Shown piece by piece: positions 1 to 64,000 of a stretch of 64,000 nt of DNA; within the stretch, counting starts at the first letter, position 1; every line of letters begins with the position of its first letter. Position numbers and translations under genes: made by a program. Source of the stretch: Tilletiopsis washingtonensis (lineage: Eukaryota > Basidiomycota > Exobasidiomycetes > Entylomatales); the NCBI RefSeq assembly GCF_003144115.1, contig NW_020312003.1, forward strand, positions 222,153 to 286,152, given 5' to 3'. The notes beneath the pieces are model-generated. The model saw nothing but the letters and a program-made list of their open reading frames with translations, was not told where the DNA came from and ran no database searches.

Positions 1-55
1 GTGTGCGCGCTTGCGAAAGACATGCTCATCCCCCTAATCCCCTCCTGCGCCCCAG

Positions 56-219
56 TCAACCCGCGCAACCCAAAGCTGGCACATCTCGTGCCCAAGTCCG
101 AGGGCGGCACGGGCCCCGAGCACGACGGCTCCGACGCGGCGGCACAGATGGAGGGCGATGCGCTCGCCGAGGGCGTCGCGCGGTTGGCCGTCGAGGAGGG
201 CGCGGGGCCGAAGCCGTGA
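56..219 (+). CDS. Possible last exon of a gene cut by the left edge
   Basis: A CTAAT branch-like site near position 33 and a pyrimidine-rich stretch ending CCCCAG at 55 look like the 3' end of an intron. The frame from 56 stays open to a TGA at 217-219, with the GC-ending codons (GAG, GGC, GCC, AAG) typical of coding DNA in this window. The peptide is about 54 residues, acidic and rich in Ala and Gly, and I do not recognise it. The opposite-strand reading frames here look less like coding sequence. The rest of the gene would lie left of the window. The following 126 bases, to the end of the NAD kinase gene, hold nothing I recognise, so the two genes would be convergent. Confidence 0.35.
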
Positions 220-345
220 GAATCCAAAAAGACGCACCCGCCATTGCCTAGACACTGTGCGATGCAAAGCGTGCCCCCATCACACAGTGAGCCGGGGGGC
301 GGGCATGGTCTGGATTGCGCAAGCCTAGAGCGGAGAGAAGGCAGA

Positions 346-405
346 CTAGTACTCTCCCTCAATCTCGCTGTCCGACTCGTCGAGGCCGCGCACGATGAGC
401 GCTGT

Positions 406-450
<45 letters not shown>

Positions 451-3400
451 CGAGCCTGCAGGCTGCGAGCGGTGCGGCTTCGGCGTGACTTCGTCGCGCG
501 AGGCACGGCGCGATCGCGACTCGCGGTGTCCTGTCCTGCGTCTCGAGCTGCCGCTGCCGCTGGCCGCCGCCGCCGCCGCCAGCTCCGGCTCAACGCTGCT
601 CTGCGGCGGACTCTTGGCAGAAGGATGCAGCGCCTCGGTGGCGCCGCGCAGCACGGCCGCCGCACGACTGAGCTTCTCGTTGCCCGGCGTGCTGGCCATG
701 TCGTCCGTGTCGGCCTGCAGCTTGGCCGCGGCAGCTGTGGCGCCGTCGTCGAGCGATGCGTGAGACGTGCGGCGCGACGCTTCATCGGCCGCACTCTCCT
801 CGCCGCGAGGCGGCTGCGGGTCGTCGAGGCGGAAGTCGGCGTGCGCCAGGTGGCGCTCGCTGATGGCGCGCGGCGGCTGCGGCGGGCCGGCCAGGCCAAA
901 GCGATCCGGACTGTCGAGCAGCGAGTGTCCGCGCTTGGGCTGAATGACGCCGTGCTGGTAGGAGGCCTGCTGGCTCGACTCCTCGCTGCCCGGCGACGAC
1001 TTCTTGCCATCGTCGCTGCCATTCGCAGAGCGCGAGGCCTTGGTCAAGGGCGCCAGGCCTGCGCGTGCCGCCAGATTCTCGTGCGAGGCCTGGTGGCTCG
1101 CGGGCGCAGAGCTGTGGTGGTGGGAGCGCGACGAGAGTCCGGAGGAGGAGTGATGGTGCCGCGGCCGCTTCTCGCCAGAGACGGGGCGCCGCACAGAGTG
1201 CCGCCGCGAGTGCAGGCCGTTTGGCGGCGCAGAGCCCGGCGGGTCGGGGTCGGGACTGTTGGTGCGCGTCGCCGTGTTGCTCGTGTCGTCGATGTCAAAC
1301 GCCTCGGACTCGGTGGCGTCGTCTTCGTCGTCATCGTCCTCGTCGTCAAGCTCCACACACGGCGAGGGCGCCGGCTTCTTCGAGGACTGCGCTTGCTCTT
1401 CTGCTCCAGGCTTGTCCGCCGAACTGCGCTTCTCGTCCTTCTTCGTGCCGGGCCGAGACTCGCCGTCGCGGCTCGGCGAGCCTTCGTCGCGCGCCTCTTC
1501 CACGACGACAAACGACTTCTGCCGCTGCCGCTCGTTCCACTTGAGCGTGCGCGAGATGGACTCGAACCAGTCGACGGACTGGTTCTCGGCGCAGATCGTC
1601 GGGAAGGGGTATCGCGAGGCCGTGACCTTGATGTGGTCGCCCTCTGAGACACGAGCAGTCTGTCAGCGGGAGTGTGAGAGCGTTGCGCGCCCGCGGCTAC
1701 TCACGCTTCAGCTCCACTCTGCCTCTGCCATCGAAGCTGGCCCATGCCGTGCTGCGCGAGTTGTAGGGCACGGCAATGCGCAGCTCCATGCTGTCGGGCA
1801 AGAGCATTGGCCGGAAGGAGAGCGTGTGCGGGCAGATCGGGCTGATGAGGATGGCAGGAATTTCGGGATGCACGAGCGATCCGCCGGCTGAGAGCGAGTA
1901 GGCTGTGGAGCCAGTCGGAGTCGAGATGCAGAGGCCGTCCGCCTGGGCAGTCGTCATGTGATGTTCGTCGCCTGCGCAAGGAGACGTGAGCAGTTGCACG
2001 GTGCCTGAGTCGTCTATCGACACTCACCGAACACCTCCAGCAGGCTGACATACGGGCTCGGTCCGCGATCGACGACCAGGTCGTTGAGCACCTCGAACGT
2101 CTCGACAGGTCGAGTGCTGAAGCACATGACCTCCTTGTCCTTGCGCGCACAGCCCGAGTCCTTGCTCTCCGCCTCTGCAGCTTCAGCCGTCGTAGCGCGC
2201 TGCTCTTCTTCGGAGGCAGGCCCGCCGCCGCCCTCGGTGTAGCGGCCGCGCAAGTCTCGACCGGTGGGCATCTGACCCTCGATGCGGTCCCAGCCGCCCT
2301 GGGCGATGGAGCGCATGATGATCTCGCCCGTCTTGCCAGACTTGATGGCACGTCTGCGCTTGCGGTCCGCCGTGGTGGAAGATGGCAATGTGGCCCGCTG
2401 CGGCATGTCAGCACGACGCCATCGCTCGCACCACTGTGCAGACTCACGTAGACCGTCGCAGTGAAACGCATGCGCAGATTCACGCGCACGCCATTGTCCA
2501 GCGCCGAGCGCATCACGTCGGCGTAGTGCGCAAAGTCGAAGTTGGTCAGGAAGCCGAGCGAGCCGAGAGCGAAGGGCATGACTGGCGGCACGATGCGCTG
2601 GAAGAGCCAGGAGCAGAAGAGCACAGTGCCGTCGCCGCCGAGCTGTGCGGAGGCGAAATTGTCAGCGCTGACGAGGGCATGAGCATCGACGCAGACTCGC
2701 CGTGACGACAAAGTCGAAGAGATGCGGCGTGCGACTGCACATGTCGCTCGTCCAGTAGCGCAGCTGGCCCTCTTCCTTGCCACTGCTGCCCGACCACGAG
2801 CCATCGACGCTGCTACTGCTCGAGCTCGGCCCTGCCGCATCGGCCTCCTTGCCCGGGGCGCCTGAGAACGTGGAAGGGCGGCGCGAGTGCTGCCGCGGCA
2901 CCGGCTCAAAGAGACGCGGATGGTCGCGCTTGATGCCCTCTGCATCGAAGCGCTTCGAGTTGCGCAGCTGCGAATCGACGTAGCTGATGCAGGATGTCAG
3001 GCGCTGCACCAGCCGGCGAGGCGCAGGCATGCGACTCACACGACCAGACCAGTATCGCGCCCGTTGCGCGGCGTCGTCATCAGCCAGATGGCGAGCTCGC
3101 GCGTGAGGGTGATGAGGTGGTTGTCGCGCGCCTTGGTGATGATCAGGATCGACTGGATCGTAGACTTGACGCGAGCGCGGCCTGCAGGAAGACGTCTCAG
3201 CTGGCCAGTCCCGCATGGCAGCGTCTCCGGCGCTCTGCGACGCTGCACCACTCACCAAGCTGCTTGCTCATCTCCCGCACGCCCACGGCCGTCTCGGCAA
3301 GCTGCCGCGTCAAGCTGCGCACGCGGTCATCCTCGCTGTCGCCCTCCTCGTCGTAGCTGCTGCCGCTGCCCGAGACCGTGTAGCTGCCGTCGCTGCTGCC

Positions 3401-4075
3401 CTGCTCGTCGCTGCTGTGGCTATGCTCCTCGTCTCCACTCTCTGGTGCCGCAGCGCCGCGCGGGCCGCGATGGCTCGGGTCGCGGCGGTGGCTGCGCGGA
3501 CGGCGCTTCTCCTTCTGCCGCCGGCCGTCTTCTGTGCCGGAGGAAGAGGGCGAGCCTGCATCCTCCTCAGACTCGGCAGCCGTCGAGCTCTTTGGCACGT
3601 GCGAGCGCTCGGCGTGCTCCGTGCCAAAGTAGCCCGCCGCTGCGGCCGCTGCTGGCCCAGCCTTGTCCGAGGGCGGAGGGCGCGAGCGGCGACGATGCTG
3701 GGCGTGTGTGCCGCGCGGAGAAGGCGGCGTGTGCTGGTGCTGCGCCGCCTGCTGCTGCTTGCGTGCGGCGCCGACGGCCGAGTCGAGGTGCGAGTGCACG
3801 AAGCACGGACTGGCCATGGCGGCCGGCGTCGCTTCTGCGCCGCCTGGCACGCCAAAGACAGACGAGGCGCCGGGCGTGAAGGCCGGCCGGGCGGCGCGAG
3901 CGCCCGTCGGCGCAGCGTCGGCATCGAGCGTCTGCTGTGCGGCCGAGCCGAAGGACAGGGCTGCGCCGCCGCTGGACGACAGCTGCGGCGCGGGCGCCAC
4001 CGTCGCACTGCCGGCGCTGCTCTTGCCGGGGTTCAGCAGCCCGTCGAGCGCGCCCGCAGATGGCGAGGAGGACAT
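346..4075 (-). CDS. UTR1: NAD kinase (Utr1/Yef1 type), 7 exons
   Basis: ATP-NAD kinase, which phosphorylates NAD(H) to NADP(H). Exons, read right to left: 4075-3256, 3181-3040, 2983-2701, 2642-2448, 2397-2028, 1971-1705, 1643-346, giving about 1,124 residues. The start is the first ATG in frame; the open frame extends further upstream only through a TTG. Family landmarks are in order: [31 protein letters not shown], the nucleotide-binding LGGDGTVLF with GSLGFLTNF, the KSGKTGEI region, then [21 protein letters not shown] and [13 protein letters not shown]. The N-terminal 270 residues are Ser/Ala-rich low complexity ending in an acidic stretch. After the catalytic domain there is an extension of roughly 390 residues, rich in Ser and Asp/Glu, with a run of about 15 glycines near the end; this is far longer than in yeast enzymes. 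The third intron has a GC donor. The identity is secure; the function of the tails is unknown. Confidence 0.93.
406..450 (-). repeat. (GCC)15 trinucleotide repeat coding for polyglycine
   Basis: Fifteen uninterrupted GCC units on the + strand read as GGC glycine codons in the last exon of the NAD kinase gene. It is a slippage-prone microsatellite inside a coding region, so its length probably varies between strains. Confidence 0.95.
2643..2700 (-). other. GC-AG intron in the NAD kinase gene
   Basis: The intron reads GCGAGT at its 5' end and CACAG at its 3' end and is 58 nt long. The splice is fixed by the protein: the upstream exon ends FDFVVT and the downstream one starts LGGDGTV, the invariant junction of NAD kinases. 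No GT donor in frame gives this join. Confidence 0.85.
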
Positions 4076-4639
4076 GGCGGCGCCGTGGCGCACGTCTGCG
4101 AGGGACTGGCGGTGGAGCGACGGCGAGGCGATGGAGCGGCGGGCGGCTAGTGCTGAGGTGGACAAGCAAGAGGACGGTGACGGGTCTAGGGTCGGGATGC
4201 AGGCGGAGAGGGAGCGGTCATGCAAGTTCGCGGGCCGGCATGCCGCGAGGAGCCGACTCGTCAGCCAGCCCAGCCCAGCATCTCATGCAGCGACAGCCTT
4301 GGCTTCGCGCGCGGCGGCGCGGCACGTCAGCACCGCTCCGCCGCCGTCGCGGGGTGTGGAGGGCACGCTCTCTCGCCATCAGCATCTCGCCAGCAAGGCC
4401 TGCGCCAGCCCATCGCTGTGGCGGCCGCCTCTCGGCCTGCTCACTGCACGGCCTGGCTACTGCGCTCCGGCGCTCTGCACGGTGAAGGGCGATTGTCATT
4501 GTCAGAGCGAGAGCGAGAGAAGTCACATCGAGACAGCGCGAGAGGGCGCAGAGGGAAGCGCCGGCGAGACACAAGCAGGGCTCGAGGCCAGACAGAGCAT
4601 GCGCGTTTCTAGCCTGACTCCTGGGAGCAACGGAAGCGC

Positions 4640-6801
4640 TCAGAGACGCGGGCCATGGCGACGGCCGTTGTGGTCGACCCAGCTGGCGAGCTTGGAGCGC
4701 AGCGTGATGCCGCCGTGCTCTACCACCGACGGCGACGCACTGTCGGGCGCGTCGCGCGCCTCGGTGCGCTCGCCGATGGGCACGTACTCGCGCTCGCCTT
4801 CGCCGACGTACTGCGCGGCAAGGGCATGTGTGATGAGTGGTGCGACCAGAGGAGATGTGCGTGCGCTGCTGGAGGAGACGCACCAGCTGCTTCGGCCGCC
4901 AGATGCGCTTCTTGGGGTCCAGCATCGACTGTCTCCACGTCGCGAGCCACCCGGAGACGCGCGGCACGGCGAACATGACACAGAAGAGGTCGAGGGCTAG
5001 GGCAGAGTGGACGTGGTGAGCCGCACGCTGGATGTAGCACGAAGCACGCCAAGACTCACGCAGGCCAATGGCGTAGTAGATGACGCCCGAGAAGAAGTCG
5101 ACGTTGGGCGCCAGCTTGCGCTCGATGAAGTAGGGGTCCTTCAGTGCCGCATCGCGCAGCGTGAGGGCCGTGTCGAGCAGAGGGCTGCGGCCCACGACGC
5201 TGAACACCTCATCGGCACACTTGCGCACGATGTGAGCACGCGGGTCCGTCGTGCGGTAGACGCGGTGACCGAAGCCGGAGAGCGTGCGCTCCTTGCGCTT
5301 CACCTTCTCGAGGTACTCGGGCACATTCTCGGGACTGCCGATCAGCAGCAGCTGACGCACCACTGCCTCGGCGGCTCCGCCGTGGAGCGGGCCGTACAGC
5401 GAGGCGACGCCGGCTGCCACGGCGCTGTAGGGGTCGACGAGCGAGCTGGAGACTTGCAGCACGGACGCAGTCGAGGCGTTCACTGCAGCGAAAGGTTAGC
5501 AGACGCAAGGCAGTAGCGGGCCACGGATACTCGCTCTCTGCAAGCGGCAATGACGAAGTCAGTACAAGCTCAGATCAGGCTTGGGGCAGTGCCTTCTCAC
5601 CATGGTCAGCGTGCACCAGCCACAGGCGGTCGATGGCCCTCTCGATGATCGGATTGGGCTAGCGGAGGCGATCAGCGCGGCTGCACGTCGCGATGGCCGT
5701 GCGTCCTCTCACCTTGTACTCGCGCTCGTTGAGCTGGTCGAGGCAGTAGAGGAACGTCCCCGCGTAGCTGAGGCCGGACGGCGCTGCATGACGAGGAGGC
5801 TGAGTGAAGCTCGCAGCGCAGCAGCAACTTGCACGCACGGCGGTTGAAGGGACGGCCCTGGCGGACGCGGTAGGCGGCCGCAGCAAGGATCGGCGCCTTG
5901 CCCTGTATCAAGGCGTTGAGTCAGCACGGTGCCCACTCCGCATGGCTGTGCTCGTGCGGCTCACGATGCAGCGGTAGATCTGCTTGTCCATGAGGCGCAG
6001 CGCCGCCTTGTCGCCCTTGGCGGCGTTGGCGTAGATGTTCTGGCCCTGCAGCGAGGGGTTGGCCTCGGGCGCCAGAGCGCCCAGCGCGGCGAACGACGAG
6101 GCGAGCACGGACATGGGGTGCGCATTGTCGTTGAAGGAGCTGAGCAGCCGCTCAATGTCGGAGTGCAGGAAGGTGTGGTGCATCACCTCGGCCTCCCACG
6201 CCGCCAGCTTGGGCGCCGTGGGCAGCTCGCCGTACACGAGCAGATAGGCGCTCTCCAGGAAGCTCGACTTCTCCGCAAGCACCTCGATCGGGTAGCCGCG
6301 GTAGCGCAGGATGCCCTTGCCGCCGTCGATGAAGGTGATGCGCGAAGTGACGGCGGCCGTGTTGCCGAAGGCCGGGTCGCTCACGCGCAGACCACTGCGC
6401 AGGGCGGCGTGAGCAATGGCGCACATATCGCCAATGGCTGCAGAGGGCTTTGGCCGCGCATGAGCAGGCATCGCTGCACATCAGCGCCGGCAACTGCTGC
6501 TCCAGGCACCTCCACTATGCTCCTCGCCCAGCTTGTGCCTGCCAGAGGCCGCTCGGCGCCAGGCCCATCCACCCACCGCTGCACACGTCCGCCGGCACAC
6601 TCACCCCGCCGTCTCGTCCTCCTCGCGGTCCTCCTGGCCAAAGATGGCGGCGCGCGGTGCGACCATGCGCGAGAAGGCCGTGGCGGGGATGCTGTTGTGG
6701 GTGATGGGCACGTCGTACGTCTTGCCCGTGCGCTCGTCGCGCACGGTGAGCGCCATGCGCGGCGTGAAGCTGCCGCTGCTGCTGCCGTTGCTGTCTGACA
6801 T
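4640..6801 (-). CDS. Citrate synthase, probably peroxisomal or cytosolic type
   Basis: Condenses acetyl-CoA and oxaloacetate to citrate. The protein starts MSDSNGSSSG at 6801 with no obvious mitochondrial presequence. The catalytic residues are all visible: the His in SLYGPLHGGA, the His in GFGHRVYRTTDPR and the Asp in NVDFFSGVIY. Other family landmarks are GYPIEVLAEKSSF, FLYCLDQLNEREY, HADHEMNAST and PRVSGWLATWRQ. At least eight coding exons are needed, including a 3-nt microexon at 5535-5537. The C-terminus is GPRL; PRL is a weak variant of a type 1 peroxisomal signal, so a glyoxylate-cycle role is possible but not shown. The gene shares a 1.07-kb divergent upstream region with the PP2A scaffold gene. 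Identity secure; location uncertain. Confidence 0.93.
5535..5537 (-). other. 3-nt microexon (AGA) of the citrate synthase gene
   Basis: The upstream exon ends CAT G at 5601. Intron 5538-5600 (63 nt) runs GTGAGA to TTGCAG with a CTGAC branch site. Then comes AGA, then intron 5483-5534 (52 nt), which runs GCGAGT to CTGCAG with a CTAAC branch site; the next exon starts TG AAC. With AGA included the protein reads DHEMNAST, the form found across citrate synthases; if it is skipped the protein reads DHVNAST and loses the conserved Glu. Both introns have normal length for this genome. Confidence 0.78.
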
Positions 6802-7868
6802 GGCTGGCTGCCTGGGATTGGTGGTGGTGGTGTGAAGCGAAGAGGCGCAGCAGCATGGCTTGGCGCAGAAGGAGGTCCGGCCCGGGGCGCCGTCCGCGAA
6901 CGTCGGCCACCGGCGCCGCCGCGCGTGCCGCATCTCCGCTCTCTCCACAGCGCCACCCGCACGCTGCCGCGCGCTGCCGGCGCGCTCCGAATTCTTGGGC
7001 CGTGCGCGGCATGCCCGCCGCCGCCCCAGCCGGCCAGCTCGTCCATCGCTTGCTCTTGGAGCGCATGGCGGCATTGACGGCTTGAGGGACCATCGGCCGT
7101 CTCCACCGATCGCTGCTCGGCCTCTGGCTATCTGGAGGGTTTTGCTGCTGTAGCTCTTGGTCCCCTCAGCGGCCGATCGGGCCTGCCCGCGCGGCGCGCC
7201 GCACGCCGCGTCTCGAGGGCAGGTGCACCAGCTCCACACGCAGAGCCGGCCTTCGCGCACCTCGGCATGCTCGAGGCAGCAGCGTCTTCAGCCACGTCCT
7301 GGCCTGGCACCACATCCGCCCTTTTGAGCTTGACTCCATCTTCTCAGGCAGCCTTCTGCCAGCAGGCCTCGCCCACAATGTGCTGCTCTTCCTCAGCCGC
7401 AAGCGCGGCTGTGACAGCTGTGCGCGTGGGAGCAGCGCGCGCGAGGGGCGTGAGCGACGGCGGCCATCTGAGTCGCGCTGGCCTGCCTCTGGCGCTGCAG
7501 CTCTCGGCGTGGCGCGCGTCACGCGCGCACGAGCTGCAGGCAGGCACCGTCGCAGCTGCAGCGGGCGCCGCGCCAGCGAGAGCGGAGGCGAGCGTCCCAA
7601 GCACGCTCGGCCGGCGCACTGACTGCAACACGCCCGTTGCTGCTGCACGCTGCCTCTGCTCTCCCATCCTCGCCGCCCATCCAAGCGCTGTCGATCCTCC
7701 ACGCTCCACCCACGCTCCATCACCCGCAGCAGCCCGGCTCGCGCGCCCCGTCTGCCCGCCACATACCCCTTCGTGCGCCGCTCTGCCCGCAGCTGCTGCT
7801 GCCTGCTCCCGCCGCACTCCTCTGCCCCGCCCCCTCTCGCCCGTGCCGAGCGCCGCCCGCTGCCCGCC
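6802..7868. promoter_or_regulatory. Divergent intergenic region, citrate synthase / PP2A scaffold
   Basis: 1,067 bases lie between the two start codons. Open frames here are GC-rich shadows without family similarity. The last 200 bases before the PP2A gene are C/T-rich, like a fungal promoter and 5' leader. I see no TATA box I would defend. Confidence 0.5.
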
Positions 7869-10203
7869 ATGGAGTCCGACGAGTCGCTCTACCCGATCGC
7901 CATTCTGATCGACGAGCTCAAGTCCGACGACGTCTCGTTGCGGCTCAACGCCATCCACCGCATCAGCACCATTGCCCTTGCGCTCGGCCCGCAGCGCGCG
8001 CGCGACGAGCTTGTGCCCTTCCTGCAGGACAGCCTCGACGATGAGGACGAGGTGCTGCTCGCCCTCGCCGAGGAGCTCGGTCCTGCGTTTGCCGAGCACC
8101 TCGGCGGCCCGCCGTATGCGCACCTGCTGCTCGGCCCGCTAGAGAATCTGGCGGCGGTGGAGGAGACGGTGGTGCGCGAGAAGGTGAGTCGTGCAGAGAG
8201 AGTGGGACGCGCTCGCCGGGCTGCAGTCAGCGTGGCGACGCCGCTTCTCGTCACGTCATGCCGCACGTCTGCGGACGCGCGGCCGCATCCCGACTCCGTT
8301 GTCCGTGCGAGCTGTGTGCACGACGGCGTGCTTCCAGCTGCGCTTGCGATGTCCAAAGCTGACGCGCCTGGCATTAGGCGTCCGAGTCGATCACGAAGCT
8401 CGCCGCGCTGCTCTCGCCGGCACAGATCGACGAGCACTACCTGCCCGTGCTGCGGCGTCTCTCCGGCGGCGACTGGTTCACGAGCCGCACGTCGGCGACG
8501 TCGCTCTTTGCCGCCGTGTACCCGCGCGTCGGCGGGCCCAGCGTGGCGGCCGTGCAGGAGGACCTGCGCAAGATGTTCGCGGCACTCTGCAACGACGACA
8601 CGCCAATGGTGCGGCGCGCTGCCGCCAGAGATCTCGGAGTAAGTCACGGCTGGGCTGAGTTGCACGGCTCAGCACTGACGGGCATCGGTTGCGCGCAGCC
8701 GTTCGCCAAGAACCTGTCCAAGGAGCAGGTCGTCTCCGACATCATCCCGCTCTACCGCAAGCTCTCCTCCGACGACCAGGACAGCGTGCGCCTGCTGACG
8801 GTGCAGGACCTGATCGCGATTGCCGAGGTGCTGGACAACGACGAGACGAAGAACTACCTGCTGCCCAGCATCCGCGCCGCCGTGTCGGACAAGAGCTGGC
8901 GCGTGCGGTACATGGTCGCCGACCACTTCGTCAAGGTGAGTCTGGCAGCAGCTGGCGAATGCAGAGGGCGCAGCTTCGGGCTGTGGAGGAACCGCCTGCT
9001 GACGCGCTGTGCAGCTGGCGACTGCGGTGGGCGAGGATGTGGTGCGCGACGACCTGGTGCAGGCCTTCGTGCAGCTGCTCAAGGACAACGAGGCCGAGGT
9101 GCGCACGGCTGGTGCGGGCCAGGTGCCAGGTGAGTCGCAGAGAAGTGCGCGCACAGGAGCCAGAGTGCTAAGCCAGGCTTTGCAGGCTTTGCCAAGCTGG
9201 TCGAGACGGATGTGATCCTGGCGCGCCTGCTGCCGTGCGTGCGTGAGCTGTCGACAGACACGAGCCAGCACGTGCGTGCGGCGCTTGCGACGCAGATCTC
9301 CGGCCTGGCGCCGCTGCTGGGCAAGGAGGCGACGATCGAGAGCCTGCTGCCGCTCTTCCTGCAGCTGCTCAAGGACGAGTTCCCGGACGTGCGCCTCAAC
9401 ATCATCTCGAAGCTGGAGCAGGTCAACGAGGGTGAGTCGTCTGCTGTCTTGCCGCGATGCACGCGGGCTGCTGATGCGCTCGTTCTGCCTGCAGTGATCG
9501 GCATCGACCTGCTCTCGCAGTCGCTGCTCCCTGCCATCGTCGAGCTGGCCGAGGACAAGCAGTGGCGCGTGCGGCAAGCGATCATCGAGTACATTCCCTT
9601 GCTGGCCAACCAGCTGGGCGTGAGCTTCTTCGACGAGCAGCTGGCGAACCTGTGCATGTCGTGGCTCGGCGACACGGTGTTCAGCATCCGCGAGGCGGCC
9701 ACGGTCAATCTCAAGAAGCTGACGGACGTGTTTGGCGTCGAGTGGGCGCGCCAGACGATCATTCCCAAGGTGCTGCAGATGGGCGTGCACCCCAACTACC
9801 TCTACCGCATGACGACCATCTTCGCCATCACGGTGAGTTGTGCTGCCGGAGTGCCACGTACGTGTGCCGCCGTGGCTCACGCCTGCGCCTGCTCCAGACC
9901 ATGGCGCCGTCGCTGAACGCGGCCGCCATTACCGAGGCGGTGCTGGACACGGTGGTGCCCATGGTCGACGACCCGATCCCGAACATCCGCTTCAACGTCG
10001 CCAAGGCGTTCGAGGTGCTCGCCAGTGTGCTGCAGCAGAGCGACGCCGGGCGCAGCGTCGTCGCGGCACGCATTGTGCCCGGCCTCGAGAAGCTCAAGGA
10101 GGACTCGGACGCAGACGTGCGCTTCTTTGCCATGAAGGCACTGCAGGCCATCGAGGCGTCCAACAATGGCGCCGCACCGACGGGACAGGGCATGAACGCA
10201 TGA
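7869..10203 (+). CDS. TPD3: PP2A scaffold subunit A (PR65/Tpd3)
   Basis: The structural A subunit of protein phosphatase 2A, which holds the catalytic and B-type regulatory subunits. The protein starts [20 protein letters not shown], the usual PR65 N-terminus, and consists of HEAT repeats to the end (about 590 residues, the family's normal length). Recognisable repeats include [43 protein letters not shown] and [19 protein letters not shown]. There are at least seven exons; the first intron, about 8185-8378, is longer than the others (about 190 nt), and the rest are 50-80 nt with CTGAC branch sites. The stop at 10201 follows the last helix. No catalytic residues are expected. Identity secure. 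Confidence 0.95.
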
Positions 10204-10421
10204 GAGGGGGGCGCTGGAATTAGACTTGGTTGCACAAGAGAGCGGAGAGGCGCTTGGCGATGTGCTCGGGCCCGAGCGCCTGAGGAGGCTACTACCAGCT
10301 GCGCGATGCATCCCTCGCACTGGTGGGCGGGAGAGTGCGCCTCTGCAGCCCCAGCTGGTGCGATGCAAGCACCAGAGCACAGGGAAGGGCCTTTTGCATG
10401 TCTATCGCATTTACCAGCACG

Positions 10422-10435
10422 CCCCCCCCCCCCCC
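10422..10435. repeat. Homopolymer of 14 C
   Basis: A run of 14 cytosines (14 G on the - strand) lies just past the stop codon of the gene ending at 10438, so it would be the first part of that gene's 3' untranslated region. Its length is a direct count and could be affected by sequencing error. Confidence 0.9.
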
Positions 10436-10437
10436 AT

Positions 10438-11507
10438 TCACACCTTGACAGCGCCTGCGCCTCGCTCCTCCACCGAAGAGGCACGCAGTTCGCCGTGCAG
10501 CTCGGCCAGGCGCTTCTCCAGCTCGCGCTCGCGCTCGCCCAGCTTGCGCGCGTACTCGTCGTCCGAGATCTTGCGCACGGGCAGCAGGCGCGAGAGACTG
10601 GCGCGCGAATACCACGGCTCGTCGTGCTGCGCCTCGGGTGAGGGTGCTGCGGGCATGGCGTCGGGCTGTGCTGGTGCGGCAAGAGGACGCGAGGGCGCCG
10701 CTGCAGACGCGACACTGCCAGACGGCGAAGCGCCGCTGGACACTTCGCTCTGCTCGCTCTCGGAGCGCGTCTTGGCGTACACCCAGCCACTGGCTGCCAT
10801 GACCTCGTTGAGCAGCAGCTGGCCTCCTCCAAACGCAGCGGCGAACGTCAAGGCAGCACGTGGCACGCCGTGCATCGCGCCTCGAGCTGTGCGTATCTCC
10901 TGGCATCAGTCATGGAGCAGAGGAGAGCATGCTGGCACATGAGATGCCAGAAACTCACATCGGTACATGCTTACGACGGGCCCGAGCAGCAGACCGGAGA
11001 GCGCGCTCTGGGGCACGCCGCCGAGATGCCGTGCCTCGGCACTGGTCACGCTGCCGCCGAGCTGCGGCACAACGACGAGCTCTCGCAGTGCTGACAGAGG
11101 GCTCGTGTAAGTGTTTGCGCAGCGAGCTCCTCTTGTGCCGAGCCAGGTTGCTCGAAGAGGCTGGCACTCATCGCTGCGCCAGCGTCTCCATCGCGCGCCC
11201 CACCCTCTGCGTGCTCGCCTGCCCTTCTCCTCTGCCACGCACCAAAGTACGGGAATGCGACTGGGAACATGCCCATGAGTGTGCGTGTGCCCACCAGTGC
11301 TGCTGGCTGTCCAATCGCGACGGCGCGCAGCGCGAGGACGGCCGCGCAGCCGATGGACAGCGCGGGCGCATCGACGACGACGCGCACGGCGGGCGAGGCG
11401 CGGCGCGCGGCGAGCAGCTGCTCGATGCCGATGCGCTGGCTCTGTGCGGCTGGTGCGGCAGAGGAGGACGCGGCACTGCTGCTGCTGCTGCTTGCGACGG
11501 CCGACAT
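10438..11507 (-). CDS. Multi-pass membrane protein, perhaps Tim17/22/23-like
   Basis: Three exons joined by GTGCGT and GTGAGT introns: about 11507-11252, an exon around 11094-10960, and a last exon from about 10889 to the stop at 10438. The start ATG follows no longer in-frame ATG. The N-terminus is Ser/Ala-rich. Then come four weakly hydrophobic, Gly/Ala-rich segments: around ALSIGCAAVLALRAVAIG, PQLGGSVTSAEARH, SALSGLLLGPVVSMYR and ALTFAAAFGGGQLLLNEV. The small-residue-rich helices and Arg-Gly linkers resemble the Tim17/Tim22/Tim23 superfamily, but I cannot name a member. The C-terminal 50 residues form a charged coiled coil (KISDDEYARKLGEREREL). A mitochondrial membrane location is inferred only. 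Confidence 0.6.
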
Positions 11508-11728
11508 GGCGAGGCTGCGGGCGGTGGGCGACTCGCGAGGCGAGGGAGGATGAGGGTGCGGTGCAGGAAGAAGCGCCGGCAGCGCCGCGGAACTGGCAGG
11601 TGGAGGCGCCGCGACACGCCTGCGCCTCTCCAGCATGGCCCACGCCTCGCTTCCCACCACCACCTCGCCCTCGTCGCCCGTCACACCCACATCCGCCCAC
11701 GCTGTCGCTCGCCGCGCGTCTCCTCCGC

Positions 11729-13569
11729 ATGGCCTCGGGCGCGCCGCCCGCGTGGCCGCCGGGCCCCAGCGGCGCGTGGAACCAGGCGCTGGCCGTCATG
11801 GCGGCGCACCCCAAGCCCGAGACGCTGCCGCCCGACGTCTACCTGCGCCACGACGAGCACACCCTCACCATCTACGACGGATACCCAAAGGCCAAATATC
11901 ACTTTCTCATCCTGCGTGAGTGGACGCAGTGGCGCCCAGCTGCGGCGTCGTGGTGCCGAGCAACCCAGGACGCTGCGCTGACGCCGCGCTCGTCTTGCTC
12001 CTGCTTCTCGCATTCGTGCAGCACGCATGCCCTTCAAGTTCGAGAAGGACTTCACAAAGGACGGAGAGCCGGGGCAGCCAAAGAACATTGACAGCATCAT
12101 GGCGCTCATGCGCACAGACAACGCCCTCGACGTGCTCGAGCGCCTGGCAGCGGCGGCAGAGGAGGTGAGCAGAGCGGGCGGTGCGGCAAGGAGGGCCATG
12201 TCAGGCTTGAGCATGCACGCTCCTCGATGCAGATGCGTGGCGCAAGCTAGAGTACTCAGAGATGTGGTGCAGACACGTGCTCTTCGCAAGCTCCTTGGCG
12301 CGACTTCACTGTCATTCGCAGCCTCGGGACGGCGGCGACAGGGAGCGCACTGGGAAGCACTGGTCGCTGACTCCCTTCACCCGCAGCTCAAGCCGATGAT
12401 CAAGGACGAGATGCGCCAGACGCCGCTGCCGGGCGGCACGGAGCCGGCAGGCGTGCACTGGAACATCCAGGCGGGCTTCCACGCGCTGCCGAGCATGGCA
12501 CACTTGCATCTGCATGTGAGTTGCTGCTGGGCGAGTTCAGGATGCGCTGCAGCTACGGCCACTGATGCACACATGCACACGCACAGGTCATGAGCGCCGA
12601 CCTCATCTCGCCCTGCCTCAAGGTGAGCACTCGTAGGCTGGCACGAGCACCAGTCAAGCTCACGTCTGCCGCGCTCAGAACAAGAAACACTACAATTCCT
12701 TCAATCCGCGCGGGGGCTTCTGGCTCGATCTGTACGAGACGATCGAGCTCGCCAGGCGCGGCGAGCACACGGTGTGTCTCCATCTTGCCTGTTTCGTCTC
12801 AGCGTGCCTCAGCTGACTGGTCTCGCCCGTGCAGCTGCGCAAGCCCAACGGCATGGCGCACTTCAAGCACGAGCGCGACAACGCCCCGCTGCTCTCGATC
12901 TACACGGGCGCGACGATCAAGAACATGCCGACGCTCAAGACGCACCTGCAGGAGATGTGGGAGAAGCAGATGCACAAGCGGGCAGAACGGCTGCGCCTGA
13001 CGGGCACGCAGGATCATCCCGAAAAGGCCGAGCAGCGCGCATTGGGCCGCGAGGGCGTCAAGAATCCGTGGACGCGCATTCCGAGGGAGGACTACGACCC
13101 GGACAGCCCCAAGTCGTACGACCACCTGACGGGCAAGCGCAAGAGGGCGGCGGAGAAGGAGGCAAAGTCGATAAGCGTGCTGGAGGCGGACAAGTGGGCA
13201 CTGTACCCGGGCGGCAAGGGCAGGAAGAGCGCAAGCGAGACGTCGGAGACGGAGAGTGAGGACGATGGAGTGCCGCGCGAGCCTGCCACCAAGTCCAAGG
13301 GCAAGGGCAAGGCTGAGCAGCATAACGAGCCGCCGCAGCCGGCCAAGCAGTACGACGCACCACCGCACGTGGCGAAGCAGTACGACGAGCCGCCGCACGC
13401 GCAACGCAGCAGCGACAACGACTTTGCGGCGTCGAAGTGGATCAGCGAGGCGGAGGCGCATGACGTGCTGCCCCGAGCGCCGCGCGGCAAGGCCAAGGCC
13501 AAGCAGCCTGAGTACGCCGAGCCGCTGCACTCGCAAGACGCTGGCGCATCGGGCGACAAGTTCGTGTGA
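11729..13569 (+). CDS. HNT3: Aprataxin-like HIT protein with degenerate zinc finger
   Basis: Aprataxins remove AMP from DNA 5' ends left by abortive ligation. The HIT domain is complete: LPPDVYLRHDEH, YPKAKYHFLIL, the catalytic histidine triad in FHALPSMAHLHLHVMS, and SPCLKNKKHYNSFN with the active-site Lys-His region. The motif is assembled over several short exons, including a 36-nt exon around 12589-12624. Directly after it, where family members have a CxxC zinc finger followed by LKxHL, this protein reads SIYTGATIKNMPTLKTHL: both cysteines are replaced by Ser and Thr while the His is kept. The tail of about 200 residues is charged and contains a repeated AKQYDxPPH unit. A shared promoter of about 220 bases separates it from the membrane-protein gene to the left. 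The HIT assignment is firm; DNA-repair activity with an altered finger is unproven. Confidence 0.9.
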
Positions 13570-13861
13570 GGCGCTCCTGGCTTCGTTCTTGCATCTACAT
13601 ACCAGCACATCACTCTCTGAGCATCACGCCTTGCGCCGCGCTGCATTCTGTCTCCCCTCGCTGTTCGTCCCACGTCCTCATGTCACGATTCGAGCTATGA
13701 GCCGCTGTAATTGCACGCCCTTCACTTCTCGCCCGCCCTCCGCACGCCGCGCACCCGGATGCCCTTCTGCACACGCGGGCCCCATCTGTCGGAGCAGCAC
13801 GACGGGATCAGCTTGTTGCCGCCTGGTTTGGCCTGGAGCCAAGCTCAGCTCTCAGGCTAAC

Positions 13862-14399
13862 TCACCCGCGCACTCGCTTCGGCTTCTTGCCCTGCGGGAA
13901 CGACGCCGGGTCCTCGCCGGCGCGCAGCTTGTTCAAGGACCAGAGCAGATATCTGTGTACAGGCACGCGGAATGAGTATGTGCTGTTGGGCTACCATTGC
14001 ACAAGCTTATTTGCCCTGGCCACCGCCGCCGCCGCCGCTGCTGCTGCTGCCGCCCACTCACCTCCGCATCTGCACAGTCACACCCGCCTCCTTGAGCTGC
14101 TTCGGCTGCACATCGAGCTTCAGTGCCGCCTCGCCTGCCGCATCCGGCGCAGCAGCGGCAGACTGCTGCGAGAGGAGCGCGACAAGCTTGGCGTCGCCGC
14201 TCAGGTCGGGCCGCGACGGCGGGCGCGCGATGGCGGCGAGGAAGGCGGCGGGCGAGAGCTGCGGCGACTGCGGCGGCGATGCGACTGGCCGCACTGCCGC
14301 TGCTGCTGCTGCTGCCTGCGACGAAGAGGCACCGCTGGCGAATGTGCGTGCGTAAGGCCGCAGGGGTGCGCGCAGGGCGCTGAGGAGGTGCTGGCTCAT
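13862..14399 (-). CDS. Small probably mitochondrial protein, 142 residues
   Basis: Two exons, 14399-14062 and 13952-13862, joined in phase 2 by a GTGAGT...CACAG intron of 109 nt that includes a run of GCC and CTG triplets. The N-terminus MSQHLLSALRAPLRPYARTF is rich in Arg, Leu and Ser with no acidic residue, like a mitochondrial targeting sequence. A Ser/Ala/Pro-rich middle leads to VQPKQLKEAGVTVQMRR, and the end is compact and basic: LLWSLNKLRAGEDPASFPQG then KKPKRVRG. The size and basic tail suggest a mitochondrial ribosomal or assembly protein, but I do not recognise the family. Confidence 0.65.
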
Positions 14400-14639
14400 G
14401 GTGGGCGAGAGATGAGGGAGCTGAGGGGGGAAGAAGCGCGGCTGAGGCTTGGCAGCAGGGCCAGAGATGCGCTCCCACGCGCGTGGCACGTGACGCGCGA
14501 GCCTAGGTGGCCTCTCGCGGCCGTGCCGCTGCCTCCTTTGCCTGCCTCCACCTCACACAGCCGCAAGTCGGGCGCATCGGCAGATCAAGGAGCGGAAGAG
14601 AGACTTGGACAGACGACCAGGCGCTGCGACGCAACAGCG

Positions 14640-16314
14640 ATGGAGGCGAATCAAGGTGTGGCCTGCGCGCCGCGCTCGGCAGTGCCCCGTGCTGAAGCCC
14701 CGTCTCGCTCTCGCCCCCGCTCTGTCCAGCGGCGTCGCTCTACAGCGCCTCGACGGAGCTCTGTGCCGATGCCATCGCCTGTCATCCGCACATGAGCGGT
14801 CTCTTCGCACTCGGCACGTACGAAGTGACGCAGGCGGAGGCAGCGCAGGAGCGCGGCGGCGAGGCAGAGAAGCAGCAAGAGGAGGCAGATGATCAAGCAG
14901 AGGCCGCAAGCGCCTCGACTTCGCCACAGTACTCGCGCAGAGGACAGGTCAGCTTGCATCGCTTGCTCGGAAGCGACGACAAGGTGGAGTGCGAGCGTCT
15001 CGACATGCATTCGGGGCCGGCTGTGCTTGACATGGCATGGTGAGGCGCCTCGTCGTTCGGCAGTGACCTGGCTGATGCTCGAGATGCAGGGCGCCACGCT
15101 CGAGTGGCTTTGCACTCCTCGCGGCCGAGGCCACTTCAAGCATCAGTCTGCGTCCGCTCAGCTTCTCCTCGACATCAACCACGCCCAGCTTTGGCGCGCC
15201 GCAGCAGCGTACCATGAATACACGTCGCGCACTCGTGCTCTCTCTCGACCTCTCTTCGCGCAAGCCCGGACTTGCAGAGGCACAGGAGCAGCACGGCGAT
15301 GCGAAACTGCTCATTTCACAGAGCGACGGGTCCCTGGCATATCTGCCGAGCCTCAGCGCTGCCTTTGAGGATGATGGCTCGGCGGGCCGTCAGGCGGAGG
15401 AGACGCCCCGTGCCGACAGTCGAGTGGCCGCAGCGGCGGAGTCCGACGATGAAGACGACGACGCAGACGAAGAGACGCTAGCAGCGCACGCAGCGCTGAA
15501 TGCAGCGTTTGCAGGGCGACCGCGAGGACTCGAGACTTGGGCGGCGCACGGGCACGAGGCGTGGATTGCGGCTTGGGACTGCTGGAGCGACGGCACAGTC
15601 GGGTGGAGTGGTGCGTTGCCTGACCTGACGCCTTCTACGGCACCGCGACTGAGATGCTGATTACGGCTTGGCGTCTCGACAGGCGGCGATGATCTGCAGA
15701 TGCGTGGCTGGGACATGCGCATGCCCAACGCCAGCGCAGGTCGCCAGGCAACGTTCATCAACAAGCGCAGGTGAGTGTCCCGCCAGCTTTGTGCAATCTT
15801 CTCCCATCCGGCCTACTGACAGGCGCTGCCTTTGTACCCCTCAGCTTTGACGGCGGCGTGACGGCGATGCAATCATCGCACCTGCGGCAGCATCTCTGGG
15901 CCGTCGGCTCGTGAGTTGCAGCTCTCTCGCTGCCATCGTCCGCCTAGGCCTGACAGGCCTGCGCAGGTATGACGGCTCAATACGTCTCTTCGACGCACGC
16001 AACCCCTTGCGGCCACTGTCGAGCACCAACGTCGGCGGCGGCGTATGGCGCGTCAAGTGGCACCCTTTCGATGCCTCACGGCTGCTCCTTGGAACGATGC
16101 ACGACGGCTTCAAGATCCTCACTCTCCCTGTTGGCACCGAGCAAGGCCAACTTCCGCCGCGCGAGGAGATGCACATCGTGCGTCGCTTTGATGCGCACGA
16201 GAGTCTGGCGTACGGCTGTGACTGGGATCGAGAGGCGCCCGAGGCGGAGCAGACGCAGAGCCGCGTCGTCAGCTGCTCGTTTTACGATCGCAGATTGCAC
16301 GTGTGGCGCGGCTG
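14640..16314 (+). CDS. DPH7: Diphthine methyl ester esterase, WD40 (DPH7/RRT2)
   Basis: Dph7 hydrolyses methylated diphthine on elongation factor 2 before the last, amidation step of diphthamide synthesis. The N-terminus carries the family pattern ELCADAIACHPH followed by LFALGTYEV. WD blades follow: VLDMAW, KLLISQSDGSLAYLP, HEAWIAAWDCWSDGTVGWSG, GDDLQMRGWDMR, GGVTAMQSS, YDGSIRLFDARNP, and the typical GGGVWRVKWHP. The end reads SCSFYDRRLHVW. The proposed exons are 14640-14655, 14730-15039, 15090-15610, 15683 to about 15770, and two or more to the stop at 16314. The 16-nt first exon is inferred: it supplies the only sensible ATG and joins in frame. Identity secure, start moderately so. Confidence 0.88.
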
Positions 16315-16446
16315 AGAGTGACTGCAACTGTGGTATGACGAGAGAGGCGTGTGGGTAGTGTACAGCGAGACGAACGGAGGTGGTAGTACAGTGATGTGAG
16401 GCTTCGTGAGTGGAACGTGAAGGGAAGAGGAAGGCCGGGACGGCGC

Positions 16447-18353
16447 TCAGAAGTACACGCGTGTCGCCATGCTCACTGCGCTCTCAGAGGGGCAGTAGGG
16501 ACACTTGACGCGACTGCCGCCCTTGGAGATGCGCGTGAGCGACTCTTGCGCCACGACGTGGCCGCACGCCATGAGCATGGGCGGATTCTCCTCGGTGCCC
16601 TGCTCCTTGGACACGGGGCAGGCGAATGTCGAGTGGAAGCGCAGATGCGGCGGCAGGGGGATCTCGACCTGGAGGGGGGCGAGGCGATGATGAGCATGCA
16701 GAAGAGATGATGCGGCACACGGCAAGCTCGAACTCACAGGCAGCTCGTCGGCTTGGCTCCACTCGTTGCCAGACTGCTTCATGACGGCACGGACCTTTGC
16801 GATGCGATTCAGCGCGCCTCCGGCGCCGATCTCGACGGCCAGGCGCAGCGGTGCTTCGCGCGGCACGCCTTCCTTGGCGCACCACTCGGCCTCGAGCAGC
16901 GGCGCCAGGAACGGTGCGTGCATGGCCTGTGCATCGAGGAAGCTGCGGTACGGCGCCGGCACTTGGATGTGCAGCATCTCGAGCGACACGGGCGAGTCGG
17001 GCGGAATGTAGAGGATGAAGGTGAGCAGTCGTTGGATCTCGTGCAGATGCGTGCCATGGAAGGCCGCGAGATGCTCGCTGGCGTAGAGCATGGCCCGCTG
17101 CGTCGGTGAGAAGCCGTCGTGCGCGTCGTCGGAGCCCAGCGTCGAGCGAGCATCGCTCCACTCCTCCGCCGGCGCTGCAGGCGGGGCGGTGGAAGTGACG
17201 GCGGCCCCGAGTGCCAGACGCAGACAGGCGCTGCGATGCAGGGCGAACTCGAGCAGCGAGCCACGCGCAGAGAGCCACTCGGCATGCTCGGTGGCCCAGG
17301 CGATGGCAGGCTTGAGATCGCCGCTGTTGAGCGCCCGCAGAATGTGCGAGAGCGCCTGGAAGTCGGCGTGCGACGGTGCGGTAAAGCCTGCCTCCTACGA
17401 TGCGCAAGACGAAGCGTCAGCATGCGAGTCAGCACAGCAAGCCACGGCGCAGCGACCCCGGCGCTGATGGAATGTCGACACCTCGCTGTGAACGGAAAGA
17501 AGGCATAGGGGGAGAAAAAATGTAGCGCAGGCCCTTGTGCCGCGTGTGTGGCCGGTGCGTGCGAGCCCGGACCCCTTTCGGGGTGCCAAAGCGGCGTCGC
17601 GTGCCCGTATGAGCACAACACGGCAAAGGGGGAGCAGACGCACATCTCCAGCTAGCTACATCGCACCACACAACGGCCATCAGACGCCTGTGAGGGCGGA
17701 CAACCGATGCGAGCGGGATGCAGCGGCACTGGCGATGCTGGAACGACGATGTTGGACAGCTATGACTCAAACGCAGAACATGGGCGTTGGATCCTCAGAA
17801 AGGACGCCGTTCAGTGCTCTTAAGACCATCCGATGCGGGGTGAGGAAGAAGGGAGGGAGACGAGACGAACGAGACGAACGAGAGTCACGACCACCGCGGC
17901 GAGACGAAGCAGGGCGCAACTCACCTGCAGCAGCGTCTGTGCAGCCTCACGCTCGCCGGCGCGCAGCAGGTGGCTCCACACGGTGCGCAGCAGCGCCTCC
18001 TGCGGCGCACGTGCGGTGAAGAGCGCCGGCTCGGCAATGCTGGCGTCGAGCGGCGGCTGCGACGCCAGGCGGCGCTCGAGGGTCTTGGAGGCGCGCGAGA
18101 GGGCGTTGTAGTACTCCTTTGTGCGTGCGGCGGCCGTCGTTTGCAGCGCGGCGACGGCGCTGGCGAGCTCGGCGCTGGAAGGCGTGCTGCTGCTGCCGCT
18201 GCTGCGCGCTGCCTCGAGACGAGCGATGAGCGCATCGAGCTGCGCCGGCAGCGACGAGGAGGGTGCCGCACTGCTGCCCGCGCCGTCGCTGCGGGCGAAC
18301 AGCGCGGGGGCGCGCGCGGCCAGACGCTCAATGTCGCCCGCGAGTGTCTCCAT
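16447..18353 (-). CDS. RMD5: GID/CTLH E3 ligase RING-type subunit (Rmd5/Gid2)
   Basis: A catalytic-module subunit of the GID ubiquitin ligase, which in yeast degrades gluconeogenic enzymes. The N-terminal exon (18353-17925) is helical and ends LLRAGEREAAQTLLQ. After a 530-nt intron the protein continues EAGFTAPSH with FQALSHILRALNSGDLKPAI, the CTLH region, and AEWLSARGSLLEFALHR. The C-terminus has the degenerate RING of this family: FACPVSKEQ, then MLMACGHVVAQESL, then RVKCPYCPSE. The last intron lies near 16675-16736. The start ATG at 18353 gives a normal-length protein. The gene is convergent with DPH7 (132 bases between the stops). Confidence 0.92.
17395..17924 (-). other. Unusually long intron (530 nt) with a GNRA hairpin
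   Basis: The donor GTGAGTTGC at 17924 and acceptor CATCGTAG at 17395 join LLQ to EAGF in phase 0, which matches the family, so the whole 530 nt is intron. Most introns in the window are 50-70 nt. Inside, 17571-17584 on the - strand is a perfect hairpin, ACCCC-GAAA-GGGGT, with a GNRA tetraloop. About 60 nt further on there is a run of six T. A 9-bp tandem repeat (GAGACGAAC) sits at 17862-17879. An intron-hosted non-coding RNA is possible; no known RNA family is recognised. Confidence 0.5.
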
Positions 18354-19974
18354 GGCTGGAGGCGAGGTGGAGCAGCGACGGGCGCGCGGGCGGGCGCTCG
18401 ACGTGCTGGTGGTTGCGAGGCAGGCGGCGACGGGCGTCTGACGCTGGCGATGGCCAAGGCGCGTCCGGCCCGCGCGAGAGCCGCTCAGTCGCGCCCCGCC
18501 AGCCGCTCAGCAGCGCGGCGCCGCCCAGCCGACCGCTGCGGCGCCTGCTCCCGCGCCACGCCATCGTTGCGCCCCTGCTCCCAGCCGTGCGCCAGCAGCG
18601 GCGACGCCAGCAGCAGCACTGCCGCCCGTCTGGGCAGACATGCTCAGACGGCACCTGGTCGGTTGCAGCGCTGCCGCAGCTATGGGTTTTGAGCAGCATC
18701 CTTGACGATGGACGGAATGGCTGAGCACGCTTCGCGATCCTGCTGGCTTTTGTCGATCTCGACGCCGTCGGCTCCCCGTGCACTTGCTCCGCCGTCCGAA
18801 GCTTCACCCGCAGCCGCTCGCTCTTCTTTCCCCTGGAGCTGGAGCACCGTTCGCAGCAGCGCAGCTCGTGCGAGCTCGACTCTGAGAAGGCTGCTCGCCT
18901 GCTTGCCGTCGGCGTCGGCGGCGGCGACAGCGACGGAGCCGCGGAGCCCACCGCGCCCATCATCCGCCGCCGAGCGCCCCACCGGCTGAACTCGCAAAGT
19001 CTGAGTGCTGCTTGCGCTGCTGCTGCGCTGCGGTTCGAATTGCGTTCAATTCGTTTTCGCCCCTGGATCTGGCGCCCACAGGCAGAAGTGGCTGCGCTTG
19101 GAGAGAGGGCGATTGTTTCTTCCGCAGGCTGCAGTCATCGCGAAGCAGCGCCCAGCTGATGAGAAGCGGCCCACACTGGGTGCTGCCTCGCGAGCACGGC
19201 AGATCCGGCTGAGAGAGAGCGCGCCGAAGCCGTATCGCGAGCCCGGCGCGGCGCGGCAGCAAGCGGCGCAGGAGGGCAGGCGGGCAGCACGATGCTATGG
19301 ACGCAGCGCCGTCGTCCCTCGGGTGCTGCGGCTTGCTGCATGAGGGCGAGCGGGAGGGCCGGCCGGGCTGCTGCAGCTCCAGCCGGCTGCTGCTGTCAGA
19401 CGCAGGCGCGGGGCGGCGTGCTCCTCGACGGTTGCGGCGGGCGGGCAAGCGAGCCCGAGACGCTGTCGCTGTCCCGTCGCGGCGTGCAGCTGGCAGCGGC
19501 AGGCGGCGAGCGTGCGAACTCAGCCCGCGCTGCACCTGCTGTGCTGCTGCCGCTGCCATGCCGCCGCACGCCCGCCGGCGCTCTCCGCACCGCTCCTCCA
19601 CGCTGCCCACGCCCCCGCTGCGTCTCCATCTTCCCATCCATCGCATCACACCCAGCACCTCCATCCCACACCTCGCCCTCCTCGCGGCACCCACTCTCAG
19701 AGCGCACGCCCGCGCTCCTCGCCGGCGCACTCCGTCGTCTGCGAAGCGTGTCCGCGTCGCGCTCCCGACTCTCCATCCGCCTGCTCCACGCCGCACGCGC
19801 ACCTCAGCGCCGCGCGCGCAAGCCCTCCGCCCCGTCCTTTGTGCGCTCGCCATCGCTCCAGGCCCGCGCGCGGCTCGCTGCCGTCGCCGCCACTCCTCCG
19901 CACACCACTGCTGCGGCTGCGGCGGCCACCAGCATCCCTATCGCACCACGCACCACGCCGCGCGCGCGCCCGCC
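18354..19974. promoter_or_regulatory. Long divergent intergenic region, RMD5 / PTC7
   Basis: 1,621 bases separate the two start codons. An open frame continues upstream of the PTC7 ATG to 19297, but it is Pro/Arg/Ser-rich and lacks any conserved feature, so I treat it as leader. The 19560-19970 part is strongly C-rich on the + strand, like a transcription start region. A possible small coding frame on the - strand (18680-18980) is listed separately. Confidence 0.45.
18680..18980 (-). CDS. Possible small exon or gene, unknown
   Basis: The - strand frame ending in TAG at 18680 gives a peptide with a plausible amphipathic helix (LLRVELARAALLRTVLQLQ) and then a polar region ending IPSIVKDAAQNP, with coding-like codon choice. 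There is no ATG at its head; a splice acceptor near 18985 (GTTCAG) would be required. I do not recognise it and it may be chance. Confidence 0.2.
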
Positions 19975-22623
19975 ATGTCCAAGCTGCCGCCGCAGTCGCT
20001 GTGGAGCCGCGCCGCGAGCAAGCCGGCGCCGCGCCTGCGCACTGCCCTCGCGGCGCACCATGCCGCCACGCGCCATGCAAGTGCGGCATCGAGCGTCGCC
20101 TTCATGCCCAGCGGCGGCAGCGCGCCGCTGCTGCTCATGCCCAGCGACGTGCCCGACGTGCCCGGCGCCGTGCTGGCGCCGTACTGCGGGCCGCAGCCGC
20201 TGGCCGTCGTCGAGGCCTGGGAGCGCGGACAGCTCGTGCTGAGCAGCAACAGTGGCACCAGCCAAAGCAGCGTGGCGTCCGGCAGCAACGTCGCCAGCAC
20301 GAGCGGCAGTAGCAGCAGTGCAGCAGTGGTGCAGCTCCACGTCAATCCGCGCGCCTCGGCTGCACTGCTGGCGCCCATCCCGATGCGCCGCTACTTCTCC
20401 ACCTCCTTCGCCGCCGCATCGCACGGCGGCATCAGCACAAGCAGCGGCGCCGCGCCTGTGCCGCTGCCCACCGCAGCGAGCGGCAAGCGCGCGGTACGCA
20501 CCAGCGAGGCCTCGTCCGGCGGCTTCCTCGAGCCTGCGCCGCTTGCCGGCCGGCCGGGCACCATGGACACGCTGCACATTCGTCTCGCCGAGCTGGCTGT
20601 CGGCTCAACGCGCAGCGGCCACCGCAGCGGCGGTGCCGGTGGCTCCGGCTGGAGCTACGGCGGCTCGACGGCCATGGGTGCTGCGCGGCTGTCCGCCGCA
20701 CTGCCGCCCGAGGTCGCCACGGTCATCGGGCAGGACATCGTGGCTGCGCCATCGTCTGGCTCCTCATCCACCGCCAGCTCGCCCAACTTGACGCCACCCG
20801 CCTCGCCGGGCCCACAGCAGGCACTGCAGGCGCGCAGCGAGTCGCTGCCGAGCAGCAGCACGCAGCCGCCCACGGGCCGTGCCACGCTTGATGCGCTCGC
20901 ATCGCGTGCTGCCTTATCAACATCACCGCCGCCCGGCGTGTCAGCGCCCGTCTCCTCGGACGCGCCGCTCACGCTGCCGTCGGACTGGGAGGGGCAGTTC
21001 CGTGCGCCGCGCTCACAGCGCCACGCCTACACTTTCGAGCACGGCGCTTTTGGCATTCCCAAGCGGCATCCGCTCTCCTCCGTGCGCACGCGTCGGCCCA
21101 ACTCCGAGCCTGCACCCGCGCCTGCGCCGCGCAGTCGGCTGGCGCAGGCCGCCGACTTCCTCACGGGCGCTGCGCCGCCCGCGCAGGGACCTGGGCCGAT
21201 CGACGGCGAAGAGGCACGGCGTGCGGCGCTCAGCGGCGGCAGTACGGCCGAAGGCAAGGAGGCCTTTCTCTCCACCGCCGACGTCGAGGCAGACGTGGCG
21301 CAGCTGGCTGACGGCAAGGAGCTGCTGCTGCGCAAGAGCCGCATCCGCGATGCCTCGGGCCAGATCGTGCGTGAGCGGCTGCGCAGCGTGCAGGTCGGCG
21401 AGGATGCGTACTTCCTGCGGCCGGTGAGTACTCCTTTTGCTGCCGCTAGGCTTATCGGACTGCTGACGGCTGCAACCAGGACTCGCTCGGCGTGGCTGAC
21501 GGCGTCGGCGGATGGGCGTCGCGGCCTGGCGCTGATCCGGCGCTCTTCTCGCGCCTGCTGATGCACTTCTGTGCCGTCGAGCTGTCGCGCTACGACCAGC
21601 TCTCGGCCGCCGAGCTCGATGCCAACGACGGCTCTCTGCTAGCGGCGTGGTCGGCCGTGGACCCTGTCGAGGTGATGCACCATGCCTGGGAGCGCTGCGT
21701 TCGTGCTTCGCGGCGCGAGGGCATTCTCGGCTCCTCGACGGCGCTCATTGCGCTGCTGCGAGGCGACGAGCTGCGCATTGCAAACGTAGGCGACTGCGTC
21801 TTGCTCATCATCCGTGCTGGCGACTTGCTCTTCCGCTCCGAAGAGCAGCAGCACTCCTTCAACTTTCCCGTGCAGCTCGGCATGATGGGCGAGACGGCCG
21901 CCTCGATGGACCGCCGGCGCCGCGAGGGCAAGAAGAATGCGGCGCGCGAAGGCGCCGTCGGCACGTCGGACGAGGAGGACTACGACGAGCTGGAGAGCGT
22001 CCCGCGTCGTGCGCGGCCCGAGCCGGCACGCGCTGGCCTCGACGTCGGCAGCGCTGGCGCCGCAGCGGCCGAGGGCGAGGAGGATGCGGGCGAGGAGTGG
22101 GACGAGCCGCGTCGCGATGCCGGGCGCTACACGGTCAAGGTGCAGCGCGGCGACATCATCGTCGTGGGCTCCGACGGGCTGATGGACAACTTGTTCGACG
22201 AGGACATCCTCGAGGAGGTGCTGCGCTTTGCGCCGTGGCCGCCGCGCTCCAACACCTCGTCGCCCGACGCCTCCGGCTCATCGCCATCCCGCGGCGCGCA
22301 GCAGGCGCCCGAGCCACTGCCGAGCGACTTTAGCCCGCAGCTCGTCAGCGAGGCTCTCTGCTCGCGCGCCAAGGCCGTCTCCGAGGACAGCCGCGCCGTT
22401 AGCTCGCCATTCCAGCAGCGTGCTGTCGAAGAAGGCCTGGTGCGTCGAGACCCGCGCAGCCCCTCGCCCAAGCTCCCTGCTGACGTATCGTTCCTTCTCT
22501 CCACAGCACTACGTCGGCGGCAAGCACGACGACATCAGCGTGCTCGTCGCCGTCATCGGCGAGCGCCGCAACGAGGCCGACGTCCCGGTGCCCAGCCTCA
22601 CCTCTGCCACCGCCAAGGCATGA
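19975..22623 (+). CDS. PTC7: Mitochondrial PP2C-type phosphatase (Ptc7)
   Basis: A PP2C-family Ser/Thr phosphatase; the yeast counterpart acts in mitochondria on coenzyme Q synthesis. Exons 19975-21423, 21480-22439 and 22507-22623 give 841 residues. The N-terminus, MSKLPPQSLWSRAASKPAPR, is basic and free of acidic residues, fitting a mitochondrial presequence. A long Ser/Ala-rich region follows. Then come the Ptc7-type catalytic motifs: GVADGVGGWASRPGADPALF, ILGSSTALIALL, LRIANVGDC, SFNFPVQLG, GDIIVVGSDGLMDNLFDEDI, and GGKHDDISVLVAV after the last intron, supplying the metal-binding Asp residues. A 70-residue acidic insert lies after PVQLG. The first-exon ATG is preferred over a longer open frame because it starts the targeting sequence. 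Confidence 0.92.
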
Positions 22624-23043
22624 TGCCTCTGGCGTGTGACTCTCGCCTCGCCTCACCGCAAGCCTCGCCTTCCTCTGCCGCTCTCTCCCGGCTCCAAACA
22701 CTGATGACCACTCTCTCACGTCCCGCACACACACACACACTGCTCCCACGGTTACCTCTCTCCCGCTGACACCCTCCATCGCCCGCGTCCTTGTTGCTCC
22801 ACCTTGTCTCGCGTTCCCCTACACCTGCGCTACCCGACCCCGTTCCCGCGCCTGCGGCCTGTACGAATAGAGCGACCCTCAGATCTCAAACGAGGCATGT
22901 GCATCACGACAGCAGAGGGACGGCATTAGAGTACAGCGGGTGGAAATGTCGGGTGCGGCGGATGTGCCGCGCAAGGAGTGGGGGTGCGAAGAGGAGCAGA
23001 AGGAGGAGCTCTATGAAGGGCCAGAGGCGACAGGGGTGCGCGA
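22624..23043. other. Convergent intergenic region with a CA repeat
   Basis: 420 bases lie between the PTC7 and WDR48 stop codons. The region is C/T-rich on the + strand and contains a short CA dinucleotide run at 22726-22740. No gene is seen. Confidence 0.6.
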
Positions 23044-26000
23044 CTAGGCGCTGATGATGCGCGAGCGGTAGCGCAGCTCCGGGTCGCCGCTGGAGCGCCA
23101 GTAGAAGCGCTGCACCTCGGCGAGCGTCGTGTTGAGCGGCAGCACGATGTCGTTGCAGAGAATCTCGATGAGGTCCACCGCGTCGGGCAGGTGCGACATG
23201 GAGCGCACCGACGAGGCCGCCGACGGCGGCGACGAGGCCTCGCCGCGCCGCTTGGCGGCGGCTGCGTTGGCGGCATTGGCGAGTGCAGTCATGCTCAGGC
23301 CGCTCGAGGCGCGGTGCAGCGGCGACGTCGGGTCGACGGACGGCCGCCGAGAGCCGGCGATGCTATGGTTGCGCGAGCTCGACGTGTGCGCCAGCTCCAG
23401 CTTCTCGGCCACGTACGCGCAGCTCTTCTTGATGCGCAGCATGCGTGTGGCCGTCAGACGTGCACCACTACGGACAGAGGGTCAGCCGCGAGAACGCCAT
23501 GGCTGCTGGGCTCTTCGGACTCACCCGCTCGGCAGCTCTGGGAGCGGCACAGGCGTCGAGCCGCTGATGTTGCCGTACCCGCCGAAGCCGTCGGCACGTC
23601 CGCGCAGCTCGGGCGCAATCCACGGCGCGAGCGTAAAGCTGATCTTGCTCGGGTCGCGCGTCGGGCCGCGGTTGTGCAGCAGAAAGTCGAGCAGCCAGAG
23701 TGGTGCAGCAGCCTCGAGTGCGCCGGCATCCTGAGCTACTGTCCGCACGAGGCCACGGTACTGCGCTTGCCACGAGCCGGGCTCGGGCGCTTGCTCCACG
23801 AGGATCGTCGTGTCGGCCAGGAAGGAGTAGGTCGGGATCTCTGACGCCGACGCCGGCTGCACCGGCTGAGAGAGAAGCTGGCGCAGTGCGGCATTCTTGT
23901 CCTCGACCGGCTGTGCGCGGACAGGCGTCAGTGTGGCAGCTCTCGCAGCCCAGCGCGATGCACTCACCGCCACGATTGCAACTTCTGGCTTCTCGTCGGC
24001 CTTAGATGCCGACACGTCCGCATTCTTGTCGCCCTTGCGATTCTTGCCGATGCGCAGGCGGCTCATGAGTCCGCCACTGGTCGGTGCCGCCGCCGTGGTG
24101 ATCGCCGGGCTGGTCGCGCCGGGTGTCGTGACATTGGTCGGAGTCGAAGGCTGCGCTGCGCCGCTCTGGTTCGGCAGGGAGAAGTAGTCTCCGGGCGATC
24201 CGGGAGCGCCTGCGCCGCTTGACCCAGCAGCAGTCCGCGAGGTGAGGCTCGCAAGCCCGCGCGAAGCGGAAGGCGTCAGCGGGGCGGCGCCGGCCGGCAG
24301 CAGCGCTGGCGTCTTGGGCGGCTCGGCAAGGGCGATCGTCATGCCCGGCGTACGTTGCAGGTCTCTAAATGTCCGGCCGTTGGGGATGCTGATCTGCGAC
24401 GGCGGCGAGTGCAGCAGCTTCGGGTGGTCAAGCGCGAGTTGTCCGGGCCGCATCGGCGGCGAGGGGCCGGAACGCAGCTTGTACTCCATCGAGACGAACG
24501 TGTCGAAGAGATTGCGCAGGACGAGCTTGCCCATGTTGATGCGTTGGTCCTCCTTGGCGAAAGCTTGCGGCACGAAGTCGCAGTCGTCGAGGTAGATCTC
24601 GGCGTCGAAGGCGCGCAGCTCCTCGAGATGCACAGAGAGGAGGCCGCCGCGCACGTCGGCCGTGCACCACAGCAGCGTCGCCGCCTCGCCCTCGATGCGC
24701 TCGCGCACGAGATTGAGCGCGTCAGCCGGCGCCACCTCGTCTGAGTTGGGGTCGCGAAACTCGATGTCGCCGGCGTCTCGCGCGGCGGTGACAACATCCT
24801 GCGTGCGAAACACGCCGAGACATGCGCCCTTGACGATGTCCCAGACAGCAACGACGCCGGCCGTGTCGATGGTCAGCACGTGGCGGCGGTCGTTGAGCAT
24901 CGACGTGCGGATGAGGCCATGTGTGCCCTCGATGACATCAGCTGGAGCAGAGTAGAGCGGGATGGCGTCGGGAGCAGCGTCGCGCTCCTCGTATGCTTGC
25001 CGCGCCTCGATGGCCGCATCTTCCGCTGCCTCCTCGTCATCGACGACGGCAGCCTCGTTCGAGGCCTCGCGCGCCAGGCTGTCACGGGGCAGCGGCTCTT
25101 GCTCGGGCGCAAAGCGGATGCTCGCGCTACGCGTGCTCTTTGGCCGCGTCGTCTCGCTAAGCAGCGATGCCGGGATGGGGGACGCAGGCGACATGTGCTG
25201 CGTGATGTCGAAGGACGGCGACGAGAATGGCGGCGTGCTGCGGAACTGCGAGCTGAAGCGCGACGTGGCGCCTCCGCTGTCAGGGTCACGCGAGACCATG
25301 CTGCTAAGGCCAGTCACGGCGGCGTAGCTCTCGCTGGCTGGAGGCGCGAGGCTGACCAGTGAGTCGAAGGGGATGCCGTAGAGCGTGGCAGCGGGGTGGT
25401 GTTGCGAGGCACCTGCCAGCTCGTGCACGTCTGTCGACGTGGCCTGCGACGCGCTGGACAGCGTGTGGCGATGACGGCTGCCCGACGCCGCGCGCAGGTT
25501 TGAGCCAGCAAGGTGCGACGGCACCTGGAAGCGCAGGCCAGGCGAGTCCATCGACTTGTGCGCGAACGAGACGGATGCTGCCGAGGGACTGCCTTGCGCT
25601 GCGCCCGCAGACTTGAGTGCGCTGGTCAGCGACGGAGCCGGCGGCGCGGGAGAGTCCGTGGCGCGAGGAGGGGCGCCAAGTAGCGCCTGCGAGCTAGAGT
25701 TGCCCACGGTGCTGCTGATGGGGTAGAGCGCCTCGCGAGACATGCGCGAAGGCACGTCGTTCCAGCGAGCGACGGACGAGCTGCCGCCGGCAGTCCAGAC
25801 GTACGCATCGTCCTGCGCGATGATCTTGTGGATGCCCATGTTGTCCTTGCGTGCGCGCGGCACGCCCGTCTTGGAGCCCTCGCCGCTGTCCTTGAAGAGC
25901 ACGACGCACTCGCCCTCGGCCGGCTCGGCGCAGCGCTCCCAGTCGACCTTGCACACGTAGCCCATGCGGTCGCCCGAGTAGAAGACGTCGAGCGTCGGGT

Positions 26001-27313
26001 GCGACGAGTGCAGCGACCACACACTCTCGCTGTGGTGCGTAAAGGTGTGCAGGCAGCGCTGCTCGCCCAGCGACCACAGGCGAATCGAGGCGTCTGACGA
26101 GGCACTGAGAAGGTAGCGGCCGTCGTCCGACACGACGAGCGAGCGGATGTTGTCGGTGTGGCCGATGAGCGAAGCGATGCGCTTGCCGCTGCGCGGGTCC
26201 CATGTCCGCACCACGCGCTCGGGCGTGCCGCCAGCGAGCACAGTGCCGGCTGCGTTCGTGGAGAGGGCGTAGACAGACGCCATGACCTCTGACGCTGGCA
26301 ACGAGATGATGGGGTCCTCGCGCGTCTCGCGGATGTCCCATAGCTGCAGCAGCAAGATCAGAGGTGCTAGGCCAGGACGGTCACTATCCTGCTCACCTTG
26401 ACTGTCGAGTCGAAGCCTCCACTCGCGACCCAGGCAGGCTCCCGCGCATGTGTCAGAGCGCGCACGTAGTCGAGATGCGTGCCGAGCAGCTCAGGCGTCA
26501 CGGCGCCACGAGCATCGTGTGGGTTCCACATTCGCACAGAGCCATCTGATCCAGCAGACACGACTGGGGACGGCAACCCAGGGCTCAGCACATGGAACGG
26601 CAGGGCTCTCCTGGCGACTCACGCGTCTGGTTCATGTTGCACAGCAGCATGTCGTTGACCCAATCCGTATGGCTCTGCACGCACTGCCGAAACTTGGCGC
26701 TGGGCAGCCGCTCGCGTGCCCTTTGCGGATCCACCTGCCACGCCTGCTCCATCGGGATGGGCCCGGGCTCCTCGTCTCCATCATCCTCAGCCGACATGCG
26801 GCCGCCCTGCTCCACTCGCATGCCGTTCTCGTCAATGTCTGCACGATCGCGCCAGCTGCGTGCGACACGCGGCGCCCGGCGCCGCATCGGCAGACCGAGC
26901 TCCCAGGATGCCACGAGGCCGTCGCGGGCGCCCGTGTAGAGGATGCCGCGCGGCGTCAGGCCGTCCGAGCCGTCGTCCGAGATGCACGTGCTCGTGTCGA
27001 GTGCCAGGCTCGTGACGGGGAGCGTGTGCTGCGGATGCGGCGCACGCGACGTCTGGGCGTCGGCGGGCGGCGTCGCAGGCGGCAGCGACTCGAGCAGCGG
27101 CTGCGAGCGGCCATGCCGCGGCAGGCCTGGCGGCGGGAGGGCGAAGTAGGGCAGGCCGGACGTGGGCCGCGGCGGCAGCGAGTATGTCACTCGCCGTGGC
27201 GGCGGCGGGACTCTTGGCACCACAGGAGCTTCACCGCCTGCACCGCTGCTGCCAGCATTGGCGCCGTTCGGCGTGGCCGCAGCGCCCGACGGCGTGGAGG
27301 CGGGCAGCGCCAT
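23044..27313 (-). CDS. bun107: WDR48/UAF1-type WD40 protein (Bun107)
   Basis: WDR48 proteins bind and activate ubiquitin-specific proteases (Ubp9 in fission yeast). After a Pro-rich N-terminus the WD blades start: LPVTSLALD, GILYTGARDGLVASWEL, SHTDWVNDMLLC, SAGSDGSVRMWNP, HLDYVRALTHAREPAWVASGG, LWDIRETRED, VYALSTNAAGTVLAGGTPE, GHTDNIRSLVVSDDGRYLLS, SIRLWSLGEQRCLHTFTHH, then NMGIHKIIAQDDAYVWTAGG. A long Ser-rich linker is followed by a late blade (NDRRHVLTIDTAGVVAVWDI) and the C-terminal ubiquitin-like region containing DLLDF-like WLLDFLLHN. The last exon ends ELRYRSRIISA. A 57-nt intron at 23911-23967 has no in-frame stop. Start at the first ATG after an upstream frame; identity good. Confidence 0.88.
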
Positions 27314-28226
27314 GGCGGCGTGTGGAGAAGGCGCGGCGCTGTGGAGAGCAGCCGGTGGGGCGCGGACGCGGGCTCGATGGGCAGCGTTGGCACCCGCTGT
27401 GGTGTCGCACGAGCAGCGAGACGGCGTCGAATGTGCGTGGGATGGATGTGGAGCTGGGGAGGGGACGCGAGATAGTGGAGAGGGCCAGAGGGCGAAGGAG
27501 CGGCTCTCGCGGCCGCACCCGGCGGCTGCTCTCCGCGCGGCGCGGCGCGGCGCGGCGGTGCGGCTCGGCACCGCACCCCGCGAGCCCGGCAGGACGACGG
27601 CCGCGCTGCCGCTGACCGTCCAGCAGCGCAGCACGGCGCCAGCGCCTTCTGATGCTGCAGGCGGGCAGATCCCCGCGCATCAGAGCCCGTCTCCGCCTGC
27701 GCCGCTCGGTGCCTGCTCGGGCAGCATCGTGCATCCTTCATGCACCAGCATGCACGGACGCAGCAGCTGTCTGTGCGGCATCGGTGCCTCGGATAAAGAT
27801 GCGTGACGGGGCGTGCAAGGGTGCACCATGCGCACCGTCGCCAGCGCCAGCGCGGCAGCGCCACGCTTCGCTGTCGGCCGCAATCTGTGGTCGCTTCCAC
27901 CCCGCACTCGACTCTGATTCTGGGCTCACGAGCCGGCCAGACGGCCACAGCTTGTCGGCGGTGCAGCATGGCAGCGCACAGGACAGCAGCAGCGAGCAGT
28001 GAAGAGCGACGCAGACAGGCGCATTGAGTGGTGATTGCAGTGGTCATACATATGCGGCGGCCGGCAAGCATGCCCCGTGTCGCCAGGTGATGATGAGACG
28101 GGGCCACTGGCATCGACGCGCCCTGTCTTGGTTGGTTGTTTCTCCACGGCCGTCCAGTCCTCGTCCTGCCGACACACGCCCCGTCCAGCCCACGCCGCGC
28201 TGCTCTTTCCGAACGGAGCCCACGCC
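27314..28226. promoter_or_regulatory. Upstream region of WDR48
   Basis: 913 bases lie between the WDR48 start and the TOM70 stop; both genes are on the - strand, so this holds the WDR48 promoter and the TOM70 3' end. The open frames on both strands are low-complexity Arg/Ala/Pro sequence. I see no gene. Confidence 0.5.
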
Positions 28227-30628
28227 TTACACCAGCTGCGCGAGCTGGCTCAGTGCGGCACCCTCCTTCGGGAACGACTTGATGAACTCGAGCTGTGCCC
28301 GCGACGCCTGTGGGAAGAAAGATCAGTGCTCTGCAGGCTCCAGCTCGTCGCAGCAGGTTCGGTCTGCTCACGTTCTCGCTGTGAGAGGCAGGCAGTCAGC
28401 GTCGCCGCAGATTGAGCGTCACAAGGCTGCACTCACTAGGTGATGGCGTTCTCCAGCTCCTGGTACGTCCGTGCAATCTTGGCCGACTGCTGGAAGTAGC
28501 CGATGGCCTCGGTGATCTTGCCCTGCTGCAGGCTCAGCTGCGCCAGCGTCGCGACGGCCGTGTCGCAGTCCGGGTCCGTCTCGAGGGCCTTGCGGCAGAG
28601 CGACTCGGCGGTGGGCATGTCCTGCTTCCACTGGAAGAGCGCCAGGGCCTTGTTGATCATCGGCAGCACGCTCGGGCTGTTCGTCTTGCCGCCCTCGATC
28701 TCGATGGCGCGGTCAAACTGCTCGACGGCCTCCTCGAACTTCTGCTGGTCCAGCAGCAGCTCGCCAAAGTAGTTGTACGCCTCCGACGACGACTCAAACG
28801 TGCGCAGCAGCTTCTTGAACTCGTGCATCGAGCGCTCCGTCTCGCCCTTCTTGTAGCGCGCCACGGCGTGCTGCACCTGCGAGAAGATGAACGTGTTGTC
28901 GAGCTCCGTCGACTTCTTGTAGTCCGTGATGGCCTCGTCGAACTCGCTGAGGATAAAGTGCACCTGGCCGCGGTGGTAGTAGATGTCCGGGTCGCTCGCG
29001 TCCGCCGTCGTGGCGCGGTCAAAGTCGCGGAACGCCTCGTCCTTGTCGCCCAGCTCCATGTGCACGCTGGCCTTCTTGACCCACGTCTGCGCGTAGCCGG
29101 GCAGCAGCGTCGTGCTGCGCTCCAGGTCCTCGAGCGCGCCCGGCGCATCGCCAATGACGAAGCGGAACGTGCCGCGCATGTTGAGCGCCATGGCCTCGAG
29201 CGTCTCGCTGCTCAGCTTGTCCTCGGCTGCGTCGTTGCTGAGCGACTCGTTGAGCAACGTGAAGCCGTGCGGGTAGTTGCGCGCCTCGATGGCGTCGTAT
29301 GCCAGCATCAGCTGGTTGTCACCGCGCGACGGCGAGGCCGGCAATTGTGGCCGCGGCTCTGCGGAAGCGCAGAGTCAGCAAGCAGCAGGCGCGTGCTCTC
29401 GAGGCCACTCACTTGACCGGAAGGCCTCGAGGTACGCAGTCACGAACGTGGGCGACGGCAGCCGCGGCTCCCGTGTCTTCGATGCCGCGTCAGTCGCAGC
29501 TGCATGTCTCTGGCAGTAGCACACGCACCCGCAGGATCTCCTTGGCCTTGGACGAGGCAATCTTCTTCAGCACCCGCTCCACGGCGTCGATGGCGCTTTG
29601 GTCCTTGAACTGGCCCAGGATGCCGACAGCGGTGAAGTCTGCGCAGCGTCAGCTCACGCAATGCGCCGCAGCTCGGAGGCAAACTCACCGACCAGACTCT
29701 TGAAGAGCGTCGCACGTGCCTCCTCGCCCTGCGGCCCCTCCTCCGCCGCGTCGCCGCCAAGCTGCTCGCGCGCCACAGCGCGGCGGTTCAGCGCCTTGAC
29801 ATAGGTCGCGTCCATCCGCAGCGCCTCGTCGCAGTCCGGCACCACATCTGCTGGCCGCCCGAGGTTCGAGTAGCCTGTGCGGTAGTCCGGTCAGGAGCTG
29901 CATCCGCAAGAGGGTCTAGGCACAGCGCCGCGGCAGTAGCAGCGTGCCTGTGCAGCTGGGACCACCAGTGCGCAGCGCTTGCCCCACCTCCAGCCGGCAC
30001 TCACAGGCTGCGCGATTGCTGTAGAAGACAGCCTGCGGGTCCGCCGCAATGGCTTTTGTGTAGTGGCCCACCGCGGCGTCAAACTCGCGCCGCGAGTAGG
30101 CCTTGTTGCCGAGCAGCTTCAGTTTTTGCGCCAAGTCCTTGCGGCGGTCCTCCGGAATGCGACGGATGGCGTCCTCAGAGAGCAGGAAGAGCTCCTCTGT
30201 TGGCGCATTGTCAGCGGCATGTGGCTGTGCGCAGCATCGGCCTGCTCACCATCCGTAGCCTCCTCCAGCAGCGGGCCGTCCTCGCGCGCCGGCAGCGAGC
30301 CGGCGTCAGCGGCGGCGCTCTTCTTGCCGCCCTTGCTCTTCTTTTTCTTCTTCTTCTCCCCTCCAGCCGCCGCCTTCTCGGAGGAGAGGCGCGGGCTCGA
30401 GGTGCCCGATGCCGGCGGCGGCGCGCCGCCACGCGTGCGAGGCCCGGCGAAGAAGTAGTAGCCGGCCGCACCGCCGACGGCGAGCGTGCCGAGGCCGAGC
30501 GAGATGGCGAGCAGGCGGTGCTGCTCGACCCAGCGCGAGAAGGACGAAGCGCTTTGCTCGGCACGGGCGCCGGCACGGGCGGCAGTGCGCGAGGCGGCCT
30601 GCGCGGCGGCCTCGGGCGTGGGGGCCAT
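28227..30628 (-). CDS. TOM70: Mitochondrial import receptor Tom70
   Basis: Outer-membrane receptor that hands chaperone-bound precursors to the TOM channel. The N-terminus carries one membrane helix (LLAISLGLGTLAVGGAAGYYF, roughly residues 43-63) and then a Lys-rich linker. TPR repeats follow: QKLKLLGNKAYSRREFDAAV with YTKAIAADPQAVFYSNRAAC forms the chaperone clamp; later repeats include GYAQTWVKKASVHMELG, DPDIYYHRGQVHFILSEFDEA, EAYNYFGELLLDQQKFEEAV and ALFQWKQDMPTAESLCRKAL. The exon ending ELENAIT is followed by a 7-nt microexon (28372-28378), then the last exon (28307-28227), ASRAQLEFIKSFPKEGAALS... to LAQLV and TAA. Without the microexon the join creates a stop. There are about nine coding exons. 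Identity secure. Confidence 0.94.
28372..28378 (-). other. 7-nt microexon (CGAGAAC) of the TOM70 gene
   Basis: The upstream exon ends ACC TA at 28437. Intron 28379-28436 (58 nt) runs GTGAGT to CTCACAG with CTGAC; the microexon CGAGAAC follows; intron 28308-28371 (64 nt) runs GTGAGC to CCCACAG with a CTGAT branch-like site; the last exon starts GCG TCG CGG. The result is ELENAITYENASRAQLEF, in frame to a normal Tom70 C-terminus. Direct joining of the flanking exons gives TA+G, a stop. Confidence 0.82.
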
Positions 30629-31283
30629 GGCTGCTGCGGCGCGCGGAGCGGACGGGTGCTGCTGCAGATGCGAGGTGCGAGCCGGTGCGGATGCTAGGCA
30701 GCAGGTGGGTGCGCAGCGACGGCCGGGTGTACGTGGTGCGGCGGGTCAGAGGTGGAGAAGGGAAGCGAAGCGCAGGAGCGGGACAGACGGCCGAGAGCGG
30801 CCCGCCGGGGCCATGCTCAGCACAAGGCCCAGGCGAGCGCGACTGCCCTGCCCGCGCCCGCCGCCGGCTGGCTCTCTCTGTCGTCAGCGCGCATCACCCG
30901 CGCGTGTTGGCTGAGCCGCTCGCTGCGCAACGCAGCGGCCTGGAGGTGCTGGTCTGCCGATAGATGACAGTCGATATTCAGAGTGAGGTGCGGTGAGCTG
31001 ACTATCGAGGCTGATGGCGGCGCAGACGCAAGCAGAGAGCCGGCACGGCAGCGGGGTCGCTGCGTGGAGGCTGCCGAAAGAGGGGGAGCCGCGTCAACAG
31101 ATGCAGCCGCGCGTCGAGGCACGCCGCGGCGCGCACAGCAGCGCGTCGAGCCGGGCGGCGCTCATCATCAGCTGGGTCCAGCGCTGCGGCCTGCCTTGCC
31201 ACCACCACCACCGCCGCACTCTGCCGCCGCTCTTCGCACATCTCACCTCAAACACACTCCCAGCTCGCACCCCGCCGCACTTG
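30629..31283. promoter_or_regulatory. Divergent intergenic region, TOM70 / SUMO
   Basis: 655 bases lie between the two start codons. The 80 bases before the SUMO ATG are C-rich with CA steps, resembling a transcription start region. No other gene is seen. Confidence 0.5.
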
Positions 31284-31973
31284 ATGGCCATGTCGGACAA
31301 CGAGGCTCCCGCCGCACCCAAGCCCGAGGGCGCCGACCAGCTCAACATCAAGGTCAAGGACGGCGACGGCAACGAGGTCTTCTTCAAGGTCAAGAAGAGC
31401 ACGCGCCTCGGCAAGCTGCGCAAGGCGTACGCCGAGCGCATGGGCAAGCCCGAGAACACCGTGCGCTTCCTCTACGACGGCACGCGCGTCAACGACGACG
31501 ACACGGCCGAGAGTGTGAGTGGTGCGGCGGCAAGGAGAGCGTGGGCTTGGCGTGCGCAGCGGTGGGGTCGAAGGGCATTTTGGAGGGCAGCGCAGAGTGT
31601 GCGGCTGTCAGAGGTGATGATTTGCGGCCGCATGCTGTCGCCGCTGTCAGGCTCGAGCTGTACGCACGGCGTGCCTCTTAGAGGTATGCGCTCGTAGCGT
31701 GGCTGCAGCGGCAGTCAGGAGCATCTGTTGCCCGTCTGGCACCCGGCGACTACGAACTGGCTCTTCTGCGCTCTCGTGCTGCGCACTACCCGTGCTGTCG
31801 TCGCGTCGTCGCCGATTGCGCTCTGGTCCGGTGTTGAGGTCCGCTGCGTGCTGCCTGCCATTGAGAGACTTTCGTCATGCTGACCGCTCTTGCCTGCCCT
31901 CACGCAGCTCGAGATCGAGGACCAAGACGAGATCGACGCCATGGTCGAGCAGCTGGGCGGCGTCCGTGCCTAA
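31284..31973 (+). CDS. SMT3: SUMO (Smt3) precursor
   Basis: Small ubiquitin-like modifier. Exons 31284-31514 and 31908-31973 give 98 residues; a second ATG two codons on would give 96. The beta-grasp fold is clear: LNIKVKDGDGNEVFFKVKKS, LGKLRKAYAERMG, VRFLYDGTRVNDDDTAES, then LEIEDQDEIDAMVEQLGG. The mature Gly-Gly is followed by a three-residue tail, VRA, removed by the SUMO protease. The intron (393 nt) is long for this window and splits the protein just before the last strand. Identity secure. Confidence 0.97.
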
Positions 31974-32854
31974 GCGCTCTGCGCAACGCCATCTCGCCCG
32001 GGCCGCTCCTCGCACAAGGTCCGGTCTCGGCGCAGGCGAGATCCACAGCGCTCGTGCGCTTCGCTGCGCCTCACACATCGCCAATGCATGCTCACGAGGT
32101 AGTCGCATCGTGCGCCGGGCAGCAAGGCCTCAAAACATCAATGCGCCGCCTCATCGTCACGCCAGCTCCTGCGTCTCGGTCTCTCTCCCGCCTCACTCGC
32201 CGTACTACACATCCGCGTGCTGCCTCGCTCGCGCGAGCCAGCACCCGTCCATTCCCAGCCTTTGTATCACCAGCCCACAATCACGCAAGATAGCGCCCTG
32301 CGTGCGAGTCTGTTCGAGAGGCGAGCCGCGAGTATTCAGGACGCATCATCAGAGAGTGACCCTCGCGGCCCGAGCACGTGTGTGAGCGGTGCGAGCGAGC
32401 CAAGCAGACTGTGCTCGGCGGCAGCGATTGCAAGCTGGCGCAGAACTGACGCCTGCAGACAGCCAGCACCCTGAAGACGGCAAAGAAGTGTATTGACGCG
32501 GCGCGGGGTTTATAGGGCGTGGATGGCGGATGGGAGAGTCCGAAAGGGGAGAGTGGGATGGTGTGGAGAGTGATGTAGATGCGGCGGGCAAGATGGAGTG
32601 GGAGCTGGACGCGATGGAGAGAGAGCGCGCGAGGCCCATCGGCCGTGCTGTCGGCGGAGGATGCCGCAGAGGCTCGAGAGATGATGGAGGAGCGGACAGG
32701 AGAGGAGGCGGACATCCGGGCCATACGTAAGGAAGTCGTAAACGAGGCATGTAGTGGCGCCGCAGACGCGCCGAGAGAGGAGGGAGAGGCACCGCAGAGC
32801 TCGACGATCAGAGCCTCGCCGCCATGGTGCCGCTAGACGTGAGGGCGTGGACGA
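31974..32854. other. Convergent intergenic region, SUMO / SMI1
   Basis: 881 bases lie between two convergent stop codons. GC falls somewhat in the first half. Open frames on both strands lack coding character. It is long for a convergent spacer, so long 3' untranslated regions or a non-coding transcript are possible, but I see no specific feature. Confidence 0.45.
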
Positions 32855-35287
32855 TTAGGCGGAGGAGAAGTTAAGGGCGCCCGTAACGGCCGCCTGCTGC
32901 TGCGTCTTGGGCGTGGCGTCGACGAGCGCCGAGCCCATGATGCTGTTCGTGCGCGAGTGCGGCGGGCTCTTCACGGCCGGCGGCGGCGCCCGCGTCAGCG
33001 TCGGCGTGCCGGGGAAGGCGCCCTGGCCTGCCAGCGGACTCGACACGTTTGGCTCGTACGGCGACGGCTGGCGCAGTCCGGGCGAGCTTGGGGCTGAGCC
33101 GGCGTCGATAAGCGGCAGCTCGCCATTGGCAACGAGAGTGCGCGAGGGCGTGCGCGACGTGTTGGTAAAGGAGTTGGCAGATGAGAGGCGCGGGCTCGTC
33201 AGACCGCCCTGACGCGAGCCAGCCGTGCTGTCGACGACGACGTCAGACAGCATCGAGTTGCTCGATGCATGCGCGGCATTCGCAGCGAGCGGATCGTACG
33301 CATCGCTGCTGGAGCGCGTGTCCAGCTCGACGCTGTCGTCGTCGCGCGGCATTGGCGTGTCGCGCAGGCCGAGGCCCGTGTTGGCGCTCCCTCGCCGCAC
33401 GGCATCGCGGTACCACTCGCCGCTGTTGCTGCTCCGCCGCGGATTGCCGCCGCCGGGCAGCAGGCCGCCGCCAGGCACGACAGGGCTGCTGCGCATGCCC
33501 ATTCCCATGCCCATGCCGCCCGCACCCGCGGGCGGACGGTTGCGCTCCATGTCGAAGTGGTAGTGCCCGGCCGAGGCCGCCATGGCGGCGGCATGTGCTG
33601 CGCGCACATCGTCGATCGTCGGCAGGTCGAGTGGCGCAGCGGGCGCCGGCGGCGGACGCCGCACCCGAGGCACCTGCTGTTGCTGTTGCTGCTGCAGCTG
33701 TGCGTCGGGGCCCAGCTCGCGCTGCTTTTGCTTGGCGCGCGATGCCTTGGTAGAGGGTAAGGGCGGCGAGAGCGTGTCTCGTGCGTCGATCGGAGCAGGC
33801 ACAAAGGCGCTGCTGCCTGACGCGCCTGCGCCCGTGACTGTCGAGGAGCTGCCTTGCGAGCCAGGCGAGGCGAGCGGGTGCGAAGCGGCATCCTCGCCCG
33901 AGGTCGAAGCGCCAGACTTGTCCTCTTCGATGAGCACTGCCACCTCGGGCTGCGCCTGCGACCCGCTGCCTTCGGCATCGATGGCCTCGCCGTTCTCATT
34001 CACGCGCTCGGACTCGTCGAGCCGCAGAGCAGGCGTCTCAAGCGTCCATGCCGGCTGGCCCGCCGGGAGTCCGATCTCCTCCCAGTTGCGCATCGACCGC
34101 TCGGCCCAGGCCTCGAGCACGGGCCAGCCCTTGTAGTCGCCCGTGAGGCGGAAGCCGGCCGCGCCGCTGCCGCCACGGTCACCGCCGCCAAGGCCTGCGC
34201 CCGAGCCGCCGCCGGAGAAGTACGACTCGTAGCCAACGGTGTCCTCCTCGTCTTCTGAGCCGCTGTTGACCTCCTCCAGGCTCCACATCTCACCGGCCTC
34301 GAGCTCCTCGGCCACAAACTGCAGGAAGCGGCCCCAGCCGCCTTCGCCTTCGCCGCGCCAGAGCACCACCTTGGTGTCGAAGTCGCGGCCGAAGAGAATG
34401 ACCTGTCCGGGCGCGCCGCCGCCTGATGGCGCGGGGCTGAGGTCGACGCCGATGTAGTTGCCCACGTGGTCGGTGATGAGCGGCAGCCAGCCGCGGCAGC
34501 TGTACTCGGAGCGCACCCAGCCGGCCGGGCACGACGTCATCCAGCCGCGCACCTCGTCGTTGGCGCCCGAGGACGGGTCTTCGTCGACGTTGCGCCAGAA
34601 GCGCCACTCCTGCGTGATCTGCTCGATGGAGAGCAGCGGCAGGCCAAAGAAGATGCCGTCGCTGCAGCTCTCTTTTGACTCGAGCTCCTGGCCGTCGTAG
34701 CACAGGTAGCTGTCGCGCACCGCCGGCGGCAACGAAAAGCCAATCGTCATCTCCAGCTCGTCGAGCGCAGAGTCGAGCGCGGGCCAGTTGAGCGTGTCGC
34801 CCAGCTCAAAGTAGTTGTCGTCGCACCACTTGCGGATGCGCTGCCACGTGTGCCGCAGCGGCGGGTAGGCCGTCGACGGGATACTGATATTCGCCGAGTG
34901 GTTGGCGTCCATAGATGGCCGCGCGCCGCCGCCCGACGTGAGCGCCGTGACGCTCGAGGCGGCGCCGTTCTCGGAGCGCCACGGCCGCGCGCTGCCCGGC
35001 GCCGGCGGGTAGGCCTGGCCGAGCGGCCCGGCGCTCGACGGACTGGCCATGCCGCTGCCATTGCCAAAGGGCGACGGCGATTCCTGCCCATAACGCTGGC
35101 TGTACGGCAGCGACCAGGTGCCAGCGCCGCCGTCGTCGAAGTCGCCCAGGCGGCCCGGCGGCGCGCGGCGAGAGGCCGACGGCAGGCCCGAGCCAAAGGC
35201 CGAGCCGCGCTTGCTGCGCGCGCCCGAGCTCGACGAGCTGGGCGCGCCGGTGAAGAAGGCCTGGATGGAGGAGAAGTTGAAGGCCAT
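32855..35287 (-). CDS. SMI1: Cell wall assembly regulator Smi1/Knr4
   Basis: Knr4/Smi1 proteins link cell-integrity signalling to glucan synthesis and bud growth. The coding region is one uninterrupted exon of 810 codons, unusual in this intron-rich window. The SMI1/KNR4 domain spans about residues 140-340: HTWQRIRKWCDDNYFELGDT, LNWPALDSALDELEMTIGFS, LPPAVRDSYLCYDGQE, GIFFGLPLLSIEQI, GWLPLITDHVGNYIGVDLSP and KVVLWRGEGEGGWGRFLQFV. N- and C-terminal regions are Ser/Pro/Gly-rich and probably disordered, with a short polyglutamine run. The start at MAFNFSSIQAFFTG is chosen because the sequence upstream of this ATG, though open, looks non-coding. Confidence 0.94.
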   Translation of the reverse strand: MAFNFSSIQAFFTGAPSSSSSGARSKRGSAFGSGLPSASRRAPPGRLGDFDDGGAGTWSLPYSQRYGQESPSPFGNGSGMASPSSAGPLGQAYPPAPGSARPWRSENGAASSVTALTSGGGARPSMDANHSANISIPSTAYPPLRHTWQRIRKWCDDNYFELGDTLNWPALDSALDELEMTIGFSLPPAVRDSYLCYDGQELESKESCSDGIFFGLPLLSIEQITQEWRFWRNVDEDPSSGANDEVRGWMTSCPAGWVRSEYSCRGWLPLITDHVGNYIGVDLSPAPSGGGAPGQVILFGRDFDTKVVLWRGEGEGGWGRFLQFVAEELEAGEMWSLEEVNSGSEDEEDTVGYESYFSGGGSGAGLGGGDRGGSGAAGFRLTGDYKGWPVLEAWAERSMRNWEEIGLPAGQPAWTLETPALRLDESERVNENGEAIDAEGSGSQAQPEVAVLIEEDKSGASTSGEDAASHPLASPGSQGSSSTVTGAGASGSSAFVPAPIDARDTLSPPLPSTKASRAKQKQRELGPDAQLQQQQQQQVPRVRRPPPAPAAPLDLPTIDDVRAAHAAAMAASAGHYHFDMERNRPPAGAGGMGMGMGMRSSPVVPGGGLLPGGGNPRRSSNSGEWYRDAVRRGSANTGLGLRDTPMPRDDDSVELDTRSSSDAYDPLAANAAHASSNSMLSDVVVDSTAGSRQGGLTSPRLSSANSFTNTSRTPSRTLVANGELPLIDAGSAPSSPGLRQPSPYEPNVSSPLAGQGAFPGTPTLTRAPPPAVKSPPHSRTNSIMGSALVDATPKTQQQAAVTGALNFSSA

Positions 35288-36846
35288 TGCGGGCTGTAGG
35301 CAGGGCGTCAGACGTGGCCCAGAGATGCGAGCCAGCGCGGGCGAGGTGTTGGCGAGTCTCGGGCTGTGGAGTCGCGCACCAGGCACCAAGGCTACATCTG
35401 TGCTGGCGGTGCAGCAGCCTAGCAGCTCCGAGAGAGAAGGCGACGATGCCTTGTGCCCATGCAAAGTCTCCTCTCGCATGCGAGACACGGGCACAGAGAG
35501 CAACACCATCCGTGCACGACGTCGCCTGCACTCACCGAGCACGCTAGGAGCGGCCAGCTTCAAACAGATGCGACGAGAAGCTAGCTGCTGAAGGGAGCTG
35601 CGAGCGAGGCAGCCTCTACGCAGGCGAAGCAAGGGCCGTGCGAGCAGCCGCGTCGCGGATGCAGCGGGGCGCGTGGGCGAGGCAGGTGGTGCGCGGCGAC
35701 GAGCAGCTCGGCGGACGCGCTCGGCGACGGCGCACGCCAGAGAGCCGGCGCGCGGCGAGGTGAAGAGCGCACAGACGGAGCGACGGCGCAGTGCTGCGTA
35801 GGGTGCAGCAGGAGGCAGCGGCGAGGGCGTGAGGCGGCGTCAAGGAAGCAGGATCGTGGTCACGAGAGGACTTGGCGGAGCGTCGGTGCGCGGCGCGACG
35901 TGCGGTGCGCCGTGCAGCAAGCGCAAGGCAAGCGCGCGCAGGCCGAGCCAAGCGCGCCCGCCGCCGCCGCCGCGACGGCAGGCCGGCACAGGCTGCGTCG
36001 CAGCGGCACACGCGTCTCGCTGTCGCTCTGAGAGGCAAGCACGCCGCGCCGCATCCGCCGCCGCCGCGCTGCGCCCAGCCGTGCATCTGCAGCCCAGCCG
36101 CAGCGGCGTCTCTGTGCGCGGTGCGGTGCGCTGGCTGCAGCGCCGCGAGCACAGACATGAGAGGGCACACGGCCCGAGGCTCCCTGACCTCTCATGCGAC
36201 AGGCGCTGCTGGGCCCTGCGCTCGGCACGCCGTGAGATTGAGCAGCACAGCGCAGACGAGCGGCTGCGGGCGTCGTCGATGCCCCGCTGGCCCATTTGAT
36301 TTGGCTTCCCCTTGCGCCGGCGCCGCGAGAGAGGTCATCGCGGCGACGAAGATGCGCCGTCGAGCGCTCGAGGGGACGCTCGCACGGGGCATCCCCAGTA
36401 CGCCTCGTCCTCGCAACGTCCAAGAAGAGCACTTCTGTCTCTACACTCGCTGGTCCTGCGGCACCTCCAGTCCTCCTTTGCCGCCAGGGACGGGTGCGAG
36501 AAGGACGCGACTTGTGTGGGGCTGAAGAGAGGCCCAAGGCAGTCGGGTCTGCCCCTAGAGCAAGCTCGACGCGGACAAAGCGCCAGCGCAGCAGCGCCGC
36601 CTTTAGCGTCCTCCTTGTCCGGCTGAGAAGCTCCAAACGGGCGCTGCCGCGCGATGATCAGACGCATGACGAGCAGCTCAAGTCTCATGGACGGGCGCTG
36701 CTGGCTCGGCTGTGGGAATGAGGCTCGGATCGACGAAGCGCAACAGTGTCGATCGCACCGCAGGCTTCAGATGGTCTGGCAAGCGCTTCTCTCAGAGCTC
36801 GAGCACACCGCAGTCGAACACAACCGTGAATTACACACGCCCGCTC
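35288..36846. promoter_or_regulatory. Upstream region of SMI1, no gene seen
   Basis: 1,559 bases lie between the SMI1 start and the proteasome gene stop, both on the - strand. Several open frames overlap on both strands but all translate to Arg/Ala-rich low complexity. A long promoter or an unrecognised non-coding RNA would fit; nothing specific is visible. Confidence 0.4.
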
Positions 36847-37911
36847 TCAGTCCTTCTTGAGCTCTCGTCGCAGGACAACCGTAGCGCCCGGCGTCTGCGT
36901 GTCCTCGCCGCCCGTCGCCTCGACGGCGCTCTGCAGCTGCACCTCGCTGGCCGCCGAGCCGGGCACGCGCACAATGTACATCTCCAGCCCGTCGCCCACC
37001 TCAATGTGCCGCTCGGTGGCCGAGGTGAACGAGTCGGTGACGATGCGCAGCACCTCGGGCACCGTCATGGTCCCTGGCTCGGGGATTGGCCGCGCGGCCA
37101 CGGGCAGCTGGTTCTTGAACATGATCTGCGGGGAGTGTGTGAGTATGGAGTGGCGGCAGAGGCATTCAAGGAGCACGGCACGGCGTCCGTCGCGCTGATC
37201 ACGAATTGCCAGAACTGCGACCTACCGCCGCTCACACCACACTGTCACCGCCGCTCGCAACACAGCACTCACCTGGCTGTCGAGGAACGGCTGCAGCAGG
37301 CTCTGTGCGGCACCAGCAGCGCGGCAGAACTCGCGCTCGTAGCTGCCGACGGGGTCGAAGCTGTACACGGCGCCGCGGCCCTGCTCGTCGACGCCGCCGA
37401 GGATGTTGTAGACGTAGTAGGGGAAGAAGCGCTTGCCGTACAGCATCGTGCTGATGAGGCGTGCGATGGAGTGCAGCGGCATCGAGGAGCCGTGCGCGTG
37501 GCGGTACAGCTCGAGACGCTGCTTCAGTCGCGACACGAGCGCCTCGGCATCGGCGCTGAAGCCGTTGCAAGCCAGCGTGGCGCGGTCGGTGCTGCGTGGA
37601 GGAGGCGTGAGCAGGCTGGCTGAGCACTACTCGCGTCGTCCGAGCTGCAGCATCTTTCGCCGCTGCACCTGCTACGCCACTCGCTCAAGACACGGCATCC
37701 GGTGCTCGACTCACAGGCGGTGCACCTTGGGCTTGTAGCGCGTCTGGATGTTGTAGCCCTCGCTCTGGCGCGTGTCGCCGGCGACGACGCAGAAGTCGGC
37801 GCCGGCGATGGCGAGGATGGAGCCGCCGTTGTCGGTGTAGGGCGAGAAGGCATGCGCCGTGGGCGCCGATGTGGCGGCGTGCGGTGCACGGCTGGGGTTG
37901 AGCGCAATCAT
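36847..37911 (-). CDS. PRE7: 20S proteasome subunit beta6 (Pre7)
   Basis: Structural, non-catalytic beta subunit of the 20S core. Exons 37911-37715, 37591-37273 and 37125-36847 give 264 residues. Landmarks: FSPYTDNGGSILAIAGADFC, VVAGDTRQSEGYNIQTRYKP, LACNGFSADAEALVSRLKQ, ARLISTMLYGKRFFPYYVYN, ILGGVDEQGRGAVYSFDPVG, SYEREFCRAAGAAQSLLQPF and VTDSFTSATERHIEVGDGLE. No catalytic N-terminal Thr is expected in beta6. Its promoter is shared with the RNase P-type gene (226 bases between starts), which contains a CACGTG box near 38053. Confidence 0.96.
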
Positions 37912-38137
37912 GATGGGTGGAGGGATGCGGTGGAGGTGCGGCAAGGGAGCTGCGAGCCGGTGTCGAAGGAGGCAGCCGCGCGGCGGGGTGGCTCGAGCAC
38001 CTCCGCCGCGCCGCCGCGCAGCCCCGGCCTGAGCGCCGCCGCGTCAGCGGTCACGTGGATGCGCCCTGCCTTGGCTGGCCATGCGCTGCTCCCACCTTCG
38101 CGCGGCTCCACAGCATCAAGGCGCCAGCCCCAAGCCC

Positions 38138-38923
38138 ATGTCGGAGCTGCACCAGCATCTCCTGGCGCACGCCTTTCTGCCACAGGCACCGCGGCATGCC
38201 GCTCACTTCGCTGCGGCCTTCTCGCGCGAGCCCGGCGGCCAGGCAGGCGAGCGGCGAGCGCTGCCGGCCTTCTTTGCGGCGCACAACCCGAGCTGCGTGC
38301 GCTGCGATGTGCCCCTCATCCCCGGCATGACGGCACGCACGGGCAGACGCTCGCGCAAGTGCTTGCTCTGCGGCACGGTGTGCTCGCCCGCATTGACGAG
38401 CAAGCCGGCTGTGCCCTCGACGCGCGCACGGCAACGGGCAGCAAAGGCAAAGGCGGCGCAGCAGGCTCAGGAGAAGCGAGCAGCCGTGGCCCCAGCGCTG
38501 CCCGTCGCAACGTCGTCGAAGAGCGTCGAGCCACCGCGCGCGGCTCCTGCCCAGGCCGAGCCCATCCCACAGACGCTCGACGCGAAGCGCCTGCAGAAGA
38601 AGAAGCGCAAGGCCGAGGCGGCGTCCCTCGCTGTCCCGCCGGAGCGGCCCGCACCGCCGCATGCTGCACCAGCTCTGCAGGTACCAAGCACATCTGCCAT
38701 CGCGGCGTCACCACCGCTCGCTCCTGCTCCTCCTGCGCCACCACCGACACGGTCCTCAAGTAGAGAGATACCGAGCGCTCGCGGCGGCAGCAGCGCCAAG
38801 AGCGAGAAGAAGGCTGCGCTGCGCGCCATGCTCGCGGCCGACAAAGCACGGCGAGAGCAGCAAGAGGCGGCCAAGACGGCCGCGCCCAAGTCAGGACTGC
38901 AGGGCTGGCTCGACGCGCTGTAG
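38138..38923 (+). CDS. RNase P/MRP zinc-ribbon subunit (Rpr2/Rpp21/Snm1)
   Basis: Single exon of 261 residues. The N-terminal half has a helical start and then the Rpr2-family zinc ribbon: HNPSCVRCDVPLIPGMTAR, followed by SRKCLLCGTVC, giving two CxxC pairs. The basic C-terminal half has KKKKRK-like and Ala/Pro-rich stretches and ends with a helix AALRAMLAADKARREQQEA. Members bind the RNase P or MRP RNA and act in tRNA or rRNA processing. I cannot tell Rpr2 (RNase P) from Snm1 (RNase MRP) by sequence alone. The ATG is the one giving the family's usual spacing to the first CxxC. Confidence 0.8.
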   Translation: MSELHQHLLAHAFLPQAPRHAAHFAAAFSREPGGQAGERRALPAFFAAHNPSCVRCDVPLIPGMTARTGRRSRKCLLCGTVCSPALTSKPAVPSTRARQRAAKAKAAQQAQEKRAAVAPALPVATSSKSVEPPRAAPAQAEPIPQTLDAKRLQKKKRKAEAASLAVPPERPAPPHAAPALQVPSTSAIAASPPLAPAPPAPPPTRSSSREIPSARGGSSAKSEKKAALRAMLAADKARREQQEAAKTAAPKSGLQGWLDAL

Positions 38924-39062
38924 CGCAGCTCAAGTCTGCGTCGCGGCGCCTTCACCCATCTGTCACGTCTCACACGCATCTCGATACCAATCTCATCACA
39001 TTCACCTCGCCCTCGCCTCATCACTGGCCGCCGTGTGTGCCATCGTCACCGCAGGAGCGCGC

Positions 39063-40487
39063 CTACAGGTTCGACTTGCCCTTGGGCGGGTTCTGGGGGT
39101 CGGCACGGACGCGGAGAACCACCTTGCCCCAGGTCTCGCGCGCCATCAGCGCCTCGAGAGCCGGCGTCAGCTGGTCTAGACCTGTGTGCAGCATGCGAGT
39201 CAGTCGTGGCAGGCATCAGATGGAGGGCAAGTCACGCACCGTCGTAGACCTTCTTGTAGACGACGGCCTTTGCCTTCTTGCTCGTGAGCAGCTCCATGAT
39301 GCCGTCCCAGACCTTGGGCACCTGCTCCGGGTCCTTGACGCTGTGAAGCCGCGAATCAGCAGAGACTATCGTGCGAGGCAAAGCGGCACGCCACGCACGT
39401 GTTGAGGCCCCAGAAGACGCCCATCAGGGTGCACTGCTTCAGCAGCACCAGGTTGGCCGGCACCTTCTCAATGTCGCCCGCAGCGAAGCCGATGACGAGA
39501 ATCCGTCCGTTCCATGCGATACACTGCACGGTGGTCAAAGAGCGAGACACAGGCTGGACCTGCTGCAATTCTCACCTTCAGCGACGGGAGAATCATGCCG
39601 ACCGGGTCGTACACGACGTCGACGCCGTGGTCCTCCGTGATCTCTGCGGCGGGGCTCAGTATGCGGCCTGGCCAGGGTGCGCGTCTCTTACTCACCCTTC
39701 ACCTTCTTGAACCACTCCTTGTCGCGGTAATTGACGGCATGATCTGCACCGCCGACCTCAGTGCACACCTTGAGCTTCTCGTCGCTGCCCGCCGTCGCAA
39801 TTACCTTGGCGCCGAGGGCCTTTGCGATCTGGATCGCGCAGAGACCAACGCCGCCAGCGCCGGCGTGGATGAGCACCCACTCGCCCGGCTGCACGTTGGC
39901 GCGGAAGCGCAGCGCTGCGTAAGACGTCGGCCAGGTCACGTAGAGCCCGGAAGCCTGCGACGTGGCATTAGCACCTGCTGCGACACTCGCGCCTCTGCAC
40001 CACGCACCTCCTCGAACGACATGCCCTCTGGGATCTCCTGCAGCGACGAGCTCTCCGCGACGACCTCTGATGCGGCTCCCGCGTCAGTGCTGGCTCTGAT
40101 CACCCTGATAGACGCTGCTCACGCTCTGCATAGCTGCCATTGGCGCTGCCAAAGACGCGCGTCTTGCCCGGCACCCAGTTGCAGCCATCGGGGATCGGCG
40201 AGTTGGCCGAGATGACGCCGGCGATCTCGGTGCCTGGGATGTAGGGGAAGGGCTTCTTGATCTGGTACTTGCCGCGCACCTGCAGCTGGTCGAAGCTGTT
40301 GCGGGTTTGTGAGTGGGGGCAGGCGCAGGCCAGTGCAGCGCACGCACAGGTTGAGGCTGGCGCTGTAGACGTCGACGAGCACCTCGGTGCCGTCGGCGTC
40401 GACGCTGGGCGCCGGCGCGTCGCGGCGCAGCTTGCCCGGCAGCTCGCTGAGCTGCTTGATGTCGGCGTCCATGATGTAGGCGTGCAT
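39063..40487 (-). CDS. Zinc-less quinone oxidoreductase, SNL C-terminus
   Basis: Medium-chain dehydrogenase/reductase of the NADPH:quinone oxidoreductase type. Eight or so exons join cleanly. Landmarks: TEVLVDVYSASLNLFDQLQV, KKPFPYIPGTEIAGVISA, GSANGSYAEQVVAE, ASGLYVTWPTSYAALRFRAN, the nucleotide-binding WVLIHAGAGGVGLCAIQIAK, LGAKVIATAGSDEKL, GVDVVYDPVG and NGRILVIGFAAGDIEKVPAN. The cysteines of zinc-binding alcohol dehydrogenases are absent. The protein ends KGKSNL; SNL fits the relaxed type 1 peroxisomal signal. It lies head to head with the DUF2470 gene. The substrate is not deducible. Confidence 0.9.
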
Positions 40488-40790
40488 GCTGGGCGAGCGT
40501 GAGTGTGGGTCAGGCGGATGATGGAGGTGGAGACGAGGCAGGGGGCAAGCAGCGCTGCCCGGCGCACGGCTCGCGAGCGGCGCCGGCCCGGTCCGCGCCT
40601 CGCGGGGTCGGGAGTCGGGACGGAGAGCGTGGGAGCAGCTGGCGACTGCGGGGCAGCGGCGGGCCTCCGGCTTCCACGCGCGGCGCGGGCGGGCGGGCGA
40701 CGTGTGGAGTGCCGGAGCAGCCCGTCCAGCGTCAGCAGCAGCCTCAGCCCGCTCCGCCTTGTCTCAGCACCACCACACACAGCACACACC
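40488..40790. promoter_or_regulatory. Divergent promoter, quinone oxidoreductase / DUF2470
   Basis: 303 bases lie between the two start codons. The end near 40741-40790 is C/A-rich, with a CACACA tract just before the DUF2470 ATG. No further element is identified. Confidence 0.5.
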
Positions 40791-41717
40791 ATGGCAGACC
40801 TCAAGACGCGCGCCAGCTCCATCCTCGCCCACCTCAACGGCGACCACGCCGACTCGCTGCGCAGCATCGTCGCGCGCAGCGAGGAGCTGCCGTACCTGCC
40901 CTCGCGCGCCCGCGCCACGGCCATCGATGCCGACGGCTTCGACGTCGAGTACACGCTGCAGCACAGCCTCGCTTCCAAGGCCGAGAAGCGCCGCGCGCGC
41001 GTCGCCTTCAAGCAGCCGCTCAAGCAGTCGGGCGAGGCGCGCGCCGCCTTTGTCGGCCTCAGCAATGAAAGTGCCGGCCTTTGGGTGCGTAGTGAGATTG
41101 AGACGCTGTGGAAAGCAGCAGCGCGCAGTGCAGTGGAGGTCCCATGGGGGGCCTCGCTTTACCTGCCTGGCGCTCAACGAGCCATCTGTGCGACTTGAGG
41201 GACGACCCGATGCGCGTAGTTGTGAGGCTGCGTGAGCGCGCTCTCGCTGCCAGGAAGCCCCCCCCCCCCCTTGCTCATGTCTGAACGCTGACCTCTACAT
41301 CGACAGTACCCCGTCCGCTTCGGCGTCACGCCACACCTTCCCGGCGCTCTGGCGCTCGGCGCGCTGCTCTACGCGCTCAGCAAGGCGTACGACTTCCCGG
41401 CGGCGCAGGTGGCGCTGATGCCCGTGCTGCAGCGCTACCCCGACGCGCCCGACTGGGCCGCCTGGCTGCTGCGCCAGATCGGCGTCGCGCACGCCGTCGA
41501 GAGCGTGCTCATGTTCCTCTATGTGCTCAAGCGCGGCGGCTCGGTCGTCACGGCGGTATGTGCTCACGATGCAGCAGCGCAACAGATGTGGCTGAGACGC
41601 TGACACTCTCCACAGGCCAAGTGGGCAGCCGTGCACCTGCCCGTCGGCTTCCCGAATTTCTTCTCCTTCCGCAAGCTCAACCCGGCCGGCGTGCAGAAGA
41701 AGGGCAAGGGCCACTGA
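40791..41717 (+). CDS. DUF2470-domain membrane protein
   Basis: Exons 40791-41084, 41307 to about 41555, and about 41616 to 41717. The N-terminal 95 residues are a DUF2470 domain, starting ASSILAHLNGDHADSLRSIV with AIDADGFDVEYTLQHSLASK and RVAFKQPLKQSGEARAAF; this fold is related to haem-utilisation proteins. The C-terminal part has two or three hydrophobic segments (HLPGALALGALLYALSKAYD, VAHAVESVLMFLYVLKRGG, HLPVGFPNFFSFRKL), so it is probably an integral membrane protein. The end is basic (KKGKGH). The first intron (222 nt) contains a run of 13 C. The combination of DUF2470 with a membrane tail is known in fungi, but the function is unknown. Confidence 0.85.
41258..41270. repeat. Homopolymer of 13 C in an intron
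   Basis: Thirteen cytosines lie 36 nt before the 3' end of the first intron of the DUF2470 gene, ahead of a CTGAAC/CTGACC branch region. The length is a direct count. Confidence 0.9.
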
Positions 41718-41796
41718 GCGCGCCGCGAGGGCCGGCAGTGGCGAGGCAATCGTGATGCTTAGTCTACAGTGGATGAGGATCAGGTCGTAAAGGTCA

Positions 41797-44700
41797 TCAT
41801 GCGTCGACGGGTCCAACAAGCCAGGAGTTGTACGCGCGCAGCTTGCCCTCGCTCGTGGGCAGGCTTGGCGCGCCGGCTCTGAGCATCTGTGCGGTATGTG
41901 CGTATGTCTGCAGCGCCGCATCGACGGGCTGGTGCGCGCTGGGCCAGCCGTCGTCGTCCTCGCCGCCGAGGCTGTACTGTGCCATCATACGCGCCACGGC
42001 GAGCGCCTCGCCGGCGGCCAAGTCCGCGCCGACGGCGTACAGCGCCGCGTCCTCGTCTGCCACGCGGGCGCCGAGGCCGCGCACGCCGCACTCGGCCTTC
42101 TCGCCGAACTGCGAGAGCCAATTGTCGTACTCGCGAGCCTCGAGCGCCGAGACGCTCGGCGCCGTGAGGGCGTCGACCTGGCGTACCAGCTGCACTGCCG
42201 ATGGGACGACTGGGTGCTGTGCAAGGCGCTCTGGGTCGCCCCAGTTCGGCCAGGCGTCGCGCTGCATGGAGGGCGTAATTTCGATGGACGCTGCGCCGCC
42301 AGCCGCTCCGCTCGATGTGCCGTCGTCGGAGCTGGGCGAAGCACGACCGCCTGCTGTGCGCATGGAGCTGCGCCGCTTTGACTGCCCGTCGCGCTTGCCA
42401 TCGCGATTGAGCGACATCCAGCGGCGCACGCCGCCGATGAGAGCTCTTGGGCTCTCGCTGCCGCTCGGCTTGGGGCGCACGGGCGACGAGGGGGTAGGAG
42501 CTGAGCCTCCAGGCACGCGTGCCGTGAAGGGGCTCAGAGTGAGGACTGCGCGCTCGACGGGCACCGCGTTGACCTCGGTCATTGAGGGTATTGACGCGCT
42601 GCGGGCGATGATCGACGAGCCGTTGCTCGTCTTGCGCGCGTGCGAGTTGCTCGACGGGCTCTGCGCAAAGCGCGAGGCCGAGACGTACGCGGCTGTCGAT
42701 GGCGGCCCGATCGCAGCCTGCTGGTGCTGATGGACGGCGGTCATCTTGAACGCGTGATGCCGGAGCAGGCTGGCAGCAGAGCGTCAGCGACAGGAAGCAG
42801 CAGGAGAGGGCGTCTTGCACTCACTCGGTAAAGAGGCTCGGCCTGTAGTACTCGGCCCAGAAGCCACGGTCCGCCGTCACGACATCGTTGAGGCGCTGCT
42901 GGCGTTCCTGCACCGTGCCACGATCCTCGAGGTACTCGGGCGTGTACCAGTTGCGGTAGCTTCGCCGCTTCGGCGCCAGCTTGCCGTGTGCATCGAGCAG
43001 GCGCGGAGCAGGGCGCGCCTCGGCCGTGTCCGGGTCGATGCCGAGGAAGAGATTGATCGCTGCCTGCTTGTCTGCGTCGACGAAGGAGTTCGAGTAGTAG
43101 CGCTTCAGGCCCTCGAGCATGTCACGCGAGTGCGACGTCCACTGGTTGACCTTGCGGTACGTCTCCATCGTGTTGACCAGGTGGCTGCCGCCGTACTGCA
43201 GCGCGATGGTGTCGCCCAGGTCGTGGTACATCTCGGTGAGCATGTCCACTGCAGCGCTGTCGAATGGCAGCGAAGGGCTCTCGAGCAGGCCGAGTGCATG
43301 CAGCTGGTGGCCTAAGGCTGCCTTGCCGATGACGAACTGCGCGGCGTTGGTGCGATCGAGACAGTCGACGCAATTGACGCGAGCGACACCGCTCTGGAGC
43401 AGGATCGTCTCGCGGCGCGGGCCGGCAGTCTTGACGTTCCGTGTCGCAGCCGACTCGAAGAGCGCCGGCTCGGGTCCCGAGTGGAAGAAGCGCGTGGCCT
43501 CGACGGTGCCCTCTGCAATGTCCTCCAGCACCCCGATGACGTCCTGGTCGTGGCTCTTGCTCGCGCGGCTCATGTCCCACGCGATGTAGCGCAGGCGCTT
43601 GTCGGCCGGCAGGAACTGGTTGAGGTATGCGACGCACTCGCCGAAGGCGTGCAGCAGCTTGACCTCGCGCGGCTGCTTCTCTTTGCTCTTGATGAGGTTC
43701 AGCACGATGAGCGGGTGGCCGTAGCGGCGCAGCATGTCGTCGAAGTGCAGCGCGGCGGACGAGAAGTACGGATCGACGACGGAGATCTCGATCGGCGGTC
43801 GCGGCGACATGTTCGTCGAGTCCTGCGTCCAGTAGATCGGGATGCTCCCGCGATGCATCACGTACGACGTGTAGCGCGGGCTGACGCCGAGCGCAGGGCC
43901 TGCATCTGCGCCGCCGTCGTGGGCCTCGGTACGCAGCTTTGCCGAGCGGGCGGGCGCGTAGAACGGCGTGGTGAGGCCATCGGCCACGATCTGTTCCGTC
44001 TCGACGTCGTTGGCCACGTGTCCTTCTTCGTCGGTGCCGCGCTTGAGGAACCGAGCACCAGCGAAGTGGCGCGAGCGCCGCGCGAGGAGCGTGATGTGCA
44101 CGGTGCGGTTGAGCACGCTCAGCTTGGCCTGGTCGACGAAGCCGTACACCAATGGCAGCACCCACTCGGATGCTGCGTCGATGCTGGCATCCGCGGCCGA
44201 CTCGGCGTCGCGCAGCGAGGCGTCAGGCTCGTAGCGCGGCCGCTGCAGGTGCTCTGATGCACCAAATGCGGGCACGAGGAGGTGATGGTTCCAGACGAAC
44301 TTCTCGTTGTAGCCCCAGGCCGTGCTACTGCGCGATGGCACCGCGTGTCGCTGCTGAGCGATGGAAGGGCATGCCGTCTCGCTGCCGCCGGTCAGGTTGT
44401 CCTGCAGCGTCTTGGTGAGGTCGTACGTGTAGGAGAAGTAGAAGTTCTTCGACAGGTCGACCTGCTTGAACGTGTGCAGCAGGCGCGCCTCCTCTGCGTC
44501 CTTGGCCTTGGAGCGGCCCGGCACGCTCGCGAGCACAGACGGGTGGCACACGGGAATGATGCGCGTGTCGTCGCAGTGGTACACGTAGTGCCCGCCGATG
44601 AGCGCCACGACGGAGCGCGCTGATATCAGCACCATGTAGTAGCCGCTGGTGAAGCGGATGAAGCCGACGATGCCAAAGAAGCGCCCGACCTCCTTCAGGC

Positions 44701-45544
44701 CGCCCGTGGAGCGGTTGCCCTCGGCGATCATGTCAAGCAGCTCGCTCACCTGCTGTCTCGTGTACACGACGCGGTCCGATGTGAGGTTCAGCTCCCACTG
44801 CGTGCTTTCCGAGGTCGAGGTTGCGGCAGCGCCACCATCGACACCCAAGCCCGTCTCCGCAGCGTGGCCTGCCTCCTTACTGCTGCCTTCAGCTGCGCCC
44901 GCCGAGGCATCAGGCCGGCCCGAGCTGCGCGGCTGCGCCAGCGTGCGGTCGACCTTGAGGATGCGGAAGCGCGTCTGGGAGGTATTGAAGGCTACGAGGT
45001 AGAAGCGCGTCTTGGTCTCCCAGAGCGTGAATCGCTTCAGCTCGCCGAGCCGGCCAGGCTCGGCATGCTGCGCCCGCGCGCTCTGCTGCTGCGCCTGCGT
45101 GCGCGGCGGCGGGTGCGGCGTGCCGACGGCGCTGGCGGCAGACTGCGGCGCTGACGATGCTGCCGTCGACGAGCGCGTTCGGGCAGTGGACGGCTCTGCG
45201 CTTGAGCTCGCGGTGTGAGCCGGCGGCGCGAAGACGAGCGAGGCACCGCTGTCGCAGCCGGCGAGGTCGAGCGGCTCGGGGGCGCTGCTAGGCGCGACAT
45301 GCGGCGCAGGACCTGGCGCGGCGCTGGAGAGCGGCGCGAGCTTCGCCAGCGACGTCGGCGGCGTGAGCGTCAGGGCTGCCGTCAGGTTTGAGGGCTGCGG
45401 CTGCGACGATGCCTGCGTGGGCGTCGGCGTGCGGCGCTGCTCGTCTTCGCCGTCTGATGCGGCAGGCGGCGCGCGAGCTGCATCTGTGCCCAGCTGCTCG
45501 TCGGGCGGCACATCGGCCGCGCCGACGCCTGCGCCGGCGGTCAT
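41797..45544 (-). CDS. FIG4: FIG4-type phosphoinositide 5-phosphatase (SAC domain)
   Basis: Fig4 removes the 5-phosphate of PI(3,5)P2 and supports Fab1 kinase at the vacuole or endosome. Exons 45544-42825 and 42769-41797 give about 1,230 residues. After a Pro/Ser-rich N-terminus of about 165 residues the SAC domain starts: LKRFTLWETKTRFYLVAFNT, FRILKVDR, GRFFGIVGFIRFTSGYYMVL, LSKNFYFSYTYDLTKTLQ, EFNHHL-like WNHHLLVPAF, and the catalytic CX5R motif NCVDCLDRTNAAQF. Typical Fig4 downstream blocks follow: MYHDLGDTIALQYGGSHLVN, DMLEGLKRYYSNSFVDADKQ and AINLFLGID. The second exon holds a Ser-rich insert and ends with a conserved-looking block (PNWGDPERLAQHP, LEAREYDNWLSQF). The start is the first ATG in frame. 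Identity secure. Confidence 0.94.
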
Positions 45545-45939
45545 CGGTGGAGCACGGCGCTGCCTGGCTGTCCTGGCAGAGAGGTCGAGAGAAGCGAGCG
45601 CGATGGGGTGTGGTGGAGGAGACGCGGCGGTCCGAGCGCCGCCACGCGTGTAGCGTGGAGGCACAGAGCAGATCAGACGCCGCGCGGCAGCCTCACGCGC
45701 GACGCTCCTGCATCGTCCTCAAATGCAGTCCACTGCAGCTGGCCTCGCTTCGTGCTTCACGAAGTGAGACCGTGACACAGTTCACATCAGACTTGGCACA
45801 TTCAAGTGTGTACGCATAGAAGAGATCGGGAACAGGACATTGGCGCAGTCACGTAGCACGGAACAAGGAGCTTCTCGAAGCGGACTGCGGTGAAGCAAGA
45901 CGGAAGCAACAGGCATAAAGATCCGGCACCGAGGGTGCT
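45545..45939. promoter_or_regulatory. Upstream region of FIG4
   Basis: 395 bases lie between the FIG4 start and the stop of the next - strand gene. The right half is the least GC-rich DNA nearby, as expected of an untranslated or promoter region. No gene is seen. Confidence 0.5.
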
Positions 45940-47174
45940 CTACTCGTCGGCGGCCGCCTCTGCAGCGCGAGGGACAGGCGTCTCTCTGGCGTAGACATCA
46001 CGGCGCGAGGGAATGTACGCCGCCGGGCCGTTCGAGACGGTGGGGTACTGGCGACAGTTGGACGACGTGCCGGCCGGGTGAGGGGCCGGGGTGGGCTCCT
46101 GGCCCTGGTAGAAGGTCGAGCTGCCGTAGATCCCTGCAGTGCCGATGTCAGCATGAGCTCGCTCGAGCGTACACAGAGGAAGACGCACCGGGGAACTGGC
46201 CCGAGTCGCCGTCGCACTGCTCGAACACGCCCGGCGAGTAGTTGGCCGGCTCGCTGAAGTTGCAGCCGAGCAGATCGTAGATGTGCGGGCAGAACTTGGT
46301 GCGGTACTTGCCGAAGCAGCCGCGGATGCAGAACGTCTGGTAGTCTGTGGAGCGCAAGAGAGCGTCGTCAGACCTTCGGCGACCATGTCTGCTTCACTCG
46401 AGGCGCTCACCCATGAAGTTGTTCCACTCGTAGATGCGCTGGAACTTGCCCTTTGTGATCGCACGGGTGAAGACAAGGCCGCCGACGGGGTTGCCCGCGC
46501 CGGTGGCACTGCGCGCAGCAAAGAGTGACGAGAGCGTGGAGGTCAGCTGCGGCGTATCAGCACATCGAGGGGCGGAAGACAAGACGCACCCATGCGGGTC
46601 CAGCTCGCCTCCCTCGTCACCCTGGCGGATGTTGAGCTTCGTCAAGTCTCCCGTGCCGGTCACCTGCACAAAGTCGCCCGTCTTGAGGAAGTGCACGCCC
46701 GTCAGGGTGCCGTCGGGGATCAGACGCGTGCCGTAGCCGCTCTTGGTGCACCATGCCACCTGCTCCTCCTCCGTGTCGCCGACGTTTGAGTTGGGCTTCG
46801 GCGGGCCCCAGAGGCAGAAGTCCTGCGCGAGGGCGTCAGACTCGGCGCGCCGCCGTCACATGCGCCACGCACCTTGACGCTGTTGACAAAGACGTTCTGG
46901 CACTTGCTCTTCTGGCTCGAGGCGCCGTAGCGCGAGATGCACTGTGTGCGGCACATGGTGTCAGGCGGCTCACGGTCGGGCGAGGGGCGCGCCAGCGCGG
47001 CTGGCCAGCGCCGTTCGCTTCGCTCTGCTATGGCAGCGCTTGCGCCTCACTCACGTCGTTGTAGCCCGTCTGGCCGTGCGCCGCGTCCGTCTTGGCCGGC
47101 AAGTGCGCGGGGTCGTCGTACTCGGCGAGCGCCGGGAGCGCGAGGGCCACGAGCAGGAAGAGCTTCTTGAACAT
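45940..47174 (-). CDS. Secreted macrophage-activating-glycoprotein-type protein
   Basis: Basidiomycete family of secreted Cys-rich glycoproteins first named in human-pathogenic yeasts; the biochemical role is unknown. Six exons. A signal peptide is clear: MFKKLFLLVALALPALA, then EYDDPAHLP. The mature protein has paired cysteines and the family blocks DFCLWGPPKPNSNVGDTEEE, VAWCTKSGYGTRLIPDGTLT, GVHFLKTGDFVQVTGTGDLT, KLNIRQGDEGGELDPHG, NPVGGLVFTRA, FCIRGCFGKYRTKFCPHIYD, LLGCNFSEPANYSPGVFEQC and IYGSSTFYQGQEPTPAPHPA. The end is acidic and lacks a hydrophobic tail, so it is probably soluble or wall-associated, not GPI-anchored. Identity is based on recognition of these blocks. Confidence 0.85.
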
Positions 47175-48264
47175 CTTGGCGCGTGTTGGGATGAGTCTGG
47201 GTGGTGGGAGGAGACGCCGGACTGCAGCGTGCTGCTTATGAGGTGCGAGGCAGCACAGGCGCCGGAGGAGCACACTAAGACTGCAGTGGCTTCGTGCCGC
47301 ATGGGCTCCGCTGGCTGCTGCGTCTGCTGCAGAGCTGCATCTCGAGCCACGGACAGCGCAGGTGCAGAGCGCCAGAACGTGGGGCACAATCGAATGCTCA
47401 GGGAGGGGGCCGTGCCGCCGGAGGGGTTCATGCGCGCTAGGCCTCCCGGTGCCGCCGGCCGCGCGTGCCGCGGCATCGCGCACCGCGTGCCGTCGACATG
47501 CGTGCACCCGCAGCGGCATCTCGCATCAGCGCCGACAGCAGTGCAGCAGAGCCACAGCAGCGCCAGCGCCGCAGCCGCCGCTGCTCATCATCGTCATGAG
47601 CCTCGGACATCCTCCGTCCTGCACCTTGCAGCGCGGAATACCGCGGCCGACGCCCTGTACCGCTCTTCTTCCCCATCATGAGGCTCACATCGAGCGGGCC
47701 GTGCGTGAGAAGAGGCGTGCCGCGACACGGCTACCACTTGGCCTGCCGCGTGCTGCGGCAGCCCATTGGCCATGGCGTGCCTCTGAGGCCTGCATGGCTC
47801 CAGGACCCGTTCCTGCGGCAGAGATGGCCGCACTGCTGCAGAACGCAGATGGCGCGAAGCCAGCCGAAAGGAGAGAAGAAGGTTGCGCCGGGCCGCCGGC
47901 AACAGGAGCAGTGCCGGCCGATCCGCTTCCTGGTATACAGGCGTGGAAGGAGGTGGAGTGGTGCGGAGAGAGCTGGACCCGATTTAGCGCAGGAACGGCG
48001 CGAGATCAGCGGAGCGGCGCAGCCCATGAGGTACGCCAGCGGCAGCCGCAGCGTAGCCGCAGCTGGGCAGGCAGGCGAGGGGCGTGTGCGGCGGCGCTGC
48101 ATCCTGGTCCTGTGGAGGCGGCGCCGCCCAAGCCGCGCATGACGGCACAGGCCGCCGCCCCAGCAGCAGGCCGGAGGACGCGCCGCAGAGGCCCGCTCGC
48201 TTCAGTTCGTCCCGCTCCACTCCCATCCGTCTCGTCCCGACGCCGCATCCGCTGCCGCATCTGC
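47175..48264. promoter_or_regulatory. Divergent upstream region of the large unknown gene
   Basis: 1,090 bases. The frame of the unknown protein stays open upstream to 47362 and has in-frame ATGs at about 47597 and 48139, but its composition there is unlike the rest of the protein. The last 60 bases before 48265 are C/T-rich, so I treat this as promoter and leader. The true start could lie further up. Confidence 0.4.
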
Positions 48265-51200
48265 ATGCTCTCCGCCGCCGAGGCTGCTGCGCATGCTGCC
48301 GCCGCCGCTGATGAGGCTGGCAAGCGGCGCGAGGAGCAGGCCGCCGCCGGCGCATCTCACGACGGCGAGGCGGCTCGGCAGGCGCCCGAGCTGCAGCAGC
48401 TCTTCACGCTGCCCTTCGCATTGCACCTCGAGCCGCTGCCGCATCTCTCCTACCGCGCAGCACATAGCGCCTTCTCCGACACGTCCGGCTCAGACTCTGA
48501 TGAGGAGCTCGACCCCGACGCGCCGTCGGACCGCGGCTCGGCGGCGATCCGCGTCAAGAAGCGCCTCGACGCTGCGCCGCCGCACGCGCTGCACGAGGTC
48601 TCCTACCTCCTGGCGCACACTCGCGCCCTCGAGGCAGTCACAGACCTGACGCAGCTCGTGCGGCTGCTCGACGGCGCCGATGAGGACCCGGGCTTCGCCA
48701 CGCTGCGTGCCTTCTTCGATGCTCGCTTCGATCGCGAGGGTCGCCTCGTGAGTGGCCCACGCTCGCCGCGCAGCCCAAGGCGCCGCGGCTCGCTCCTCTC
48801 GCGCCGCCCATCGGCTCCTGGCGGCCAGCTCATGGGCTCGGCCGCCGGACGATCTCGCACCCTGAGCTCGACATCTGCGGCTGGCGGCGGCTTCCGCACC
48901 CGAGTCCTCCGCACGCTGTCGCGCGACGGCGCCGCGTCCGAGATATCAGAGGACGACTTCGAGGAGGCAGAGCTTCGCGCTCCCGAGATGCAGGCGCCGC
49001 CTCGTCGAGCGACAGGCACGGCGCACGCCCCTGTGCCAGGGCAGCAGGATCGTAGCGTGCGCTTTTCCGTGCGCCTCGATCTCCATTCGGTCGGGCTCGC
49101 GCCGCTGCCGCCGCAGCCGCCGCCACGACGACCGTCGCGCCCGATGCTGGACACGCAGATCCTCTCATCGCCAAGCCGAAGAGGCCGACGGGTGCCGGAG
49201 CAAGTGCTCTCGCCCACGAGTCAGCCGGCGGGCAACGACTTGGAGCGAGCTCGGACAGCTAGTTCTGCCGTCGACCTCTTCGGCGCGGGCTCCTTGAGAG
49301 AAGTCAGTAGCCGCGAGAGCAGCACGTCGGCAGCGCGGCAGCGCTCTCCGCCTTCGCCTTCGCAAGGGCGCTTTGCAAGCGCTGGCCTTGCGGGTCGGAA
49401 CCGGCAAGCAGCGTCTCGACCACAGACTGCCGGCAGCTCTTTCACGATGGACCATGACGTGTTTGGCGCTGTTGCAGACGCTGGCGACGCTGTGCCGAGC
49501 TCAGAGGAGCCGGTCGCACGAGCTCGAAGCAGTACGCAATCGCGTGGCGAGACTCGTCGGCCGTCCTTCCTGCAGCGCTTCTTCGGGCAGAGTCGCTCGA
49601 CTCGTCGAGGCAGCAGCAACAGCACTGCGCCGAGCTTGGCCAGCAGCCTGGACCTGCCAGACGCCTCTTCAGCCGCCACGAGTGCATCAATCGCTGAGGA
49701 GGAAGGCCTCAAGGTGCCTGTCACTGCCAGCATCGAAGCACCCTCTCGCCGCATGCGCAGCGCCACTGTCGTGAGCGACCTCAGCAACGACGAGGCCATC
49801 GACACCGGAGATGAGGACGGCAGTTTGTATGGCAGTCTGCCTGCGCGCATGCTCGGCGTGGACGGCCCTCGTCGAGCCTCGCTTGGCTCCGTGCTCAGCG
49901 CCAGCAACATGTCCGCTAGCCAGCTTGCCGGCACGGCGGGCATCGCGGCGCAACTGCAGCCGGTCACGGAAGGTGCCGTGGCTGACTGGTCCGAGATGCG
50001 TGCTCCGCCAGAGCTGCTCTCTCCCAAGCCCTGGGCTGGCGGAGACGACTTCCTGACGCTGCTGCGAAAAGCGGCAGACACGGCGCTGAACGTCGATCCA
50101 TCGGCTCGCATCCTCAGCGAGAAGGCTCGCGGCAAGCGGCCCGCTGCGCACTCGGGCAGCATCACGCCCAGCTCGTCGGGCGCCGACACGCCGCTGGGCC
50201 AGCCGACCGATCAGGCGCCGCCCGACACGAGCGCATGGTGGCTCTGCGGCCGAACTGACCCTTCGACGATCGCCGTCCCATGCGCCTTTGGCGAGGCACT
50301 CGGATGGGAGGGCATCCTCCACCTGTGCTATGGGCCGGGATCCGCAAGCGCTCGCGCCGGCGACTTTGTGCCGCTCGGCAAGGCCGCCGAGATGGACTCG
50401 CGGCAGCAGAGCGAGAGCGCAAAGGTGCAGCAGTGGGCTCGCGGCGTGGAGAGCAGTACCGACTCTACCTTCGTTGCGCGCTCAGCTTCATCGCCAGTGC
50501 CAGGCTCGGCAGGCCGGGACCTCGGCCTGTCGCACGTCGCAGAGGACGCCTCCGACGTGGCGCCGTCAGAGAGTGCCTCGACAAAGGCAGTCCAGCCGGC
50601 ATCGGATGAAACCCGCGCGACACAAGGCGCATCGGCACTCGAGAAGCTCCTGCAGCGCATGCCAGGGCGGAGCGCCTCTACCCCGCCTGCACTTGGAGGC
50701 GACAGCACAGCTCTCGCACCTGCTGCTGCGCTCGCCGCTCTGCAGCTCGGCGGCGAACGGCAACGCACGTGGGCAGACTGGACTACGCTGGCCGTCAGCA
50801 TGCAAGGCTGGGTGGAGCAGTACGAGGCGACGCGCGTGCGCGAGGGCTTGGCCCACGAGATGGTCGCACACTCGGCAGGTGCCGGACGGCCAACCCCGGC
50901 ACTGCCGTCGGGTGCCGATGCCTCCGGACTGCCAGACTGCGTCCTCAAAGACGCACTCGATGCCACGAACGGCTTCCGTCGCAGAGGCGGCATCCCGCCT
51001 AGCCTGGCGTCGCCCGACGGCATCGAGCATCAGGACTACCACTGGGCCAGCAGCAGACTGCATGCGAAGCACTTCGCCAGCGCCTTGAGTGAGTGCTTCA
51101 GAGACTTCACTGCTGTGCCCTTGCTGACCTCAACCGCGCACAGCTCTCATGGCCGGCTCCTTTACTCACATCACCTCGCAGCTCACCGATGCGCAATGGA

Positions 51201-51642
51201 CGTACCGCTCCGCGTGGGAGCTCGACTATCTGGAGGCCTGCTGTCTGCACACGCCGCTCGCAGCAGAGCGCTTTCCCTCGCCGGCGGCCGCGGTCATTCC
51301 AGCACACAAGTCCTTCCAGCCGGAGGACCCAGACGAGCAGGCACGTGCCCGCTGCTGTCCTTATCCGAGCCCCTCGGGCGCATGGCAGGCGCGCGCGTGG
51401 AAGACGTGGCTGGCCGGCCTGCAGCCGGGCCACATTGTCGTGCCCGCCGTCTCGTGGCAGGTAAGGGTGCTCGCTGCTCCGGCGTCAAGCTCTGCTGACC
51501 CTCTCCCTCTTGTCAGGCCTGGTGGACGCTCATCAGCGTGCTCAACGGCGCCGACCGCACGGGGCGCGCCTTCGACCTGCAGATCAAGGCCGTCGACGAG
51601 CCGTTTGCGGCGCTCGACGACCTCTCGTCCGTCTACATCTGA
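48265..51642 (+). CDS. Large protein of unknown function, conserved-looking C-terminus
   Basis: Three exons: 48265-51088, 51144-51459, 51517-51642, about 1,088 residues. I do not recognise it. The N-terminus is Ala-rich and charged, then LQQLFTLPFALHLEPLPHLS, then an Asp/Ser stretch. The block HALHEVSYLLAHTRALEAVT with LTQLVRLLDGADEDPGFATL looks like a folded helical domain. A Ser/Arg-rich region of about 700 residues follows. The C-terminal 250 residues look structured: RTWADWTTLAVSMQGWVEQY, LHAKHFASALTLMAGSFTHI, AQWTYRSAWELDYLEACCLH, WKTWLAGLQPGHIVVPAVSW and QAWWTLISVLNGADRTGRAF. Both splice joins fall in this block and keep it continuous, supporting the model. No signal peptide or membrane helix. 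Confidence 0.75.
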
Positions 51643-52571
51643 GCCTGCCAGCACCATCGCCGAGCAGCAGCTCCTCATTCCACCCGCACGCCCGCAATAC
51701 CCCTGCTCCGCACATGCTCAGCCCTGCCGCACGGCTGCCGTCATCTGTACTTCTACCTGACAACCCATTGCTTGCACTGCACCGCCTTGGCCTTTCTGCA
51801 TGGGCGAGACTGTCCGCTGATCTCGCCAGGGGCAGGCTGTGCACGTGCGAGGCACAAGAAGAAGGTGGAGGCCTCACCACCCACGCTTCCGCGGTACGGC
51901 CGACCGCGCCGCTGCCCAAGCTGCTTGCTTCGTGCCCCTCCAGCTCGAGGCTGGAGAGCCGGAGCGAGATCTTCTCTCTCGTCCGAGGCAGGCAGAAGCA
52001 CGCCTTCGCGAGGCGCTCGAGCCGACGAGTCCGCCGGCGGCGCGCATCTGTGCCGCCGTCGGCCACCGTCGAGGCGCTTCTCGCCGGCGAGATTCGCTCT
52101 CGCTGATGAGGTCGCTCCGCTTCGGTGCGGTGCGGCCGCGGCGCGCCGGCCTCGGCTGCCGCTGATCAGCGCGAGCCGTCATCTGTGGGCGGCGGGAGGC
52201 AGCACACAGGCGGCGTGCCTGCGCGTCTGAGTTCACGCGCGGGCTGCTGATGCTGCTGCTGGCGCTGCGTGCTGCCGCGCCCGCCTCCACGCCGGCCGCC
52301 TGCGCCGCCTGCTGCTGCCGCCTGCGCGCCGTGCGCAGCGTCACCGGCAGCGCGGCGGCGCGGTAGATTCCCGCCCTGCGATAAACGAGGTCAGCAGCAG
52401 GCAGCACCGGCCGGCGAAGGCAGCCCTTCCTTCCACCCCCCACCCCCACGACTACCTGCGCTCCCATACCCACAGCGCACCCGCTTCACCCTCTTGCACG
52501 CCAAACCTGCAGCCGCACCTTCGCACAGCACCCCGCCGAATCCCGCCGCCGCCCGCTAGCCGCTGCCCGCC
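51643..52571. promoter_or_regulatory. Upstream region of the G6PDH gene
   Basis: 929 bases between tandem genes. Open frames on both strands lack conserved features. The last 130 bases are rich in C and A with CCGCC steps before the ATG, a likely transcription start region. No specific element is identified. Confidence 0.45.
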
Positions 52572-54628
52572 ATGCCTTCCGGCGTGCCCGCCCTCGAGGA
52601 CGAGACGGTGATCGTCGGTGCGTCTGCGCCCGGACCCGAAGCGCCATGTGCTGTCTGTGATCCATTGCTCACGCCTCTGACTGCAGTGCTTGGCGCCTCC
52701 GGCGACCTTGCCAAGAAGAAGGTGCGTGTCGGCCGGCGCGGCGGAGTGGGATGCATGTGGAGCAAGGGAGCACTCGATGGGCCAGCAGGTAGCTGAGGCG
52801 GGCCTCGGCTCAATGCGAAGCGCGCCTGGGCACCTCAGAGCTCCTGGAAGCAGGCTGAGAAGAGAGAGACAGCCAGCGCCTGCTGCTTCGTCTGGCTGCT
52901 CCTGGCGGCAGAGGCCAGACACGCTGCCAGCGAGACCCTGCCGCGCGCCGAGGGCCCGCACACATGCGCAGTGCTGACCGCCGCGCTCAGACGTACCCGG
53001 CGCTCTTCAACCTCTACCGCCTCGAGCTGCTGCCGAAGGGCACGCACATCGTCGGCTATGCGCGCACCAAGATGGACAAGCCCGAGTTCCACGAGAAGAT
53101 CTCGGCACACTTCAAGGACGCCGACTCGGGCGAGGGCGCCAAGGCCAAGAAGGCCTTCCTCGACATCTGCACGTACCAGCCGGGCGCGTACGACAAGGAC
53201 GAGGCGTTCCAGGAGCTGAACAGCGCCATGGAGAAGATCGAGAAGGAGGGCGGCAGCAAGAACCCGAACCGCCTCTTCTACATGGCGCTGCCGCCCAACG
53301 TCTTCACCGTCGTCGCCGCCGGCCTGAAGAAGAACTGCTACTCGGAGAAGGGCCACAACCGCATCGTGATTGAGAAGCCGTTCGGCAAGGACCTGGAGAG
53401 CAGCCGCGAGATGATGGGCAAGCTGAAGGACCTGTGGAAGGAGGAGGAGACGTTCCGTGAGTGTCAGGGCGCGCTGCGGCTGTGTGGAGGCGCTATGCAG
53501 CGTGCGGAGCTCGCGGCTGACGCGCCGCGCTGCACAGGCATCGACCACTACCTCGGCAAGGAGATGGTCAAGAACCTGCTCGTGATGCGCTTCGGCAACC
53601 CCGTCGTCGACGCCGGCCTCAACAACAAGATGGTCGACAATGTGCAGATCACGTTCAAGGAGCCGTTCGGCACCGAGGGCCGCGGCGGCTACTTCGACGA
53701 GTTCGGCATCATCCGCGACATCCAGCAGAACCGTGAGTGTGCCGGCGAGCGCGGCTTTGACGGCGGCGAGCCTGGCCGAGCGCCGTGCTCACACGCGCCG
53801 AGACAGACCTGTCCCAGGTGCTCTCGCTGCTTGCCATGGAGCAGCCGAAGTCCTTCTCGGCCGAGGACATCCGCAGCGAGAAGGTCAACGTGCTGAAGGA
53901 CGTGGCGGCGATCAAGAAGGAGGACGTGCTGATCGGCCAGTACTCGGCCGCCGACGGCAAGCCGGGCTACAAGGACGACGACACGGTGCCCAAGGACAGC
54001 AACTGCCCGACGTTTGCCGCACTGACGCTGTGGGTCAACAACGCGCGGTGGAGCGGCGTGCCGTTCATCCTCAAGGCCGGCAAGGGTGAGCAGCAGGAGT
54101 GTGACATGGCTTGCGCGCGCAGTGCTGACGCGCACGCCCGCAGCGCTGGACGAGGCCAAGGTCGAGATCCGCATCCAGTACAAGGACATCGAGACGGGCC
54201 CGTTCAAGGGCCTGCCGCGCAACGAGCTCGTGATGCGCATCCAGCCCAACGAGGCCGTGTACTTCAAGGTCAACGCCAAGACGCCGGGCCTGCACATGGG
54301 CACGCTGCCCGCCGACCTGGACCTGACGTACAAGGAGCGCTTCGAGGATGCGCGCATCCCCGAGGCGTACGAGGCGCTCATCCTCGACGCGCTCAACGGC
54401 GACCACAGCCAGTTTGTGCGCGACGACGAGCTCGACTACGCGTGGAAGATCTTCACGCCCATCCTCAAGTCGATCGACGCCGGCGAGATCAAGAACGAGC
54501 TGTACAAGTACGGCTCGCGGGGGCCGGCGTCGCTCAACGAGTTCCAGACGCGCTACGGCTACGTGCGCGACAACACGTACGCATGGCCAAAGACGTCCGT
54601 CTCCAAGGAGACGAAGACGAAGATGTGA
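52572..54628 (+). CDS. ZWF1: Glucose-6-phosphate 1-dehydrogenase
   Basis: First and rate-setting enzyme of the oxidative pentose phosphate pathway, a main NADPH source. Six exons. Landmarks: the NADP-binding VLGASGDLAKKKTYPALF, assembled across two introns; YARTKMDKPEFHEKI; NRLFYMALPPNVFTVVA; NRIVIEKPFGKDLES; the substrate-binding RIDHYLGKEMVKNLLVMRF, whose Arg codon is split by an intron (C|GC); FGIIRDIQQNHLSQVL; LTLWVNNARWSGVPFILKAGK; RIQPNEAVYFKVNAKTPG; and YAWKIFTPILKSID. About 510 residues, normal for the family. The CTGACG branch sites of its introns are very regular. Identity secure. Confidence 0.97.
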
Positions 54629-55355
54629 GGGGCCGGGGCGCGAGAGCATGCACAGCAGCAACCCAGGGCGCACGCGCGCCGGGACGGCCGCCGCCGCCCG
54701 TCCGAGCGCAGGCGTGGTGTAATGAACCGTTCACGAGCTTCCAGGATGCGTGCACGACGACGGCGAGCCGCGCTGAGAGCTCACGCGGGAGTAGGCGATA
54801 CCGCCGGCGTGCGTGTGCGGCCCGCGCCGGCGCGGCATCGGGGTCTGGGATCGGCAGGGCGGCTCGATCTGCTGCACGGCGACGTCAGCCGCCTAGGTGC
54901 AGACGCGTCACGCCTCGCTCGCGTTGGGCCTGGCAGCGTCTCGCACGCGACTCTGCATTCGCTGCTGCTGCCGCTGCTCGGGGCCTGCCGGAGGCAGATG
55001 CAGCCGCTCTGTCCCCTCGTGCTCACGACTGAGCTGCAAAAATGCAGGATCGGCGCTATGATGGCGCACCATCCCCCGCACTGCAGGCTGGGTGCTGGGC
55101 CTGCGCTGCGAGGGCGCAGATCCCTCCGACATGCGCAGCGGCAGGCGCCAGAGCAAGTGCTTGCCGTGGTGTCACGCCAGGTCGCCGGCTTTGTGCCAGA
55201 TCTCGTGCGGGGAAGCCCATGGCGAGGACCTCACACGAGGAGGTCACAGCTTGACTCTGCTCCTCCATCTGCTGCTCTCTCCTGCTCCCCTCTGCTTCTC
55301 ACCGCCCTCGCCGCCTCTCTCTGCACGCCTCGGACACCCCGGACGCCTCCGCGCG
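54629..55355. promoter_or_regulatory. Spacer between G6PDH and the surface-protein gene
   Basis: 727 bases between tandem + strand genes. It holds the G6PDH 3' end and the promoter of the next gene; the last 100 bases are strongly C/T-rich (CTCCT, CTCTC steps). No gene is seen. Confidence 0.5.
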
Positions 55356-55959
55356 ATGCACGTCTTTCGCCCCTTCTTTCTGCTCGCCTCGCTCGCCGCA
55401 GCTGCTGCGGCGCAGTCCACCATCACTCTGGCGTCCACGGCGGGAGTGCCGGCTACCCAGAACGGTCAGTGCCTCCGTGCCGGCATGCTGCCTCGCCGTC
55501 TCGTGTGCTGACGCGCAGGCACAGTCGGCAACGGCGACAGCACGGCCACCTTCGCGGCCCCCAGCTCCTCTACAGCCTCTTTCGCCTCCGCTCCTTCCAG
55601 CACACGTGTGTTCTCAGTGCTTGGAGCGAATGCGTCTCGCTGCGGCCATTGACACTCTGCACGCAGCTGTGGCCACGCCCTCGGTGACGCTGACGGGCTC
55701 CGAGCTCTCGGCATACGAGGCGTCGATCTCGACGCGCAACGCGCAGGTGTCGGGCATGACGGGCATCGGCAACATCATCGGCATCTCCTCCCTCGGACCC
55801 GGCTATGCCGAGTCCACCAGCAACACTGCCTCCGCAGCGGCGTCGAGCTCCAGCGGCAGCAGCGGCAGGACCGACGGCGCCGTGGGCGCAGCGTCGAGCG
55901 GCGTGGCGGCGTGGGCCGGGCTCGGCTTCGCGGCTGTGGTTGCTGCAGTCGTGCTCTAA
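55356..55959 (+). CDS. Small Ser/Ala-rich GPI-anchor-type surface protein
   Basis: Three exons of about 140 residues in total: from 55356 to about 55464, about 55520-55607, and about 55671-55959. A signal peptide is clear (MHVFRPFFLLASLAAAAAAQ). The mature part is Ser/Thr/Ala-rich with a central block TPSVTLTGSELSAYEASIS and MTGIGNIIGISSLGPGYAES. The C-terminus has a Ser/Gly spacer and a terminal hydrophobic segment (WAGLGFAAVVAAVVL), as in GPI-anchored wall proteins. The second intron boundary (C|GTGTGT...ACGCAG) is the least certain. I do not recognise a named family. Confidence 0.65.
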
Positions 55960-57379
55960 GCAGGCGCATTGCTGCATACCCCTCTGAAGCGTATCTGTCG
56001 TCCTCTTGAGGTGGCGTCTCGCCTATACCCAGCACGCACGCCCTGAGCTGCGCGTGCCGCCTCCGCCCGAGATTGCCGCGCGCCGCGCCGCGCCTTCTCC
56101 TCGAGCGTGCGACATCCTTCCCCTTCGTCCTCTCTGCCTGCATTCCATCTCCACCTGGACCTTTCGCTATTGTGCTCAAAATCTAGCTGTATATCCCTGC
56201 TTGAGATCGACGGCAGCTACGGCGCCTCCGTGGGCATGGCTGGCTCTGGGCAGCGACATGGTACATCGTGGAAGTGCGAGTTGCAACGCATCAAGCACAT
56301 GGTTGGCCGTGTCGCCAGCGCGCGTTTGGTCACGGCTGCGCTCGGCACCACCAGCAACGTGTCTGCAGAGGGCCGCTGAAGACGCTTGCGAGCACGAGGC
56401 TGGGTGTCCAGCTCGGCAGTCTTCTTTGTCGAGCGTCCGAGAGGGACGTTCACGCTGCACCACGGCACGGATGGCGGTCCTCGCCCGCCGCGAACGAGGC
56501 CCGGCGCATCGGCCGAGCAGCTCGGATCCGCGGAATCGTGCCGCACGCCGCGCACAAGCAGCAAGCCGGCGCCGTGTGGGCGCTGCGCCGACGCCGCCGA
56601 GCTTTGGCCCGCACGACGCCCACGCGCAGCGCACGGCGTCATGCATGAGTGATCCGCACCTTCCGCCGCAGCAGGCTGTCGCGGCCGTGGCTGGCGCTAC
56701 CATCTTATTGCGAAATGAGCATCGCAGGTCGCGCTGCGCATGCTGAGAGGATGAGTCCCGCAGCAGTTATGACTGGCAAGAGAGGCTTTCAGCACGAGAC
56801 GAGCGGCGGCGGCGAGGCGAGGCGAGGAGCGCGGGCCGTTGGGCGTGCCGCGGCAGAGGAGGCGGCGCGCCGCGGTATCACAGACAAGCGCCGCTCGGCG
56901 GCAGCCCCTCCAGGGCAGGGCCTCATCAGCATCCGCACCCGCTGCCGCAGCACGGCGTGATGGCTGCGAAGGTGAAGAGCAGCAGCGGCGGTAGGGCGAG
57001 CAGCTGCCGCTGGGCGAGGCGGAGCAGCTCCTGTATGTGTGCGCCGACTGGCGCCCGACACGGCGGCATGGCGGCGCGGCGGGCGCTGCGAGACAGACGC
57101 TGTGCCTGAGCCGCGCGCGCCGGGGGCAGAGGCGCGCCGTGCGGAGAGAGAGCCGCCGCCGTGCGCGCCGCGCCGCCGCCGTTCGCTGAGCTTGCGCCTC
57201 GCGCGCGGGCCGCTCCTCGCCGCCCATCCTCGATGCCGGCTTCTCTCTAAGCTCTCTCCCTCTTCGTCCCCTGCGGTCTCGTGTGAGCACCTCGCCGCAC
57301 CCCTCCGCTCGCCACCTCCTCCGACGTGTGCGAGCGCGCCAGCCGTGGCGACGCCGCTGCACCGAGCACCGCGTCCGTC
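55960..57379. promoter_or_regulatory. Upstream region of the Msb1-like gene
   Basis: 1,420 bases between tandem genes. The overlapping open frames are Arg/Ala/Pro-rich on both strands and have no coding character. The 140 bases before 57380 are C/T-rich with CTCTCTCCCTC, a likely promoter. No gene is seen. Confidence 0.45.
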
Positions 57380-60300
57380 ATGCCCACCCTCTTCGCCCGG
57401 CGCAGCAAGGGGCCGTCCAGCAACGGCCTCTCGTCGCTGCGCTTCAACCAGCACCAGCCCGTGTCGTCGGCGGACCTGCTGCAGAGCGCCGCAGGCGACC
57501 AGGATGCGCGCCCGCTGCCGCCCGTGCCCTTCGAGCTGCCGCCGCAGGGCACCGACTACTCGATCCCCTCGCACGACTCCTTCAAGATGCACGAGTTCGG
57601 CGCCCTGCCGCCGCCGCGTGACATCGACGAGAAGCCACTGCCGCTGCCGGCACCGCAGCAGCAGCAGCAGCAGCGAACAGCACGCTCGATGACTTCGCGC
57701 TCGACCATGCCGATCGCGTCGCTGCGCCCGGCCGTCAGTGCCGCGACGATCAGCGCCGGCGGCCCGCCCACGCGGGCCAAGACTCGCTCCAGCATGGCCA
57801 GCGGCTACTCCACCGGCATCACTCACTCCGGCTTCGGCCACCTCTCGGGGCGTGCCTCCCTCGAGCACGTCGAGCCGTACTCCTACGGCTACTGCCACGC
57901 CAGTCTCGATGCGCAGGTGGACATTGCCGTCGTCGTGCAGCTCGTGGGCGCGCTGGGAGAGCAGATTCGGCAGCGGGGTGAGTGGCAGCCGCAGGTCATG
58001 CGGGTCCTCGCTGCAGCTGGACCTGTCGCGCATGCGCTCATGTGCCGCTCTCGCAGGCCTGGACTCGCCTCTGATCTTCTCCTCGATGGCGCTCGACGTC
58101 TCGGCGAGCAACACCTGCTCGCTGATCCGCTCCTTCATGTCCTCGCACTCGGCAGCGGCAGCGAGCTCGCGATCGCGCGGCATGCCTCCTTCGGCCCTGC
58201 CTGCCGCGTTCCTGAGCGAAATCCGCTTCGCGAATCCGCACGATCTCGCTGCGATGCTGAAGTGGGCGCTGGCACGGCTCGGCCGCGTCTTTGCCGTGCC
58301 TGTGCCGGCAGTGCCCGGCGAGGGCCCGAACCGCAAAGGCGTGGTGGAGGAGGACACGATCTTCGTGCAGCAGCGCGGCTTCTTGCAGCTTGATGCGTAC
58401 CTCTCATGGCGCGAAGACGAGCGGAGTGAGTGCTGCGATCTCACCCCGCCTAGCGCTGTGCTCATGCGACCATGCAGCCCGGCAATTTCCGGTCACTGCG
58501 TTCACGTCCTTCGTCGATGCGGTGATGGACCCCGCGGCAGCCGCACTGCTGCGCGCCCTGCTCTCTCTGCTCTCCTCGACGGCGGCATACAGCCTGAAGA
58601 ACGGCATGACGCCGTCCAAGCTGGCGCGGCTGTTCGGGCCTCTGATCTTCGGCCTGCCCGAGGATGAGACATTCGAGCGGACGTACGATGCGTTCGTGCG
58701 CGCCAGCAACGCCACGGAGCACCTGCTGCTGGCCTACATCCGCGATGCGTCCAGCACCGAATCGCTGCCGGTCCGCCTGAACGACCATCTGCGAGGCTAT
58801 CCGTCCATGCTCTCGAGCGACATCAGCCGCCCGGCGCGGCACGTGCGCGGCGTGCCCGTGACGCAGATCGAGCGCGTGGTGCGCCTCTACAGCGCGGACC
58901 TCGTGCAGAGCGCATGCGAGCTGGACCTGAGCGCCACCTGCGAGGAGTGGGCTGCGTGCTGCAGCACTCAGGAGAGCCTCGGCCGCGAGCCGCAGCTGTC
59001 CGATCGCTTCCGGAAGCTGCTGAACTTCAGAGGAAGCGCTGTCCATGCTCGGAGAAGCGAGGCCAGCAACGGCGCGGGCAGCAGCTTGCTCGTTCGACAG
59101 CTCTCATCGCACTCCAACGGCCGCTCGACCGAGTCCGAGCTCGAGACGCACGGCTCGCTCGCCTCCAAGACATGGTCCGACTTCTCGCTCGACGGCTTCG
59201 CGGCGCCCGACAAGTCGAAGCTCGCCTTCGATCTGCGCGAAAGCGAGCGCAAGGCGCGCATCGAGAATCGCGGCACCGTCAAGTGGTCGCAGTTTGAAGA
59301 GACGGGCTTCGTCGCCACAGACGAGGGCCTGCGAGAGGTGCTGAGCTTCGACGACGGGCTGCAGGAGGACATGGCACGCTGGCCTGGCGAGCGCGCCCAG
59401 ATGCTCGAGAAGATCCGCGCCCAGGCGAGCAAGCTGCCGCCGTTCCCCTACGACACTGCGCCGCACTGCGTTGCGAGCCCGCTGCGCGGCGAGATCTCGA
59501 CCCTTGGCGCGGGCCAGTGGAACGAGACGCCCATCTCGCGCATGGACGAGATGTTCCCCGAGGTCGTGGCCGACTTTCTGCTTGGCAATGGCTGGAGCAA
59601 CCGCGACGAGCTGACGCATCGCAACGCCAACTTCGTCGTCGTGCAGTACAAGAGCCGCGCCGCGCCAGAAGTGCAGGAGGCCTCGGCAGACTCGACGCTC
59701 GGCGACCAGTCGCTCCTCTCGCGCAACGGCGAGGCGCCCGTCGATGACCGCACCAAGGCGGCGTGGTTCATCGTGCAGGAGCTCGTGCCGTCGCAGTACC
59801 GCGCGGACCTCGATGCCGCGGGACGGCACAAGGGTCGCAGCAAGCCCAGCCTGCGCAAGCTGAACATCTTCAAGCGCGTGCGTCGGGAGCGCGATGAGAA
59901 TCAGCCCGCCGACCCGCACGATCCGTTCACTGCCGGCGCAGGTGGGGCCACGCGGCATCTGCGCATTCATGGCCCGACCAGCCCGGCGCTGAGCAGCAAC
60001 GGAGCGATGGCGGCGGATCTCGAGCGCGCGGGCACCTACGCCTCGTTCCGCACCCAGACGCAGCGGCGCACCGACGCCGGAGTGCCGCCCGGCATGACGT
60101 ATGAGCCCGGTCCCGACTTCATGGAGACCAGCTCGAGCAGCATCCTGCACTCGCTGCGGTCCAAGACGAAGCGGGGACGTGGACGAGGCGCCGACGAGGC
60201 AGCTTTGCCAAGCGCACCGCCGCAGCAAGGCATTGCGCACACTCAGTACGACTCCTTCTCCTCGTCGGACTTCGAGACTCGCAGTCTGCACGATCCCGAG

Positions 60301-61993
60301 CTCGACGAGCTCACGGCCAGCGATGACTACACGGTGCGGCGCAAGAACCCACTGGCGCGGCGTCACGAGCGGCGCGAGAGCAAGGACGACGCGTGGATCG
60401 ACGTGCTGAGCAAGGCAAACGGCTTTCGCATGGCGGGTCAGGATGCCGATGTCTCGCCGATGCGGAGGGGCACGCGTCAGCAGCTCGCCTCTGCCGGCGA
60501 ACCCGGGCCCAGCCGCGCAGCACTTCCGAACCTGCAGCTACCTCCGCGCGATGCGAGTCTCAATGACTCGCTACGCAACACGCCGACGCAAGAGACCTTC
60601 AATGAGGACGCGCGGCAGGGCACCGCAACGCAGGCTGTCGTTCGCGATGCGGCTCCAGCGACAGGCGTGGTCCCTCCCGCTGCGGCCATTGCCGCAGCAG
60701 GCTGGTCTCTCGAGCCTGCGCCCGAGCCAGAGCGCCGCAACATGCTACGGCCTGCCGTGCCCGAGCGCCGCTCCTCGTCGATCTCGGAAGACGCGTCTGG
60801 CTCGTCGAGCAGGCCGATGGACCTCACACCACCTGCCGCTGCGCCTGTGCCTTTGCCGCCCAGCGAGCCGAGGCAGCATGCACCAGTGCTCCCCGCACCG
60901 GCACTCCGTCCTGTGGACTCGCCAGACCGGTCACAGTCGGTCACCCCGGTCGCAGGGAAGACTTCTCCGCCCCCTGCGCCAGCAAGTGCCGCCGCACCGA
61001 CGTCTACCGCGAAGGAGCCGCCTGCTGTGCCGTCGCCGGATGTCTCTCCTGTCGCTGTGCGCCGAATCGTGCCGCCCATGCCGGGCCCGGGTGCGACTGC
61101 GGCCGAGAAGGAGCTGGCACGTGCGGCGCGCATCGAGGCAGCCAAGGAGAGAGCGCGCGAGCTCCGAGCTGGCCTCAAGGACGTTCGCCCTCTCCCTGTC
61201 GAGCCAAAGGAGGCCGCAGAGGCTCGACCTGCACCCTCGCCTGCCACAGACCGACCGGACCCCTTCTCCAAGAACCCGACCTCTGGACGCGTGGCGGCGA
61301 TCGCTGGCAAGTTCGGCGGCCCGGCCAAGGCTCGTCTCGGCTCGATGTCGCCGACCAACGGCCAGCCGACCTCGCCGCCGGCTCTCTCTGCCGTCGCAAG
61401 CAGCGAGCCTGCTTCTCCGTCTCCCGTGCGCGCCGGCCTGCCCTCGGCGCTGCTGAGCGGCCTGCCGGCACAGGCGCTGTCCTCCGTGAGCTCGCCCGTG
61501 TCCGCAACTCAGCCCGAGCCAAAGATCGCGCAGCCCATGGCTGGCTGGACCGCCACTGCAGACGCAGGTGCAAAGAGCCCTGCACCGGCCGCGCAGGGCT
61601 GGACGCTCGCCGACCCCGAGGCGCCGCCGTCGCCGCGCATGCGCGAGTCGCTCGACAGTGTTCTGCCGGACAGCGACTCGATCTACCCCGACGACGCGGC
61701 GTCGAACTACTCGCGCTCGACGGACGACGGCGGCGAGCCGGGCGGCCGCTCGAGCGCCTTCTTCGCCTCGCGCCCCGACTCGATGCTGTCGGAGAACGGC
61801 TTTGCGGCGGATGCGCTGCGCAGCGAGGAGGAGGACCGGGCGATGGAGCTGCGGCGCGAGCCCTACCAGCCGGGCATGCCCCTCGACAACGTCGCCGAAG
61901 AGGTGAGCAGAGCAGCAGACGAGGCTGTCCATCGGAAAGCTGACCCGTGCGCCGCAGTCTGAATCGATGCTCAGCGGCTCCAACGGGCGCTAG
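57380..61993 (+). CDS. MSB1: Msb1/Mug8-domain polarity protein
   Basis: Msb1-type proteins work with Rho and Cdc42 signalling in bud growth and have a RhoGAP-like fold. After a low-complexity start with a polyglutamine run, the Msb1-Mug8 domain covers about residues 170-480 over three exons: [98 protein letters not shown] and [20 protein letters not shown]. Further structured blocks occur around [31 protein letters not shown] and [20 protein letters not shown]. The remaining 600 residues are Pro/Ser/Ala-rich with a charged helix near the middle. A short last exon after the intron at about 61902-61958 ends SMLSGSNGR. About 1,470 residues. The open frame continues past that donor; splicing is preferred because the donor and acceptor are canonical. 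Confidence 0.88.
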
Positions 61994-62376
61994 CTGCGCC
62001 AGCGAGCCGCAGCGCGGAGCGGAAGCCACGCCCACGCTCCTTGAACTTCCGAGCTGCACATCATATACCATCCTTGTCCATCTCACCTGCGTGATGCTGC
62101 TTCTGTTGCGCGACGCTCGGCCGTTGGCTGAGGGCTGGGCACGCAGAGCGGGTGTGGCGGAGACGGACACAGCGCAGCCGCGCGCGCGCTGTGACGCGTT
62201 AAGTGCCGCGAGACGCGTCGGGCTGCGCGCGGCGCGCGGCGGTGTTGCACGGCCGAGGCGGCGGGGGGCAACAGCAGGTGCAGCGCCTGCTCCACTTTCC
62301 CTTCCCCATCTGCACATCTCCTCCTCGCCACGCCGGCGCCAGTCTCTCCGTGGCGCACAGCTGCCCTCCTGCAGCC
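61994..62376. promoter_or_regulatory. Promoter region of RFC5
   Basis: 383 bases between tandem genes. Contains two ACGCGT boxes (listed separately) and a C/T-rich stretch from 62290 to the ATG. Confidence 0.55.
62194..62218. promoter_or_regulatory. Paired MluI cell-cycle boxes (ACGCGT)
   Basis: ACGCGT occurs at 62194-62199 and 62213-62218, 19 bases apart and about 160-180 bases before the RFC5 start codon. This palindrome is the MBF binding site that drives G1/S transcription of DNA replication genes in yeasts. The match to the downstream gene's role supports it; binding is not shown. Confidence 0.55.
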
Positions 62377-63949
62377 ATGCTCTACGTCGACAAGCACCGC
62401 CCGCGTGCGCTCACCGAGCTGCACTACCACCAGACGCTCTCCGACCGCCTCGTCGCCCTCGTGCGTGGCACAGTGGCGCCGGCTGGCCGCGCATCACTGA
62501 CTCCTGCCGCGCGCATGCTCTGCAGGCAGCACACGATGACTTTCCGCACATGCTCTTCTACGGGCCCAGCGGCGCAGGCAAGAAGACGCGCATCATGTGT
62601 CTGCTGCGCGAGCTCTACGGCCCGGCGACGGCGAAGGTGAGTCCGGCGCAGGGCGGAGCGCGGAGCCGTCTCTTTGCCGTAGGCCCGCTGCTGATGCGTG
62701 GCCCGCACTGCAGCTCAAGATCGACCAGCGCGTCTTCCTCAACCCGAGCAAGCGCAAGATCGATGTCAACGTCGTGAGCTCAAACTACCACATCGAGCTG
62801 ACGCCCAGGTGAGTGCAGGGGCGTGCGGGTGGCAGGCGACTGGACAGGCAAGGATGGCGCGAGCAACGGAGGAGGGGCCAGGGTGGAGCGAGCAACGGAG
62901 GAGGGTCGCTCGCCGGCACGAGCGGCTGTCTTGCGAGGAGGCTTGAGCAAAGCTCGCCACTCTGCTCCCGGCTGAAAGGCGGAGCCGTTTGGACGTCCTC
63001 GCCAGAGCTGATGCGCCCGCTTCTGCTCAGTGATGCGGGTGGCTACGACCGGCTGGTCATTCAGGACATCCTGAAGGAAATTGCGCAGACGCAGCAGGTC
63101 GACACGAATGCGAAGCATCGCTTCAAGGGTGAGTCTGGCGCTTTGCTCGCAATGCAGCGTCGCGCTGACCCTGGCGCAGTGGTGGTGATCAACGAGGCGG
63201 ACTCTCTCTCGCGCGACGCGCAGTCGGCGCTGCGCCGCACGATGGAGAAGTACATGGGCAACCTGCGCCTGATCCTGTGCTCCACAAGCACATCACGCAT
63301 CATTGCGCCGATCCGCTCCCGGTGTCTCTTGATGCGCGTCGGTGCTCCGTCTGAGGCTGAGGTGAGTGCAGCTGTGCCGTGTGTTGCGGCCGCGCGGAGC
63401 TCACGTTCCTCTACTGCAGATGACGGCCGTCCTGCGCCACGTCGCCAAGCGCGAGTCGTTCACGCTGCCCGACAAGGTGGCGTCGCAGATCTTCCAGGAC
63501 TCGTGCGGCAACCTGCGCAAGGCGATTCTCGTGTTGGAGGCGCTGCGCATGCAGTCGTGAGTGCGCCGTCGGTGCCTGTCAGTCCAGTGCTCATCTGCGT
63601 CGCTCCGACCACAGGCCCGACCTCACGGGCGACCTCTCCATCGCCAAGCCAGACTGGGAGACGTTCGCGATGAACACGGCCGACCTGATCACGGGGGAGC
63701 AGACGCCCGCGCGGCTGCTCGAGGTGCGCGGCAAGCTGTACGAGCTGCTGGTGCACGCCATTCCCGCGCGCCTCATCATCAAGACGATCACGGACCAGCT
63801 CGTGCGTCGCGTCGACGAGAACCTGCGGGCACACATCGTGCAGAAGGCGGCCTTCTATGTGAGTGGCCCTGCTCTCGTCTGGCCCGTGCTCTGCTCACAC
63901 GCCGGCCTCTGCCACAGGAGATTCGCTGTCGTCAGGGCAACAAGGCCAT
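62377..63949 (+). CDS. RFC5: Replication factor C subunit (yeast Rfc5 / human RFC3), partial
   Basis: Clamp-loader subunit that helps load PCNA. The start [18 protein letters not shown] is typical. The P-loop is the family's altered form, [20 protein letters not shown], as in yeast Rfc5, followed by [20 protein letters not shown]. Then come [20 protein letters not shown], the Walker B region [20 protein letters not shown], the sensor/SRC motif [15 protein letters not shown], and the collar helices. Nine exons are visible. The visible end [11 protein letters not shown] followed by TGA is probably not the true end: AT|GTGAGC at 63949/63950 is a good donor, and family members continue about 20 residues after NKA(I/M). 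The final exon would lie beyond the right edge. Confidence 0.92.
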
Positions 63950-64000
63950 GTGAGCTGCAGAGATGTGCCAGCGACCTGCTCGACTGACAGCGCCACCTCT

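Follow-up and report, generated by a model that had tools for sequence, protein, structure and literature searches.

Locus and gene content

A citrate synthase gene lies at positions 4640-6801 on the minus strand of the window, the whole 64-kb stretch of DNA that was analysed (GC content 68%), which is part of an assembly of 18.7 Mb in 32 contigs. The hand gene model comprises nine exons, all on the minus strand, that join to a protein of 509 aa: exon 1 (6605..6801, with the ATG at 6801), exon 2 (5965..6394), exon 3 (5839..5902), exon 4 (5713..5783), exon 5 (5601..5658, ending in GAC CAT G and coding for H-A-D-H), exon 6 (5535..5537, the three bases AGA), exon 7 (5060..5482, starting with TG AAC GCC for N-A-S-T), exon 8 (4884..4996) and exon 9 (4640..4810, including the stop). 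A splice model agrees with it, giving exon 9 as 4643-4810 and omitting the stop. Pfam family PF00285 (Citrate_synt) was found above cut-off on two exon ORFs, those of exons 2 and 7, one on each side of the 118-nt stretch that separates exons 5 and 7.

Five neighbours in the window were named by Pfam and are ordinary genes: a WD40-DUF3337 protein (23524-26490, minus), an SMI1/KNR4 protein (32858-35839, minus), a SacI-domain protein (42824-45718, minus), glucose-6-phosphate dehydrogenase (52859-53893, plus) and an Msb1/Mug8-domain protein (58261-61959, plus). Nothing was reported in the window by an Rfam scan run with gathering thresholds, nor by ARAGORN under bacterial settings, with which intron-bearing tRNAs could be missed.

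Among the matches listed, the best named single-domain relative of the protein is the citrate synthase of Ceraceosorus bombacis (67% identity over 97%), followed by those of Tilletia species (62-65% identity). In a single-gene tree of 25 chosen homologues and the query, some other branches of which are odd, the protein groups with Ceraceosorus (support 0.82) and then with Tilletia (0.96), which makes an Exobasidiomycete the probable host. The protein terminates in PRL, which we take to be a PTS1-like peroxisome signal; the same ending occurs in two of the best 120 of 8,000 scored homologues, and SKL, AKL, PKL or SRL in 101 of these 120. Because PRL resembles the latter endings, the enzyme, which combines the PF00285 match with a PTS1-like C-terminus, is probably peroxisomal. 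A genome profile search revealed no second gene copy of this type among the listed PF00285 matches, the others of which, on contigs C19 and C21, are mitochondrial- or ATP-citrate-lyase-like by eye. The mitochondrial-type paralogue on C19 carries the motif HGDHEGGN uninterrupted, as judged by eye, and thus provides no parallel case of a microexon.

Anatomy of the 118-nt stretch

The 118 nt between exons 5 and 7 (5483-5600, minus strand) were claimed in the first-pass annotation to consist of a 63-nt intron, the three bases AGA and a 52-nt intron, and this division is borne out by the gene model. The 3' end of exon 5, GACCATG, lies at 5601, and exon 7 opens with TGAACGCC at 5482. Intron 5 (5538..5600, 63 nt) is of the GT-AG type and runs from GTGAGA to TTGCAG; the A of its branch-like CTGAC, at position 5559, is 21 nt away from the exon. 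Intron 6 (5483..5534, 52 nt) runs from GCGAGT to CTGCAG, and the A of its branch-like CTAAC, at position 5496, is 13 nt away from the exon; with a GC donor, a CTNAC-like branch site and a YAG acceptor, intron 6 is a GC-AG intron, a start that the first reading had passed over. The GC of this donor is preceded by A, and the donor scores 3.7, as against 5.2 for the donor of intron 5. Donor, branch-like site and acceptor are thus present in each flanking intron, and both introns are of normal size for this genome (median 60 nt), as had been stated. With complete putative spliceosomal introns on both sides, AGA belongs to the microexons as predicted from the sequence, i.e., internal exons of at most 15 nt.

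The three bases supply positions 2 and 3 of a Glu codon and position 1 of a Met codon. With AGA the protein reads DHEMNAST (H-A-D-H-E-M-N), without it DHVNAST, still in frame. A nested twin intron (stwintron) was considered and rejected on the basis of protein conservation. In a stwintron the whole stretch is excised and nothing of it remains in the mRNA; here, excision of the entire 118 nt would cost the protein its conserved Glu.

Conservation of the glutamate

Glu follows HADH in all of the best 120 of 8,000 scored homologues. In an alignment of the 118 of these that have 470-530 residues it is present without gap or change of length in every one (118/118), followed by V, L, M or I. The predicted microexon thus adds residues that the homologues keep, and the assertion that this Glu is conserved both in residue and in length holds. 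Glu is likewise found in three solved relatives, and it comes after the His that in pig citrate synthase binds oxaloacetate. The protein P0001, an 868-aa tandem double citrate synthase, has this motif with Glu in its first copy and with Gly in its second.

That AGA is the source of the Glu had been proposed from the two alternative readings, DHEMNAST and DHVNAST; it was examined with a script that enumerated every join of the 118-nt stretch keeping exons 5 and 7 in frame. Among these exhaustive in-frame single joins, with any intron ends, none gave HADHE-x-NAST. Those that keep the length place Ala-Val, Gly-Val or Gly-Glu at this site, and none of them combines GT or GC with AG. Only one in-frame join has GT-AG ends: the undivided 118-nt intron, which yields HADHVNAST, one residue short. 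The family profile scores the protein at 818.1 bits with AGA and 808.0 bits without it; two other length-keeping readings score 814.2 and 814.1 bits. No single join gives the Glu, and the anatomy of the introns favours the split over one 118-nt intron.

Splice model and statistics

The splice model was trained on the 64-kb window and 200 kb of contig C6 (8,089 bases of the latter masked as N), with the citrate synthase gene left out of every refit. A first, unconstrained training was discarded: by round 4, GC accounted for 498 of the 1,424 donors it called, and its internal exons of at most 3 nt numbered 111. The model was retrained with GT donors only, exons of at least 30 nt and a stronger intron cost. 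The prior for GC donors (3%) and the intron penalties were set by hand by the analyst. Since the seeds came from the citrate synthase gene itself, the fact that the untrained model already called AGA was not counted as evidence; the same seeds also began round 0 of the retraining, the later rounds of which were refitted on other genes.

The 337 model introns in the 264 kb have a median length of 60 nt, and 238 of them measure 45-75 nt; five fall at 110-126 nt and 73 at 100 nt or more, so that an intron of 118 nt is not out of range for this genome. GC donors occur in seven of the 337 (2%), intron 6 included. One of the seven has ACG before GCGAGT and lies elsewhere in the window, at about 2700 (minus strand), and others are in L010-L029.

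Splitting the 118 nt around AGA gains 14.7 log units, with no charge for the extra intron. For comparison, the inner part of the stretch was shuffled 20,000 times with the donor hexamer and the last 30 nt held fixed. Some split of the form AG-NNN-GY with arms of at least 40 nt was present in 41% of the shuffles, and a Glu-coding one in 6.7%; such a bare split is not rare by chance. The score of the AGA split was reached in two of the 20,000 shuffles, in none of them with Glu, and was matched in none of 23 other real introns of 95-260 nt, the best of which scored -0.26.

At intron penalties from -7.5 to -13 the splice model gives exons identical to the nine of the hand model, AGA included; AGA is lost at -15 and stricter. 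When donors are restricted to GT, or exons to a minimum of 10 nt, the model joins exon 5 directly to exon 7. The call of AGA therefore depends on accepting a GC donor, as GT-only donors skip it. The view that no annotation program would call such an exon does not stand: a small splice model calls it if GC donors and short exons are allowed.

Other predicted tiny exons in the genome

The splice model, with introns of up to 700 nt, was also run for microexons over the 264 kb and a further 50 kb outside the training sequence. Internal exons of at most 9 nt were predicted five times among 250 in the 264 kb (AGA included) and once among 48 in the 50 kb. An oligoribonuclease gene (L020, C6 101956-101959, plus) is predicted to contain a 4-nt exon, GTGT, which contributes to the W-C of DWC and is gapless against the RNA exonuclease 2 homolog 6n6i, with an excess of one residue later in the model. 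In an amidase gene resembling fatty acid amide hydrolase (L010, plus), a 5-nt exon, CTACA (C6 5450-5454), and a 14-nt exon (5339-5352) are predicted in a row, both gapless against two solved relatives. The predicted 7-nt exon CGAGAAC of a Tom70-like gene (window 28372-28378, minus; model 28230-30628) is bordered by GT-AG introns of 58 and 64 nt; its skipping would cause a frameshift, and the stretch is a gapless but weak match to solved TOM70. The 9-nt exon CATTATTGA predicted in a subtilase gene (L023, C6 133480-133488, minus) forms part of the IIDTG motif and is gapless against 3f7o. The fifth, in the sequence not used for training, is a predicted 7-nt exon, ATCACAT, of a FAD-synthase-like protein with a molybdopterin-binding domain (L037 6063-6069, C19, plus).

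All five (4, 5, 7, 7 and 9 nt) are gapless against at least one solved relative. Four of them (4, 5, 7 and 7 nt) have lengths not divisible by 3, and their omission would therefore break the frame. Six further exons of 11-14 nt were called, including ones in isocitrate-dehydrogenase-like and pirin-like genes; apart from the 14-nt one in the amidase gene, they were assessed by visual inspection at most.

The number of calls depends on the permitted intron length. With introns capped at 260 nt, 13, 11 and 11 exons of at most 9 nt were obtained in the 264 kb at three intron penalties. Six of the 11 found at penalty -9 vanish when the cap is raised to 700 nt, leaving five, and on this model the six are taken for pieces of longer introns; they lie in four genes, named by eye without a search: RMND5/GID2-like, HIT-like, calpain-like and Rer1-like. 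Outside the window, four predicted exons of at most 9 nt in 250 kb extrapolate roughly to 300 genome-wide (95% Poisson range about 80-770).

The pattern CTGAC-N6-22-YAG-NNN-GCGAGT has four sites in the 18.7-Mb assembly and five in a reversed-pattern control; its GTGAGT form has four, with two in the control. On these counts the bare motif does not exceed its controls. Seven of the eight sites were not called as exons by the splice model, AGA being the sole one called, and two that were examined closely (L030 and L031) sit within open coding sequence. Nothing here points to an abundance of 3-nt exons built exactly like AGA.

Interpretation and alternative readings

Sequence anatomy, protein conservation and a statistical excess, each observed for AGA, agree with one reading, in which we have high confidence: AGA is a genuine internal exon of 3 nt, most likely used constitutively, and the gene that holds it encodes a citrate synthase of peroxisomal type. 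Each flanking intron is short, complete and of usual size, and may be recognised across the intron (intron definition) whatever the length of the exon. Only 3 nt would separate the acceptor of intron 5 from the donor of intron 6, too little for two spliceosomes at once; for this reason the introns are probably removed one after another. The spliced product would regain the Glu that comes after HADH in the homologues. From the sequence we infer the inclusion of AGA in the mRNA, its constitutive use and this sequential order.

A variant that overlaps with this reading, and that we consider unlikely, is that AGA is a regulated cassette with included and skipped forms; the skipped form, in frame and probably encoding an inactive enzyme, might then act as an on/off switch. 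The weak GC donor of intron 6 would suit such regulation, and since skipping keeps the frame, the skipped form would not betray itself by an early stop. The four of five other tiny exons whose lengths are not multiples of 3 favour constitutive use in general.

Much less probable is a single 118-nt intron with true loss of the Glu and a protein reading HADHVNAST. No other single GT-AG join preserves the frame of both exons, the splice model picks this one with GT donors only, and its length is plausible, as 73 of the 337 model introns measure at least 100 nt. Against it stand the Glu of all 120 listed homologues and the constant length of all 118 aligned ones, and it offers no explanation for the acceptor, branch-like site and donor inside the stretch, which score highly.

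AG..GT frames for other small exons do occur in the 118 nt, and it is very improbable that one of them is used in place of AGA. The other 3-nt split with arms of at least 40 nt, CGA before GTATCC, scores -3.1, and a 9-nt exon that shares the acceptor and precedes GTGGCC scores -5.4, as against 14.7 for AGA. Two more were noted by eye: AGAGCGA (7 nt), ending at GTATCC, causes a frameshift, and CTT yields Ala-Leu instead of Glu and has a first intron of 32 nt, far under the confident ones (1st percentile 48 nt; model floor 35 nt). Equally improbable is that the assembly is wrong here or the gene copy decaying, for although the sequence rests on a single assembly, the other exons are all intact and join to the 509-aa protein with 67% identity over 97% to that of C. 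bombacis, and the listed PF00285 matches hold no second copy of this type.

Comparison with known ultra-short exons

Exons of 1 nt and 3 nt are already in print; AGA joins a known kind, and the further tiny exons predicted here are new. Exons of 3 bp in fungal mitochondrial genes are presumably bordered by group I or II introns, not by spliceosomal ones.

The first-pass annotation had placed an exon of 3 nt at the physical limit of recognition, a view that reports of 1-nt exons in Arabidopsis APC11 (PMC4674806) and Fusarium CYP621A (PMC12940212) contradict. The closest parallel is that of the Fusarium CYP621A P450 genes, whose 1-nt exon, self-described in the extract as the first for a fungal gene, was traced in 20 orthologues (24 genes) and 18 RNA reads. 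Like AGA it is fungal, lies inside a conserved motif, was betrayed by a doubled intron length and is needed to rebuild the motif. Unlike AGA it comes from an ascomycete, measures 1 nt instead of 3, leaves a broken frame when omitted, and stands between AG and GT, where AGA stands between AG and GC. In basidiomycetes, P450 genes of Phanerochaete (PMC1184071) resemble the present gene in introns of 45-55 bp and small exons; the shortest reported in the extract is 6 bp, with no 3-nt case there.

Micro-exon 8 of Drosophila homothorax (hth) has exactly 3 bp, as AGA does, and 3-bp exons of troponin T and NCAM are named in the same extract (PMC7392893). The hth exon belongs to an animal gene, begins a longer alternative exon, is alternatively spliced and lies between domains, whereas AGA lies inside an invariant motif. 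In plants, 1-nt exons are described for APC11 (Arabidopsis; PMC4674806) and VPS55 (PMC8831610). That of APC11 is ultra-short and constitutive, as AGA appears to be, and intron definition with removal of the introns one after another was proposed for it (PMC4674806); both plant cases differ from AGA in being kept across many species and backed by RNA evidence. The 1-nt-exon form of VPS55 is also lost through intron retention in some species, according to the extract of PMC8831610.

An extract of PMC12308204 describes a 1-nt exon with a mitochondrial group II intron on either side, and attributes 3-bp exons in fungal mitochondrial genes to Xavier et al. 2012; the latter share with AGA the 3 nt and a fungal host, and differ in being mitochondrial. 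Of the remaining fungal extracts, that for Trichoderma describes a regulated microexon of 20 nt (PMC11121469), the "3-bp exon 2" of Ganoderma (PMC8379801) seems to denote a fragment of exon 2 within a construct, and that of the Cryptococcus paper PMC3990503 names no tiny exon. In the open-licence literature, surveyed mostly by listing, no 3-nt nuclear exon of a fungus was recognised, and the word microexon was absent from the smut-group literature among the matches listed.

Biological significance

Among nuclear exons proposed for fungi, AGA would rank with the shortest; it lies in a motif of a central enzyme and would account for a conserved residue that is unexplained by any single intron. 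The wider pattern matters more. On the predictions of the splice model, tiny exons may be a standing feature of this genome, some 300 in number, down to 3 nt in length and situated in catalytic or conserved motifs, a generalization that we regard as evenly balanced between true and false. A compact genome with many exons of 3-9 nt would be a good test bed for the smallest exon that a spliceosome can handle under intron definition, and would call for caution when genes are annotated in this group of fungi. If the generalization is true, the spliceosome of this organism would work by strict intron definition, with exon length almost irrelevant, and standard annotation would misread hundreds of genes in such genomes.
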